Of a stretch of 52,887 bases of DNA, positions 1-52,887 are shown piece after piece. Every line of letters starts with the position of its first letter. Within the stretch, counting starts at the first letter, position 1. The position numbers and the translations under genes are program-made. The notes beneath the pieces were generated by a model, which saw only the letters and a list, made by a program, of their open reading frames with translations, was not told the origin of the DNA and ran no database searches. This DNA comes from Desulfobacterales bacterium. Lineage in GTDB: Bacteria; Desulfobacterota; Desulfobacteria; Desulfobacterales; UBA2156. The DNA lies in NCBI GenBank assembly GCA_011049715.1, contig DRHF01000115.1, positions 1 to 52,887 on the forward strand, given 5' to 3'.

Positions 1-610
1 CAAGCTCTTCGTCAACCCAACCATACTCCTTCTTAAAAGCCAAATTGGTATCAATCAGATTTCCTTCTAAATCGTGAAAGCACAAAAGATCAGATCCGTT
101 CTCAAAAAGGTCACGATATTTTTCTTCGCTTTTTCGTAATGCCTCTTCTGCTATCTTCCTCTCGGTGATATCCGCAACTATTCCTCGAAATCCAACCGGT
201 TTGCCATTGGAGTCCTTCATAAGGGACGCTGATGACTCAACATATCTTTTGGTGCCGTCTTTTCTTATGCTTTCCCATTCAATTCCTTTGACAGGTTTCC
301 CCGTTCTATATACCTTGTTGAAGTTTCGATATACTCTTTTTGCAGTCTTTGGATCCATGTACTTCCGGTTATTTACTCCTATTAGTTCATCCCTCGAAGA
401 TCCACGGATTCTGCACATTGAATCATTCACAAAGGTAAAGTTACCCTTAAAATCAACTTCGTAATACCCTTCATCAATACTTTCAAGAATGGTTCAATAC
501 CGCTCTTCGCTCTCAAGCAGGGCTTTTTCAGCCTGCTTGCGCTTAGCCATTTCCTCTTCTAACTCCTTCACTCTTTTTCCCAATTCTTCATAGGTTGGTT
601 TATGTTCCAT
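1..610 (-). pseudogene. PAS-domain sensor protein, interrupted by an in-frame TGA, runs off the window
   Basis: Reading leftwards from an ATG at 608-610, the product starts with a short charged coiled-coil (about residues 5-37), then hits TGA at 494-496 (codon 39). After the stop the same frame stays open to the window edge and encodes a PAS domain with its C-terminal PAC motif (GFRGIVADITERK), then the start of a second PAS. Paralogous linkers read RYR at this point (the neighbouring kinase has KYRIILASIED), so the stop is most simply a CGA-to-TGA transition. This is a nonsense mutation in a PAS sensor, probably a histidine kinase or diguanylate cyclase whose output domain lies outside the window. 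No SECIS-like hairpin or redox motif suggests selenocysteine. A sequencing error is possible. Confidence 0.75.
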
Positions 611-738
611 TAGAAAATCCTCCGGATACCATAAAAACAAAAAAGCCCTTGCACTTTAATCCCGAAAAAGATGGAATGCATGAAGTGCTCGCTTTGGTAT
701 AATGTGATTCTGTTACCTTCCTGCCCATGTGAAACCGG

Positions 739-3379
739 TCATTTTGCTAATTCTTTTTTAACAGCAAGTCCTATTTTTTCTAACTTAAACGGCTTCTTTA
801 TATAAAGGCCTGCACCTAATTCTTGGGTTTTCTTCACTTCATCTGTTTCAGCAAACCCACTGACTATGATAGCCTTTTGGTTAGGGTGAATCTTTATTAC
901 CCTCTCGTATGTCTCACGACCATTTATGCCTGGGTCCATAATCATATCAAGCAATAATAAATCTGCAGTATTTTCTTTAAAATATTCAACAGCTTCCTCA
1001 CCACTGGAAACGGCTTTCGTTATATAGCCAAGGGTATTCAACATTTTGCAGGTTATCTCTCGTTGGCTCTTCACATCATCAACAACCAGAATTGTCTCTC
1101 CGTTTCCTTTGTAATCTTTGATGGGTATGGACAAAGCTTTATCCGATATTTCATCTCTCGTTATCGGAAAGTACAACTCAAATGTTGTGCCTTTCTCGTC
1201 AGTTGTCACATCTATGTATCCTTTATGGTCTTGTACGACATTCCATACCACACCCAGACCTAAACCGGTACCGCTTCTACCCATTACCTTCTTTGTATAG
1301 AACGGTTCAAATATCCTCTCAAGGTCATCTAATGGTATTCCTGGACCATCGTCTGATACAGCCAGAACAGCGTATTCACCAATGTTTACATCATCATATC
1401 CCCTTAGAGGCCTGTCTACATAACGGTTCATGGTCGATATGGTAACATTGCCGCTTCCTTCAATAGATTCCGAAGAGTTTGAAAGTAGGTTCATCACCAC
1501 CTTTCTGATATGAACATTAGAACCGCCTATGTTAAGCAAGTCGGCATCAAGTTTGGTCTTGACCGTAACCGTAGGATGAAACTGTTCAAGTTGTTTAAAC
1601 TCAGGGGAATTCAAATAGTCACCGACCAGATCATTTAAGTTCAGAGGTTCTTTTGTGGTAGCCACTCCTCTTGCCACGGTCAACAGATCCTGGACAATTG
1701 CAGCCGCCCTGTGTCCGGACTCCTGAATTGTCTCTATGGACTTCCTGAGTTTGCTGTCTTCAGGTAAATCCATTAAAATTAATTCCGGATAGCTTACAAT
1801 CCCTGATAGGACGTTATTCAGGTCGTGGGCGACACCACCTGCCAAAAGTCCGAGGGATTCCATTTTCTTTGATCTAGCGCGCTTTTCTTCACTCTCCCGC
1901 AATACTTTCATCATCCGTTTACGTTCGGATACATCCCTAATAATACCTCTGAAACCAACTTTTTGACCATTTTCATCTGTCACCAGAGAAGCTGAAGTCT
2001 GTACAGTTCTCGTTTCCCCATTTTTCCTGATAAGCTCATACTCAAATAATTTGGTGGGTATTCCAGTCTTCCATATCTCATTAAATTCTTTAAATACTTT
2101 TTTCCTGCTTTTTTGGCTTAAATATTTATCGTTTTCCATTCCCATTAATTCATCAGGGGGGTATCCAGTGATTTTGGAAAATGCTTCATTGAAAAAGGTA
2201 ATAGTCCCTCTCTGGTTAACTTCAAAATAGCTATCTTCTATGCTTGCAAGAATAATTCGGTATTTGTTCTCAGCTTGCTTGCGCTCAACAATTTCTTTTT
2301 TAAGTCTTTTGTTGAGAATGAAAAGAATAAAAGTTACTAAACTGATAACGATGCTTACAACAATTAAAATGTCAATGGCCCAGTAGATCCTTTTATAGTC
2401 ACGGGCAGGATTCGGATCGTCAATAAACCCTTTAAGTGAATAATCCGGATCAAGCAGCCCGATACGAACATAGGTATCAGCGATGTGTCGCCAGCGTCCA
2501 GGGTTCATATGACCAATCTCAACCAGTCTCGGTGCAATAACCTCTTCCATTGATTTGGCTTCGTATCGCAGTCGCGCCAATGATACGTTCGACTTATATT
2601 TAGTTTTGATCAACTTGATCAGCTCTTCCTTATGTTCCATGGCATAAGCCCAACCCTTCAAGCTTGCTTCTCGAAACGCTCGGACTCTTTTCGGGTGCTC
2701 TCTGATCTCTTCCTCAATCGTAAACAGACTATCTCCATAAAAGTCAATTCCGTAACTTTGCGGGCGAAGCAAACTGTACGAAATCCCACGTTCCTTTAGA
2801 AGAAAGGGTTGGGTAGTGATGAAAGCTGTCGCAGCATCAACTTTGCCTTCAATCAATTCAGTGTAATTATAAGAGTGTTCAATAAACTCGATTTTATCCA
2901 ACGAAATGCCTTCGTTGAGTATCATTGCAGGCGTTTGAGCTTCGTCAACTGAGCGGACCATCACACACGGCGGCCAACCAAATCCTGAGGCGATAGAATA
3001 CCTGATTCGCTCTTTGACAGCAGGATCAATGGTGAGTGTTGAAAAATAGCGGCAAGGGCTACAACGGGAAGTCCTTTGTTCCTTTGGAGAAGGATACTAG
3101 AGCCGCTAATACCAGATTGTGCCCTTCCTTCGATCACCTCCTGGTGGTGTCCATACCTGCCTTCGTCTCCTTGATTATGACATCCAATCCAACATCCCGG
3201 TAATACCCCTGTTCAACCGCAGCATAATACCCTGCAAACTGGAACTGGTGAAACCACCGTAGTTGCAATATGACAGTTTCAGGGTTTTCGTCAGAGGCTT
3301 TTACTCCATGGCTTGGAAATAAGAACAGTATGACCATTAATAGAATCCCATAGAAAAGTATTAACGATTTAGCCTTCAT
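739..3379 (-). pseudogene. Hybrid histidine kinase: NMT1/THI5-like sensor, PAS, kinase, receiver; two frameshifts
   Basis: The gene begins at 3379 with a signal peptide and an NMT1/THI5-like periplasmic-binding start (LRWFHQFQFAGYYAA). Near 3137-3150 the frame shifts by loss of one base, next to ACCACC; the lost frame continues (QEVIEGRAQ...GLPVVALAAIFQHSP) to about 2968, where GTGTG replaces GTG or a base is missing and the third frame carries on. From there the product is intact: rest of the binding domain, one membrane helix (about 2300-2370), PAS/PAC, a DHp helix with the H-box GVAHDLNN, HATPase_c with GPGIP and GTGLGLGVVW, and a C-terminal receiver with LLLLDMIMD as phosphoacceptor. A repaired protein would be about 880 residues. 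A sensor for a thiamine-pyrimidine-like or other small ligand is implied by family only. Either a pseudogene or two sequence errors. Confidence 0.8.
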
Positions 3380-3660
3380 CGTTTACTCCTTTTACAATTT
3401 CTAAATATGTGTTTGCGACTTTTATTATAGAATGATAATAGTATCCCACATACAAAAAGTATTCTTCAATATTATGACCCGCCAAAAAGTGCACATCTCT
3501 GCCCAAACCGATACAAGGGCGGCGCATCAAGGAAACCGCAACATTGTAATGTTGCAATGTGCATTCTACTGAATTTATATTCATCGGTATTTTCAACAAG
3601 TCCACCAACTCATCGATGAAACGTGTTCGGTACTTCTGGAGGTAATCTCTTAAATCCTCT
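3369..3660 (-). other. Small or degenerate coding fragment upstream of the hybrid kinase
   Basis: An open frame begins just after the true stop of the HD-GYP gene and runs to 3369, where its stop overlaps the start codon of the kinase pseudogene. It has no ATG near its 5' end; a TTG at 3608 would give 79 residues, but the protein-like sequence extends further upstream (about 3660). It contains TLQHYNVAVSLMRRPCIGLGRDVHFLAGHN. A second, divergent copy of this segment lies at 8010-8069 (DGLGKHVALVAAQN). I do not recognise the family. It could be a real small protein, or a remnant of a domain shared by two signalling genes. Confidence 0.35.
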
Positions 3661-3675
3661 GGTAAACCTATACAG

Positions 3676-4629
3676 TTAATTTCCTTTCAGTGCTCGTTGA
3701 CGATTAACGGCAGCACCCGCGCAAATGCCTTTACGACGTCCGGATGAAATTGTCCCCCAGCGCCTTTTTTCAATCTCGCTTAAGGCCTGAAGCGGGAGTT
3801 TTCCTGCCCGGTAAGGTCTGTCGGTTATTATCGCATCATAAGTATCTGCAACGGAAACGATGCCTGCCCCCAGCTTGGCATTTTCGGAGATTGATTTTTC
3901 CCCACTCCCATAAAGATCCTGATACGTTCTGTGATGTGAAAGCACAATAGGAACCGCTTCTTTGAGGACATTTCCCATGCTCGATAATATGTTGGCACCT
4001 TTTTCCACATGGGCATCAACCAATTTCTTTTCTTCGTCACTTAAGGAGGATGCCTTTTTAATCAAATCCATACTAACATCTACTTTTCCGATATCATGCA
4101 AAAGGGCTGCTGCCTTGATGTTTTCGATCTCTTTTCTCGGCAATTGCATGGCAATCGCAATTTCTGTTGCCAACTCAGCAACTCGGATACAATGTCCTTT
4201 TGTATACCGATCAGCAGAATCCATGTATTTGGACAGAATCTCAAGAACACCCATATAGGCATTTTTAAGATCCTGAATCCGCTTCTCCTTTTCCTTAAAC
4301 AAGGTGCCGACGACGTAACTGACCATAATAAGAAAACAACCCCACAGTATGAGATGAAGTGCGATTTCAATGGACTCTGTTTCAGAAGTTTTCCAAAAAT
4401 TTGGCACTGCCAGGAAAAACAGGGTCACCAGAAGCACACACAGCAGACTGAGCAACACGGCGGATCTGCGTCCCAGAAAAAAGCCGGCCAGCAGTGCTGG
4501 GAGATAGTAGAAATTTAAAAAGGCGAATTTCTGATCTATAAAATAGTGGATGAGCAAAACCGAAACTAATACGACAAAAACCAAAATCTGTTCAAAATTA
4601 TCACTGATATATTGCTTGAGTTTTTCCAT
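3676..4629 (-). pseudogene. Membrane HD-GYP-type protein with a C-terminal frameshift in an A-run
   Basis: Starts at ATG 4629 behind a good GGAGGAG ribosome site. Residues about 10-110 hold four hydrophobic segments, followed by a short coiled coil and an HD-GYP domain with the HD pair LLHDIGK and the helix GAGIVSVADTYDAI, expected for cyclic-di-GMP phosphodiesterases. The GYP loop is degenerate: HHRTYQDLYGSG stands where HHERYDGSGYP is usual. The last 33 residues as read do not resemble the family. Removing one A from the six-A run at about 3766-3771 restores KGAGGQFHPDVVKAF and a stop at 3688-3690. The gene is therefore either frameshifted near its end or carries a homopolymer error; the catalytic core is unaffected. 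Confidence 0.75.
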
Positions 4630-4934
4630 TTCTATGCTCCTCCGGGTTCACCTGATTTTATGGTGAAACAATCGGAAAATTGCCCGTTATTTTCCCGACC
4701 ATAGATGTTGTGGTGTTCATATAAAAGATAAAATTTATAGCAGGAGACAATATTGAGGTATCAAAAAGAGCAGGCTTTGTAAGCATTCTCATTGCCTTAT
4801 TCATGTTGCTTTCCTATAGTTTTTTCATCATTCAATATTGGTCATATCAACTAGTTTGTGGAAATTAATATTATTTTTTTTTAGCGCTTTGATAAAGTCA
4901 CAAATCAGGTACTTTCTTAAACTCATCTATGGTG
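4630..4934. other. Non-coding gap, about 305 bases
   Basis: AT-rich sequence between the HD-GYP gene and the degenerate receiver gene. Apart from the ribosome-binding site of the HD-GYP gene at its left edge, I see no convincing gene, repeat or hairpin. Confidence 0.5.
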
Positions 4935-5345
4935 TTAGGATCTCGTTCGCTTCTTCGATGCAACTGCTGCAGAGAGGATATCTTCCGAAAATTCAAAAAA
5001 ATGATCGTGTGAACCCAAGAATACCGGTCCCGCACTCCGTACGGCAGCCTCTTTTTTTTGACTGATTTTATCAGCCAAACACAATATCTTGGTCCCGGGA
5101 AACCGTTTCTTCAAATTAAGTAAAATGTCTTTGTTCAACTCAACCCCCAGAGAATCGGTAACAACTATGGCTGTAAAGGATTTACTGGAAATCACCATAT
5201 CGATTTCTTCCAAAACTGAAATGAATCGAATCTCATTAAAGAAATCGACCAGGAGATGGGCCAGTTTTTTCGTCTTCTCATTTCTCTTTGCTATAACTAA
5301 AACACTTCTTTTGTCAGATCTTTTAGAATTTTTTATATCTGCCAT
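4935..5345 (-). CDS. Degenerate receiver-like (CheY-fold) protein
   Basis: 136 residues with the alternating strand/helix pattern of a response-regulator receiver: SVLVIAKRN as first strand, AIVVTDSLGVE as the strand that normally ends in the phosphorylated aspartate, then TKILCLADK as fourth strand. The usual acidic pair after the first strand is absent (AKRNE) and the switch lysine region is unclear, so phosphorylation is doubtful. There is no output domain. It lies downstream of the small ORF at 5464-5658 in the same direction and may be transcribed from the sigma-54 promoter near 5750. Assigned from fold pattern only. Confidence 0.5.
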   Translation of the reverse strand: MADIKNSKRSDKRSVLVIAKRNEKTKKLAHLLVDFFNEIRFISVLEEIDMVISSKSFTAIVVTDSLGVELNKDILLNLKKRFPGTKILCLADKISQKKEAAVRSAGPVFLGSHDHFFEFSEDILSAAVASKKRTRS

Positions 5346-5463
5346 TTTACTTGACCATCTCAGAAACTATCGTTAGGGTTAAAAGCTATTTCAAAGTTTC
5401 TTTTTTCGATTTTGGTTGCACACTTTCCCTGGTATCACCTCTTTTTTTGGTTAAATTTGATTC

Positions 5464-5658
5464 CTATAACCCTCTTGGCGATAAACCCTCCGCCAGTCTT
5501 ATTCTCATGGAACTGAACCATGAATTTCTGGTTATGAATCGAAGGACAAAGCAGTTGGAAGGTTGGCCGATGTTAATTTCTACCCAAGAGTGCGGGCTGT
5601 GATGAATCTTCAAATATTTCCAACTGATAAGTTTTTTAGGCATAGCGTATGCAAACAT
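5464..5658 (-). CDS. Small ORF behind a sigma-54 promoter and a strong ribosome site
   Basis: 64 residues from ATG 5658, with a near-perfect Shine-Dalgarno (AAGGGAGGA, about 5665-5673) at correct spacing and a sigma-54 promoter about 75 bases upstream. The expression signals argue for a real transcript. The product is not recognised: it starts MFAYAMPKKLISWKYLK and is rich in aromatic and basic residues. From about 5545 downward a different frame looks more protein-like (KFMVQFHENKTGGGFIAKRV), so the coding part may itself be frameshifted. Function unknown. Confidence 0.4.
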   Translation of the reverse strand: MFAYAMPKKLISWKYLKIHHSPHSWVEINIGQPSNCFVLRFITRNSWFSSMRIRLAEGLSPRGL

Positions 5659-5740
5659 TATTTGTCCTCCCTTAGCTTTGTTGAAATGTTGACATTTATA
5701 TTTTCCACTTTTTCATTTCCATGTTCTTTGCCCTCAACAT

Positions 5741-5758
5741 ATTGCAATCGGCGTGCCA
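5741..5758 (-). promoter_or_regulatory. Sigma-54 (-24/-12) promoter
   Basis: On the minus strand the sequence TGGCACGCCGATTGCA matches the sigma-54 consensus TGGCACG-N4-TTGCW exactly, with GG (5757-5756) and GC (5745-5744) separated by 10 bases. Transcription would start near 5732 and read into the small ORF at 5658 and on to the receiver-like gene. An NtrC-family activator gene lies immediately upstream at 5923-7290 and is the natural candidate activator. Confidence 0.8.
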
Positions 5759-5922
5759 AAAAGGGAAAATTATGTGTAACATCTTGATATGGCTACTGTT
5801 ATAAAAAATTATTTGTTTTGAGCAGGTGTGTTAAAACTATCACATTGATCGAATGATAAGGGGAGAGACTATCATTTTGATTGTTGGAGACTTGTTTTTT
5901 GGAGAGGAAACGGAAGGAGGGG

Positions 5923-7290
5923 TCAGCTTTTAATGCCGTACTTTTTTAACTTTCTATAGAGCGTGGCTTCCCCAATCTCGAGAATCTCTGCCGCTTTTTT
6001 ACGTTTGTTACCGCTTTTGGTCAGCGCATTTTGGATGGCTGCGAGCTCGTACGCAGCGAGGTTGTCACTTGAAGGAAGATCGAAGTTTTGGGGGGTATCG
6101 CCCGGAGGAGTATAAATGCTTGACGGAAGATGTTCGGGAAGAATAATATCTGTCTTTACCAGAGCCATAGCACGTCTGATGACATTCTCCAGTTCCCGAA
6201 CATTACCCGGCCAGGAATACCTTTCCATACACATGAGAGCCTCTTGGGAAACCTCTTTTACACGAGTAAAGTCGTTGCTCAGGTATTCAATAAAATGGGC
6301 CGCCAGTAGTGGGATATCTTCCTTCCGATCCCTCAATGGAGGAATTTTCATATTAACCACGTCCAACCGGTAAAAAAGATCTTCCCGGAAGTTCCCCATG
6401 GAGGCTTCCTCGGTCAAATCCCGCTTGGTCGCAGCCACAATCCGGATGTCCACCGGGTGATTTTTGGTGCTGCCTACCGGACGAACTTCTCTCTCCTGTA
6501 TCACTCTCAGCCGTTTTGTCTGTACACCAATAGAGAGTTCGCCCACTTCATCCAAAAACAGCGTACCCTTTTCCGCTGAACGAATCAGGCCTAAGGTTGT
6601 GAGATGGGCGCCGGTAAAGGCACCTTTGACATGGCCAAAAAGCTCGCTTTCGATGACTGTTTCACTGATAGCGGCACAATCTACCGGTACAAAGTTGTTT
6701 TCTGAACGGCGGCTGTGATGATGAATCGCATTTGCCACCAGTTCCTTGCCGGTTCCGGTTTCAGCTTGTATCAGAACAGACTCATCGGTCGGGCCTATTT
6801 GGACAATCAACTGTTTTAGGTTGAGGATGGGGGTAGAATTTCCCACCAGACGATTAAATCCGAACTTAAACTCTATTTTGTTCCTGAGTTTTTGATTTTC
6901 TTCTTTTAATTCCCATATATGATAAAGTTGTCGTACCCTGGCTTTCAAACTTGTTATCGAAAAAGGCTTCTCCAGAAAATCATCAGCTCCCTGCTTCATT
7001 GCCTCGACCGCCTCATTGATGCCGCCTTCACCTGTTATCATAATGACCCTGACCGAGGGATAGTTGTTTTTGATTTCTTTCAGGAGTGTAATCCCGTCCA
7101 TTCCGGGCATTTTCCAATCAATGAGGGCAACGTCTATTTTTGTCTTTTGCATTAAGTCGAGCGCATCCATACCGCTGGATGAAGTATGGAGATGATAATC
7201 ATCCTCAGAAAAGACCTCTTTGAGAAGAGATAGGACGACGGGGTCATCGTCAACCACTAGCAAAGAGAATTGGGTTCTGTTGCTGTTCAT
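5923..7290 (-). CDS. NtrC-family sigma-54-dependent response regulator
   Basis: 455 residues in the standard order: receiver (1-120; acidic pocket VVDDD, phosphoacceptor D58 in VALIDWKMPG, switch lysine in LEKPF), sigma-54 AAA+ domain (about 148-385) and a Fis-type HTH (about 410-455, KKAAEILEIGEATLYRKLKK). The sigma-54 contact loop GAFTGA is intact, Walker B reads GTLFLDEVGEL, and Walker A reads AETGTGKE with Ala in place of the usual first Gly. It should activate sigma-54 promoters on phosphorylation by a cognate kinase; the one at 5741-5758 is adjacent. The obvious neighbouring kinase is broken, so its present input is unclear. Start ATG 7290 has only a weak ribosome site. Confidence 0.93.
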   Translation of the reverse strand: MNSNRTQFSLLVVDDDPVVLSLLKEVFSEDDYHLHTSSSGMDALDLMQKTKIDVALIDWKMPGMDGITLLKEIKNNYPSVRVIMITGEGGINEAVEAMKQGADDFLEKPFSITSLKARVRQLYHIWELKEENQKLRNKIEFKFGFNRLVGNSTPILNLKQLIVQIGPTDESVLIQAETGTGKELVANAIHHHSRRSENNFVPVDCAAISETVIESELFGHVKGAFTGAHLTTLGLIRSAEKGTLFLDEVGELSIGVQTKRLRVIQEREVRPVGSTKNHPVDIRIVAATKRDLTEEASMGNFREDLFYRLDVVNMKIPPLRDRKEDIPLLAAHFIEYLSNDFTRVKEVSQEALMCMERYSWPGNVRELENVIRRAMALVKTDIILPEHLPSSIYTPPGDTPQNFDLPSSDNLAAYELAAIQNALTKSGNKRKKAAEILEIGEATLYRKLKKYGIKS

Positions 7291-7485
7291 AATTCAACAT
7301 TACCAAAAATTATTACCAATGAGGTCGTAATTATGTAACCATTAACGCAAAACGTACCTGCAGTCAGGGCGCTTGGGAAAAGCGAGCATGATTTTGGAAT
7401 TTTTTGTAATCGACTTAACATGCCAATAACTGCAGATTTAAGTTGATCTGGGCCGACGACGGCTTTTCTACTCATACCATGGTTT

Positions 7486-7965
7486 TTAACAGAACGCCAC
7501 ACTGTCCCTCGTTTCTGCTTTTTTCAAAATCTTTCTATCGATATCCGTTGCAAAAATATTGATGCTCAGGTCACTTTCTTCCTTTTCAAACAATTCATTG
7601 ATCAGGATAGCGATGGAGTAGGGTTCTTCACCCATCGAGCAACCGGTTGACCAGATCCGAAGAGAATGATCATCGGTTTTCTTCTTTTCATAAACAATCT
7701 CCGGGAGGATCCGGTCTGCGATATATTCAAAGGCCAGTGTGTCTCTAAAAAATCGACTCACATTGATGGTCAATACATCGACCAGATAATCGAGTTCCTC
7801 GGGCTGTTTTTTTAAATGGAGGAGGTATTCAGGATAAGTTTTGCATGATGTGGCAGAAAGCCGCTGGTTAACCCGGCGCTCAATCATGGAAGTACGATAT
7901 CCGGAAAAATCAGACCCTCTTTTTCCTTTTAGATAACCGATAACGGACTTCAGGTCATTATTCAT
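7486..7965 (-). pseudogene. CheR-type methyltransferase, C-terminally truncated
   Basis: 159 residues from ATG 7965. The N-terminal CheR domain (FSGYRTSMIERRVNQRL) and the start of the SAM-binding domain are clear (VSRFFRDTLAFEYI, IWSTGCSMGEEPYSIAI, INIFATDIDRKIL). The reading then ends after KAETRDSVAFC, where family members continue for another 100 or so residues with the FDLIxCRNVLIYF strand. No other frame between 7290 and 7486 restores this, so the 3' half was probably deleted when the next gene was joined. Full-length CheR methylates chemoreceptor glutamates; this product would lack half of its substrate and cofactor site. Confidence 0.75.
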
Positions 7966-7968
7966 TTC

Positions 7969-8160
7969 GGCAAGATCTCATTAACGTAATTCCAAAATAA
8001 TTTTGAGCGGCCACAAGTGCAACATGCTTGCCCAAACCGTCACAAGTGCGCCACATCCGGAAATCCGCACACCTGCTAATCATATTCCTCGCGATCTGAA
8101 AATGAGAAATAGTATCGTTTGATAGCTGCATGCGTTCAGCAACGACAGCCCTATCTTTTA
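7969..8160 (-). other. Degenerate coding fragment related to 3369-3660
   Basis: The minus strand holds an open frame without a plausible start, ending at a TAA at about 7961-7963. It contains DTISHFQIARNM and WRTCDGLGKHVALVAAQN, which align with TLQHYNVAVSLM and RRPCIGLGRDVHFLAGHN at 3481-3540. It lies between a receiver remnant and a truncated cheR and is best seen as a gene remnant. Confidence 0.35.
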
Positions 8161-8641
8161 TCCAGAATCTCCCTTAGTTTTTGTGACAGATCTTTCATGC
8201 TGAACGGTTTCTGGATAAAGCCATTGCAACCCCGGGGTAATATTTCCTTTGCAGGCCCATTTATACTGTATCCGCTTGAAAGAAGGACTTTAATATCGGA
8301 ATTGATCTCTTTTAGCCTGTCATAAGTTTCACTGCCGCCCATTTCAGGCATGATCATATCCAATAAAACCATATCAATTTTGTCTTTGTTTTTTTTGTAA
8401 GTTTCGATCCCTTCTCTGCCGCTCTTTGCCAGCAATACCGTACATCCCAAAGCGACCAACAGCTCTTTACCGACATCAACGAGCATCTCTTCGTCATTTA
8501 CAACCAGAACCGTCTCCTACTTCATCCCCAAATCTTGTCCACTTTCCTTTAAAACGCTACATTTTCCAACCAGGTATCTAAAATCTCTTTTTACCGTTGG
8601 GTCATAATTTGTGATACAGATATAATTTCGGGTTTTGTCAT
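8151..8641 (-). pseudogene. RsbRD-N domain / receiver gene collapsed by internal deletion
   Basis: A GGAGGG ribosome site and ATG at 8641 start a product MTKPEIISVSQIMTQR that then meets TAA; the same frame resumes KEILDTWLENVAF, resembling the N-terminal helices of RsbRD-type stressosome or kinase sensor domains. After about 100 bases of mixed frames the C-terminal receiver of a hybrid kinase appears (ETVLVVNDEEMLVDVGKELL, phosphoacceptor in MVLLDMIMPEMGG, switch lysine in FIQKPFSMK) ending at 8151, with a TAG just before ETVLVV. The natural reading is a hybrid kinase that lost its PAS and kinase core by deletion. The receiver could still be translated from an internal ATG at 8486, but without the first strand. 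Confidence 0.65.
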
Positions 8642-8657
8642 TATTTTTCCCTCCTTA

Positions 8658-9245
8658 TTAGTGTTTATTGCTTACAAACTGATCTTTATTCATAAGATTT
8701 TCTACGTGCCGCAGGAGGGAATCTATCATCATAGGTTTTGCCATGTAGTCGTCTGCCCCTGCCTCCATGATCTTCTCCCTGTTCTCTTCGGTGTCATATC
8801 CTGTGATGGCCAATATTTTTATGTGGAAGGTATCCGGGTTTTCCTTTATTTGTCTGCATACCTCAAATCCGTCCATCTCCGGCATGATCAGGTCCAAAAT
8901 AATAAGGCCCGGCTTAAACTTGACAACCTTGGCCCCGGCTTCAAAACCGCTTGATGCCGTTTCTGTTTCGTACTTTTGATCCGAGAGTATCTTGGTAAGC
9001 ATAGCCTGAATCCGGGGATCATCATCTACGATAAGAATCTTTCTGCTTTGGGAACGATTGTCGGTCAGGGGATACATCCCCTTTTCAAGAACAAAGGCCT
9101 CCAGATCTTTTTTTAGAACCCTGTAATGCCCGCCGGGTGTGCGCGATGCAGTGAGGTCGCCGGACTTGATATGTCGCCGAAGAGTTTCCTTGCCCAGGGA
9201 GCAATACTTAGCGGCCTTGCCGATAGTGTATAGCTTGTTATTCAT
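8658..9245 (-). CDS. Excisionase/MerR-type HTH fused to a response-regulator receiver
   Basis: 195 residues. Residues 1-55 form a winged HTH of the MerR/excisionase type (YTIGKAAKYCSLGKETLRRHIKSGDL, then the wing TPGGHYRVLKKDLEAF). Residues about 68-188 are a complete receiver (ILIVDDDPR, LIILDLIMPEMDG, switch lysine in YMAKPMMID). The DNA-binding part precedes the receiver, the reverse of OmpR or NtrC order. The gene probably controls itself or neighbours: a 9-base tandem repeat stands directly upstream (9277-9297). No cognate kinase is adjacent in intact form. Confidence 0.85.
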   Translation of the reverse strand: MNNKLYTIGKAAKYCSLGKETLRRHIKSGDLTASRTPGGHYRVLKKDLEAFVLEKGMYPLTDNRSQSRKILIVDDDPRIQAMLTKILSDQKYETETASSGFEAGAKVVKFKPGLIILDLIMPEMDGFEVCRQIKENPDTFHIKILAITGYDTEENREKIMEAGADDYMAKPMMIDSLLRHVENLMNKDQFVSNKH

Positions 9246-9276
9246 TCTTAAATAATAGCTGTAGGTATGCTATTAG

Positions 9277-9299
9277 TGCGTTTGGTGCGTTTGGTGCAT
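9277..9299. promoter_or_regulatory. Tandem 9-bp repeat, candidate operator of the HTH-receiver gene
   Basis: Two perfect copies of TGCGTTTGG in direct repeat (9277-9285, 9286-9294) and a partial third (TGCATT), 32-55 bases upstream of the start codon at 9245. On the minus strand they sit just before a TATTAT that could serve as -10 element. Direct repeats at one-turn-like spacing suit cooperative binding by a small winged-HTH protein. Function is inferred from position. Confidence 0.45.
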
Positions 9300-9535
9300 T
9301 ATTAAGCAAAACCGAATGCTTTGTCAATAAAAAAAGACACATGGACGACGCTTGTCTTAATTCTTTTCTTTCCCAGCACTCAAAGATACTGCATAAATCT
9401 TTGGATTCTTAAATATTGAAGCATACATCTGCAATACTGAAAAATTCGGCGCTTTCGACCTGACCCTGCTGTTTTATTTTCGCGCAGTGCAAAGGGATAT
9501 ATTGCTTTTCCGATCTCCGAATGATATTGTTGGGC

Positions 9536-9739
9536 ATGAAAAAAATTTGGGTTAACAGAGCCAGGTCATTTGAAGATGCCCAGTATTTTGATAATGCGTA
9601 TTACTTGAGTCTTTCAAGTACGGAAAGAGTTGAAAGCGTTCAAATCTTGCGTGAAGAATATTTTAAATCCCACGGTCTGAAATTTCGTGAAGACGGAAAA
9701 AGATTACGAAGAGTTTTTAGAGTTATTAAACAAGCATAA
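9536..9739 (+). CDS. Small protein paired with a nucleotidyltransferase
   Basis: 67 residues from ATG 9536 (an ATG five codons earlier is possible; neither has a clear ribosome site). The product (IWVNRARSFEDAQYFDNAYYL, then LSSTERVESVQILREEYF and a basic end) resembles small proteins often encoded just ahead of minimal nucleotidyltransferases in bacteria. It overlaps the next gene by 53 bases, so the two are translationally linked. A toxin-antitoxin-like role is a guess from context. Confidence 0.6.
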   Translation: MKKIWVNRARSFEDAQYFDNAYYLSLSSTERVESVQILREEYFKSHGLKFREDGKRLRRVFRVIKQA

Positions 9740-10136
9740 TGTGCGATATTGTATTGTCGGCGCCTTTGCATTAGCGCTTCATGCCCGACCGCGCTACACA
9801 AAAGATTTGGATATTTTAATCGAACCGACAACCGATAATGCAAAGAAATTATTGATTGCGTTGGATGAGTTTGGATTTGGGTCCCTGAAGCTTGCAGTTG
9901 AAGATTTCTCGACCCGGGGAAATATCATTCAACTTGGCTACGAACCGGTCAGAATCGATATCATAACTTCGATAAAAGGTCTGGAATTTGCTGATATCTG
10001 GGAGAGCCGAATCCAAGGACCTTACGGTAAACAAACCGTCAATTTTATTGATCGCCAAAACCTTATACGGTCAAAAAAACTTTCGAATCGTGCTCAAGAT
10101 AAAGCCGACCTGGAATTGCTACTATCAGAATCATAA
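9687..10136 (+). CDS. Nucleotidyltransferase-fold protein (DUF6036/AbiEii-like)
   Basis: 149 residues. The N-terminus matches the minimal nucleotidyltransferase core: RYCIVGAFALALHA (helix-turn, in place of GGxAL), followed by the acidic pair in YTKDLDILIEP and a third acidic position in VRIDIITSI. Such proteins transfer a nucleotide or act as antitoxin or toxin partner in AbiE- and MenT-like systems. It overlaps the small upstream gene. Whether it is a toxin cannot be told from the sequence. Confidence 0.75.
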   Translation: MKTEKDYEEFLELLNKHNVRYCIVGAFALALHARPRYTKDLDILIEPTTDNAKKLLIALDEFGFGSLKLAVEDFSTRGNIIQLGYEPVRIDIITSIKGLEFADIWESRIQGPYGKQTVNFIDRQNLIRSKKLSNRAQDKADLELLLSES

Positions 10137-10575
10137 TCCACTTCAGGGCCGTTGTCGCATGTCTACATCCTTTTCAAGTTCGATTTTGAACACAACTTCG
10201 ATTTTCTCTATCAAATATGGTTTTTTGACATGAATCCTCGTTTCGCTCGGGACGCGACCAGGGCTAAAATTTGACACAAAATAGACCCAATAAATTCAAA
10301 TGCCGTAACTTTTAAACGTTATTAGGAAGTTATAGCATCAGTTGGGTTCAGATTTGCTTTAAGAATCGGTTGCGCCTATTATACTGATGGGTGATTGTCA
10401 GGTCGATATCGGCCGCTTTTTTTATTGACATAATATCGTAATTTATCTACGAGTTTTTAAAGGTACGACTTTGATATAAATTTTGCCAAAACCAATAACT
10501 GACAACTGACAACGAATAACAACTAATCGAGTTTTGAGTCGATTAGGGTACCATTCTTCTTGAAAGGAGGAATAT
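10137..10575. other. Non-coding gap with short direct and inverted repeats
   Basis: About 440 bases without a gene. It contains a tandem ACTGACA repeat (near 10498-10516), an imperfect hairpin with arms AATCGA/TCGATT (10525-10544), and the GAAAGGAGG ribosome site of the dapA-like gene at 10561-10569. A TTGACA at about 10425-10430 could be a -35 box but no good -10 follows. Confidence 0.45.
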
Positions 10576-11610
10576 ATGATCTCAGGATGTTATACTGCCA
10601 TTGCAACACCTTTTAAAGATGGCCTTGTCGATTATGAAGGGTTGGATCAACTCATTGGGTTTCAGATCGAAAATGGAATCACCGGAATATTAGCCGCCGG
10701 AACTACGGGCGAAAGCCCTACCCTGAAATGGGATGAACACAATAAGGTAATTGATTTTATTGCTGAAAAAACCAAAAACAAATGTATTGCCATCGCAGGA
10801 ACCGGGAGTAATAACACCGCGGAAACCCTCGAAGGAAGCGAACATGCGGTTAAAGCCGGTGCAGATGCACTTTTATTGGTTGATCCCTATTATAACGGAC
10901 CGAGCTCTCTTGAAATTCGTAAAGAATATGTTTCACCTGTTGCCGCTGCCCATCCTGAAGTGGAAATTATCCCATACGTAATCCCGGGTCGAACAGGATG
11001 CCAGCTATTTCCTGAAGACCTTGCACTTCTATTTAATGAGTATAAAAATGTCAGCACGGTTAAGGAAGCCACGGCGAATCTTGACAACATGAAACGCACC
11101 CGGGAATGTTGTGGCCCCGATTTTACAGTACTCTCAGGCGACGACGGCATGACATTTCAAATGATGGTGAACCCTCAAATCAAGGCCGCGGGTGTTATAT
11201 CTGTCGCATCCAACGTCATTCCCGGAGCAGTGACGGAGATGGTGCGTTTGCTCGACAGGGGTGAAACGTCTGAAGCCAAGAAACTCCTGTCATATATCGA
11301 ACCTCTTTTCAATCTCGTAACCGTTAAAACAATGGAAAAGACACCACATGGCGAGGTGGAATGCCGGGCAAGAAATCCGCTCGGCCTGAAGGCGCTGATG
11401 TCACTTTTGGGCCTGCCTTCAGGCGGTTGTCGGCAACCCTTAGGGAAAATGACCCGGGCCGGTTTTCAAAAAGTTCTGGATGCGGCCCGGACCGTTCAAT
11501 CCAATAATACTGACATTTTTAAACCGGTTGCCGATTTTTTTAACGTCGATATTGAGGAGCGGTTGAATAACCCGGCAAACTGGGGAGGGCTTTGTTACGA
11601 AGCGTATTAG
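10576..11610 (+). CDS. DapA/N-acetylneuraminate lyase family aldolase
   Basis: 344 residues behind a strong GAAAGGAGG site. It shows the dihydrodipicolinate synthase family hallmarks: the phosphate/pyruvate loop GTTGESPTL, Tyr134 in IPYVIPGRTG and the Schiff-base lysine K163 in TVKEATANL. The family condenses pyruvate with an aldehyde (aspartate semialdehyde in lysine synthesis) or runs the reverse cleavage. At 344 residues it is about 50 longer than typical DapA, mainly in the C-terminal third (ending NPANWGGLCYEAY). It stands alone, not with lysine genes, so either the main DapA of the cell or a relative with another substrate is possible. Confidence 0.88.
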   Translation: MISGCYTAIATPFKDGLVDYEGLDQLIGFQIENGITGILAAGTTGESPTLKWDEHNKVIDFIAEKTKNKCIAIAGTGSNNTAETLEGSEHAVKAGADALLLVDPYYNGPSSLEIRKEYVSPVAAAHPEVEIIPYVIPGRTGCQLFPEDLALLFNEYKNVSTVKEATANLDNMKRTRECCGPDFTVLSGDDGMTFQMMVNPQIKAAGVISVASNVIPGAVTEMVRLLDRGETSEAKKLLSYIEPLFNLVTVKTMEKTPHGEVECRARNPLGLKALMSLLGLPSGGCRQPLGKMTRAGFQKVLDAARTVQSNNTDIFKPVADFFNVDIEERLNNPANWGGLCYEAY

Positions 11611-11668
11611 TACCGTAGAGATTATTTTTGTGCATTTTGTGGCAAAATATTTCTGAATTTTGTTTTTC

Positions 11669-11740
11669 TCGCGCAAAGCCGCAAAGTGCGCAAAGGAAAA
11701 ACAGGAAAAATTCTTGGCGTTCTTGGCGCCTTTGCGAGAG
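11669..11740. repeat. Interspersed palindromic repeat (CTCGC...GCGAG family)
   Basis: The arms CTCGCGCAAAG and CTTTGCGAGAG bound a 72-base element rich in short GCAAAG and TTGGCG words. Translated on the minus strand it gives the familiar RKGAKNAK peptide of non-coding repeats common in deltaproteobacterial and cyanobacterial intergenic DNA. It lies between the dapA-like gene and the convergent YkgJ-type gene and may act as a bidirectional terminator. Confidence 0.6.
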
Positions 11741-11770
11741 ATTTTTTGGTTACGGTTTTCGGCATCCGTT

Positions 11771-12574
11771 TTATTTGTCGTGAATCGTCCTTTTTTTAGC
11801 TGCATCCGGCTTGAGTTGAAAAGCCCCCTCTTTAAACAAAATATTCCGAAGCCATTTCAGACCGAATTCTAGTAGATCGATTTCATTTGTCTCTATTTTT
11901 TGAATTGTCTTTCTATCAATATCGTAGCGATCGAAAAAGCTGCTTTCGAAGACGAACTCCCTGAATTTATCAATGTTGTAACTGACCATAAAAAACATTT
12001 TTTTGGCCTGTTCGATTAATTTAATGTTGGATGGAAAAGATCGTTTTCTTAACACAAGATCGGCCCAGAGCGTATTGATTTCATCATGGATGTCAACACC
12101 CTGGTCTTTACGCCATTCACGGACGCGCCACCCTTTTTCTTCTTCAAACCCGAGACAATGGAGCTCATTGACAAAAAAGTAGAATCCTTCGTCATCCGCA
12201 CCCTCTTTGTGGACCAGGCTGGCCACACCCAGGGGGTAGTACCGGCAAGTGGTAGGTCTGTCCGGGTAGACGATGCATCCGTCATCTCTTACAAAGGGAC
12301 ACGATTCAACATCATCATCCATCATTTTTAGCGTGATCATTGGCAAATCGGTCTTTTCAAGCAGATGGGGCTCGGTGTAAATGGCTAAAAATTCCTCCGA
12401 TGAGAGTTCGAGTCGGTTTTTAAGCCGGATCACATCATAGGGAGTCAGGGTAATTTTTATGCTCCGGCAGCATTTCGTGAAACAGTCGACGTCTTTGTGG
12501 CATTTGAATTTAAATTTGCTGTCGGAACTAAATCTCTCGGGTCTGATCCCGGCCATTCCTTCTGAGTTTTGCAT
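11771..12574 (-). CDS. YkgJ-family cysteine-cluster protein
   Basis: 267 residues from ATG 12574 with an AAAAGGAGA site. The conserved cysteine pattern of the YkgJ/zinc- or iron-chelating family is present: C25, C31, C35 and C36 (CHKDVDCFTKCC), then SCPFVRDDGC and RPTTCRYYPLG. The family is thought to bind an iron-sulfur cluster or a metal; its function is not settled. The C-terminal 130 residues are helical without a recognised domain. Monocistronic here. Confidence 0.85.
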   Translation of the reverse strand: MQNSEGMAGIRPERFSSDSKFKFKCHKDVDCFTKCCRSIKITLTPYDVIRLKNRLELSSEEFLAIYTEPHLLEKTDLPMITLKMMDDDVESCPFVRDDGCIVYPDRPTTCRYYPLGVASLVHKEGADDEGFYFFVNELHCLGFEEEKGWRVREWRKDQGVDIHDEINTLWADLVLRKRSFPSNIKLIEQAKKMFFMVSYNIDKFREFVFESSFFDRYDIDRKTIQKIETNEIDLLEFGLKWLRNILFKEGAFQLKPDAAKKRTIHDK

Positions 12575-12618
12575 GCTGTCTCCTTTTGGTGACCTCCTTA
12601 TGGTGGGAAGGGCAAGAA

Positions 12619-12685
12619 CACCTTGATATCATTTCTATAAGATTCGGTCAACTTCCGATGGAGGGCACGCGATAATCAAGGTGTG
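12619..12685. terminator. Inverted repeat between the YkgJ-type gene and hicB
   Basis: Arms ACACCTTGAT (about 12618-12627) and ATCAAGGTGT (about 12676-12685) are exact inverse copies separated by some 48 bases. It lies just past the 3' end of the hicB remnant on the minus strand and could form a large hairpin, without a clear T-tract. Confidence 0.4.
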
Positions 12686-12701
12686 GGGTGGTTGGGTGCG
12701 T

Positions 12702-13043
12702 TTAAAACCCAATTTCCCTCTTAAGTATGTTAACACAAAATTTATTAAGGCTTTGCCCTTTTTTTAAGGCGGTGACTGCAACCTGCTCGTGTAAATCTCT
12801 ACCTAATCTTAAATTAAATTTTCCGGAATATCTTTTTTTAGCCGTTGCTGCTGGAAGCTGACCCCCGTCATGTTCATAAATCTCAATCCATTCCTCAACA
12901 ACTTGGCAAAGTTTTTTATAAACTCTTGCTTCATCATCTCCATGAACACCACCCAGCATTAAACCAGGGGCGCGGCCAATATATCAGCCATCTTCATCGG
13001 ACCACTCAACAATTTTTAGATAACGATCACTTTTTTTCTTCAT
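12702..13043 (-). pseudogene. hicB: HicB-type antitoxin with an in-frame stop, no HicA
   Basis: From ATG 13043 the product reads a HicB-like start (RYLKIVEWSDEDG) and meets TGA at 12984-12986 (codon 20), where relatives have Trp or Cys. The frame then continues YIGRAPGLMLGGVHGDDEARVY, a long helix, and a C-terminal ribbon-helix-helix segment (GKFNLRLGRDLHEQVAVTA) typical of HicB antitoxins. Translation could restart at ATG 12959, giving 85 residues that keep the DNA-binding part. No hicA toxin gene is found on either side; the upstream DNA is repeat sequence. An orphan, decaying antitoxin is likely. Confidence 0.75.
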
Positions 13044-13100
13044 TTAAAACCCTTTCTAATGCCTTAACATCTTAATGAATAGACTCAATATTGTTAGATT

Positions 13101-13225
13101 CGTAAAAAGTCTTTTCATCAGTCATTGCGAGGAGCCCCGATTCTCGAGATAAACTCCGCGACGAAGCAACCTGCGGCGGCCCCACACATCCGGCGCTGCA
13201 GGTATAGGAACTGGTTGCTAATCCT
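13101..13225. repeat. Interspersed repeat (GTCATTGCGAGGAGC family)
   Basis: Contains CGTAAAAAGTC, then GTCATTGCGAGGAGC and CGACGAAGCAACCTG, words that belong to a widely dispersed bacterial intergenic repeat often ending in GCGAAGCGACGAAGCAATC. The apparent ORF across it is the translated repeat and not a gene. It occupies the place where a hicA gene would be expected. Confidence 0.6.
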
Positions 13226-13263
13226 CTTTTTTGCCAAAATATAAATTTGTTAGAATTTATCTC

Positions 13264-13311
13264 TTGACATCGGTATTTACAAACTTTATGCACATGAATG
13301 ATTGTATACAA
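13264..13311 (+). promoter_or_regulatory. Promoter and candidate GntR operator TTGTATACAA
   Basis: TTGACA (13264-13269) is followed after 17 bases by TATGCA (13287-13292). Downstream stands the perfect palindrome TTGTATACAA (13302-13311), the kind of site bound by FCD-subfamily GntR regulators. It lies 70 bases before the GntR start codon, so autorepression is the simplest reading. I saw no second copy in front of the downstream catabolic genes. Confidence 0.5.
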
Positions 13312-13380
13312 AAAGTATAATAATTTTATATTTTTAAAATAAACAGGCGAATTGAATATTATTGGATCAAGTTAAATCGA

Positions 13381-14052
13381 ATGAAAGAAAATAAAAAAAC
13401 GGTCAGTTCGATCGCTTACGAAAAAATCAAAAAAAAGATCCTCCGTAATGAACTCGATTTTGGCCAACAATTGTTAGAAGATAATTTTTCCAGCGAACTG
13501 AGGATAAGCCGAACTCCCGTAAGAGAGGCGTTAATCATGCTGGAAAAAGAAGGATTAATAACCAGATCCCAGGGCAGAGGCTTTTGTATACAACGATTTA
13601 GTGTGAAGGATGTTGATGATTTTTACCATTTCAGAAATATATTAGAAACCGCATCAACAGACCTTATCATTTCAAATATTACCAAAGAAGATATTAATGA
13701 GCTTCATAAGGTATTAGAAAAGGTCAACACGATTATTGAAAAAGGTCATCCCGCAGAAGCCATGGCTGCGGGCCTGCAGTTTCATGTTAGAATTATTGAA
13801 ATCTGTCAAAATGATATGATCGTCAGGTCTTTGAAAAATTGTTATGATAAATTGATCTTAGTGACTTGGTCCTACTATCAGATCGAATCGTGTATCAAAA
13901 GTGCTAAGGAACATGAAGAAATATTGGAAGTTTTAGAAACGAAAGATTTGGATAAATTACGGATGCGTACCCGTCAGCACCTTGATAGCGCGAGAAAGAG
14001 AACACTGGATATTTTTAAAGTCGATACTCAAAGGCTATACATCATGCCTTAA
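13381..14052 (+). CDS. GntR-family regulator, FCD (FadR-like) subfamily
   Basis: 223 residues. Winged HTH at 1-75 (the recognition region RISRTPVREALIMLEKEGLI is typical) and an all-helical FCD ligand domain at about 80-215 with FHVRIIEICQND. FCD regulators usually respond to organic acids or CoA-linked metabolites and sit next to the catabolic genes they control. It opens the plus-strand locus that continues with the hydrolase, the flavin oxidoreductase and the AOR-Hdr genes; control of these is inference. Ribosome site is weak. Confidence 0.88.
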   Translation: MKENKKTVSSIAYEKIKKKILRNELDFGQQLLEDNFSSELRISRTPVREALIMLEKEGLITRSQGRGFCIQRFSVKDVDDFYHFRNILETASTDLIISNITKEDINELHKVLEKVNTIIEKGHPAEAMAAGLQFHVRIIEICQNDMIVRSLKNCYDKLILVTWSYYQIESCIKSAKEHEEILEVLETKDLDKLRMRTRQHLDSARKRTLDIFKVDTQRLYIMP

Positions 14053-14086
14053 TAGTCGGGTCCCTTTTAAAAAAAAAGGAAATGTA

Positions 14087-14857
14087 ATGGCTGTCACGGA
14101 AATATTTTTCCTTCAATGTGGATTCCTTACCCTTGATCGCTCCATATTTTTTACGGGAGTTGACATTGGCCAACCGATGAAGGTCCCTGTCTGCGCTGTG
14201 TTGCTGATACATCCAGAGGGTCCGGTTTTGATAGATACCGGCTTAAACCCCGATGGATTGACCGACCCCGAGGGTGCATGGGGTCCTCGAGCCAAGTTGA
14301 TTAAACCGGACTTTACCGATGCCGACCTCATCCCCAATAGGTTAAAGGAAGTGGGGCTGAAAGTTTCGGATATTAAAATGGTCATCATTACACACCTTCA
14401 CTGGGACCATACAGGGGGATTACGATTTTTCAAACATTGTCCCATTGTAGTCCAAAGGGAGGAATACCGTTTTGCATTCAATCCGGATCCTTATTTCGCC
14501 TTACAGAATATGCGCAACCACTTCGATTTTCCCCTGGATTACCAAAAAAAAGATGGTGATCAGATGGTATTGTCGGGTATATCTGTGCTTAAAACACCGG
14601 GGCATACTCCGGGGCACCAATCCGTGTTGGTGAAGTTGGTATCCGAACGCTTTTACCTATTTACCGGAGATGCCATCCTGACCCGAGAGAATCTGGATCG
14701 TAAGATCCCTTCTACGAACAACTGGAGCAACGGGCTTTTACTTGAAAATATGTACCGGTTGGGCCACCTTTCACAGTTGCTCGGCGCCGAGCTTATACAC
14801 TCCCATGATATGAACCAATGGGAAACTTTAAAAAAATCTCCTGAATCGTATAGATAG
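14087..14857 (+). CDS. Metallo-beta-lactamase-fold hydrolase, AHL-lactonase-like
   Basis: 256 residues from ATG 14087, chosen because AAAAAGGAAATGT precedes it; an upstream start would overlap the GntR gene. It has the dinuclear metal motif THLHWDHTGG (HxHxDH), a later HTPGHQ and the aspartate in LFTGDAIL. The arrangement and N-terminus (FFLQCGFL) resemble N-acyl-homoserine lactonases and related lactone hydrolases. In this context a lactone or thioester from the pathway encoded downstream is as likely a substrate as a quorum signal. Probably co-transcribed with the GntR gene (34-base gap). Confidence 0.8.
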   Translation: MAVTEIFFLQCGFLTLDRSIFFTGVDIGQPMKVPVCAVLLIHPEGPVLIDTGLNPDGLTDPEGAWGPRAKLIKPDFTDADLIPNRLKEVGLKVSDIKMVIITHLHWDHTGGLRFFKHCPIVVQREEYRFAFNPDPYFALQNMRNHFDFPLDYQKKDGDQMVLSGISVLKTPGHTPGHQSVLVKLVSERFYLFTGDAILTRENLDRKIPSTNNWSNGLLLENMYRLGHLSQLLGAELIHSHDMNQWETLKKSPESYR

Positions 14858-14891
14858 TCTGATGCAAATATTTGGAATTAAAATTGATAAA

Positions 14892-14964
14892 CTCGTAAAA
14901 AGACCATATTGCTCTCTAAACGCCCCAAAATGCTCAAAGTCGTTCGCAAATGACTTTTTACGAG
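14892..14964. repeat. Short inverted-repeat element (CTCGTAAAAAG arms)
   Basis: Perfect 11-base arms CTCGTAAAAAG (14892-14902) and CTTTTTACGAG (14954-14964) bound 51 bases. A related word (CGTAAAAAGTC) occurs at 13101-13111 in another repeat. It resembles a non-autonomous element or a bidirectional terminator downstream of the hydrolase gene. Confidence 0.55.
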
Positions 14965-15094
14965 ACTGTCAAAATTGGATAAATGGTCTAATGAAGTTTC
15001 TCAATCAATTGGGCAAGCCATCTGAAACATCAACAGGAAAGGAGGGATGATTGAAAAATGAAAGTCGAAACGATCAGAAAAAATATGCACTGTA

Positions 15095-15190
15095 TTATCC
15101 GTTCTCCTCCGGATAGAGCAGGCAACGGGTAAATCCGGGGGATATAAGATTTAATCTCCGGCAGCCCGGTGGAAGGTTGGACGGACTCTA
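15095..15190 (+). ncRNA. Candidate Moco/Tuco-type (molybdenum or tungsten cofactor) riboswitch
   Basis: A GC-rich leader 75-170 bases before the flavin oxidoreductase gene can fold as the Moco RNA family does: outer stem TCCGT/ACGGA (about 15098-15102 with 15181-15185), then GGCAA followed by CGGG, pairing with CCCG before GTGGAAGG, and an inner hairpin CCGGGGGAT/ATCTCCGG (about 15135-15161). The conserved single-stranded words GGCAAC, GGCAGCC and GGAAGG stand where the E. coli moaA leader has similar ones. The operon contains an AOR, which needs a tungsto- or molybdopterin, so the context fits. Judged by eye from remembered consensus; a covariance search is needed. Confidence 0.45.
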
Positions 15191-15264
15191 TTTCAGGGGT
15201 GGGGATGGACAATTCCTTTTGCTTAACAACTTTAAATACTGTAAATTAAGATAAGGAGGGTAAA

Positions 15265-17205
15265 ATGGCATCTATATACGATCCTATAAAAATCGGAACC
15301 ATGGAACTTCCCAACCGCTTTGTACATGCGCCTACGGTGAGGAACAACGCCGATGAGCACGGTTACCTTACTGAAAGGGCGATCCGTGATTACCTTGAAG
15401 GGGCTCGGGGTGGCTGGGGATTGTACCAAGTCAGCGCCAGTTTTCCACATCCTGAGGGAAATCCCTTTCGATGCATGGTCGGAATACATGATAGCCAATC
15501 TGTTCTAGGGCATCAGAGGGTGGTCCGCAATTTTCATCTCGAGGGCATGAAAGTTTCGTGTCAGATTTTACACGGCGGCGCTATCTGCGACCCCAATATG
15601 ACCGGGCATCCGGCTGTCAGCGCAACTGAAAAGGGAAGCGTTTATGGCATACCATGCAAGGCATTGAGTACCGATGAAGCCGAAGAACGTGCTCAAATGT
15701 ACGTCGATGCTGCGGCTCGCATCCAGGAGGCCGGATACGATGCCGTGAATGTTCACAGTTGCCAGGGCACCTTAATTCAGCAATTCATGTCTCCTTATAC
15801 CAATACACGCACCGACAAATTCGGCGAAGACCGAGGTCTATTCCCTGAAATGGTAGCCAAAGGAATCAAAGAGAGATGCGGGCAGGACTATCCCGTTATC
15901 TGGCGGCTGGCAGCGCATGAGTTTATGGAGTACCTTGGTGAACCCGGCTATACGGAAGAATGGGGCAAAACGATCGCCCAACGGCTGGAGCCATATGTTG
16001 ACTGCTTCGACGTCACCGGCGGACGTATCGGATTTACGGCCATGTACGCATTTCCTTCACCCTATCCTGAAAGGGCGACCAGAGTTCATCTGGCCACTGA
16101 AATTAAGAGCGTCGTCAAAGTCCCGGTTATGGGAGTGGCCAAGATCATGGACACAAAAATTGCAGAAGACGTGGTAGCCAGTGGTCGCTGCGATCTTGCA
16201 ATGATGTGCCGACCGGCAATTGCCGATCCCTGGTTTGCCCGGAAAGCCATTGAAGGTCGACCGGAGGACATCCGCAAATGCATTGCGTGCAATGTATGCC
16301 TCCAGTGCCTGTGGGATCAACAGTACGTGAATTGTGCGGTTAACCCTACCTATGGTAAGGAAGAGCAGATGGAACTTAAACCGGCCATACGTCCCAAAAA
16401 AGTCATGGTCATCGGCGGCGGGGTCGGTGGCATGGAAACGGCCATAACATGTGCCCAAAGGGGCCACAGGGTAGATTTATACGAAAAGGATGAGGAGTTA
16501 GGAGGCTTGCTCCAACACGTAGCCTCTACCCACCCAAGGCTGAATACGCGCGACCTACGGAATATCGTGGATTATCACATCGCTCAAGTCGAAAAAACAG
16601 AAGGTCTGACCGTACACCTGGAGACCGCGGTAACCGCCGAACTGGTTGAAAACGAGAATCCGGACGCAGTGGTGGTGGCAGTGGGTTCGGGAGAGAAACT
16701 TCCTGAAATTCCCGGGATCGACCTTGCAAATGTTGTGACCAACGAGGACTATCTGAGGTCGGAGGGCGAGATGGAGATCGGAGATACGGTGGTCGTCATC
16801 GGCGGAAATTACGGAGCAGAGACAGCCGTATCCCTGGCGCGGGACGGAAAGAATGTGACCATGGTTGAGGAAAGTGACACTGTGAACAGACCTGTCTATT
16901 CCGTCGACCTTTATGCACGTCTCTTTCAACTGGACGGTTACGTTAAAGATGAGAATATAACGGTCCTCACCGAGACCCGTGCAGTTGAGATCAATGGGGA
17001 GGGAGTTGTTGTGGAAAACGCAGAAGGACGCAAGACGCTTCCGGCTGATTCCGTGATCATCGCTTGGGGTCGGCAACCGCGGGTGGAATGTTACGAAGCC
17101 CTCAAGGGCAAAGTAAAAGAGATATACAAGATAGGAGACTGTAAAGAAGTTCGTAGCGTTGAATGGGCTATTGCAGAAGCGGCTAATGTCTCACGGCAAA
17201 TTTAA
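15265..17205 (+). CDS. NADH:flavin oxidoreductase of the 2,4-dienoyl-CoA/2-enoate reductase type
   Basis: 646 residues behind AAGGAGGG. Residues about 1-330 form an old-yellow-enzyme TIM barrel for FMN (KIGTMELPNRFVHAPT at the start, YDAVNVHSCQGTLIQQF, MMCRPAIADP). A cysteine cluster follows (C339, C342, C345, C348 and C357 in CIACNVC LQC...CAVNP), for one 4Fe-4S centre; the spacing has one cysteine more than the E. coli FadH pattern. From about 374 two Rossmann segments bind FAD and NAD(P)H (VMVIGGGVGGMETA; VVVIGGNYGAET). Members reduce conjugated enoyl-CoA or enoate double bonds, or oxidise cyclic dienes. As first gene after the leader RNA, it probably works on a substrate shared with the AOR and CoA-handling enzymes. 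Confidence 0.88.
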   Translation: MASIYDPIKIGTMELPNRFVHAPTVRNNADEHGYLTERAIRDYLEGARGGWGLYQVSASFPHPEGNPFRCMVGIHDSQSVLGHQRVVRNFHLEGMKVSCQILHGGAICDPNMTGHPAVSATEKGSVYGIPCKALSTDEAEERAQMYVDAAARIQEAGYDAVNVHSCQGTLIQQFMSPYTNTRTDKFGEDRGLFPEMVAKGIKERCGQDYPVIWRLAAHEFMEYLGEPGYTEEWGKTIAQRLEPYVDCFDVTGGRIGFTAMYAFPSPYPERATRVHLATEIKSVVKVPVMGVAKIMDTKIAEDVVASGRCDLAMMCRPAIADPWFARKAIEGRPEDIRKCIACNVCLQCLWDQQYVNCAVNPTYGKEEQMELKPAIRPKKVMVIGGGVGGMETAITCAQRGHRVDLYEKDEELGGLLQHVASTHPRLNTRDLRNIVDYHIAQVEKTEGLTVHLETAVTAELVENENPDAVVVAVGSGEKLPEIPGIDLANVVTNEDYLRSEGEMEIGDTVVVIGGNYGAETAVSLARDGKNVTMVEESDTVNRPVYSVDLYARLFQLDGYVKDENITVLTETRAVEINGEGVVVENAEGRKTLPADSVIIAWGRQPRVECYEALKGKVKEIYKIGDCKEVRSVEWAIAEAANVSRQI

Positions 17206-17260
17206 AGACCTGTGTAAAGTTTCAATTCCCAGAGTCCAAATCAACTATACAAAAAGAATA

Positions 17261-17290
17261 CCGGGAAGCGGCGCCACGGCCGCTTCCCGG
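17261..17290 (+). terminator. Strong hairpin between the flavin oxidoreductase and AOR genes
   Basis: CCGGGAAGCGGC and GCCGCTTCCCGG are exact 12-base inverse copies around the loop GCCACG. Only a short TTTT follows, so it may act as a partial terminator or a processing or stability element within the operon, lowering AOR-Hdr expression relative to the flavoenzyme. Confidence 0.6.
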
Positions 17291-17392
17291 CGCATTTTGT
17301 ACGCCGGACCGTTTATCGGGGTTTTTGAAACCTCGTCCCTTAGACGCCCTTTCAAATGGTCGATAGTGCTTTGAGGAACATGAAGGAACATT

Positions 17393-19135
17393 ATGGATCA
17401 ACGGAGGGATAAATATTATCTGATTATTGATTTAACGCGGGAGACGTTTGAAAACAAAGAGATTAAACCTGAGATAATCGAGAACTATCCCTCTGGGATA
17501 GCGCTTGCCACTTATCTTCTTCGTTTAATCATGCCGGTTGGAACTGATCCGCTGGCGCCAGAAAGTGTGGTGGTTTTTGCACAAGGGATATTTGCCGGCC
17601 GGCCTTACCCCGGCGCCACCCGGGTGGGAATAGCTGCCAAATCACCTTTGACCGGTTTGTGGGCCGGAGGTACCCGGGGTGGAAAATTTGCCTGGGCTTT
17701 GAGTCAAACCGAGTGGGCGGCGGTGGTCATTCGGGGAAAGGCTCGGGAATTGTCTTACCTGTTTCTGGATGAGGGACGGGTGTTTTTTCGCCGAACCAAA
17801 AAAATGGAAGGGTGCTCCGGTTCAGAATGCCGGAAGAAGATGACGGAAAAATGGGGCCCGGATTCAGCGATCGTCTGTATCGGACCGTCAGGAGAATCTC
17901 AGGTGAAATTTGCCATTCTGGATGACGGGTCTTTTGAAACCCCGATTCGGGGGGGATTGGGTGCTATTTTTGGTTCTAAAAATCTGAAGGCGATGGTGGT
18001 AAGGCCCTATCTTCCTATAAAAGACGAAAAACCCGGTGAATTTCTCGAGGCGGTTCTTCCTTTGATTAAGGTTTTTCAAAAAACAGAATCAAACACCTCC
18101 TTTGATATCGGAACCCTTAGCGTTTTGAAAAAATTAAGCCATGAAAATGCGCTCCCGGCTCGAAACTTCCAGGCAGCTCACTTTTCGGAAGAGTGGTTAC
18201 ACTCGTTGGAAAGTTTGGATGTTCAGAAAAGATCTTGTCCGGGTTGTCCGCTGGCGTGTTTGGAGGTTTTTGTTCCCGAAATCGATGCCCGATTTTCAGG
18301 AAATGTTGTCAAAATTCCACTTAATCCTGAACCCTTGTGGGCCCTGGGCCCCCTTTTGAATCTTACGGATTTGGACGAAACGCTGGCAGCTCTTAGAGCC
18401 TGCAGCCAATATGGTATCGACCCGGTTTCTTTCGGTATTTTGGCGGCCTGGTTGGCGGAGTGCCATGAGAGGAAGGTTCAACTGGGAATTGCCGGGGACC
18501 TAGTGCCGGAGTTCGGCAATGGATCATGGTTGCCGGAGTTGTCTGAAAAAATAACAAAAGATCGGGGAATTCGAGGGTTTTTAGGTCGCGGCGTCTTTGA
18601 AACGGCCCAGAGAACAGGTTCGGTCAGTCGGGAATTTGCCATGCATTTTTGTGGACTCGAATTGTCATTTGTTGACCCCCGGCGTGGTTTTTGGCCGCTG
18701 TCCTTTCTTGGGCCCACTATCCGGATCCCCTGGAACGATAATAGTCTCACTTTTGGACTTCTGGATGAAACGGACTCGATTCTTAACCTAATTCAGGCGG
18801 AAAATCGTTGGGCGCTCTTGGAATCTATCGGCATCTGTAAATGGGTGGGCCTTGTCCAGGATAACCTTTATGAAAACCTAATGGTTTTTTATCGGTTAAT
18901 CTCAGAGAAGGACAAATCAGAAAAATGGCTCGGTGGATTAGGGGAAAGATGTATGAACCTGATCAGGGCCTTTAATTGGCAGGAGGGTTGGCGTCCGGAG
19001 AATTTAAAGCTGCCGAAAATATTTTTCGAAGAAGATCTGGTTACTCCCCAGCAGGTCTACCCGGCCCTGAAGGCTGGGAAGTGGCGGGAGAGCACGGTAA
19101 AATATTTTTCACATTGGGCATCGACTCTGGAATGA
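17393..19135 (+). CDS. Aldehyde:ferredoxin oxidoreductase family tungstoenzyme
   Basis: 580 residues from ATG 17393 (GAAGGA site). The AOR N-terminal domain is clear (ATRVGIAAKSPLTGLWAGGTRGG; GPSGE; RGGLGAIFGSKNLKA), and the 4Fe-4S ligands are present: C282, C285 and C289 in SCPGCPLAC, with C482 in SIGICKW. The family binds a bis-pterin tungsten and one 4Fe-4S cluster, oxidising aldehydes to acids with ferredoxin, or, as BamB, reducing aryl-CoA rings. Here it is followed by Hdr-type subunits and multi-cluster ferredoxins, the arrangement of BamB with BamC/D/E, which argues for work in a larger electron-transfer complex. Sequence is divergent in the C-terminal third, so substrate is open. Confidence 0.85.
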   Translation: MDQRRDKYYLIIDLTRETFENKEIKPEIIENYPSGIALATYLLRLIMPVGTDPLAPESVVVFAQGIFAGRPYPGATRVGIAAKSPLTGLWAGGTRGGKFAWALSQTEWAAVVIRGKARELSYLFLDEGRVFFRRTKKMEGCSGSECRKKMTEKWGPDSAIVCIGPSGESQVKFAILDDGSFETPIRGGLGAIFGSKNLKAMVVRPYLPIKDEKPGEFLEAVLPLIKVFQKTESNTSFDIGTLSVLKKLSHENALPARNFQAAHFSEEWLHSLESLDVQKRSCPGCPLACLEVFVPEIDARFSGNVVKIPLNPEPLWALGPLLNLTDLDETLAALRACSQYGIDPVSFGILAAWLAECHERKVQLGIAGDLVPEFGNGSWLPELSEKITKDRGIRGFLGRGVFETAQRTGSVSREFAMHFCGLELSFVDPRRGFWPLSFLGPTIRIPWNDNSLTFGLLDETDSILNLIQAENRWALLESIGICKWVGLVQDNLYENLMVFYRLISEKDKSEKWLGGLGERCMNLIRAFNWQEGWRPENLKLPKIFFEEDLVTPQQVYPALKAGKWRESTVKYFSHWASTLE

Positions 19136-19174
19136 AAACCGATCAACCTGCCGATCATCAATAGGAGAAGCGTA

Positions 19175-21646
19175 ATGAGTGAAATCGAGAAGCAGGCACT
19201 TAGAATTGGCGTTTTTCTCTGCCACTGTGGTACCAATATAGCCGGGATCCTCGATATGAAGCAACTGGGTGAGTTTGCGAGTCATCTGCCCGGAGTTGTT
19301 CAAATGGCCGAAAATCTCTACACATGCTCAGAACCGGGGCAACAGGAGATTGTAAAGTTGATCAGGGAAAATAATCTCAACCGGGTAATGGTGGTAGCCT
19401 GTACGCCGAAACTTCATGAAGTTACATTTAGAAAATGCGTAATTGAAGCCGGTCTGAACCCCTTTTTGTTGGAAATGGTCAACGTGAGGGAACAACTTAC
19501 CTGGGTTCATTCCCAAGAGCCTCAATTGGCGCTTGAAAAAGCCAAAGATACGCTGGCTGCGGCTGTGGCCAGAGCCAATCTTCTGGAGCCTCTGGAATAT
19601 ATCCGGGTTCCGGTGACCAAAAAAGCGCTGGTTGTGGGCGGGGGGATTGCCGGGCTAACCGCCTCTTTGGATTTAGCAGAAGCGGGAGTGGATACAATTC
19701 TAGTGGAACGGAAACCGAGTCTGGGCGGACGAATGGCCCAACTGTGCAAAACTTTTCCGACCATGGACTGCCCCATCTGAATACTGGCCCCCAAGATGGT
19801 TGACGCGGCGCGTCACCCCAAAATCAGTTTAATGACCTATTCGGAGGTGAAGGAAGTAAAAGGCCATGTCGGTAACTTTCGCGTGACCATAGAACACAAA
19901 CCCCGTTATGTCACCGACTTTTGCAATGCATGCGGTGATTGTGTGGAATCCTGCCCTATAAAAGTGCCGAATGAATTTGATGAGCAGTTATCACCCCGGC
20001 ACGCCATATACCAATCTTTTGCCCAGGCGGTTCCCTCGGCCTACGTAATCGACTTGGACAATTGCATTCGCTGTTACAAATGTGTAGATGCCTGTGAAAG
20101 ACGGACAATAGATTTCTCCCAGGAGACTGAACAGATCGAACTGGATGTAGGCAGCATTGTCATGGCGACCGGATTTGAGGTTTTCAATCCTGCACCACTA
20201 TCGGAATATGGATACGGCCGTTGGCAAAATGTCATAAATGCCCCGGAACTGGAAAGGCTTCTTGACCCTTCCGGACCGACCCGGGGCGAATTGGTCAGAC
20301 CCTCTGATTTTTTGGCGCCCCGTCAGGTTGCTTTTATTCAGTGCGCCGGTTCGCGGGATGAAAGATACAACTCTTACTGTTCCGGATACTGCTGCATGGC
20401 AAGCATAAAAACCGCTCTGCACATCCGGGAAAAATATCCTGAAATCGAAGTCTTCATCTTTTACATCGATATTCGGGCTCCCTACAAGGGTTACGAGGAG
20501 TTTTTTCGTCGGGCCCGTGAAAGGGGGGTCAAGTTCATCCGCTGTAAACCTTCTGAAATTGAGCCGAGTGCCGAACAAGGGGGGCTGGTGCTTCACGGTG
20601 AGGATCGCGAGCGAGGCCGCCCCATGAAGTGGGAGGCGGATCTGGTTGTTCTTTCCACCGGTGCTGTGCCGGCCAGAGGAACCGGTGAAATGGGAGGCCG
20701 CTTAAAGGTAAGTCTGGACGAAAATGGCTTTTACAAGGAATTTCACCCCAAACTCAGACCCGTTGACTCGCCCACTGAGGGCGTATTTTTAGCCGGAGCA
20801 GCCTGCGGACCCAAAGACATACCATACAGTGTTGCCCAGGGAAGCGCTGCCGCAGCCCGCTGTTCTCGCATATTAATGAAAGAGAACCTTCTGATTGAGC
20901 CGATTGTGGCCCATATGCTGCCTGACCAACCGGATCGATGTCTAAATGTGAATAAAAAGTGCGGGATTTGCGTGGAGCGTTGTCCTTTCGGCGCCATGAC
21001 GGCTCTGCCGGGTGAACCGGCCTTTGTTACCGAAGCCAAATGCATGGGATGCGGTACTTGCATCCCCGACTGCCCGCAGGGCGGGATCTCCCAGAACCAT
21101 TTTCACGATCTTCAGATATATGCTCAGATTCATACCTATTTGAATGACCTTCCGGAAAACAAAATACTGGCATTTATGTGCTGGTGGTGCAGCTACCCGG
21201 GCGCGGATAATGCGGGAGTGAATCGTTTGCAATATCCACCCTCCTCCCGTGGGATACGGGTGATGTGTGCCGGCAGAATCAGAAAGGATTTTATTCTGGA
21301 AGCATTCCGAAAAGGGGCTGGCATGGTCCTGGTCTCCGGATGTCATCGTCAGGACTGTCGTTATATTACCGGACAGCATTATGCAGAACGCAGGATGACA
21401 AGACTTTCCAAGACCTTGGAACGTATGGGTATATCTGCCGAACGTTTCCGGGTGGAGTGGATTTCCGCTGCTGAAGGAGAGAAATATGCCCGGGTGATCA
21501 GGGAGATGGACCAGGCCCTTAAAAACATGGGTCAAAAACGAATCAAGGCAGAAAATGCAAAAACGCATTCAGAACTGCAAAGGTGTTTGGCACATCTCTC
21601 CGATCTATCACTTTTCCCTGTAAAGACGGTAAAAGGTGCTGCCTGA
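19175..21646 (+). CDS. hdrA: Selenocysteine-containing HdrA fused to an MvhD domain
   Basis: One 823-residue selenoprotein, read through TGA at 19778-19780 as Sec202. The local motif is TFPTMDCPI-U-ILAPKM, where HdrA has Cys or Sec before ILxPKM, and the frame stays open afterwards. A hairpin with arms TGACGC/GCGTCA begins 20 bases after the TGA, as a bacterial SECIS should. Order: N-terminal domain (GVFLCHCGTNIAG), FAD site (ALVVGGGIAGLTAS), ferredoxin motifs at C250-C260 and C297-C307, a further cysteine set, C-terminal ferredoxin (from C596 and C623-C633), and an MvhD/FlpD 2Fe-2S domain (FMCWWCSYPGADNAG...GCHRQDC). HdrA bifurcates electrons from its FAD; the MvhD part links to the electron donor, here plausibly the AOR. 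Standard annotation would split it in two. Confidence 0.9.
19781..19820 (+). promoter_or_regulatory. Bacterial SECIS element for HdrA Sec202
   Basis: The mRNA hairpin TGACGC (19801-19806), loop GGC, GCGTCA (19810-19815), extended by GG/CC pairs around a bulge, places its loop about 27 bases after the UGA. Bacterial SECIS loops lie roughly 16-37 bases downstream and usually expose a G. Distance and shape fit SelB recruitment. Confidence 0.7.
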
Positions 21647-21655
21647 AGAGGCGAA

Positions 21656-22210
21656 ATGGAACAGTTCAAACGGTTTTTAATGAAACAAGATATTCCCCGG
21701 CGCGTTCGTGTCTGTTATCAATGCGGTGTTTGTGCCGGAGGCTGTCCGGTCGGCAAATGGCGGTGGGATTTTAATCCCCGGCGGTTTATTGAGATGATTC
21801 TGCGCGATGAGATCGATGATATAATAAAAGACGATAAAATTTGGCTTTGTGCTGCTTGTCATACTTGCCTGGAACGTTGTCCCCAGACGATCGAGGTTTC
21901 GGAAATAATGATGCAATTGAAAAATGCCGCCGCACGGATCGGATCCATTCCTGAAAATCAGGTCAAAATGGGTCGGGAAATTATGAAAACCGGTTGGACG
22001 CAGACGCCGGGAAAAAGAACCTTGCGGATTCGCCGGGAACTCGGGCTTCCCGAAATTCCCCGGGGGATAAGATCCAGGGAGCTCCGGAGCTTGATGGATT
22101 GTCTGGGGCTGCCGGAACAATTAAAGAGACCCGAAAATAAAGATAATAACGGACCGGACAGTTCCGCAGTAAACCCAACAAACGAGAAAAAAGAAAAGAA
22201 CACTGAGTGA
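21656..22210 (+). CDS. hdrC: HdrC-like iron-sulfur subunit
   Basis: 184 residues, nine bases after hdrA. Two 4Fe-4S motifs of the HdrC pattern: CYQCGVCAGGCPVG (about 20-33) and CAACHTCLERCPQ (about 63-75), each followed by the helices typical of HdrC. The last 35 residues are charged and low in complexity. HdrC carries electrons between HdrA and HdrB. The stop is six bases from the hdrB start, so the two are coupled. Confidence 0.88.
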   Translation: MEQFKRFLMKQDIPRRVRVCYQCGVCAGGCPVGKWRWDFNPRRFIEMILRDEIDDIIKDDKIWLCAACHTCLERCPQTIEVSEIMMQLKNAAARIGSIPENQVKMGREIMKTGWTQTPGKRTLRIRRELGLPEIPRGIRSRELRSLMDCLGLPEQLKRPENKDNNGPDSSAVNPTNEKKEKNTE

Positions 22211-22216
22211 ACTGCA

Positions 22217-23116
22217 ATGGGTGAAGGCTCTTCTTTCAATCTGTATTCAGGATGTTCGATCAGGACCCGCCTGCCACATTTGGAAAGAACCACACGGACA
22301 GTTTTTGAAAAATTCGGAATCCACTTATTTGAGCTGGAAGGGGCCTCATGCTGTCCGGAACCGGTAGGAATGAAGGGATTGAACCAGGAAGCGTGGTTGA
22401 CACTGTCAGCCAGAAACCTGACTCTGGCACGTACCAACTCCCTGCCACTCATGACGCTTTGCTCAGGCTGCTGCAATACATTTCTGGAGACGGAGCATAT
22501 TCTTGATCAAGGCCCATCATTGAGGAGAAGGATTAACCATACCCTCAAAAAAATTGGTCTTCAGTACTCCCCGGGACTGATGGTGGAGCATTTTGCCCGT
22601 TTTATATTTGAGAAAATAGGCCTGGACAGACTGACTTCCCGGGTCACCGACACATGGAAGGGGCTCCCGGTGGCACTCCACCACGGGTGCCATTTTCTCA
22701 GGCCCTCTCACATTATTGATTTTGACGATCCGGAAAATCCCACGAAACTGGAGCAATTGATCAGCGGGCTCGGTGCGGAGGTAGTGGATTATCCGCGCAA
22801 GATGCTCTGTTGCGGTTTTCCGATCCAAACGACAGATACCGATCTGTCATTACGGCTGGTATACGAAAAATTAAAGCTGATGAAAACATATGGGGCCCGG
22901 GCTGTGATCGTTCTTTGTCCATCCTGCTATCTCCAGTTTGACCTGATGCAGCGGTCCATAGAACGAAAATTTGAAGTGTCTTTCCGGTTGCCCGTTTTTT
23001 ATTTAACCGAATTTATCGGCCTGGCATTTGGACTCGCACCCTCGGACTTGTGTCTTAACTTCCACAGGGTCGAGGCCCTTTCGATCGTCAGGGAAATTTT
23101 TCCCATAAAAATATAA
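22217..23116 (+). CDS. hdrB: HdrB-like CCG-domain subunit
   Basis: 299 residues. Two cysteine-rich CCG domains: SGC near 13, GASCCPEP near 43-48 and LCSGCCNTF near 80; then HGCHFLRP near 157, MLCCGFP near 199 and LCPSCYLQ near 235. In methanogens these bind the two non-cubane 4Fe-4S clusters that reduce CoM-S-S-CoB. In bacteria the acceptor is unknown; candidates are a thiol-disulfide, DsrC-like protein or a low-potential acceptor. With HdrA and HdrC it completes an HdrABC set next to the AOR. Confidence 0.88.
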   Translation: MGEGSSFNLYSGCSIRTRLPHLERTTRTVFEKFGIHLFELEGASCCPEPVGMKGLNQEAWLTLSARNLTLARTNSLPLMTLCSGCCNTFLETEHILDQGPSLRRRINHTLKKIGLQYSPGLMVEHFARFIFEKIGLDRLTSRVTDTWKGLPVALHHGCHFLRPSHIIDFDDPENPTKLEQLISGLGAEVVDYPRKMLCCGFPIQTTDTDLSLRLVYEKLKLMKTYGARAVIVLCPSCYLQFDLMQRSIERKFEVSFRLPVFYLTEFIGLAFGLAPSDLCLNFHRVEALSIVREIFPIKI

Positions 23117-23134
23117 TCGTTAAGAGCAATAAAA

Positions 23135-24019
23135 ATGCGCCTTGGAAAAACAGCTAAAACAAAGACACTGGATCATCGTGTGGTTTTAGAACGGCAGATG
23201 ATAGGGCTTGCCCAAACGCTGGCCCTTGATCAGAACAAATGCACAGGTTGCCGGGATTGTCAGGTAATTTGTCCCCGCGAAGCCATTTCCTCCACCGATC
23301 CGGTAGTGGAGAAGGGGACACTCAAAAGGCCCATCAGAATGGATATAGATCCGAATTTGTGCCATTTTTGTGGCCAATGTGCCATTGTTTGCCCCACAAA
23401 GGCCTTTTTCTGGCGAGAAAACCAGGAAGAGATCCCGGGGTTAATCTCAAGCGGCATTTTTCCTGTGCTACAAGAAGAAATAAATATCCAAACAGACAAA
23501 TGTAAAGCGGATTGCGGTTCGGTTTGTGCGTCCAGTTGTCCGGTTGACGCGGTTACGGTGAAGATTTATCGTGACCCGGATACAGGTGAAGAAAAAATTG
23601 CTGCGGTTGAAGTGGATAAAATCGCGTGCTTTTACTGTCATAAGTGTGAACAGGCTTGTCCCTACGATGCAATCAGGGTTGATTGCTCACGATACGGAAT
23701 CGTAATTTTTTCACCACAATACTGTCCGCAAGGGTGTTATGCCTGTACCGATATCTGCCCCTCGGGTGCGTTGCACGTGGAAAATGAGCGGGTTAAACTG
23801 GACGAGTCCGCCTGTATCTATTGCCGGTCATGCCAAAACGTCTGCCCGGTGGACGAGGCCCTGGAGATTAAACGGGAGAAAATACGGCATGGTCCGGTTT
23901 GCTCCCAGCTATGGGTGGAGATTCAGGCAAAACTTGTTTCCGGGCCGGCCAAGGCAAGGCTTATAGAAGAAATTGCTTTGCGCAAAAGAGATAGAGCATT
24001 TCGAACCCGTATCGATTAA
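23135..24019 (+). CDS. Polyferredoxin with about six 4Fe-4S motifs
   Basis: 294 residues. Successive cysteine sets: CTGCRDCQVICP, CHFCGQCAIVCP, CKADCGSVCASSCP, CFYCHKCEQACP, CPQGCYACTDICP and CIYCRSCQNVCP. The pattern resembles MvhB- and FwdF-type polyferredoxins that conduct electrons over long distances between large enzyme modules. No membrane segment or export signal, so cytoplasmic. It follows hdrB by 18 bases and probably wires HdrABC to the AOR or to the flavin oxidoreductase. Confidence 0.85.
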   Translation: MRLGKTAKTKTLDHRVVLERQMIGLAQTLALDQNKCTGCRDCQVICPREAISSTDPVVEKGTLKRPIRMDIDPNLCHFCGQCAIVCPTKAFFWRENQEEIPGLISSGIFPVLQEEINIQTDKCKADCGSVCASSCPVDAVTVKIYRDPDTGEEKIAAVEVDKIACFYCHKCEQACPYDAIRVDCSRYGIVIFSPQYCPQGCYACTDICPSGALHVENERVKLDESACIYCRSCQNVCPVDEALEIKREKIRHGPVCSQLWVEIQAKLVSGPAKARLIEEIALRKRDRAFRTRID

Positions 24020-24033
24020 AAATAGGAGAATCC

Positions 24034-24675
24034 ATGATCAAAAAAAAAGTCATCACATGTGATCGGAATCGATGCACCGGCTGTCACTTCTGCGAAATGG
24101 TCTGTTCAGGCACCAAAGAGGGTCTATTTGATCCACGTGCGTCCAGGATTCGAGTGTTGGAAACAGAGGACGGGAAATCCAAATCTTTTACCTGTGTGCT
24201 TTGTGAGGGCGATCCGGCTTGTATCCTCTCCTGCCCGCGTCAGGCCCTGACACGGGACCCTGAAACCATGGCCATAGTGGTACAGGATGACAAATGTGAT
24301 GCATGTGGCAAGTGTTTGGAAGCCTGTTGTTACGGGGCTTTTTCCATGGGGCTGGAAGGAGATAAAGTTCTCGTTTGCGATCTTTGTCACGATCGGGAGG
24401 AACCGCCCTGCGTTAGGTTTTGTCCTTCAGGGGCGCTGAGCCTAAGCTCGATCATGCCGATTCCAAAAAAAGTAGCCAAAAATCAGATCAACATTAGCCT
24501 GGGTTGCAACAACTGCGGAGAATGTGTGCCCATATGCTCCTCGGGAATTTTGAAGATTAAAGATGGATGGCTTGTGCCGACAGACCCCAGCAGGTGCCAG
24601 GTTTGTGAACATTGCGCAACCAACTGCCCTATCCGAGCGATCAAAATTAACCGGCGTAGTAAAATCCCCTTTTGA
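24034..24675 (+). CDS. Four- to five-cluster ferredoxin subunit (HycB/BamC-like)
   Basis: 213 residues. The first 145 residues follow the electron-transfer subunit pattern of molybdo- and tungstoenzymes (CTGCHFCEMVCS, CVLCEGDPACILSCP, CDACGKCLEACCYGA, CDLCHDREEPPCVRFCPSGAL), as in BamC beside BamB. A further pair, CNNCGECVPICSSG and CQVCEHCATNCPI, is added at the C-terminus. It is the likely immediate partner of the AOR. Start ATG 24034 has an AATAGGAGAA site. Confidence 0.85.
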   Translation: MIKKKVITCDRNRCTGCHFCEMVCSGTKEGLFDPRASRIRVLETEDGKSKSFTCVLCEGDPACILSCPRQALTRDPETMAIVVQDDKCDACGKCLEACCYGAFSMGLEGDKVLVCDLCHDREEPPCVRFCPSGALSLSSIMPIPKKVAKNQINISLGCNNCGECVPICSSGILKIKDGWLVPTDPSRCQVCEHCATNCPIRAIKINRRSKIPF

Positions 24676-24700
24676 TGATGTGCTCAAAGGAGAGACAACC

Positions 24701-26266
24701 ATGAGAACATGGAAAACATGGGATGAGCTGTTAGCGGAACTGGAAGAAAAAGAAAAATTAGCCAGGCTTTCAGGCGGCCCTGTAAAGCAAAAAATGCAAA
24801 AAGAAAAAGGGAAACTTCTGTGCAGAGAGCGGATTGAGGCATTAGTGGATTCGGGCTCTTTCGTGGAAGTAAATATGCTGGCTGAAACCCAGACCTTTGA
24901 ATTTAATATGCAGGAGAAGAAGATAATGGGAGACGGGGTGGTCACCGGTTTTGCCACCCTTAACGGTCGCCGGGTTTGCATTTACTCCCAGGACGTCACT
25001 GTTTTTGGGGGGTCCGCGGGGCGGGATCACGGCGAACAGATTAACTATATCCTGACAATGGCCAGAAAAGTGCAAGCCCCTGTCATCGGTCTTTATGAGT
25101 CCGCGGGGGGACGTCTGCAGGACGGCATGCAAAACGAATCGGGATACGGACGCATGTTTTATGAGAACACCCAATGTTCAGGTGTCATCCCTCAAATTGC
25201 CGTGATTATGGGTGCATGCACAGGCGGGGCTGTCTATTCTCCAGCTATCATGGATTTCATCATCCAGGTGGAAAAAACCGCCCACATGTTCATCACCGGG
25301 CCGAAAGTTATCCAGGAGGTTACAGGTACAAAGGTCTCCTTCGAAGAATTGGGTGGGACAGGGGTCCACTCCAAGGAATCAGGGGTTGTGCACCTGGTTG
25401 CCAAAAATGACCAACACTGTCTGGAACTGATAAAAAACCTTATGTCCTATCTCCCTCAAAACAACAGGGAATCTCCGCCCGTGGTCCCCACCGGTGATGA
25501 TCCTTTCAGACCCAACGACGTTCTCACAGAAATTGTTCCAACAGAGCCCCAAAAGACCTATGATATCAAAAAGGTTATCGTTGAGATCCTTGACGCGTCC
25601 GAGTTTTTTGAGATTCAACCTTTTTATGCCCAGAACATCGTTATTGGCTTTGGCCGTATAGACGGCAGAACCGTGGGGATGGTGGCCAATCAGCCGCGCT
25701 TTTTAGCCGGTACCATTGATATCGATGTGGCGGATAAAGCCGCACGCTTCATCCGCTTTTGCGATTGCTTCAACATCCCCCTGATTGTGCTTGCAGATGT
25801 GCCCGGTTATCTGCCCGGCGTGGATCAGGAGAAAAAGGGAATCATCCGGCATGGGGCCAAAATGCTCTATGCGTTTTCAGAGGCCACTGTCCCTAAAATT
25901 ACTTGCGTGCTTCGCAAGCTCTATGGAGGGGCCATCCCGGCCATGTGCTGCCATGAGACCGGCGCAGATATCATGCTTGCTTGGCCCACCGCGGAGTTTG
26001 CCATGGTCGGAGCAGAAGCCGCGGTAAATATTCTCTATAAGCGAGAGATCGCCGAAGCCGAAGATCCAATCAAGGCCCGGCTTGAAAAGATTAAGGAATA
26101 TAAAGAGTCGATCCTAAATCCCTACTATAGCGCCTCCAAGCGGTATATAGACGCGGTCATCCATCCCAGGGACACCCGGGCCTGGCTTGTACACTCACTT
26201 CGACTTTTGGAGAGAAAAAAAACCGAGCAGATCATCTGGAAAAAGCATGGGAATATTCCCCTTTAA
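24701..26266 (+). CDS. Acyl-CoA carboxylase carboxyltransferase subunit (PccB/MmdA family)
   Basis: 521 residues from ATG 24701, placed by AAAGGAGAGA; an upstream start would overlap the ferredoxin gene. Both crotonase-fold halves are present with the oxyanion-hole glycines: YESAGGRLQDG and GACTGGAVYSPA in the N-half, and DVPGYLPG and KLYGGAIPAMC in the C-half. The family moves CO2 between carboxybiotin and an acyl-CoA (propionyl-, methylmalonyl-, glutaconyl-CoA). No biotin carboxylase, carrier protein or decarboxylase membrane subunit lies nearby, so partners must come from elsewhere. It may act as a decarboxylating step for a dicarboxyl-CoA intermediate made upstream. Confidence 0.9.
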   Translation: MRTWKTWDELLAELEEKEKLARLSGGPVKQKMQKEKGKLLCRERIEALVDSGSFVEVNMLAETQTFEFNMQEKKIMGDGVVTGFATLNGRRVCIYSQDVTVFGGSAGRDHGEQINYILTMARKVQAPVIGLYESAGGRLQDGMQNESGYGRMFYENTQCSGVIPQIAVIMGACTGGAVYSPAIMDFIIQVEKTAHMFITGPKVIQEVTGTKVSFEELGGTGVHSKESGVVHLVAKNDQHCLELIKNLMSYLPQNNRESPPVVPTGDDPFRPNDVLTEIVPTEPQKTYDIKKVIVEILDASEFFEIQPFYAQNIVIGFGRIDGRTVGMVANQPRFLAGTIDIDVADKAARFIRFCDCFNIPLIVLADVPGYLPGVDQEKKGIIRHGAKMLYAFSEATVPKITCVLRKLYGGAIPAMCCHETGADIMLAWPTAEFAMVGAEAAVNILYKREIAEAEDPIKARLEKIKEYKESILNPYYSASKRYIDAVIHPRDTRAWLVHSLRLLERKKTEQIIWKKHGNIPL

Positions 26267-26347
26267 GCGTTCTTGGGAATTAGTGAGCATCGCCGGCGCA
26301 AAATCTAAGCGGCTAATTCAAAATATTTATAGTGGAGGGAAGTATAA

Positions 26348-27535
26348 ATGGCTGGCCCATTAACAGGGATCAAAGTTTTAAGTTTCGGGCGTGTTCTGGC
26401 AGGGCCTTTTGCTGCCATGATGTTAGCTGACCTCGGTGCAGATGTCATTAAGATAGAGGATCGAAAAAAGGGGGATATGGCACGGAACAATGGACCCTTT
26501 ATCGAAGATATCAGCTCCTATTTTCTCAGTGTCAACCGCGGGAAAAAGAGTATGTCCATGGATCTCAGGCATGAAAAAGCCAAAGAGATCATCAAAAAAC
26601 TTATCCAAAAGATGGATATTCTAGTTGAGAACTTTCGACCCGGTATTATGAAAAAGATGGGACTGGAATATACAGCCGTCAAAAAGCTAAATCCTCATAT
26701 TATATATCTCTCAATTTCCGGGTTTGGCCAACATGGTCCCTATAGCCATAAGCCAGCCTTTGATATGGTAGCCCAGGGGATGGGCGGAACCGTAAGTATA
26801 ACCGGTGAGCCGAATCGTCCGCCGGTTCGTGTTGGATATTCCATAGGAGATATGGGTGCGGCCCTTTTTGCGGTCAGTGCAACACTGGCAGCACTTTACG
26901 AACGAGAACGAAGTGGAGAGGGTCAGCATATTGATGTGGCCATGTTGGATGGTCAGGTCGCACTATGCGAAAATGCATGTGCCCGATATTTCGCTACCGG
27001 AGAGGTTCCAGAACCTATTGGATCCAGGCATCCTATTATTACGCCTTTTCAGGTTTTTCCGACTCAAACCGATGAAATGGTCGTCATCGCTTTTGGTCAT
27101 GGGGAATGGGAGAAGTTATGCAGCGTGATTGGACGAGAGGATTTGATCGCAGATGAACGTTTTAAGACCGTGGCGGATCGAACCGGGAATCATGCCCTTT
27201 TGGAACCCATTCTATGCGAAGTATTCCAAACCAGGCCGAGAAATGAGTGGCTATCTATTTTTGAGAGAGCCGGTTTGATCAGCAGCCCCGTTAATAACAT
27301 CGAACAGGTGGTCAAGGATCCGCATGTACGGGCACGGGAAATGATTATAGAGGTGGAACATCCCCGATTGGGAAGGCTGAATTTGGTCGGAACACCCATG
27401 AAATTTTCCCGCACACCCTGCCAAATTAAAATGACCGCACCCGATTTAGGAGAGCACAATGATGAAATTCTCAAAAAAGAATTGAATCTTTCCATGGCCG
27501 ATATAGAGGAATTAAGGAAAGATAGGGTCATTTGA
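26348..27535 (+). CDS. Family III CoA transferase (CaiB/BaiF)
   Basis: 395 residues behind a GGAGGG site. Family start (LTGIKVLSFGRVLAGPFA), the CoA-binding region ENFRPGIMKKMGL, SISGFGQHGPY, and the catalytic aspartate D168 in GYSIGDMG, which forms the anhydride with the acid. The enzyme transfers CoA between two carboxylates. As last catabolic gene of the operon it most likely activates the pathway acid with CoA from succinyl- or acetyl-CoA. Confidence 0.9.
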   Translation: MAGPLTGIKVLSFGRVLAGPFAAMMLADLGADVIKIEDRKKGDMARNNGPFIEDISSYFLSVNRGKKSMSMDLRHEKAKEIIKKLIQKMDILVENFRPGIMKKMGLEYTAVKKLNPHIIYLSISGFGQHGPYSHKPAFDMVAQGMGGTVSITGEPNRPPVRVGYSIGDMGAALFAVSATLAALYERERSGEGQHIDVAMLDGQVALCENACARYFATGEVPEPIGSRHPIITPFQVFPTQTDEMVVIAFGHGEWEKLCSVIGREDLIADERFKTVADRTGNHALLEPILCEVFQTRPRNEWLSIFERAGLISSPVNNIEQVVKDPHVRAREMIIEVEHPRLGRLNLVGTPMKFSRTPCQIKMTAPDLGEHNDEILKKELNLSMADIEELRKDRVI

Positions 27536-27671
27536 AAAATGTCCATTTTGAAGAAAATTTTTGATTGGGATCGGCCTCATATTTTTCCATGTTGACACAG
27601 GAGTTTTTCCAACTCTATTATCTGCTTTAATTAAAGGATTTCATAAAGAAAAAGATTGGGGGAGTCGAAAG

Positions 27672-28388
27672 ATGATAAATCTCAGTGTTAACGTCAACAA
27701 AGTGGCTACTTTACGGAATGCCCGCGGGGGCGACGAGCCAAATGTTTTAGAGGCTGCCCGCACCTGTATAGAGGCCGGGTGCCAGGGCATCACGGTTCAT
27801 CCGCGGGAAGACCAGCGCCACATACGAACCACTGATGTCCGGGATCTTGCCCCAATATTAACCGTCGAATTTAACATAGAGGGAAACCCGAGACCCGATC
27901 TCATCGATCTGGTCATGGAGATCCGTCCCGACCAGTTTACGCTGGTCCCGGTTGAAGCGGACGAAATCACCTCCCACCATGGCTGGAATATTCAAAAGGA
28001 TCAAAAAGTTCTCAGGCCGGTCATAGAACAATGCAAGGCAGCGGGTATCCGCGTAAGCCTTTTTATGGATGCCATACCCGAAGCCATGGCAGATGCTTCA
28101 GCTATCGGCGCTGACAGGGTCGAGCTGTACACCGGGCCGTATGCATCGGCCAAAACCGATGCTGAAAGGTCCACAGAGTTTGCCAGAATCCAGGAATCCC
28201 ACGATGCGGCCCTCGATGCTGGCATCGAGCTTAACGCCGGACATGACCTCGACCTGAACAATCTTCATCGGCTCCAGAAACTGGAGGGAATTAAAGAAGC
28301 GTCAATCGGGCATGCTCTTATCTGTCACGCCCTATATGTTGGACTTTCCCAGGCCGTCAAAGACTTTCGAAAGGCCTGCGGGCAGTAG
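27672..28388 (+). CDS. pdxJ: Pyridoxine 5'-phosphate synthase PdxJ
   Basis: 238 residues from ATG 27672; the preceding 37 codons of open frame are unlike the family and lack a ribosome site. PdxJ marks: LSVNVNKVATLRNARGG (substrate loop), GITVHPREDQRHI, LVPVEADEITSHHGW, RVSLFMD, VELYTGPYA and ELNAGHDLDLNN. It condenses 1-deoxyxylulose 5-phosphate with 3-amino-2-oxopropyl phosphate in the DXP-dependent route to vitamin B6. The link to the upstream operon is probably only positional. Confidence 0.95.
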   Translation: MINLSVNVNKVATLRNARGGDEPNVLEAARTCIEAGCQGITVHPREDQRHIRTTDVRDLAPILTVEFNIEGNPRPDLIDLVMEIRPDQFTLVPVEADEITSHHGWNIQKDQKVLRPVIEQCKAAGIRVSLFMDAIPEAMADASAIGADRVELYTGPYASAKTDAERSTEFARIQESHDAALDAGIELNAGHDLDLNNLHRLQKLEGIKEASIGHALICHALYVGLSQAVKDFRKACGQ

Positions 28389-28398
28389 CTCACTATCT

Positions 28399-28542
28399 AG
28401 TGCCCATCCATAAATGGCCCTTTTTGCCCTGCTCGGCGTTCTCCGCGGGTTTTCGGCTACGGCGTACAGAAAGTACGCCTCACCGTAAACCCTTGTGCGG
28501 CCTTGATCAGGACCAAAATTGCTCATTTCTGAATTGGGCACT
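28399..28542. repeat. Palindromic element with AGTGCCCA ends
   Basis: Begins AGTGCCCATCCATAAATGG and ends with the inverse of AGTGCCCAATTCAGAAATGAG; inside is a hairpin GGCGTAC-AGAAA-GTACGCC. Both end words recur around 47421-47613 (AGTGCCCATCCA and GTCCAATTCAGAAATGAG), so this is a dispersed family. It lies between pdxJ and the LysR gene and is probably a non-autonomous mobile element. Confidence 0.6.
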
Positions 28543-28653
28543 CATAGAGACGGTTTAAGAACCGCGGATGGACACTATCTATGATTACAACATGTTAAAT
28601 CAGAAAGGCAATTGATGAGGTTCAGATCATGACGAAAAAAAAGGTACGGATAA

Positions 28654-29565
28654 ATGAATCTTAATCAGTTAAAAATCTTTTATCTTTCCTCAAAGCTTGG
28701 AAGCCTTAGTGCTGCCGGAAGGGAGCTCAACATTACTCAGCCGGCGGTAACTAAAGGAATTCAAAGACTCCAAAACTATTATGAGATTAAGCTGGTCAAT
28801 CGTTTTGGTAAAAAAATGGCACTGACCGATGCAGGAGAGGTCCTCTACGGCATTGCAGAAAAAATATTCGAGATGGAAAAACAGGCTGAAGAGAGTATCT
28901 GTGATTTTCAAAGACAAAGAAGAGGATATATTCAGATCCACGCAAGTGAAAGTTTTGGTGCGTATTATCTTCCGAACATCATCAATCCGTTTGTTAAGAT
29001 GAATCCCAATATTCACGTTTTGGCCAGCATTTTGCCGACCGAGCAGGTGATAAGCAATACCGCCAATTTGGAGAATGATATCGGATTTATCTCCTATCCG
29101 GTAGAAAATAAAAAGCTGATGATTCGGGAGGTTATTGAAGATCGCCTTGAAATCATCACCCCTCCCGGCCACCCGCTCGCACGGAATAGCAGTATTGAAC
29201 CTTGTGACCTGGAGGGCCGGTCGATCATTATGCATGAAAAAGGGTCAGCTACCGCAATGATGTTTGAAAAGTATATGCAAAAAAATGATCTTTCGATCCA
29301 TATTCCCCTGGAGTTCTCCAGCAATCGGGCGATAAAACTGGCTGTTGAAGATGGGATCGGTATTGGGATCACATCCCATAGAATTTCAAAGGATGAAATT
29401 GAGGCGGGGAAATTGAGCGCCATTCCTTTCTCAGACCGCTCAATGAAGCATAAATATTATCTCGTCCATCACAAGGACAAATACCTGTCAGAGACACTCC
29501 AGCGGCTGATTCAGACAGCCGATGAATGGTCAGCCGAATATACCGAAAGCCTTTCCGATCGTTAG
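28654..29565 (+). CDS. LysR-family transcriptional regulator
   Basis: 303 residues. N-terminal HTH (LNQLKIFYLSSKLGSLSAAGRELNITQPAVTKGIQRL is split over about residues 2-40) and a two-lobed effector domain from about 90 (IQIHASESFGAYYLPNII; IITPPGHPLA; GIGIGITSHR). Its stop overlaps that of the convergent Nudix gene by four bases. LysR proteins often control adjacent catabolic operons and some act on phosphonate genes; here it faces the end of the long AEP-type locus. The effector is unknown. Confidence 0.9.
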   Translation: MNLNQLKIFYLSSKLGSLSAAGRELNITQPAVTKGIQRLQNYYEIKLVNRFGKKMALTDAGEVLYGIAEKIFEMEKQAEESICDFQRQRRGYIQIHASESFGAYYLPNIINPFVKMNPNIHVLASILPTEQVISNTANLENDIGFISYPVENKKLMIREVIEDRLEIITPPGHPLARNSSIEPCDLEGRSIIMHEKGSATAMMFEKYMQKNDLSIHIPLEFSSNRAIKLAVEDGIGIGITSHRISKDEIEAGKLSAIPFSDRSMKHKYYLVHHKDKYLSETLQRLIQTADEWSAEYTESLSDR

Positions 29566-30125
29566 TTTTCATTTTTTTGGAGATACATCCATGCCATTTG
29601 AATTGACAGAATCGTAAGGGCATCGGTTGCCACGCCATTACCGATCATATCGACAACCTCTCCAAGAGGATATTCAACGACCTCCAGAATTTCATCCTGA
29701 TCGAGACGCTGTTTCATAGAGGTGAATTTTCTGGCAAGATAGACATGGGTTTTTTCATCGGAGTAGGCCGGGAGGATATGGACCTCCGTCAGTTTGATAA
29801 ACTCTTCTGCCTTCAGCCCGGTTTCTTCTATTAATTCCCGTCGAGCACAATCGAGGGGAGATTCTCCGGGTTCAATGGTGCCGGCCGGGATTTCAAGCAG
29901 AAAATCCCGCACAGGATGTCGGTACTGAAGGATCATAACGACCTTCCCGTCTTCTCGCAAAGGGACAATAGCTGCAGAACCCGGATGCCGGACCATTGCC
30001 ATCTTTGTTTTGGCATCGTTGGGAAGGGTAATATCTTCAACCACAAAAGAGAAAAGCCTTCCCTGGTAAACCCGTTCCGTCTGTTCGACCTTTAGTTTTT
30101 TGATGAATGAGTCTTTTTTGTCCAT
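29562..30125 (-). CDS. Nudix hydrolase, ADP-ribose pyrophosphatase type
   Basis: 187 residues. The complete Nudix box GTIEPGESPLDCARRELIEETGL (residues about 82-104) matches GX5EX7REUXEEXGU. Flanking features (VYQGRLFSFVVEDI; HPGSAAIVPLREDGKVVMILQYRHPV) are those of ADP-ribose diphosphatases. It hydrolyses ADP-ribose or related nucleotide sugars and limits free ADP-ribose. Last gene of the minus-strand locus; a specific role in phosphonate use is not evident. Confidence 0.9.
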   Translation of the reverse strand: MDKKDSFIKKLKVEQTERVYQGRLFSFVVEDITLPNDAKTKMAMVRHPGSAAIVPLREDGKVVMILQYRHPVRDFLLEIPAGTIEPGESPLDCARRELIEETGLKAEEFIKLTEVHILPAYSDEKTHVYLARKFTSMKQRLDQDEILEVVEYPLGEVVDMIGNGVATDALTILSIQMAWMYLQKNEN

Positions 30126-30181
30126 TCGCTGTTACCGCCTGTTTATTGATTTTTCATTTTCATCACATGTTGCGAGGTGCT

Positions 30182-31276
30182 CTATGGTAAAACCGCAACT
30201 CGAATTGCCTCACCGGATCCTGCAATATGCAACCCCTTATTAATGTCGTGCAGGTTGACTCTGTGGGTAACGATCTCATTGAAAGGAAACTGATTCTGTG
30301 TTTCTTCCAGGAAATTGACACCCATTTGCAAGTGTTTGGCATCGTAATTATGAACACCTTTAATGGTCAATCGTCTCCAGACGATGTCGCACGCATCGTA
30401 TGAAAAATTTGCATTTGGAAAAGAATTGCCGATTTCAACAAATCGACCCCCGATTCGTAGACACTTCAAACCCAGAGGAATAAGGGAAGGAATTCCAGCG
30501 ACCTCCATTGTACAGTCGACACCAAATCCATCGGTCAGGCTTTGAATGGCTTTTACGATTTCGTGGTCCTTCATGTTTCGCGTATTCAAGATATCAGTGG
30601 CGCCAAAACGTTTGATAAATTCCAATCGGTGTTCAAGGATGTCTGTTACAATAATCCGGCGGCTTCCATAATATTTCGCCAGGGCCGCTGCATAAAATCC
30701 GAGTGCACCGGCGCCTTGAATCAAAACATTTTCAAATGGCTCTATGCCGATGGCCTCCCATCCGGCGACAACCGTTGCCAGAGCGCAGTTTGCCGGTGCG
30801 ACCTCCTCGTCGGTCAGCGTATCCGGGACCTTGATGACGCAGGTTCCAGGGGTGATATAGCAATACTCTGCAAATCCGCCGATAAAATGGGGCGGTTCAG
30901 CGCAGCTGTCATGGCCGTATTTCTTGAGGTGGCGGCATTTCATCATTAACCCTTTTTCCCGACAAAAGTAGCATTTTCCACAGTTGTCCATGATCGTCCA
31001 GGTGATTCTATCCCCAATGGCCAAGGGCCGATCTCCGGAATCATGTGTGACACCGTCTCCAAGTTCAACAATTGTACCGACAATTTCATGGCCTAAAATG
31101 ATGGGAACCGGAGCAGATCTTCGGCCAGTCCAGGAATGAACATCCGAACCGCAAATCGTACAACAGGTGATTTTAACCAAAATACATTCTTTTTCCACCC
31201 GAGGCAGAGGGTATGTTTCGATTTTCAGATCGGTGTTCGCTGATTTCATGACAGCGGCTTTGGCAGTTTGGTTCAT
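30182..31276 (-). CDS. Zinc alcohol dehydrogenase, phosphonate-associated HpnZ type
   Basis: 364 residues from ATG 31276 (GGGAGAAAA site); an earlier start at 31354 would overlap the preceding gene. Medium-chain dehydrogenase pattern: catalytic zinc C and H in CTICGSDVHSW and LGHEIVG, structural zinc cysteines in CGKCYFCREKG...KC, Rossmann glycines in IQGAGALGFYAA. The size and neighbours resemble the dehydrogenases proposed to act in phosphonate catabolism (HpnZ). It could reduce acetaldehyde or phosphonoacetaldehyde or oxidise a hydroxyalkyl-phosphonate. Confidence 0.8.
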   Translation of the reverse strand: MNQTAKAAVMKSANTDLKIETYPLPRVEKECILVKITCCTICGSDVHSWTGRRSAPVPIILGHEIVGTIVELGDGVTHDSGDRPLAIGDRITWTIMDNCGKCYFCREKGLMMKCRHLKKYGHDSCAEPPHFIGGFAEYCYITPGTCVIKVPDTLTDEEVAPANCALATVVAGWEAIGIEPFENVLIQGAGALGFYAAALAKYYGSRRIIVTDILEHRLEFIKRFGATDILNTRNMKDHEIVKAIQSLTDGFGVDCTMEVAGIPSLIPLGLKCLRIGGRFVEIGNSFPNANFSYDACDIVWRRLTIKGVHNYDAKHLQMGVNFLEETQNQFPFNEIVTHRVNLHDINKGLHIAGSGEAIRVAVLP

Positions 31277-31334
31277 TTTTTCTCCCAGCCTCGGATGGAT
31301 TTTCGAGAAATCAAAGGGGTGACATTTGAGATGT

Positions 31335-32063
31335 TCAGATAAATTCGGATTCAATCAGATCCGGGAGTTCTTTTACACTGGGAATCACATGGGTATGCCA
31401 GTATTTTCCCCAAGCTGTCACCGGTCGGGGGCCGCTGAGAACACCCACTACCCCGTGACAACCGGCGTTTCGGCCTTCGAGCATGTCCGCCGGCGTATCT
31501 CCAACTTTTATGACTTCATGGACGCTCTGAACATCGAGCTGAGCCATGGCATAAAAAATCATAAATGGTGCGGGTCTTCCACGATCCATAGGGCTGTGCT
31601 GCACATCCACAGAGATATCCACCAATCCATCTCTGACCCACCCCAGCCCTTCCATAATTGCCTCCGTGATCTGTCGATGGAACCCTGTATCTGTCGCCAC
31701 TTTTATCCCGTGTTCATGGCACCATCGGAATGTGTCCGATGCACCGGGGACCTCTTTGACCTCGGATCTGTAGTGCGCGATCATGATTTCCTCATATCGA
31801 TTAAAAATTTTCTTTGCCGATTCATATGTGCTCGGATCCTGGGTTTTCTCGAAATCTTTGAAATCGATTTCTTTTCCCTGCGCTTTGGCGATGAGGTATT
31901 GATAGAGATGAATCTTATTTGTCCCCATATGGAGTAATATTTCTTCCGGCGTGGTTTTAAGATTAAATTCCATTGCTGCTTTATACAAGCAATCCCGCAC
32001 ACCGGTATCATCGTAAACAGTCGTTCCTGAAAGATCGAACATGACCATACTGATTTTGCCCAT
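31335..32063 (-). CDS. PhnX-like HAD hydrolase (C-P cleaving candidate)
   Basis: 242 residues behind AGGAGG. HAD motif I is D10-L-S12 (MFDLSGTT): the second acidic residue of phosphatases is absent, as in phosphonoacetaldehyde hydrolase (DxA). K50 in HMGTNKIHL lies where PhnX has its Schiff-base lysine. Other loops: ATDTGF and KVGDTPADMLEGRNAG. It is likely to split phosphonoacetaldehyde, formed by PhnW, into acetaldehyde and phosphate, although it belongs to the PhnX-like group and not to classical PhnX. It follows the PhnE gene. Confidence 0.78.
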   Translation of the reverse strand: MGKISMVMFDLSGTTVYDDTGVRDCLYKAAMEFNLKTTPEEILLHMGTNKIHLYQYLIAKAQGKEIDFKDFEKTQDPSTYESAKKIFNRYEEIMIAHYRSEVKEVPGASDTFRWCHEHGIKVATDTGFHRQITEAIMEGLGWVRDGLVDISVDVQHSPMDRGRPAPFMIFYAMAQLDVQSVHEVIKVGDTPADMLEGRNAGCHGVVGVLSGPRPVTAWGKYWHTHVIPSVKELPDLIESEFI

Positions 32064-32113
32064 TTATAAAACCTCCTCAAAAAAGTCACAGGGTTGAAAA
32101 CAATTAATGTGTT

Positions 32114-32950
32114 TTAGGCTTTACCGACTTTATTTCTGGCCCAGGCGGAAATTACCTCTGAAATGACAACGAGAAAAACAATTGAAAGCAGTATCGCCGC
32201 CACGCGGTGGCTCTGAATCTGTTGTATCGTTCTTCTTAAGTACCAGCCCATCCCACCGGCGCCGAAGAACCCGACCACGGTGGCCGCTCGAAATGCGGTA
32301 TCCCATGTGTATATCGAAATACCTGTCCACGCCACCCTGACTTGTGGCAAAACCGAATATATAAATACTTGTATATGGTTTGCTCCGGTTGCCTGAAGGG
32401 CTTCCACCTGACCCCGGTTTATCGATTCGATTTCCTCGGAAAAAAGTTTACCGGTGAATCCGAGGCTAAACAGGGAGAGCGCCATGACACCGGGAAGCAT
32501 GCCAAACCCCAAAATCGTCACGAAAAGAATGGTCCAAATCATTTCGTGAACCGCCCGGCAAAGCATGAGTATAAACCGGGAGATGGGATAAAGAAACCGC
32601 TTGTTGGGGGTCATGTTAAATGAAGCAAACCAGGAAAGAGGGATCGCAAGGATGATGCCGAAAAGCGTGCCGAGGTATGCCATCTTAACGGTGTCATAAA
32701 CATAGCCAAGGTATTCACTGTCGAGAATGTAGGGAATGTCCGGGGGGTAGTATCGATTTCCAAAAAGATTTCCCAACCGGGGAAACATGGTCAGAAGCCG
32801 GTTGAGGTGAATATTCAAATAATCAATGGAAATAACGATGAAGACCAATATGATCAGTGTGATGCCATATTTGATCAAAGACTGAGGATATTTAAATCTG
32901 CTCCAGGTTTTTTCGGGACCGGCCGCCTTATCGATGGTGCTTGAGGTCAT
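32114..32950 (-). CDS. phnE: Phosphonate-type ABC transporter permease (second PhnE)
   Basis: 278 residues with about six membrane helices. The EAA-like loop that contacts the ATPase is seen in INRGQVEALQATGANHIQVFIYSVLPQ, with the ending MGWYLRRTIQQIQSHRV common in PhnE. Paralogue of the gene at 32991. Two PhnE genes per transporter are common and form a heterodimeric channel. Confidence 0.9.
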   Translation of the reverse strand: MTSSTIDKAAGPEKTWSRFKYPQSLIKYGITLIILVFIVISIDYLNIHLNRLLTMFPRLGNLFGNRYYPPDIPYILDSEYLGYVYDTVKMAYLGTLFGIILAIPLSWFASFNMTPNKRFLYPISRFILMLCRAVHEMIWTILFVTILGFGMLPGVMALSLFSLGFTGKLFSEEIESINRGQVEALQATGANHIQVFIYSVLPQVRVAWTGISIYTWDTAFRAATVVGFFGAGGMGWYLRRTIQQIQSHRVAAILLSIVFLVVISEVISAWARNKVGKA

Positions 32951-32990
32951 ACGGGATCCTTATTGATCTGTTGATTTCGATTTTTTATAT

Positions 32991-33809
32991 TTAAATAATT
33001 GCTTTGCGGCTAAAATATGATCCCACTTCTCCGATGGCGATGAGAAAGAGAATCGCAATGATGACGGTCGTCACACCGCCATAATTATACATCACCAACT
33101 GTCTGTGAAATGTTAATCCCAAACCACCGGCACCAACAAGGCCCATGATTGTCGCTCGTCGAATGTTAATATCCCATTGAAAAATGGTGTTTCCGATAAA
33201 AACCGGTAAGATCTGGGGGATCACCGCATACAAGATGATTTGAAACCCGGAAGCACCGGTTGCCCGGATCGCTTCCATTTGACCCGGGTTGATATCCTCA
33301 ATGGCTTCAGCGGTCAGTTTTGCTATGAAACCGATCGATCGCATACCCACGGCAATAATTCCGGGAAATGCACCAAGGCCGACAGCAGCCACGAATATCA
33401 ACCCCCAAACAATTTCGTGAACAGAACGCGACAGGGTCATAATGGCACGTCCGATAGGGTATGTGATCGGTTTGTAGGGTGTAATATTATGGGCGGCAAA
33501 CCAGGAAACAGGAATCGACAGGATGAGGGCAAGGATGGTGCCAAGGCTTGCAATCATAAATGTTTCGATGGTCGGTCGGATAAGATGTTTGAACAAAGAA
33601 ATATCAGGGGGAAAAAATCGCGCCAGTGCTTTTGCTATCGACCCAAATGTTCCAATCCGGTCCCAATCGGTATCCATGATAATCGTAGTTTGGATGCTCG
33701 CGATGACCAAAAGGATTAACAAAAAATAGAAAGAATACCGGAAAGTCTTGTATTTTTTCCTGTTGAAAAGGATTTTTTTGAGGTTTTGTTCAATTGCGGG
33801 TTGCGTCAT
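32991..33809 (-). CDS. phnE: Phosphonate-type ABC transporter permease (first PhnE)
   Basis: 272 residues with about six membrane helices. The loop INPGQMEAIRATGASGFQIILYAVIPQ and the C-terminal VGAGGLGLTFHRQL are PhnE marks. It overlaps nothing and sits 14 bases after phnC. With the second permease and PhnC it makes the inner-membrane importer for a phosphonate or similar oxyanion. Confidence 0.92.
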   Translation of the reverse strand: MTQPAIEQNLKKILFNRKKYKTFRYSFYFLLILLVIASIQTTIIMDTDWDRIGTFGSIAKALARFFPPDISLFKHLIRPTIETFMIASLGTILALILSIPVSWFAAHNITPYKPITYPIGRAIMTLSRSVHEIVWGLIFVAAVGLGAFPGIIAVGMRSIGFIAKLTAEAIEDINPGQMEAIRATGASGFQIILYAVIPQILPVFIGNTIFQWDINIRRATIMGLVGAGGLGLTFHRQLVMYNYGGVTTVIIAILFLIAIGEVGSYFSRKAII

Positions 33810-33823
33810 TTTCAGGGCCCTTT

Positions 33824-34576
33824 TTACAGTATTTCCATGGCATAGATTTCTTCGAGAGTGCTCTTGTCCACCTCATTTGTCGGCCCCTCAAATTTTTTGA
33901 TGCCGTCTTGAAGACCGATGACCTTGTTTGAAAAATCCAAAGCAAGTTGAACATCATGGATGTTACACAAAACCGGTACGCCGACCTCCTTTGACATGTT
34001 TTTGATCATCCCCATGACTTCACGAGAAATCTTGGGATCGAGGCTGGAGGTAGGTTCGTCCACGAGCAAAAGCTGAGGCTGTTGAATGAGCGCCCTGGCA
34101 ATTCCCACTCGCTGTCGTTGACCGCCGCTGAGCGCGTCAGCTCTTCTGTCTACAAAATCGCCCAATCCGACCCTCTCCAATAACTCTAAAGCCTTCTGGA
34201 TGTCTGATCTTGGAAAGAGTCGAAAAATGCTTCTCACATTACCGATGTAACCCAATCGACCGGAGAGGACATTGTCCATGACAGACATTCTTTCCACCAG
34301 GTTGAACTCCTGAAAAATCATCCCCATGTCCCGACGGGCTTTTCTCAGTTCTCGTTTTCCTGCTTTTGTAATATTTTTTTTATTTAGAATAACGGTGCCG
34401 CTATCCGGCTCAACCAGACGGTTAATACATCGTATCAAGGTCGATTTTCCAGCACCACTCGGCCCGATGATGGCAAAAAAATCATCCTGCTCCACATTAA
34501 AACTGATCCCTTTTAAAATCTCCGGTCCGGACCGACTGTAACGTATTCGAAGATCCCTGACTTCAAGTATTGCCAT
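33824..34576 (-). CDS. phnC: Phosphonate-type ABC transporter ATPase PhnC
   Basis: 250 residues. Walker A GPSGAGKST, Q-loop FQEFNLVERM, signature LSGGQRQRVGIARAL, Walker B LLLVDEPTSSLD and switch histidine CNIHD are all intact. The QEFNLV segment and overall length are those of PhnC. Drives uptake by the two adjacent PhnE permeases. Confidence 0.93.
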   Translation of the reverse strand: MAILEVRDLRIRYSRSGPEILKGISFNVEQDDFFAIIGPSGAGKSTLIRCINRLVEPDSGTVILNKKNITKAGKRELRKARRDMGMIFQEFNLVERMSVMDNVLSGRLGYIGNVRSIFRLFPRSDIQKALELLERVGLGDFVDRRADALSGGQRQRVGIARALIQQPQLLLVDEPTSSLDPKISREVMGMIKNMSKEVGVPVLCNIHDVQLALDFSNKVIGLQDGIKKFEGPTNEVDKSTLEEIYAMEIL

Positions 34577-34895
34577 TCATTGGTTCCTTTCTTCGATCTT
34601 TGCCGCCGTAAACAGTGCCGGATTCTTATCGGCTTTGAGTATAGCCCGTGAGGCTTTTACCCCTCTTATCGTTTCTGTACGGGGACTCTATTTTTTTTGC
34701 GCTCAAAAGAATTCGGTCTATATCTTAGATATTTGGTTTTCTTCAAAGGGGGTGGTTTACCGTAATAACCGGAAGTGAAATATCTCCTTGAGTGCACCCG
34801 ATGAAAGACCTCGAATTGTCAAATTGGAACAGACCACCCGGTATCAGATTCACTCAAGGAGCATGCCTGACAGAAAACGATATAAAAAAAATCGT
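34577..34895. repeat. Intergenic inverted repeat between phnD and phnC
   Basis: About 320 bases without a gene. It contains exact 11-base arms CTCCTTGAGTG (34784-34794) and CACTCAAGGAG (34851-34861) around 56 bases, and a small AT hairpin (AACGAT/ATCGTT) with a T-run just past the phnD stop on the minus strand. These may reduce read-through so that the binding protein is made in excess over the membrane subunits. Confidence 0.5.
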
Positions 34896-35804
34896 TTATG
34901 ACTTCTTTTTTCTTGCTTCTTTGGCCTTCTTCAAAATTCGAATAACATCGTAATCCGAATCGGTCATTTTCACCATTTTGTTCGATTTCACATTATCCAA
35001 CCATTTTTTGGCTTCAGGCACTTTATGCAACGTTAAAAATGTCTCTTCTATCGTTGCCCTTAAATCAGGGCACAGGGACATCCGGTAGGCAAAGGGATCT
35101 TGCGGAATGGTTGCAGACCACCATAGATAGTTAAAATCTTCTTTTTTAACCATGCCTCGATCGATAACATTATCGAATCGATGGGTAGCGACAAAGGCAG
35201 CGTCTGCTTTTCCATCATAGACCGCCATTGTGGAAAGGTCGTGTCCACCGGAGTAAACGACTTTTTCGAAATACGATTCCAGAGGAGCGTCTTTGAGTAT
35301 GTCTTTCGAAAAAACAACCCGTGGGAACAGGTTGCCAGAGGTGCTTCCCGGATCCGTCAGGGCGAGTACTTTACCCTTAATGGAATCTATGGAAGTTAAC
35401 CCACTGCCCTTTTTGGTGATTAGAACTGCTTTATAACCCGGACCTTCTTCAACGATATGACCGGGTCTTTTTGCATAGGTAGTAAAAACCATGATGTCAG
35501 GATCTTTTTCATGGGCAATCACATATGAGTACGGTCCTAAAACCGCCACATCGACCCATTTGTTAATCATGGCTTCAACAACGGTGGCATAGGAGGTCGG
35601 CATATAAAATTCTACCTTTTTCCCTGTTTTTTTTGCAAGGTAGTCGATGACCGGTTTGTAAATGGTCAACTCCTGAATAGTCTCTTCGGTAGGAATAATG
35701 GAAAAGGTCAGTGCGTCAGGATTCTCGCATTCAGCCGCGAGAGCCGGCGGTCCTAAAAAAACAATCAGAAAAAAACTCAAACATACGATGCTTATCTTTT
35801 TCAT
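34896..35804 (-). CDS. phnD: Phosphonate-binding periplasmic protein PhnD
   Basis: 302 residues behind a GGAGGG site. A signal peptide (1-23, cut after ALAA) precedes a PhnD/PtxB-type binding fold: FSIIPTEETIQEL, VDVAVLGPYSYVIA, VLALTDPGSTSGNLFP, YDGKADAAFVATH. The DPGSTSG loop binds the phosphonate or phosphate group in relatives. The protein delivers the ligand to PhnE. PhnD homologues also bind phosphite or other oxyanions, so AEP is inferred from phnW. Confidence 0.9.
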   Translation of the reverse strand: MKKISIVCLSFFLIVFLGPPALAAECENPDALTFSIIPTEETIQELTIYKPVIDYLAKKTGKKVEFYMPTSYATVVEAMINKWVDVAVLGPYSYVIAHEKDPDIMVFTTYAKRPGHIVEEGPGYKAVLITKKGSGLTSIDSIKGKVLALTDPGSTSGNLFPRVVFSKDILKDAPLESYFEKVVYSGGHDLSTMAVYDGKADAAFVATHRFDNVIDRGMVKKEDFNYLWWSATIPQDPFAYRMSLCPDLRATIEETFLTLHKVPEAKKWLDNVKSNKMVKMTDSDYDVIRILKKAKEARKKKS

Positions 35805-35895
35805 CGAAGAACCCTCCTTTGTTCTGTTTCTGGTTATAGGAAAAAAATACTTTTTTTTTAAATATCACCCCCTTTCGCATAGAACCGTGTATCGA

Positions 35896-36747
35896 TTAAC
35901 GTTTCTGGACATGGACACTTGCAATGTTGCTATAAACGGTGGCAAAACTTCCATCTTTTTCAAGGAGATAGGCATCCACTCTCAGGGAAATTTGGGTTCC
36001 GACATCCTTGTCAAACAGTCCCCATAACTGACTGAGCTCATCGGCGGTCTGCCCGACACGTTTTAACCCTTCCCGGGCCTCTTTGCCCCTTGCTAAGCCA
36101 AATTTGCAGCTCCATATGTTGTCGTTCGCCACTTGATCTCCGTTTTTTAAATCACCGTTGTCAGTGAGCAACCCAAGGAGATACATGTTTTTGCCATCTT
36201 TATAGGTTCGGTAAATTTCAACTTTATTTTTATTGAGTTTTGGGTTTGGTGTGATCGAAATTTGGGCAACCATTTCATTTTTTTCATCTATATAAATAGT
36301 ATCCGGTTTTATAATCAGGTTCCCCAAAAGCTTTACGGGTTCATATGTGATTTTCAGCTGGGCGGTGTAAACTTCACCTGTGTCGAGATCCCTGGCGCTG
36401 ATGGTGATCGTATTCTCTCCGGGCTGCAAGGTCACCTCAGGCACCCGCCAGTTTATGGTGCCGTTGGCGATGCCGCTGCCTCCCCGGTTGTTTTTCCACT
36501 GAATACTTTCGAGATTCTTGACGGTCAAACCGGCAAGACTGATTGTGGATGAAGTGGTTTTATCCAATTCCGTAAACCGCGGTTCCGTAATTACAATCGC
36601 AGGAAGCTCTCTCTCTTCCTCTTTGACTGTCTGTTGGCTCTGCGTCTCCTCTTCTTTTCCACCACAACCCTGTAATAACATGCCCATGCTCAACATCAAA
36701 ATGAGCAGGGTTTGAAGAAGAATATTCTTTTTGTTTTTAGGCGTCAT
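35896..36747 (-). CDS. Lipoprotein with an Ig-like segment, unknown function
   Basis: 283 residues from ATG 36747, chosen so that the signal sequence starts with charged residues; an ATG at 36801 is the alternative. A lipoprotein signal with lipobox LQGC (about 27-30) is followed by a charged linker and a bacterial Ig-like or PKD-like strand pattern (TINWRVPEVTLQPGENTITISARD). The remainder (DNGDLKNGDQVANDNIWSCKF) resembles extracellular beta domains. Probably anchored in the outer or inner membrane. Its place between phnD and the HAD genes suggests co-expression, but I see no transport motif. Confidence 0.65.
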   Translation of the reverse strand: MTPKNKKNILLQTLLILMLSMGMLLQGCGGKEEETQSQQTVKEEERELPAIVITEPRFTELDKTTSSTISLAGLTVKNLESIQWKNNRGGSGIANGTINWRVPEVTLQPGENTITISARDLDTGEVYTAQLKITYEPVKLLGNLIIKPDTIYIDEKNEMVAQISITPNPKLNKNKVEIYRTYKDGKNMYLLGLLTDNGDLKNGDQVANDNIWSCKFGLARGKEAREGLKRVGQTADELSQLWGLFDKDVGTQISLRVDAYLLEKDGSFATVYSNIASVHVQKR

Positions 36748-36939
36748 TTTACAATTCCATCGCTGACTTATTGAGATTCTAAAAATACTGTCTGAGGTCA
36801 TATTCGGATAAAACGAACTGTAAACAGCTGATTGTTAAAAAATGTATAAGAGATGATGAAATTCGACCCGGCTGTCAAGCTAAATATTCGGAAAAAAGTA
36901 AAGGGTGCTGTTAAATAAATATAGATGGGCTCAACAGCA

Positions 36940-37065
36940 TTATCTTTCGACTAAAAAATCCAGGATGCCACCCCGGTGATTTGACTCGGGTCCTTGACCA
37001 TAAGCGTATATGGGAATCCTGCGTTTCAGCCTGGCTTCGATGCCAGGTTCTGCAGTGTCTTTCAT
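36940..37065 (-). CDS. 41-residue ORF coupled to the HAD gene
   Basis: ATG at 37063-37065 overlaps the TGA stop of the upstream HAD gene (ATGA), the classical arrangement for translational coupling. The product (starting MKDTAEPGIEARLKRRIPIYAYG, split here as residues 1-23 by position, and ending in GGILDFLVER) is soluble and charged. I do not recognise it. It could be a small partner protein or a remnant of a larger domain; no repeat sequence is involved. Confidence 0.45.
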   Translation of the reverse strand: MKDTAEPGIEARLKRRIPIYAYGQGPESNHRGGILDFLVER

Positions 37066-37772
37066 TTTTTACCGAGAAGCGTTTCGAGATCGAGCAGTTG
37101 ATCTAACCGATGAACGATCGGAATAGACGTTTTTATATCCGGCCAGGAACGCTTTATGCCTTCATGTTTCAGCCATATGGGGGTCAACCCGGCATCCCTG
37201 GCCCCACAGATATCGATTCGCCAATCATCGCCGACATATACCGACTCGGCCGGTAAAACGTGCAGATTTTTCAGACAGAGGTGAAATGGCTCCGGATGGG
37301 GTTTCGGGGGTACTCCCCCCTCACCCGCTACGATGACAAGCTCAAAATACGGCTCCAGTTCCGGGAACATGTTCATGCGATGGGTCCCGTACCCCTGCTG
37401 ACCCTGGGTGTTGGTGATAAGGGCGACCCTGTATATGGCGGACAGGGATTTTAGAACAGGCTCGGCTTTTGGGAAAAGAGTCGTATGGGCTCTTACCATC
37501 ATCCAATATTCCTTCTCCCATGTTTCGAGCAGGCATAGGTCCGGCTCTTGGCTATAATAGAGATAAACCTCTTTCCAGAGCGTCATCCTGGAGAAAATCG
37601 ATTGTTCATGTAGTTCTTTTCTGAATCGGCGGTAATTTTTTAAGAAATCTTCCTGCAGTGTCAGGCTGAGATTCGAAAATATCTTGGCTTGTGCATCTTT
37701 TTCTGCTTTGCGAAATCCATTTGCAGAATCGACCAATGTCTGGCCAAAATCAAAGATAACCGCTTTTATCAT
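37062..37772 (-). CDS. HAD-superfamily hydrolase, subfamily IA
   Basis: 236 residues. Motif I is D8-F-G10 (VIFDFGQTLVDS), motif II LITNT, motif III lysine in KPHPEPFHLCL and motif IV VYVGDDWRIDICGARDAG. As in the PhnX-like neighbour, the second Asp of DxD is replaced, here by Gly, which weakens the case for a plain phosphatase. The cap domain is helical. It lies within the AEP-type locus; it may act on a phosphonate or phosphate ester or protect against side products. Confidence 0.8.
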   Translation of the reverse strand: MIKAVIFDFGQTLVDSANGFRKAEKDAQAKIFSNLSLTLQEDFLKNYRRFRKELHEQSIFSRMTLWKEVYLYYSQEPDLCLLETWEKEYWMMVRAHTTLFPKAEPVLKSLSAIYRVALITNTQGQQGYGTHRMNMFPELEPYFELVIVAGEGGVPPKPHPEPFHLCLKNLHVLPAESVYVGDDWRIDICGARDAGLTPIWLKHEGIKRSWPDIKTSIPIVHRLDQLLDLETLLGKK

Positions 37773-37856
37773 GGCATGGTTCAGCCTTTCGGGAAAAACG
37801 ATCTGCTAAACAGCCGCTCAAAAAAGATATTGAAACCGGATGTGAAAGTTGAAGTT

Positions 37857-39245
37857 CTAAACCCGACCCCACTTCTCCAGATAGTCGCTGCACAGCTCCT
37901 CTTCAGAAGGGATGTACTCTTCTTTTGGAATCGACAGCAGGGTATAATTGAGGAAGTGACTCCAGTTAATATTCTCACTGACGATGTTCCCGGCCCAAGA
38001 ACCGCAGCCCAGCGTATCTGTGGTCGGCAGCCCTGTGGTCCAACCACCGCTGTTGGCATGCGCATGGGGCATGTTGCAGACCACCCGTCCCACATTGGCC
38101 CTTAGGGCGAGCTTTACCCGCTGCTCATCGTTCTCGGAATGGATTGATACGGAGTGACCTTCGCCGGAAAACGCAAGGATATTTTCCAGACGATCAAGCA
38201 TTTCATCGAAATCAGTCCATTTCCAGACGGTGAGAACCGGTGATATTTTTTCTCCGGAGAAACGATCTTCCGGACCGACTTTTTCTCCAATCACCATCAG
38301 GAATTTTGTGCTTTTAGGAACAGACAGCCCTGCATTTTCAGCAATAAAGGTCGCAGGTCGGGCCACGATACCCCTGTTGAGATGTTCCCCGTCGGGCCAC
38401 ATATACTGTCTCAGTTTTTCACGTTCCTCGGTGGTGCATAAATATCCGCCTTCTGATTTTAGGGCGTCGAGCATGTCGTTGTAAATGTTTTCATACAGTG
38501 CAACCGCATTTTCAGATGAGCAGGAGGCTGAGTTGTTGGCGATTTTTGAAAGTTTGATTTTATGGGCCGCGGAGGGAATGTCGGCGGTTTCGTCCACAAT
38601 GGATACCACATTTCCGGCTCCCACGGTTTGGGCCGGTTTGCCGGCTTCATAAACAACTTTGACCAGGGCAGCACCCCCGGTGGCCACGGCAAAGTCACAG
38701 TTGGCCATCAATTCGGAGGTTTTGGCATGGCTCGTCTGTTTGATGCACTGTATCAGGTCCACTGGTGCTCCGATTTTTTCGAGTGCTTTGCGTATATGTA
38801 CAACCGTTTCGTTTGACGTTTTCGGGGTTCGCGGATGGGGCGAAACGATCTGGGCGTTTCTAGTTTTTAACGTGGAGAGGCCCAGACAGCAGATGGTGGA
38901 TTCCGGGTTTGTACATGGAACGACATTGGCAATTACACCGATCGGTTTGGCAAATTTTCGGATCCCCAATGCCTTGTTCTCTTCGATTAGGCCACAGGTC
39001 TTGAGGTTTTTTTGGTCCCACAGTGTGCCCAAAGTCTTGTTCTTGATTTTATTCACTTTGTCTTCAGCCACACCAATACCGGATTCATCCACCGCCATAT
39101 GGCCGAGCTTATGACGAACGTCTTCTTTCAAAAGCTCCCAGGCCACTGCCTGAACCATCTCGTCGACCTTTTCCTGGGGCCAATATTCGACCGTGTGAAA
39201 CGCTTCTCTGGCTCTTTGGCACATCTCTTGAATGTTATCTTCCAT
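37857..39245 (-). CDS. Acylating (CoA-dependent) aldehyde dehydrogenase, EutE/SauS-like
   Basis: 462 residues behind a GGGAGA site. The catalytic cysteine is C242 in IANNSASCSSENAV, preceded by the NAD site GGAALVKVVYEAGKPAQTVGAGN (about 190-212), and VPCTNPEST near 110. The length and lack of the Glu general base of ordinary aldehyde dehydrogenases mark the CoA-acylating class (acetaldehyde, propionaldehyde, sulfoacetaldehyde SauS). In this locus it should turn acetaldehyde from the PhnX-like enzyme into acetyl-CoA; direct formation of phosphonoacetyl-CoA or sulfoacetyl-CoA is the alternative. Confidence 0.85.
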   Translation of the reverse strand: MEDNIQEMCQRAREAFHTVEYWPQEKVDEMVQAVAWELLKEDVRHKLGHMAVDESGIGVAEDKVNKIKNKTLGTLWDQKNLKTCGLIEENKALGIRKFAKPIGVIANVVPCTNPESTICCLGLSTLKTRNAQIVSPHPRTPKTSNETVVHIRKALEKIGAPVDLIQCIKQTSHAKTSELMANCDFAVATGGAALVKVVYEAGKPAQTVGAGNVVSIVDETADIPSAAHKIKLSKIANNSASCSSENAVALYENIYNDMLDALKSEGGYLCTTEEREKLRQYMWPDGEHLNRGIVARPATFIAENAGLSVPKSTKFLMVIGEKVGPEDRFSGEKISPVLTVWKWTDFDEMLDRLENILAFSGEGHSVSIHSENDEQRVKLALRANVGRVVCNMPHAHANSGGWTTGLPTTDTLGCGSWAGNIVSENINWSHFLNYTLLSIPKEEYIPSEEELCSDYLEKWGRV

Positions 39246-39334
39246 TATATTTCTCCCTATTTTTTAATGTGTTGGTATTCAATTCATCCGACCGGAATGA
39301 CCGGCCATATTCCCTTCTGAAGAATAAATGTGAT

Positions 39335-40480
39335 TTAGCGGTTCAGCGGCAGCGTAAATCCCATTTTTTTAAATGAGTCCTTGGCAACCACAAAAAAGTC
39401 TTCCACGTCTTTGTAGGTTATCTGCCCCAGATTACAAAGCCGGAATGTCTTTACCCCGAACATTTTCCCCGGATAGATGGTAAACCCCCTTTCGTAACAA
39501 TAGTCATGGAATTTAGTGAAATCGAATTGTTCACTCTCTGGCGCTTTGACTGTAACCACCAGATGTCCCTGAATTTCTTTATCGATGACCGATCCAAGAC
39601 CCATTTCGTTTAACCCCTTATGGATGGCTTCCCAGCATTGGGTCAGACGCTCCCAACGGGCGTGTTCCCCTTCCTCCCAGTATTCCTTGATGGCCTGCTG
39701 TAAAGCATATACTGTCTGAACCGGCGGTGTAAAATGCATCTCTCCGACCCGTTTAAAAAAATCATACTGCATGAACAGGTTGCAATAATAGGAACGCTTA
39801 GGATAACTGGCTGATTTTTCAATCTCATCGATCCTGCCGACGGTCCAGGAAGCGCCGACCATCGCAGCCAGCCCTTTCTGGGCAGAGGACATGAGAAAAT
39901 CAATATTCTCTTCTTCTATCCGAATCGGTCTCAACCCATAGGTTGAAATGGTGTCGACCACGAAAAGACACCCCTCTTGATGGGCAATCGCTCCGATTTC
40001 TTTAATCGGGTTCAAGACACCGGTTCCGGTTTCATGATGAACCGTGGCGACGACCGCAATCTCCTTGTCTTTCTCCAGGGTTTCTCTGACCACATCAAGG
40101 TCCGGGAGACCGGTTTCCGGAAATTTCAGGTTCACGCAGGGGATATGATAATGGTTTGCAATTTCAACCATTCGGGCGGAGTAGGCGCCGTTATTCACCA
40201 CGCAGATCTTTTTTTTGTCAGGGACAAGTGAGTTGACACAGACATCCTGGACAATCGTTCCAGACCCGGTAAAAATAACCGCCGTGTACTTCTCCGGATC
40301 ACCATGGACGATCCTGACCAGTTCTTTCCGGACCTGGTCTATGATTTCAACGAACTCCGGTTCTCTTGGGCAGATATCCGGAACCACTTGAGCATATTTT
40401 ACCGTGTCGGATGTGGTTGCCGGCCCGGGATTTAACAAAATGTTTCTTTTAACAGGTTTTACCACTTCCATATTTTCCAT
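39335..40480 (-). CDS. phnW: 2-Aminoethylphosphonate-pyruvate transaminase PhnW
   Basis: 381 residues from ATG 40480, one base after the stop of the upstream gene; a TTG five codons earlier would overlap it. A class V PLP aminotransferase: LLNPGPATTS at the N-terminus, TGSGT, D176 in FVVDTISTYG and the PLP lysine K202 in SSAQKGLAA. The start LLNPGPATT and the SSxxKxLAxxPG-like loop are those of PhnW. It converts AEP and pyruvate into phosphonoacetaldehyde and alanine. A role with taurine or another 2-aminoethyl compound is less likely but not excluded. Confidence 0.85.
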   Translation of the reverse strand: MENMEVVKPVKRNILLNPGPATTSDTVKYAQVVPDICPREPEFVEIIDQVRKELVRIVHGDPEKYTAVIFTGSGTIVQDVCVNSLVPDKKKICVVNNGAYSARMVEIANHYHIPCVNLKFPETGLPDLDVVRETLEKDKEIAVVATVHHETGTGVLNPIKEIGAIAHQEGCLFVVDTISTYGLRPIRIEEENIDFLMSSAQKGLAAMVGASWTVGRIDEIEKSASYPKRSYYCNLFMQYDFFKRVGEMHFTPPVQTVYALQQAIKEYWEEGEHARWERLTQCWEAIHKGLNEMGLGSVIDKEIQGHLVVTVKAPESEQFDFTKFHDYCYERGFTIYPGKMFGVKTFRLCNLGQITYKDVEDFFVVAKDSFKKMGFTLPLNR

Positions 40481-40481
40481 C

Positions 40482-41537
40482 CTATAGTTTTCCAACTTTT
40501 TTTATGCCTGATTTTTTGCTGGGATCTTCGATCTCTTCAACGATGCTGAACCCGCTGCCGCTAATGTTTTTCATCTCCTCAAAGCGATTGGTCCATTCCT
40601 GCGGTGTCTTGCAGATTACCGATTTGGCGTATTTGGTACGGTCTTTCAAGGGGGGTACCGGACGATCTTCGGGGCCGTCGTAATCTTCCTTTGGGGTTAG
40701 CTCCTGTCCGAGTCGTGTATATTCACCCCTTTCGACCTCTTCAATGTAATGGGCCCCTGCAGCAAATGCACGGGTCACCGCCAGGATGGCCCAGGTCGCC
40801 TCAGGGGTAAAGCCCAGATCCATCATGGTTGCCCCGGTGGCGCCGAGCATATCGAGATCCACGGATCTGTCACAGATCTTTTGGGCCGCTTTGACGATTT
40901 CCTCGGTAAAGGCGGTGTATTTGCCGGCAACCCCCAGCTTTTTCGCACGCGTAAACATGCGTTTGGCGGCAACGTCTTTGATCATCAGCCCGGAGACGCC
41001 CAGGGCTTCATCATTTAGATTTTCCTTTACCAGTAAGGCTGCGCCCGTTTCCAACGAGCATTCTCCATTGTCTATTCTGTTTAGATATTTTTCCAACCGG
41101 TTGCCAAAAGCAGAATATGCGCCATAGGCGTGCCCAAAGGCAAGAATTGAAGTCCCGCATGCCTGGGTCAGAAACGTCTTTGATTTGGCAACAATTCTGG
41201 ACAAAACCGCCGGCATGGACAGACCGTCTTCAAGGGCCATGATCATGACGTAATTGAGCATTTTATCTTCTTCAATGGTCGGTATTCTAGCCTGATAATC
41301 CACAAAGAGCATGTCAACTACACCGTACCCTTCCTCCATAAGCTCGGTGGTATCATATCCCCTGGAAACAATGCGATGAACATTTTTATATGCGACTTCG
41401 CTGACCCACTGAAACGGGGCTCTTTTCGTGTCCCTTGGAACGGTTCCGTATTCCCGGTCATAGTAATCAAACGGATTTTTGGGGCTATCCAGGTTTCCTA
41501 TTTTTCTTTTTCTTTTGATCTCGTTTAGATCACCCAT
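40482..41537 (-). CDS. Citrate-synthase-fold protein A (citryl-CoA-lyase-like), catalytic residues altered
   Basis: 351 residues; ATG 41537 overlaps the end of the upstream paralogue by 13 bases behind GGAGAA. The fold is that of small citrate synthase/citryl-CoA lyase proteins (RGYDTTELMEEGYGVVDMLF; MLGATGATMMDLGFTPEATWAILAVTRAFAAGAHYIEE). At the three canonical catalytic positions it differs: FGHAYGAY replaces GGxHGxA, the GxGHxxH loop reads GVSGLMIKD, and the NVDG aspartate is Leu. It can hardly be an ordinary citrate synthase alone. It may form a heteromer with protein B, or do other Claisen-type chemistry in the AEP-type locus. Confidence 0.75.
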   Translation of the reverse strand: MGDLNEIKRKRKIGNLDSPKNPFDYYDREYGTVPRDTKRAPFQWVSEVAYKNVHRIVSRGYDTTELMEEGYGVVDMLFVDYQARIPTIEEDKMLNYVMIMALEDGLSMPAVLSRIVAKSKTFLTQACGTSILAFGHAYGAYSAFGNRLEKYLNRIDNGECSLETGAALLVKENLNDEALGVSGLMIKDVAAKRMFTRAKKLGVAGKYTAFTEEIVKAAQKICDRSVDLDMLGATGATMMDLGFTPEATWAILAVTRAFAAGAHYIEEVERGEYTRLGQELTPKEDYDGPEDRPVPPLKDRTKYAKSVICKTPQEWTNRFEEMKNISGSGFSIVEEIEDPSKKSGIKKVGKL

Positions 41538-42421
41538 TTTTTGTATTCTCCATCTTTTTTCTGCTTCTTGGCATATGCTTGCCGTTCCGTTTGTTTCGGA
41601 ACGATTCTGTCTTCAGGGCCGATATATTTTATCATGGACAGATCGATCATCTGTACCATCGGTTCATTTCTCGACGCTCCCCAGGCCCGCCCTTTTTTCA
41701 TGTTGTATAAGGCATGGGCTGCGCAGCTGAAACCTCGCGAGACACTTCCAATACACCAGCCGGCGTTCGGTGAAAACCCGATCTCCATCAACGCCGTATT
41801 CCCGGAGCCGACCACATTTACACCCACATATGATCTGCCTTCAGCTTCTCGCCGGGCATGAAAATATTTTTCTAAAGCCCGTTGAAACTCTAAATAGACG
41901 CCCTCAAGTTCCAGTTCCTCCTGTTTGAGGTGAATCGGCTCAGCACGGGGGTCGCTATTGATATGTTGAGGCTGGCCCATCCCCATAACCGGTTTTCCGG
42001 CATCAAAATATTCATCGACCAGGATCTTGGCCATCTCATCGACCGATTTACCCTCTTTCTTTGCCCGTTCGAGGTATTTATTGAGCATATATCCGTGGGC
42101 AGCACCCGGCCCATGAACCCCCCCGAACGTCATCACCGCCGAGGCGACTGCACAGGGCAGGTTGGGCCTGCCGGCGATAACACCGATGGCGCCGACCGCA
42201 GAGGGTGACATGGAGTGCTCCATGAAAACGCCCATTTCGTATTTAAGCAGTTTTTCTTCTTTTTCTGTGGGGATTCTGTTCTGGAATAGGACAAACAACG
42301 TATCGTAAAAAGAATACCCCTCCTCCGCCAGATCGCTCAAATTATATCCACGCAGGACGGTTTTTTCTTCTGTCTTATATGAAATGGTCGTTTTTCTGCG
42401 TAACAACGGTTTTCTGTCCAT
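41525..42421 (-). CDS. Citrate-synthase-fold protein B (citryl-CoA-lyase-like)
   Basis: 298 residues, first gene of the operon, behind GGAGGAAA. Typical opening (VLRGYNLSDLAEEGYSFYDTLF), first catalytic His kept in FGGVHGPGAAHG, CoA-binding SDPRAEPIHL, and a C-terminus like that of protein A. The second catalytic region reads GMGQPQH, with Gln in place of the first His, and the aspartate position is Val in VNVVG. So one of three residues remains. Relatives split citryl-CoA into acetyl-CoA and oxaloacetate or make citrate. Pairing with protein A in tandem suggests two unequal subunits of one enzyme. Confidence 0.78.
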   Translation of the reverse strand: MDRKPLLRRKTTISYKTEEKTVLRGYNLSDLAEEGYSFYDTLFVLFQNRIPTEKEEKLLKYEMGVFMEHSMSPSAVGAIGVIAGRPNLPCAVASAVMTFGGVHGPGAAHGYMLNKYLERAKKEGKSVDEMAKILVDEYFDAGKPVMGMGQPQHINSDPRAEPIHLKQEELELEGVYLEFQRALEKYFHARREAEGRSYVGVNVVGSGNTALMEIGFSPNAGWCIGSVSRGFSCAAHALYNMKKGRAWGASRNEPMVQMIDLSMIKYIGPEDRIVPKQTERQAYAKKQKKDGEYKKWVI

Positions 42422-42749
42422 ATATTTTCCTCCCTCGGGTGTCTGGTCGCGCCTTTATGGCCAGAATTGTTTTCTCCTGGCATGATGATGGATTCACCTG
42501 CAAATATTGAGGGTGCATTTGTAATTCTTCGCTGATCTATAAGTCAAATTAATAATAATCATACTTTGAATGACATCAGGTTATTAATTTTCTTTGATCA
42601 ACAGTGTTTATAGATCGTCCTTCATCCGGTTATCCGAACTAAAAAAAATGCGCAACTCTGTTCAAGTTCTGGGGAAAAAAGGCTGAACAATTGGCATGAA
42701 AATGAAGGTATCCCGGAAGGGTTGAGAAACGGCTGTCGATTTTAATTGT
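42422..42749. other. Intergenic region upstream of the AEP-type operon
   Basis: About 330 AT-rich bases. The minus strand should carry the operon promoter; TTGACT near 42545 with a poor -10 is the best I find, and no sigma-54 element is visible. No repeat or hairpin stands out. Confidence 0.4.
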
Positions 42750-43109
42750 TTACCCTCCCAGGCCGATCGATATAACACCGATTGTAATCACTACCGCACC
42801 GATCAATTTCTGACTTCCATGTTTTTCACCGAGCCGGCTAACACCATAAAAAGAAGAAAAAACGATACTGACTTCCCGCACGGCAACCACATAACTCACC
42901 TGTGAAAGTTGCATGGTAAAAAGAATCATCATGTAAGTCAAAAGGACCAAAAAGCCGAGGGAGAGGATAGACCATTTGTTGATGCTCCATTCTTCCGCTA
43001 CCTGCCCGCGCGGTTTTGTGAATACGAACATTCTTTTCTTGGTTAGGTAATTCCAGCTCGCATGTATAGCAGCAGCCAGGAGCACAATCCCCAATGCAAG
43101 ACCACTCAT
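42750..43109 (-). pseudogene. EamA-family transporter with internal deletion
   Basis: 119 residues from ATG 43109. The first 25 residues match the N-terminus of EamA (DMT) transporters (LALGIVLLAAAIHASWNYLTKK), and from about residue 45 the sequence matches their last helices (QVSYVVAVREVSIVFSSFYGV; LIGAVVITIGVISIGLG). Normal members have ten helices in about 290 residues. The junction (MFVFTKPRGQVAEEW) is unlike either half, so roughly 170 codons seem to be lost. A natural four-helix protein is possible but the end-to-end match favours a remnant. Confidence 0.6.
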
Positions 43110-43172
43110 GTAGCTTTTCTCGCTTGAGGTTTTACCGGTTGATCGCTGATGATTTGATCTCTCGTTTCTGTC

Positions 43173-44216
43173 TCAATTTCTGAGTATCGATTTTAGGATA
43201 TCAGGGCGGTTGGTGATGATACCGTCAACCCCCATTTTCAGGAGACGGAGCAGATCACGTTTCCGATCCGGCGTCCAAACAAAGACGCTTATCCCGAGCC
43301 GGTGAGCTTCCCTAATATTGTCGGGTGTAACATATTTATAGTATGGGGCCCAGAACCGGCCTCCGGCCGCTTTTATCGCCAGGGGTATTGAACCGTTATA
43401 GTTGTCGATATCAATTCCGGCTGTCCAAGGGGAGGGTCCGGGCTGGCCCGGTTTAATGTTATTTAAACGGTTGCCGATGCGGGAGAGGTAGACCGTCGAA
43501 ATTTCAGGGGCGATTTTTTGAACATGGACGAGGGCGCGCCAGTCAAAGGAAAGTATTTTGACACGTTTTGAAAAGTTTTCTCTGTCTAAGAGGTTTACGA
43601 CCGCTCGGGCCACCGGTTTAGGCTTTCGGCTGGCTTTTGTATTTTCAGGTGAGGTTTTGATTTCAATCCAAAGCCGAGTTGTTTTATTTTGAAGACTTCG
43701 GATCAAATCGATCACTTCTTTTAAGGTCGGGATTCGTTCCCCATCGACCGATGTCTGATTTGGATACCGTCTTGCATAACCGGTATGCGGTTTCATGCGG
43801 CCGACATCAAATCCCTTTAACTCCCCCAGCGAGAGGTTCTTGACCAAAAGTCCGGTCCACATATCAAGCCATTCACCGTTCGATGTCCTAGTGATCTCCG
43901 GTTTAAGCGTGAAATCATGGTAGACGACTAAGATTTTATCAGCCGAAAGGTGAACATCCAGCTCGATCGCATCCACGCCGAGATTCAGGGCTTTTTTAAA
44001 AGCAGCGAGGGTATTTTCCGGAGCCAGGCCTGCCGCCCCCCGGTGACCGATCACCAAAAGTTTATTCGGTGATGACGGGATCGTTGTCCTTAACTGGGAG
44101 TTTCCAAGGGCTTGACTCGTTATGAAAAAGAACAGTGCCGCTGTGGAGAGCGTCATTTTTAAAGGCAGTTTTTTCAGTATCGCAACTGATTTTTTCAAAA
44201 GATAAGACCTCGCCAT
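43173..44216 (-). CDS. Glycerophosphodiester phosphodiesterase, exported
   Basis: 347 residues. An N-terminal hydrophobic signal or anchor (about 20-38) precedes a GDPD barrel: VIGHRGAAGLAPENT (catalytic His and Arg), AIELDVHLSADKILVVYHDF (metal Glu/Asp and second His), and WIEIKT. It hydrolyses glycerophosphodiesters to glycerol 3-phosphate and an alcohol, probably in the periplasm. It lies 12 bases after the molybdopterin enzyme gene. Confidence 0.9.
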   Translation of the reverse strand: MARSYLLKKSVAILKKLPLKMTLSTAALFFFITSQALGNSQLRTTIPSSPNKLLVIGHRGAAGLAPENTLAAFKKALNLGVDAIELDVHLSADKILVVYHDFTLKPEITRTSNGEWLDMWTGLLVKNLSLGELKGFDVGRMKPHTGYARRYPNQTSVDGERIPTLKEVIDLIRSLQNKTTRLWIEIKTSPENTKASRKPKPVARAVVNLLDRENFSKRVKILSFDWRALVHVQKIAPEISTVYLSRIGNRLNNIKPGQPGPSPWTAGIDIDNYNGSIPLAIKAAGGRFWAPYYKYVTPDNIREAHRLGISVFVWTPDRKRDLLRLLKMGVDGIITNRPDILKSILRN

Positions 44217-44228
44217 CGGCGCGGATGG

Positions 44229-46184
44229 TCAGACCGACTCTATCCTGACGACCGTTGAATTAAACACAGGCCCCCCACCCAAATGCTGGGGCGTGCTCGG
44301 GCAGACCGTATTAAAGGGTACACCATTTTTCCCAGGAAACTGTTTGGGACTCCACAAAACACCCACGGGAACATCGTCCGTGATCTGTGTAGATGCGCTG
44401 ATTTTACCCAATGTGTTTGCTAAAAAAACCTCGTCGTTGTTGTTGATGCCGTTTTTTTCAGCATCCTGGGGATTGATCCACACGATCGCCGGAATCGGGC
44501 CGAAGATGTCTTGGAATTGGGTGTGAGTGTATTCTCGCACCGCACTGTTTAATAAAAGATATTCATCAGGTCCTGTTTTTGTAGGTTCAAAATAGGGAAA
44601 ATCAGTACTTCCTTTTTTCCCGTCCGATTCGGAAACGAATTCTATCTTTCCTGAGGAGGTCTGATATTCATCCAGAGGCTTGTACTTCATCTGAACCTGG
44701 TTTCCATCCAAAAGCTGCTGGAACGTGTCTTTGGCCAATGCACCATCAAAGGCTTTTTCTAAGGCTTCCCAAGGGGGCTCATAGACCATTTCGGAACCGG
44801 TGTTTAGCCGTTTAGCCAGACCCACCATGACCTCGATCTCATCTTTACTCTCTCCCAAAGGAGCGATGACTCGGTTTGATTTTCTGACATGCCAGTGGGA
44901 CCAAGGAACGACGATATCTTCCTTTTCCAAATAAGATGTTGCAGGCAACACCACGTCTGCAAATTCAATCGTCTCGTTCCAGTGGGGATCGTGAACCACC
45001 ATAAAAACATCATTTTTTACAAGCCCTCGGCGAAACGCGGTCTGGTTCGGCAAAGTCAGCGCCGGATTTGTTCCGTAGACATAGATGAACTTGAATTCCC
45101 CTGCCAAAACAGCGTCGCTTAAGGCCACTTGACTCGTCACTTTCGGTGATTTTCTGACCAGGCTTTGGCCAGTCAGATAATTGGTATCCACATCTATTCC
45201 GCTGCTGTTGCCATAAAAAAATCCCCGGTGTTGACCTATCAGTGAAGGAAGCAGGGAAACGGCCCGAACAGCTTGGGCACCCTGATTTGATTTTTGGAAA
45301 CCGATGCCGATCATGGTTGCGCTCGGTCTGTGCTCACCATAAACTTGGGCCAACTTTTCGATACGGCGCCCTTGAACGCCGGTTGCCGCTGCAGTTTTCT
45401 CCAAAGTCCATTTTTCGACCTGTTCTTTGTACATATCAAAACCATTGGTCCAGGCGTTGATAAACTCGCCATCAATCTGATTTTGCTGAATCAGGTGATT
45501 TGCAATACCATTGGCCAATGCCACGTCTGTTTCCGGGCGTGGCGCTATCCATAAATCAGCTTTTTTGGCGGTTTCAGATCGTCTCGAATCGATTACCGCG
45601 ATGAGTGCTCCCTGTTGTTTGCGGGCATCGTTGGCCAAAGCCCAGATGTGGGGTGCGGAAACGACCGGATTGAATCCCCAAAACAGAATCAGGTTCTGAT
45701 TGACCAGTTGTTCCGGTTGAAGCCCATATCCCAGTCCGTAGTGAAGCCCCAGCCCCGCGTGACCGGATAGGCTGCAGATGCTGTGATCGGTTTCCGTTGC
45801 GCCCAGGGCTTTCCAAAGCCGCTGGGAGAATTGCTCCACCAGAAGCCCCATGTTGCCGGCATAATGCACCAACAAAAGCTTCTCCGGTCCACACCGATCC
45901 AGAACCGTGTTGATCTGTCTGGAAACCGTGTCGAATGCCTCCTTCCAGGACGCACGGGTAAAGTTCCGTCCGGGTTTGGAACCGTTTCGGATCTGGGGAT
46001 AGAGAATGCGGTTTTGATAAACCCGCTCGGGATCTTTTGGACTGCGCATACAGGTAAATCCCCGGGTTACCGGATTTTCACTGCTGCCGCTTAATTTCAC
46101 CAACCAGCCATTGTTGTCTATCTGGGCTTCCAAAGAGCAGGTGCTGTAGCAATCCCGCGGACATACGGTCTTAATTGTTTTCAT
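44229..46184 (-). CDS. Molybdopterin (bis-MGD) oxidoreductase catalytic subunit
   Basis: 651 residues. An N-terminal 4Fe-4S site C8, C12, C16 and C45 (CPRDCYSTC...TCM) is followed by the molybdopterin domains (RASWKEAFDTVSRQI; LFWGFNPVVSAPHIW; VIDSRRSETAKKAD; YVYGTNPAL) and the C-terminal dinucleotide-binding domain (WINPQDAEKNGI). The probable metal ligand lies in SICSLSGHAG and is Ser or Cys. No Tat signal, so cytoplasmic. No electron-transfer subunit is adjacent. Substrate cannot be named; the group includes many unassigned oxidoreductases and hydroxytransferases. Confidence 0.85.
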   Translation of the reverse strand: MKTIKTVCPRDCYSTCSLEAQIDNNGWLVKLSGSSENPVTRGFTCMRSPKDPERVYQNRILYPQIRNGSKPGRNFTRASWKEAFDTVSRQINTVLDRCGPEKLLLVHYAGNMGLLVEQFSQRLWKALGATETDHSICSLSGHAGLGLHYGLGYGLQPEQLVNQNLILFWGFNPVVSAPHIWALANDARKQQGALIAVIDSRRSETAKKADLWIAPRPETDVALANGIANHLIQQNQIDGEFINAWTNGFDMYKEQVEKWTLEKTAAATGVQGRRIEKLAQVYGEHRPSATMIGIGFQKSNQGAQAVRAVSLLPSLIGQHRGFFYGNSSGIDVDTNYLTGQSLVRKSPKVTSQVALSDAVLAGEFKFIYVYGTNPALTLPNQTAFRRGLVKNDVFMVVHDPHWNETIEFADVVLPATSYLEKEDIVVPWSHWHVRKSNRVIAPLGESKDEIEVMVGLAKRLNTGSEMVYEPPWEALEKAFDGALAKDTFQQLLDGNQVQMKYKPLDEYQTSSGKIEFVSESDGKKGSTDFPYFEPTKTGPDEYLLLNSAVREYTHTQFQDIFGPIPAIVWINPQDAEKNGINNNDEVFLANTLGKISASTQITDDVPVGVLWSPKQFPGKNGVPFNTVCPSTPQHLGGGPVFNSTVVRIESV

Positions 46185-46222
46185 AGGATTCTACTCCCTT
46201 TGTTATTTAAATGGAATAAATT

Positions 46223-46315
46223 CTCAAGTTTCGACCTGGTATTTTGAGAAAAGTCGCATCAGGCATAGGGTAACCAGATGCGGCACTGTGCCCCATTGGG
46301 GGTGCGAAACTTGAG
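46223..46315. mobile_element. MITE-like element, copy 1
   Basis: 93 bases bounded by CTCAAGTTTCGACC (46223-46236) and GGTGCGAAACTTGAG (46301-46315). It shares with the copy at 47451-47567 the inner words GCATCAGGCATAGGGTAA and CCAGATGCGGCAC, which themselves pair through GCATC/GATGC. No coding capacity; mobilisation would depend on a transposase elsewhere. Confidence 0.65.
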
Positions 46316-46693
46316 TGAATTTATAATATGACAAATCATGAGTGTCAAACATCTGTGGCGTTTTCAAAGGCAGATCCATCATATTTCAAAAATATCCATA
46401 TCAGCTGCAAATTATAGAGAAAACAAGGACGCCTTAATCTCGGTGACGATCGTTAACCATAAAAAGCAGGATTAAACCGTCTCTTAACATTCATAATGGG
46501 TATTTTGATTACGTATTAAATACCTAATAAAAAAGTATTGTTTTTTTTCGCCCAATATGATAAAAAAAGATTGTTTCCTGTTTTTGCTAGCTTATTCGCT
46601 ACATTCGATATAATATCCAGACGCCTTTAAACGGTTGATGGCATGGATTGGATAATAAAACCCAACTGCTAATCTGTCCAATGGAAAAAATTC

Positions 46694-46781
46694 TTGACAT
46701 GGATACTTTTATTTATGTAAATATCGAAGAACTTGTTCCCCGTTTGACACGCCGCAAGGCCTCGGACGGGGTTATTTTTTT
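46694..46781 (+). promoter_or_regulatory. Promoter with leader terminator (possible attenuator) of the NYN gene
   Basis: TTGACA (46694-46699) with a weak -10 around 46717-46723 is followed by a hairpin CCCCGT...ACGGGG (46738-46743, 46766-46771) that encloses GCC-GCAA-GGC, and then a T-tract (46774-46781). The ribosome site GGAGGGG and ATG 46793 follow at once. An intrinsic terminator directly before the coding region suggests attenuation, or termination of a small upstream RNA. Confidence 0.5.
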
Positions 46782-46792
46782 GTGGAGGGGTT

Positions 46793-47422
46793 ATGCACAG
46801 TGAACCCCTTAATAAACGAACTGTCGCTTTCGTAGATGGACAGAACCTTTACCACTACGCCCGGGAATCCTTTGGTCATACCTACCCTAATTATGATGTT
46901 ACAGCCCTGGGCAAAATAGTCTGTATGCAAAAAGGCTGGAATTTGACTCAAGTCCGTTTCTACACCGGCGTTCCTGATCATCAGGACAATCCTTTTTGGA
47001 ACTATTTCTGGTCACACAAATTGGCGATGTTGGGAAGGCAGGGTGTGATTACCTACCACCGATCGCTTCGCTATCGTAACCGGCGGGTTAAACTCCCAGA
47101 CGGTACCGAGCATACCCTTTTGGTCGAAGAAGAAAAGGGAATCGACGTGCGGATAGGTATCGATGTTATTCGCATGGCACATCAAAACAAGTATGATATA
47201 GCCGTCATTTTTAGCCAGGATCAAGACCTTGCAGAAGTGGCCACAGAAATTCGCACAGTTGCGCAGGAACAGGATCGTTGGATCAAAATAGCCTGTGCTT
47301 TTCCATTAAGCCCAACCAGTGTAAATCGTCGTGGGATCGACAAGACCGATTGGATTCCTATCGACCGAGCGACCTATGATGCCTGCCTTGATAAAAGAGA
47401 TTACCGGCCGAAACTAAATTAG
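46793..47422 (+). CDS. NYN-domain (LabA/DUF88-like) putative ribonuclease
   Basis: 209 residues behind GGAGGGG. The PIN-like NYN core shows its acidic residues: D15 and N18 in AFVDGQNLYH, the pair in EEKGIDVRIGIDVIRMA, and DQD in IFSQDQDLAEV. Such proteins act on RNA or associate with defence and regulatory loci. The stop codon TAG lies inside the AGTGCCCATCC end of a repeat, and MITE-like copies flank the gene on both sides, which points to acquisition or mobility of this segment. Confidence 0.88.
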   Translation: MHSEPLNKRTVAFVDGQNLYHYARESFGHTYPNYDVTALGKIVCMQKGWNLTQVRFYTGVPDHQDNPFWNYFWSHKLAMLGRQGVITYHRSLRYRNRRVKLPDGTEHTLLVEEEKGIDVRIGIDVIRMAHQNKYDIAVIFSQDQDLAEVATEIRTVAQEQDRWIKIACAFPLSPTSVNRRGIDKTDWIPIDRATYDACLDKRDYRPKLN

Positions 47423-47613
47423 TGCCCATCCACGACTTTAAAATAAATAACTCAAGTTTCGCACCTGATATTTTAAGGAAAGTTGCATCAGGCATAGGGT
47501 AAAAAGAAATTTTATTTACCCCACACCAGATGCGGCACCGTGCCCCATTGGAGGTGCGAAACTTGAGTAAATAATAGAGGTGTCCAATTCAGAAATGAGC
47601 AATTTTTGTCCTG
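47421..47613. repeat. AGTGCCCA-family repeat interrupted by MITE copy 2
   Basis: AGTGCCCATCCA (47421-47432) and GTCCAATTCAGAAATGAG (47582-47599) match the two ends of the element at 28399-28542. Between them lies the MITE-like copy at 47451-47567, flanked by AAATA on each side, so one element seems to have inserted into the other. Confidence 0.55.
47451..47567. mobile_element. MITE-like element, copy 2
   Basis: 117 bases with arms CTCAAGTTTCGCACC (47451-47465) and GGTGCGAAACTTGAG (47553-47567), perfect inverse copies. AAATA borders it on both sides (allowing one more terminal base pair), compatible with a 5-base target duplication. It differs from copy 1 mainly by about 24 extra bases after GGGTAA. 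Confidence 0.7.
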
Positions 47614-47656
47614 TTCGGGGTCAAAAGGGTATGATAGGAATGATCTGTTTTAAAAT

Positions 47657-48259
47657 ATGACAAATTTTATCGACAAAATTCATTTTCAAGAACTGGCCAA
47701 ACAAGATCCGGCTGATGTTTGCAGGCGAGCATTATGTAAATATGATGATGTGAAGAAGTTTTATACGGTATCTTTGTGGGGTGAGGAATACGCTATATAT
47801 CCCCATGAGTTTAAGATTGATCGTATCGGTAAAAATGTTCAAAGCCCCCATGATTATTTGTATCTCTTTATTATACATTACCTTTTGAAATCAAAAGAAA
47901 TTGACATAAGCAGAGAATGGATATCAGAAAAAGATATTCCTGGCGGCACTACATTTTTCCGCGGCCCTCACGCAATACCAACCCATTTAATCTCTAAGCG
48001 ATTCGGCAATAATATTAAAAAGTTCAGGAAAAGATGTGAACAACTTCATGGTATTCCACTTGATATTGTAGATGTGGCATATCGCTTCGAAATAACAGCG
48101 CATATTCCAGTGGCAGCTCTATATTGGGAAGGAGATGATGAGTTTTTGCCTGAGGCGAAAATACTATACGATAGAACCATTATTGAGCATTTGGCATCTG
48201 ATATTATATTTGCTTTAGCCGTTGAAATTTGTACAAGATTAGGAAGCCCCCACGGCTAA
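47657..48259 (+). CDS. DUF3786-like protein
   Basis: 200 residues. The segment PGGTTFFRGPHAIPTHLISKRFG (about 96-118) is the hallmark of the DUF3786 family found in anaerobes, often near corrinoid or acetyl-CoA pathway genes. No catalytic motif is known. It lies just after repeat DNA and is convergent with the next gene. No export signal. Confidence 0.7.
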   Translation: MTNFIDKIHFQELAKQDPADVCRRALCKYDDVKKFYTVSLWGEEYAIYPHEFKIDRIGKNVQSPHDYLYLFIIHYLLKSKEIDISREWISEKDIPGGTTFFRGPHAIPTHLISKRFGNNIKKFRKRCEQLHGIPLDIVDVAYRFEITAHIPVAALYWEGDDEFLPEAKILYDRTIIEHLASDIIFALAVEICTRLGSPHG

Positions 48260-48330
48260 CCCAGATCTCTCTTTTTCGTTTTATAGTTTTAGACGATCAT
48301 GGACCCGCACCATGGGAAAATCGTTATAGC

Positions 48331-49431
48331 CTATATACCATCAAAAAAAAATTCTAGATATTGACCCAATGTTGTTGAAATGAGGTGTGAATTGTTCCAA
48401 TAATTCTCGATGATCCACAATGCCGATCCCAGCCCTGTAAAGTAATGGGGGTTGTAATGACCCTGATAAAGATCGCATACTCCTCTGATCAAATATCGAC
48501 CCAAACGTCTCCGATCCGACTGTGATCGCGTCATGGCCAAAAGCGCGGGTAAGACGGAATTTAAATCCTTTTTTGAGAACTGCCCATAAAATTGCTTATA
48601 GCCGGGGAGGGCGGTATCTGCCGGTTCGATTTTTCTTGAATCCTTGGATTTGATCCCCATGAACCTGATTCCGGCCTGGAGTAGGTGTTGATACGCTTTG
48701 AAATTGAACAGATGCCGAACCCGTTCAATGGCGTAGAAAGTGATGGTATGGTGGAGGTTGACGATTCCGTATCCGGCCGTCGCCTGCAGCAATTTTTCTT
48801 CAAGTGCCTTTTCTGAAATATTGCTTTCCGCTGAAATTGCAGGGGATGTTGTATTAAATCTTCCTTTACAGAAATAATCTGCCAGGCAAACCAAGACCGG
48901 CCATGGATCATCATCAGGCCGTGAGAGCATTTCAAGCAATATAAATGCCGTACATGAAATAGAATGGCCCAACGAGTCGTTTAGATATCCACTGCCCAGA
49001 AGAAGTAGATTTCGAGAAAGCGCCATTATGCCTTTTTGTTCTAGAAAAGCTTTTAGAGCGTTTGCCGTCAACGCGATGTCCTGATAGCTGATCGCGGTTT
49101 CTATGTCGCTGAAAGAGATACCCTTTTTTTTGGCACTTGCCTTAACCGGCTTTTTGATTTTAGGCCGCATGGCATACTCTGCGATTTCGATCCGAATGAG
49201 AGTGGGTATATCTTCAATCTCCAGATAGGGGATAAATTCTCTGATTATTGCATACATCTTCGGAAGATGGGGGTTAATAAAAGGGGGGTTGAGTATCGGT
49301 TGCACGGCCGGAAAAAGTGAAAGATGGATGTCCCAAGGATCTGCTCCTTTTTCAAGAAGCTGATCATAAAGCTTTAGCGCGGTATTGATTTCTGAAGCTG
49401 CAATGGCTTTTAGCAGATTGCTTGTCAGCAT
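48331..49431 (-). CDS. Unknown helical protein
   Basis: 366 residues, mostly alpha-helical, without signal peptide or membrane segments. Recurrent motifs include LGHSISCTAFILLEM and LHHTITFYAIERVRHLF, with histidines that could bind a metal, and a basic stretch PKIKKPVKASAKKKG near 110. I do not recognise the family. It stands alone between the DUF3786-like gene (convergent) and the TRAP operon, from which it is separated by about 100 bases. Confidence 0.6.
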   Translation of the reverse strand: MLTSNLLKAIAASEINTALKLYDQLLEKGADPWDIHLSLFPAVQPILNPPFINPHLPKMYAIIREFIPYLEIEDIPTLIRIEIAEYAMRPKIKKPVKASAKKKGISFSDIETAISYQDIALTANALKAFLEQKGIMALSRNLLLLGSGYLNDSLGHSISCTAFILLEMLSRPDDDPWPVLVCLADYFCKGRFNTTSPAISAESNISEKALEEKLLQATAGYGIVNLHHTITFYAIERVRHLFNFKAYQHLLQAGIRFMGIKSKDSRKIEPADTALPGYKQFYGQFSKKDLNSVLPALLAMTRSQSDRRRLGRYLIRGVCDLYQGHYNPHYFTGLGSALWIIENYWNNSHLISTTLGQYLEFFFDGI

Positions 49432-49538
49432 CGTATTCCCTACCCTGGTGTTTTGTTATCAGATAACCTGCGTTTTCCACGCTTCCACGCCCTTGCAAAA
49501 GACCGAAGCGTTTTCATAAAACACAAACGTGGTTGATT

Positions 49539-50030
49539 TCAGCTCTTCCGGTCCGACTGACCGGTATCGGGTCCGATCAGCCGGGCCAGAAGATGAATAA
49601 AAATGATCACCACCGCGATCGGTACGATCACGGTAATCCAAGCCATCGGTATTTGCAGCCCTTCGTTGAGTCGATATAAACCCCGATCCAAGAAACGACC
49701 ACTGTGGTAGAGAACCGGTCCCAGAAATACTACTACAGCAACGGGCCGCACCCAGGCGTAACCGATGATCCGAACCTTCGAGCCGGTTTGCGGCGGCTGA
49801 ATCAATCTAGGGTCGCGGTCGGCCCTGAACGCCACCGTGGCACCAAACAAACCACCCCAGATCATACAGTAGCGTGCGGCATCCTCGGTCCAGACCGGCA
49901 CGGCCTGGAAGATATACCTGGCCAGCACCTGAAACAGCACCAGCAGCAGCATCAGGCTCAGAAATCCGATACCTGCCGCCCGGCAGAATTTATCAATTCC
50001 GTAGCTGACCAACACAATGGCCCGGCGCAT
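49539..50030 (-). CDS. dctQ: TRAP transporter small permease (DctQ)
   Basis: 163 residues with four membrane helices. DctQ marks: VLARYIFQAVPVWTEDAARYCMIWGGLFGATVAFRAD (about 33-70). The C-terminal tail is charged. It is last in the operon, 10 bases after dctP; in TRAP systems it pairs with DctM to form the membrane unit. Confidence 0.88.
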   Translation of the reverse strand: MRRAIVLVSYGIDKFCRAAGIGFLSLMLLLVLFQVLARYIFQAVPVWTEDAARYCMIWGGLFGATVAFRADRDPRLIQPPQTGSKVRIIGYAWVRPVAVVVFLGPVLYHSGRFLDRGLYRLNEGLQIPMAWITVIVPIAVVIIFIHLLARLIGPDTGQSDRKS

Positions 50031-50040
50031 CGGCTTCCCC

Positions 50041-51036
50041 TTATCGTTGTTTCTCAGCCGCCTGAATAAACATCGTCACAATTTTCTCAGGTACGATGTC
50101 GGTGTAATTGGGTCTGATTAACGCAGCAAACTGGGCCTTTTCTTCGGATGAGTTGACATAAACCTGCATGCCGGCCTTCTTGAGAGCATCTAAACCCTGC
50201 ACCTCTGCCTTCTTGACCCACGCCTGGACAGCGGCGTTCGCTTTTGCAGCACCTCCATCGACAATGGCCCTGTCCTTATCGTTCAGCCCTTTGTACCAGT
50301 CTTCGGAACCGATTGCGATCCGAAGTGCCGGAGCCACTTTAACGTCCGAGTAGTATTTGAGTACCTCGGTGTGTTTGAACATGATCGGCACGAAACCCGG
50401 ATTCATGTAACCGTCGGCCACGCCGGTCTGCAGCGCGTTGTAAATTTCAGGCCATGGGATGATCACCGCGTTGGCACCCCAGATCTCCAACCATTTGGCC
50501 TGTTTTTTATCCAGGGCACGCATGCGGATGCCCTTGAAGTCGGCGGGGGTCTTGATGAATTTTTTGGTGGTGATGATACCGGCCATGTCTCCCACCGGGA
50601 TCAGGCCCAAAACACGGACACCCCTCTTGGTCGTTCCGGCATTAATTTTGGCTAAAAGATCCGTGTTTTTGAGTACCCGGAAAAAATGGTCCATGTCTTC
50701 AAAAAGAAACGGAAGATAAAAGCCGAATATGGTAGGGTCGAGGCTTCCGGCTTTGGCCAGATCAGAATTGGATATTTCCAGGAGCCCCTGGCTGACCTGG
50801 TCAAGTTTTTCGGCTTCGCCGCCCAGGGCGTCTTTGGCGTAAAGCTTGACTTTAATTCCTTTGGATTCCAGATCCTCGGCAAATGTCTTGGACCAGAGAT
50901 AGGTGCCGCATTTCTCTGGATCGGGCGGACAGTCCAGAGCCAGCTTTATCTCTCCCCCGGCAAAGACCTCGCCGCCCATTACCAGAACTACTGCCAGGCT
51001 GATGATAACACATAGGATGGTTTGAGATTTCTTCAT
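50041..51036 (-). CDS. dctP: TRAP transporter solute-binding protein (DctP)
   Basis: 331 residues behind AAAGGAGACA. Signal peptide 1-26 (cut after VFA). DctP-family features: GGEAEKLDQVSQGLLEIS, FKGIRMRAL (the conserved Arg that binds the ligand carboxylate), NALQTGVADGYMNP. It captures an organic acid in the periplasm. The ligand is unknown; the amidohydrolase next door hints at N-acyl amino acids or related carboxylates. Confidence 0.9.
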   Translation of the reverse strand: MKKSQTILCVIISLAVVLVMGGEVFAGGEIKLALDCPPDPEKCGTYLWSKTFAEDLESKGIKVKLYAKDALGGEAEKLDQVSQGLLEISNSDLAKAGSLDPTIFGFYLPFLFEDMDHFFRVLKNTDLLAKINAGTTKRGVRVLGLIPVGDMAGIITTKKFIKTPADFKGIRMRALDKKQAKWLEIWGANAVIIPWPEIYNALQTGVADGYMNPGFVPIMFKHTEVLKYYSDVKVAPALRIAIGSEDWYKGLNDKDRAIVDGGAAKANAAVQAWVKKAEVQGLDALKKAGMQVYVNSSEEKAQFAALIRPNYTDIVPEKIVTMFIQAAEKQR

Positions 51037-51057
51037 GACTTTGTCTCCTTTCGTTTC

Positions 51058-52338
51058 TTATAAAAACCCCAAGATACGGGGTAGGTAAAGCGACAGCGAC
51101 GGAACCAGCGTGATGACCAGCAACACGACGATTTCCACCAGGATAAAGGGCAGTGTCGCCTTTGCCAATGTCCAGTAGTTTACGCCTGAAATGGCGGAAA
51201 CAACAATCAGGCAGCCGCCCAGGGGCGGGGTGATAAGTCCCATTGTCAGGTTTAGGCACAGAATGATACCCAAATGAATGGGATGAACGCCCTGCGCCAC
51301 TGCCGCCGGCCCAAACAACGGCACCAGCAGAGCCAGCGCCATCGGAATATCCATGAACATCCCGGCGATCAGGAATATCAGATTGATCAGCAGCAGAAAA
51401 GATGTGCCGGTCAACCCGGTTTCAATGGCAAGTTCAGCTATGCGTTGGGGCCATTGTTCCAGCGAACCGATGTAAGCGGCGCAGGCAGCCGCAGCCAGGA
51501 TCATAAATATCGATCCGACCAAAATGGCGGACCGTTCGAAACATTGCCAGATGACTTTGAAACTAACCCCGCCGTAGAAGAAACCGGCCAGCAGTGCGGC
51601 CGCTACCGCCACCCCGGCGGCTTCGGTGGGGGTGGCGATGCCGAAAACGATGCCGCCCAGAATAATGGTCGGCAACATCAGCGCCGGTACTGATTTAAGC
51701 AGGCTGGACCAGAACGCCGGAACCGGTGTGCCGCGGCCGCCCGGGTGACCGTGGCGGTGGGCAAAAACGGCATTGGCCAGCATCAGAGCAGCCCCCAACA
51801 AAAATCCGGGAAATATGCCGGCGGCAAACAGACCGCCGATAGAGACCTGCATCCACGCGCCGTAGAATATGAGAATAATGGAAGGAGGAATAATCGGGCC
51901 GATAACAGAGGAAGCGGCCGTAATAGCGCCCGCATATTGATTGGTGTACCCCTGCTCCCGCATGGCCGGCACGAGCGTATTTGAAAGTGCGGCGGCATCG
52001 GCCACTGCCGAGCCGCTTATGCCGGCAAAAAAAATGGATGTTAAAATATTTACGTGACCCAAACCTCCTTTGAACCGCCCCACGATGGACATGGAGAAGT
52101 CGATGAGATGGCGGGTTACGCCGGTGCGATTCATCACTTCCCCGGTCATGATGAAAAGCGCCATGGCCATCAGAGCAAATATGTCGAGTTGACTGAATAT
52201 TCGCTGGGGCAGCACCGCCAAATAACGGGCATTGTCGCTCGCGATGAAGGTCAGTACGGCAGCAGCGCCCACCACATACGCCAAAGCTGCGCCGGTTATC
52301 ATAAACAGGACTGAAATGATGATGACTATCCAGAACAA
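51058..52338 (-). CDS. dctM: TRAP transporter large permease (DctM)
   Basis: 426 residues starting with TTG at 52338 (AGAAAGG site seven bases before); an ATG would cut into the first helix. About twelve membrane helices and DctM motifs: FFAGISGSAVADAAALSNTLVPAM, SSVIGPIIPPSIILI, ITPPLGGCLIV. It imports the ligand with sodium ions. First gene of the operon dctM-dctP-dctQ, an order less usual than P-Q-M. Confidence 0.9.
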   Translation of the reverse strand: MFWIVIIISVLFMITGAALAYVVGAAAVLTFIASDNARYLAVLPQRIFSQLDIFALMAMALFIMTGEVMNRTGVTRHLIDFSMSIVGRFKGGLGHVNILTSIFFAGISGSAVADAAALSNTLVPAMREQGYTNQYAGAITAASSVIGPIIPPSIILIFYGAWMQVSIGGLFAAGIFPGFLLGAALMLANAVFAHRHGHPGGRGTPVPAFWSSLLKSVPALMLPTIILGGIVFGIATPTEAAGVAVAAALLAGFFYGGVSFKVIWQCFERSAILVGSIFMILAAAACAAYIGSLEQWPQRIAELAIETGLTGTSFLLLINLIFLIAGMFMDIPMALALLVPLFGPAAVAQGVHPIHLGIILCLNLTMGLITPPLGGCLIVVSAISGVNYWTLAKATLPFILVEIVVLLVITLVPSLSLYLPRILGFL

Positions 52339-52776
52339 AAAATACCTTTCTGTAGGTTCAGCTTGAAGGTCAAATCTCCTTCAATCATCATGATATGTTT
52401 ATCTCAACGTGCTGAATAAAATTAATTTGAATGGGGTAGCAAGCGTATTTCAGAAACATGCGTTTCCTTTACGGTTTCAATACGCTTTGGGTTGTCGGGT
52501 TTGATCGTCTCTCTGAGATGGTCATTATGTTGTATTGTATGTGCCATGGGATATCATTAAAAGACGATTTTGTTAATTTCGGCCGAATGGCAACATTTTT
52601 TTGCAATGGAAGTACCACATTGTGGTTCACATTAGAAAATTTTAGTACCATTTAACCCTTATCCGGTCAATCCATATTTTGGGAAAAACCATTTCGAACA
52701 GCGCTATCCCTCTTTGATGCACCTTTCCGGGGTCGCAAGCGGATCGGTTTTCTATGGTCAATAGCCATTCGTCCAT
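52339..52776. other. Intergenic region upstream of the TRAP operon
   Basis: About 440 bases without a supported gene. It carries the sigma-54-like element at 52602-52617. A 60-codon minus-strand frame near 52469-52651 lies across this element and looks accidental. Confidence 0.45.
52602..52617 (-). promoter_or_regulatory. Candidate sigma-54 promoter of the TRAP operon
   Basis: On the minus strand TGGTACTTCCATTGCA has GG (52616-52615) and GC (52604-52603) exactly 10 bases apart and matches TGGYRY-N5-TTGCA. It reads toward dctM, leaving a leader of about 250 bases. Dicarboxylate transport is often sigma-54-dependent. Confidence 0.55.
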
Positions 52777-52887
52777 TTAATGCAATGGGTTTAGCACGAT
52801 GCCGGGCTTTTTTTTTGTGTGGTTTGCGTCCTGGATGACGAACCGGCCGTTGACGAGGACATGAGATATGCCTGCGGCGTATTGATG
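52777..52887 (-). CDS. Amidohydrolase, C-terminal end only (D-aminoacylase-like)
   Basis: The last 36 codons run in from the window edge to TAA at 52777-52779. The peptide ISHVLVNGRFVIQDANHTKKKPGIVL is the closing beta-sandwich of amidohydrolases of the N-acyl-D-amino-acid deacylase and dihydropyrimidinase type (usually VxVNGxxVVExGxxTGxxPGxVL). It may be co-regulated with the TRAP genes. The catalytic part is outside the window. Confidence 0.65.
   Translation of the reverse strand, partial: HQYAAGISHVLVNGRFVIQDANHTKKKPGIVLNPLH

Follow-up and report, generated by a model that had tools for sequence, protein, structure and literature searches.

We analysed a window of 52,887 nucleotides on contig DRHF01000115.1 of a Desulfobacterales bacterium, in which a run of minus-strand genes begins with two citrate-synthase-fold paralogues. 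Protein B (298 aa, 41525..42421) keeps a histidine of the His274 type, His103, and protein A (351 aa, 40482..41537) is without the catalytic triad; both are intact open reading frames, in agreement with the first-pass annotation. The two genes overlap by 13 nt, and a start codon is found at exactly this overlap position in 71 of 76 related loci. The stop codon of A ends at 40482 and the ATG of phnW lies at 40480, confirming for the window that PhnW starts one base past A. This one-nucleotide gap is limited to the window and a relative of the same genus; other loci have a longer gap or no PhnW.

Next on the same strand come a PhnW-type aminotransferase (39335..40480; TIGR03301, 421 bits, above the cut-off of 360.8), a SauS-like acylating aldehyde dehydrogenase (37857..39245) that matches the SauS, AdhE and EutE families best, a HAD hydrolase (37062..37772) with the motif DFGQT, in which the usual acid/base Asp is absent, and a lipoprotein-like gene. 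These are followed by a PhnD-type phosphonate-binding protein (34896..35804), a PhnC-type transporter ATPase (33824..34576; assigned by reading the sequence and not by a family-library scan), a PhnE-type permease (32991..33809) and a second PhnE permease with which it clusters (32114..32950; above the TIGR01097 cut-off). Next are a PhnX-like HAD protein (31335..32063), which scores 169 bits against the TIGR03351 cut-off of 219 and keeps the MGxxK motif of PhnX, and an HpnZ-like phosphonate-associated alcohol dehydrogenase (30182..31354; TIGR03366, 312 bits against a cut-off of 328). A LysR regulator related to phn_lysR (TIGR03339, score below cut-off) is encoded on the plus strand at 28654..29565.

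Two further features of the window were recorded. Upstream of B, a short EamA (phn_DUF6-like) reading frame of 119 aa (42750-43109, minus strand) looks like a shortened remnant when compared with the full 290-aa EamA found in many relatives. On the plus strand, a single stretch at 19796-27535 holds HdrA/HdrB-like, methylmalonyl-CoA decarboxylase alpha-like and CaiB-type CoA-transferase genes.

Fold and catalytic residues of the pair

A and B are adjacent citryl-CoA-lyase-like paralogues and kin of citrate synthase. B matches the Pfam Citrate_synt family (PF00285) at 1.3e-15; A is sub-threshold for this family (18.2 against 27 bits) and reaches 5.6e-24 with NF004869, a citryl-CoA lyase model. 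Both proteins fall far short of the NCBIfam citryl-CoA lyase cut-off of 212 bits (B 111.7, A 84.9), and they are about 32% identical to each other over 270 residues. The top PDB match of B by sequence is the citryl-CoA lyase 6hxp (9.4e-18). The same structure was the top Foldseek match of the AlphaFold2 models of A and B, each predicted singly at moderate confidence (mean pLDDT 72 for B and 69 for A), with query-normalised TM scores of 0.63 for B and 0.51 for A. A duplicated housekeeping citrate synthase was ruled out as the source of the pair, as two ordinary citrate synthases are present elsewhere in the genome.

An alignment that took in true citrate synthases, including the two from the window's own genome, places H103, Q150 and V203 of B in the His274, His320 and Asp375 columns; the corresponding residues of A are Y138, V and L. 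This agrees with the original reading that B keeps one of the three canonical residues and A none, and when the alignment was examined for catalytic residues at shifted positions, neither protein showed a displaced triad. Thirteen residues are invariant in 81 B sequences (H103, H109, Q150, Q152, H153, D157, R159, H164, N202, N208, R229, H236 and R272), and B therefore resembles an active enzyme whose site has been remodelled, likely the catalytic subunit. On the basis of the alignment and general knowledge, we equate R159 and R229 with the pig citrate synthase residues Arg329 and Arg401. Across the 75 sequences of A, residue 138 is Y in 69, F in 5 and H in 1, while D229, R256, H263, E266 and E267 are constant, one gapped row excepted; A is likely a partner subunit.

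Citrate synthase uses Asp375 to deprotonate acetyl-CoA and His274 to stabilise the resulting enolate. All 81 B sequences carry V, M or C at the position equivalent to Asp375, where A mostly has L, and a condensing reaction by the known mechanism is therefore unlikely. Of the two activities first proposed for the pair, condensing or splitting a CoA ester, condensation is thus disfavoured, and cleavage fits the kept and lost residues better. The same residues bear on the idea that A-B is a Claisen-type synthase or lyase for a phosphono-analogue of citrate, acting in the manner of citryl-CoA lyase, for example on acetyl-CoA and phosphonopyruvate to give 2-phosphonomethylmalate, or in reverse. The fold and the best structural match, citryl-CoA lyase, speak for such an enzyme, and synthesis of 2-phosphonomethylmalate is known chemistry in another enzyme family (PMC12871164). 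Against it stand the loss of both the Asp375 and the His320 equivalents in B and A, and the fact that neither an aconitase nor a product lyase was recognised in the operons. We regard this reading as quite unlikely.

Distribution and genomic partners

Scanning GTDB genomes with a profile, we obtained 96 loci and retained 80, whose B proteins are 68-95% identical to that of the window. The hosts, nearly all uncultured, are Desulfobacterota, Planctomycetota, Chloroflexota, Verrucomicrobiota, Spirochaetota, Latescibacterota, SAR324 and Pseudomonadota bins, these phylum names being those of the bins, in which single contigs may be misplaced. A adjoins B in 76 of the 80 loci, and the remaining 4 stop at a contig edge. 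Among named genomes the closest B is from Desulfobacteraceae UBA2156. Since the B tree groups mostly by phylum over the 80 loci, restriction of the pair to the window's genus and an assembly artefact were both ruled out. A viral origin was likewise rejected, as viral contigs held no relative of the pair, and a plasmid search returned only citryl-CoA-lyase-like matches of about 23-30% identity. The original observation is thus confirmed, and is more general than the single window suggested.

To describe the surroundings of the pair we used the 37 well-flanked loci, whose contigs continue for 4 kb or more upstream and 4.5 kb or more downstream. A SauS-like gene is present in 33 of these, the HAD in 23, a PhnW-type gene in 20, and PbfA-like and PhnA-like genes in 11 and 6, respectively; neighbours were labelled by BLAST to representatives, so the PbfA and PhnA counts may include relatives with other functions. 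The representatives themselves scored above curated cut-offs for PhnW (TIGR02326), PbfA (NF049939), PhnA (TIGR02335) and PhnS2. One or more of PhnW, PbfA, PhnA and the phn transporter genes occur in 25 of the 37 loci, and none of these is in view in the other 12. PhnCDE and phosphate permease/PhoU genes are also found among the neighbours. Neighbourhood analysis therefore upholds the association with phosphonate genes, though not the role of PhnW as the defining partner: the constant partner of the pair is the SauS-like dehydrogenase. Similarly, the statement that the pair opens a phosphonate operon holds for the window and its gene order and does not extend to other phyla, where PhnW is variable.

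The link to the dehydrogenase is also apparent across whole genomes. Of 390 genomes of the class, 25 have a B orthologue, 23 a SauS-like orthologue and 22 both (Fisher p about 1e-31, a value that overstates the association as the genomes are related and not independent); the 3 genomes with B and no SauS-like match are draft assemblies. In G227 and G358 the pair is unlinked from the dehydrogenase and both are still present in the genome. Because pair and dehydrogenase co-occur almost 1:1, genomic context gives good support to the proposal that the pair acts on a CoA ester produced by the acylating dehydrogenase, its condensing version excepted; the Claisen-type reading leaves this link unexplained.

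The dehydrogenase scores 499.9 bits against the SauS model NF047625, short of the equivalog cut-off of 600, and its catalytic-type cysteine (C242 in SCSSENA) is conserved in 56 sequences. With best matches to the acylating families SauS, AdhE and EutE, it does not qualify as PhnY, the non-acylating phosphonoacetaldehyde dehydrogenase, and by analogy with SauS it probably makes phosphonoacetyl-CoA. A sulfonate role for the pair, on sulfoacetyl-CoA, is disfavoured by the neighbours that could be recognised, which are phosphonate genes. In a complete Chloroflexota chromosome (L142:10965-11582) the SauS-like match spans residues 5-210 only, and the C-terminal half with the catalytic-type cysteine is missing.

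Several loci have additional neighbours. Phosphate permease (PiT/PHO4) and/or PhoU-like genes lie near the pair in nine loci (L098, L115, L146, L148, L150, L151, L154, L159 and L167); this fits a release of phosphate, as though the cell had phosphate to spare. Proteins of the MtmB family (monomethylamine methyltransferase), with no stop in frame, are encoded beside PhnW, PbfA and B-A at L116:5947-8738, and also in L110 and L142, and may demethylate N-methylated aminoethylphosphonate. In Spirochaete loci (L161 and L163-L166) a full citrate synthase, of the PRK14032 type in L163, is divergent near B-A, and no PhnW, PbfA or phn transporter was recognised there. Finally, at L160:969-12189, on a contig binned as an archaeon, B-A lies beside a PEP-mutase-type gene, PhnW-like and CobD-like genes, two B12 radical SAM genes (one closest to a P-methyltransferase family), NTP transferases and an HD protein, with no SauS-like gene in view. 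These surroundings look like a phosphonate/phosphinate biosynthesis cluster, in which the pair may have a different or reverse role; a condensation of the Claisen type would fit beside the PEP-mutase-type and B12 radical SAM genes.

Candidate enzymes for C-P bond cleavage

Known C-P bond-cleaving enzymes are scarce in the 25 pair-bearing genomes. None encodes PhnX or PhnA above cut-off, the nearest to PhnA being G376 (402 bits against 407), and PhnJ of C-P lyase was found in 2, with no match in the window's genome. In the complete Chloroflexota chromosome G390, neither PhnX nor PhnA was found in the 2.0 of 3.27 Mb scanned, which is weak evidence of absence because its SauS-like gene is truncated. 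PhnA does exceed its curated cut-off in loci of other lineages, such as L128, and 7 of the 80 loci have PhnA-like genes close to the core. These cases would suit a pair that acts as a thioesterase or CoA-transferring enzyme, freeing phosphonoacetate for PhnA-type hydrolysis, a reading made very unlikely by the lack of above-threshold PhnA in all 25 genomes, G376 alone coming close.

The PhnX-like HAD of the window has an MGxxK motif that aligns to annotated PhnX, and may provide a second C-P cleavage route in this organism. If it cleaved phosphonoacetaldehyde to acetaldehyde, the dehydrogenase could convert the latter to acetyl-CoA, and A-B would be an add-on of other function. The kept motif and the position of the gene inside the phn cluster are consistent with this scheme. 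Such a protein (at E 1e-20, below the PhnX cut-off) is found, however, in only 3 of the 25 pair-bearing genomes, the window's included, and A-B is far more constant; of the alternatives considered, we give this one the slimmest chance.

The second HAD protein, linked to the dehydrogenase, is more widespread. Its orthologue occurs in 21 of the 25 pair-bearing genomes of the order and lies near SauS even where A-B is located elsewhere (G227 and G358). As in PhnX, the phosphatase acid/base Asp is absent from its motif in 33 of 36 sequences; of the cap arginines, two are invariant and a third is kept in 35 of 36. No conserved cap lysine was found, and a role as a Schiff-base PhnX was therefore ruled out. 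We surveyed 14 further genomes, chosen because the HAD had not been seen beside the pair, together with two HAD-bearing positive controls, at a threshold of 1e-15. Both controls were detected; the HAD was encoded elsewhere in 4 of the 14 and was not found in 10, these being selected genomes of unstated completeness. The 10 include Chloroflexota and four Verrucomicrobiota, and a fifth Verrucomicrobiota locus (L129) does have the HAD. The protein is thus a frequent and not a universal partner of the pair; it is probably not universal at the level of whole genomes either, though the selected set gives no frequency of absence.

These observations are relevant to the main rival, in which the linked HAD is the C-P-cleaving enzyme, acting on phosphonoacetyl-CoA or on an A-B product by PhnX-like chemistry with the thioester in place of a Schiff base as electron sink, and A-B performs a preparatory or later CoA step. 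Its linkage and motif conservation speak for this reading, while its apparent absence from the 10 surveyed genomes and the unconserved cap lysine count against it, as does the fact that A-B would be left without a needed step. On balance we consider it unlikely. Given a HAD that is probably not universal and the scarcity of PhnX, PhnA and PhnJ, A-B is the most constant candidate beside the dehydrogenase.

Our preferred reading, to which we give a little under an even chance, is that the SauS-like enzyme makes phosphonoacetyl-CoA, from which A-B releases acetyl-CoA and phosphate by cleaving the C-P bond. The operon would then constitute an oxygen-independent route for 2-aminoethylphosphonate. 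Phosphonoacetaldehyde would be supplied by PhnW, or by PbfA in other lineages, as suggested by the curated family matches, and the dehydrogenase would oxidise it to phosphonoacetyl-CoA in a reaction like that of SauS on the isosteric sulfoacetaldehyde. A putative B-A heteromer would split the C-P bond of this thioester to give phosphate and the enolate of acetyl-CoA, which would be protonated to acetyl-CoA. In such a site, His103 of B would polarise the thioester carbonyl and hold the enolate, like His274 in citrate synthase, the phosphonate would be bound by Arg159 and Arg229 (the Arg329/Arg401 positions), and A would complete the active site as a non-catalytic partner. The base Asp375 would be dispensable because C-P cleavage breaks no C-H bond and enolate stabilisation would suffice; the combination of a kept His103 and a lost Asp fits cleavage of phosphonoacetyl-CoA better than it fits condensation.

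Several observations argue for this proposal, namely the position of A beside B in 76 of 80 loci, the co-occurrence of B with the SauS-like enzyme, the phosphonate-gene neighbours, the scarcity of known C-P cleavers, the thirteen invariant residues of B and the failure to find the HAD in 10 of the 14 selected genomes. Others argue against it: the 12 of 37 well-flanked loci with no PhnW, PbfA, PhnA or phn transporter in view, the context of L160, the window's own PhnX-like HAD and the HAD in 21 of 25 genomes. We also know of no citrate-synthase-fold enzyme that hydrolyses a C-P bond. Activation by an adjacent carbonyl or carboxyl is the principle shared by the hydrolytic phosphonate routes (PMC10574752), and the thioester carbonyl would be able to serve as the activating group; that known C-P hydrolases are metal-dependent (PMC10574752) counts against the proposal.

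Relationship to known systems

Sulfate reducers lacked PhnX in a genome survey (PMC4046663), and a review lists three substrate-specific C-P hydrolases only, PhnX, PhnA and PalA (PMC10574752). Our literature searches found nothing relevant on a citrate-synthase-like protein in aminoethylphosphonate breakdown, and no earlier description of the gene set was found in the open-access literature, which misses most subscription papers; phosphonoacetyl-CoA is mentioned in the open-access literature searched in a biosynthetic context only. The gene set points to an undescribed C-P bond-breaking route in anaerobes of many phyla, perhaps with a new enzyme type. We hold more tentatively still the stronger form of this idea, in which A-B would represent a fourth evolutionary origin of C-P hydrolases, as a heteromer of citrate-synthase fold that is key to an oxygen-independent phosphonate route in many anaerobic phyla. 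The conserved gene set is a candidate answer to how anaerobes without PhnX, PhnA or PalA could use aminoethylphosphonate and, if the proposal is true, would bring both an acyl-CoA intermediate and a new fold into the chemistry of C-P bonds in sediments.

With the PhnW-PhnX and PhnW-PhnY-PhnA routes (and PbfA), the predicted pathway shares a start at PhnW or PbfA and phosphonoacetaldehyde as intermediate. It differs in that an acylating, CoA-type dehydrogenase replaces PhnY, that a citrate-synthase-fold pair occurs where PhnX and PhnA are missing from most pair-bearing genomes, and that carbon would leave as acetyl-CoA instead of acetaldehyde or acetate. The dehydrogenase resembles SauS over its full length and in its SCSSENA motif with the catalytic-type cysteine, and departs from it in falling below the equivalog cut-off and in sitting among phosphonate genes.

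The 2-phosphonomethylmalate synthases (PsfB/FrbC type) have a fold that differs from that of citrate synthase; they resemble the proposed system in handling a phosphono-analogue in acetyl-CoA chemistry, and belong to a homocitrate-synthase-like family (PMC12871164). The citryl-CoA lyase/citrate synthase superfamily (PF00285, 6hxp) shares with the pair its fold, about 23% identity, and the His274-type histidine and Arg329/Arg401-type arginines of B. In contrast to these enzymes, B has Gln for His320 and V, M or C for Asp375, A retains none of the three residues, all curated lyase cut-offs are missed, and the two proteins form a tandem pair.
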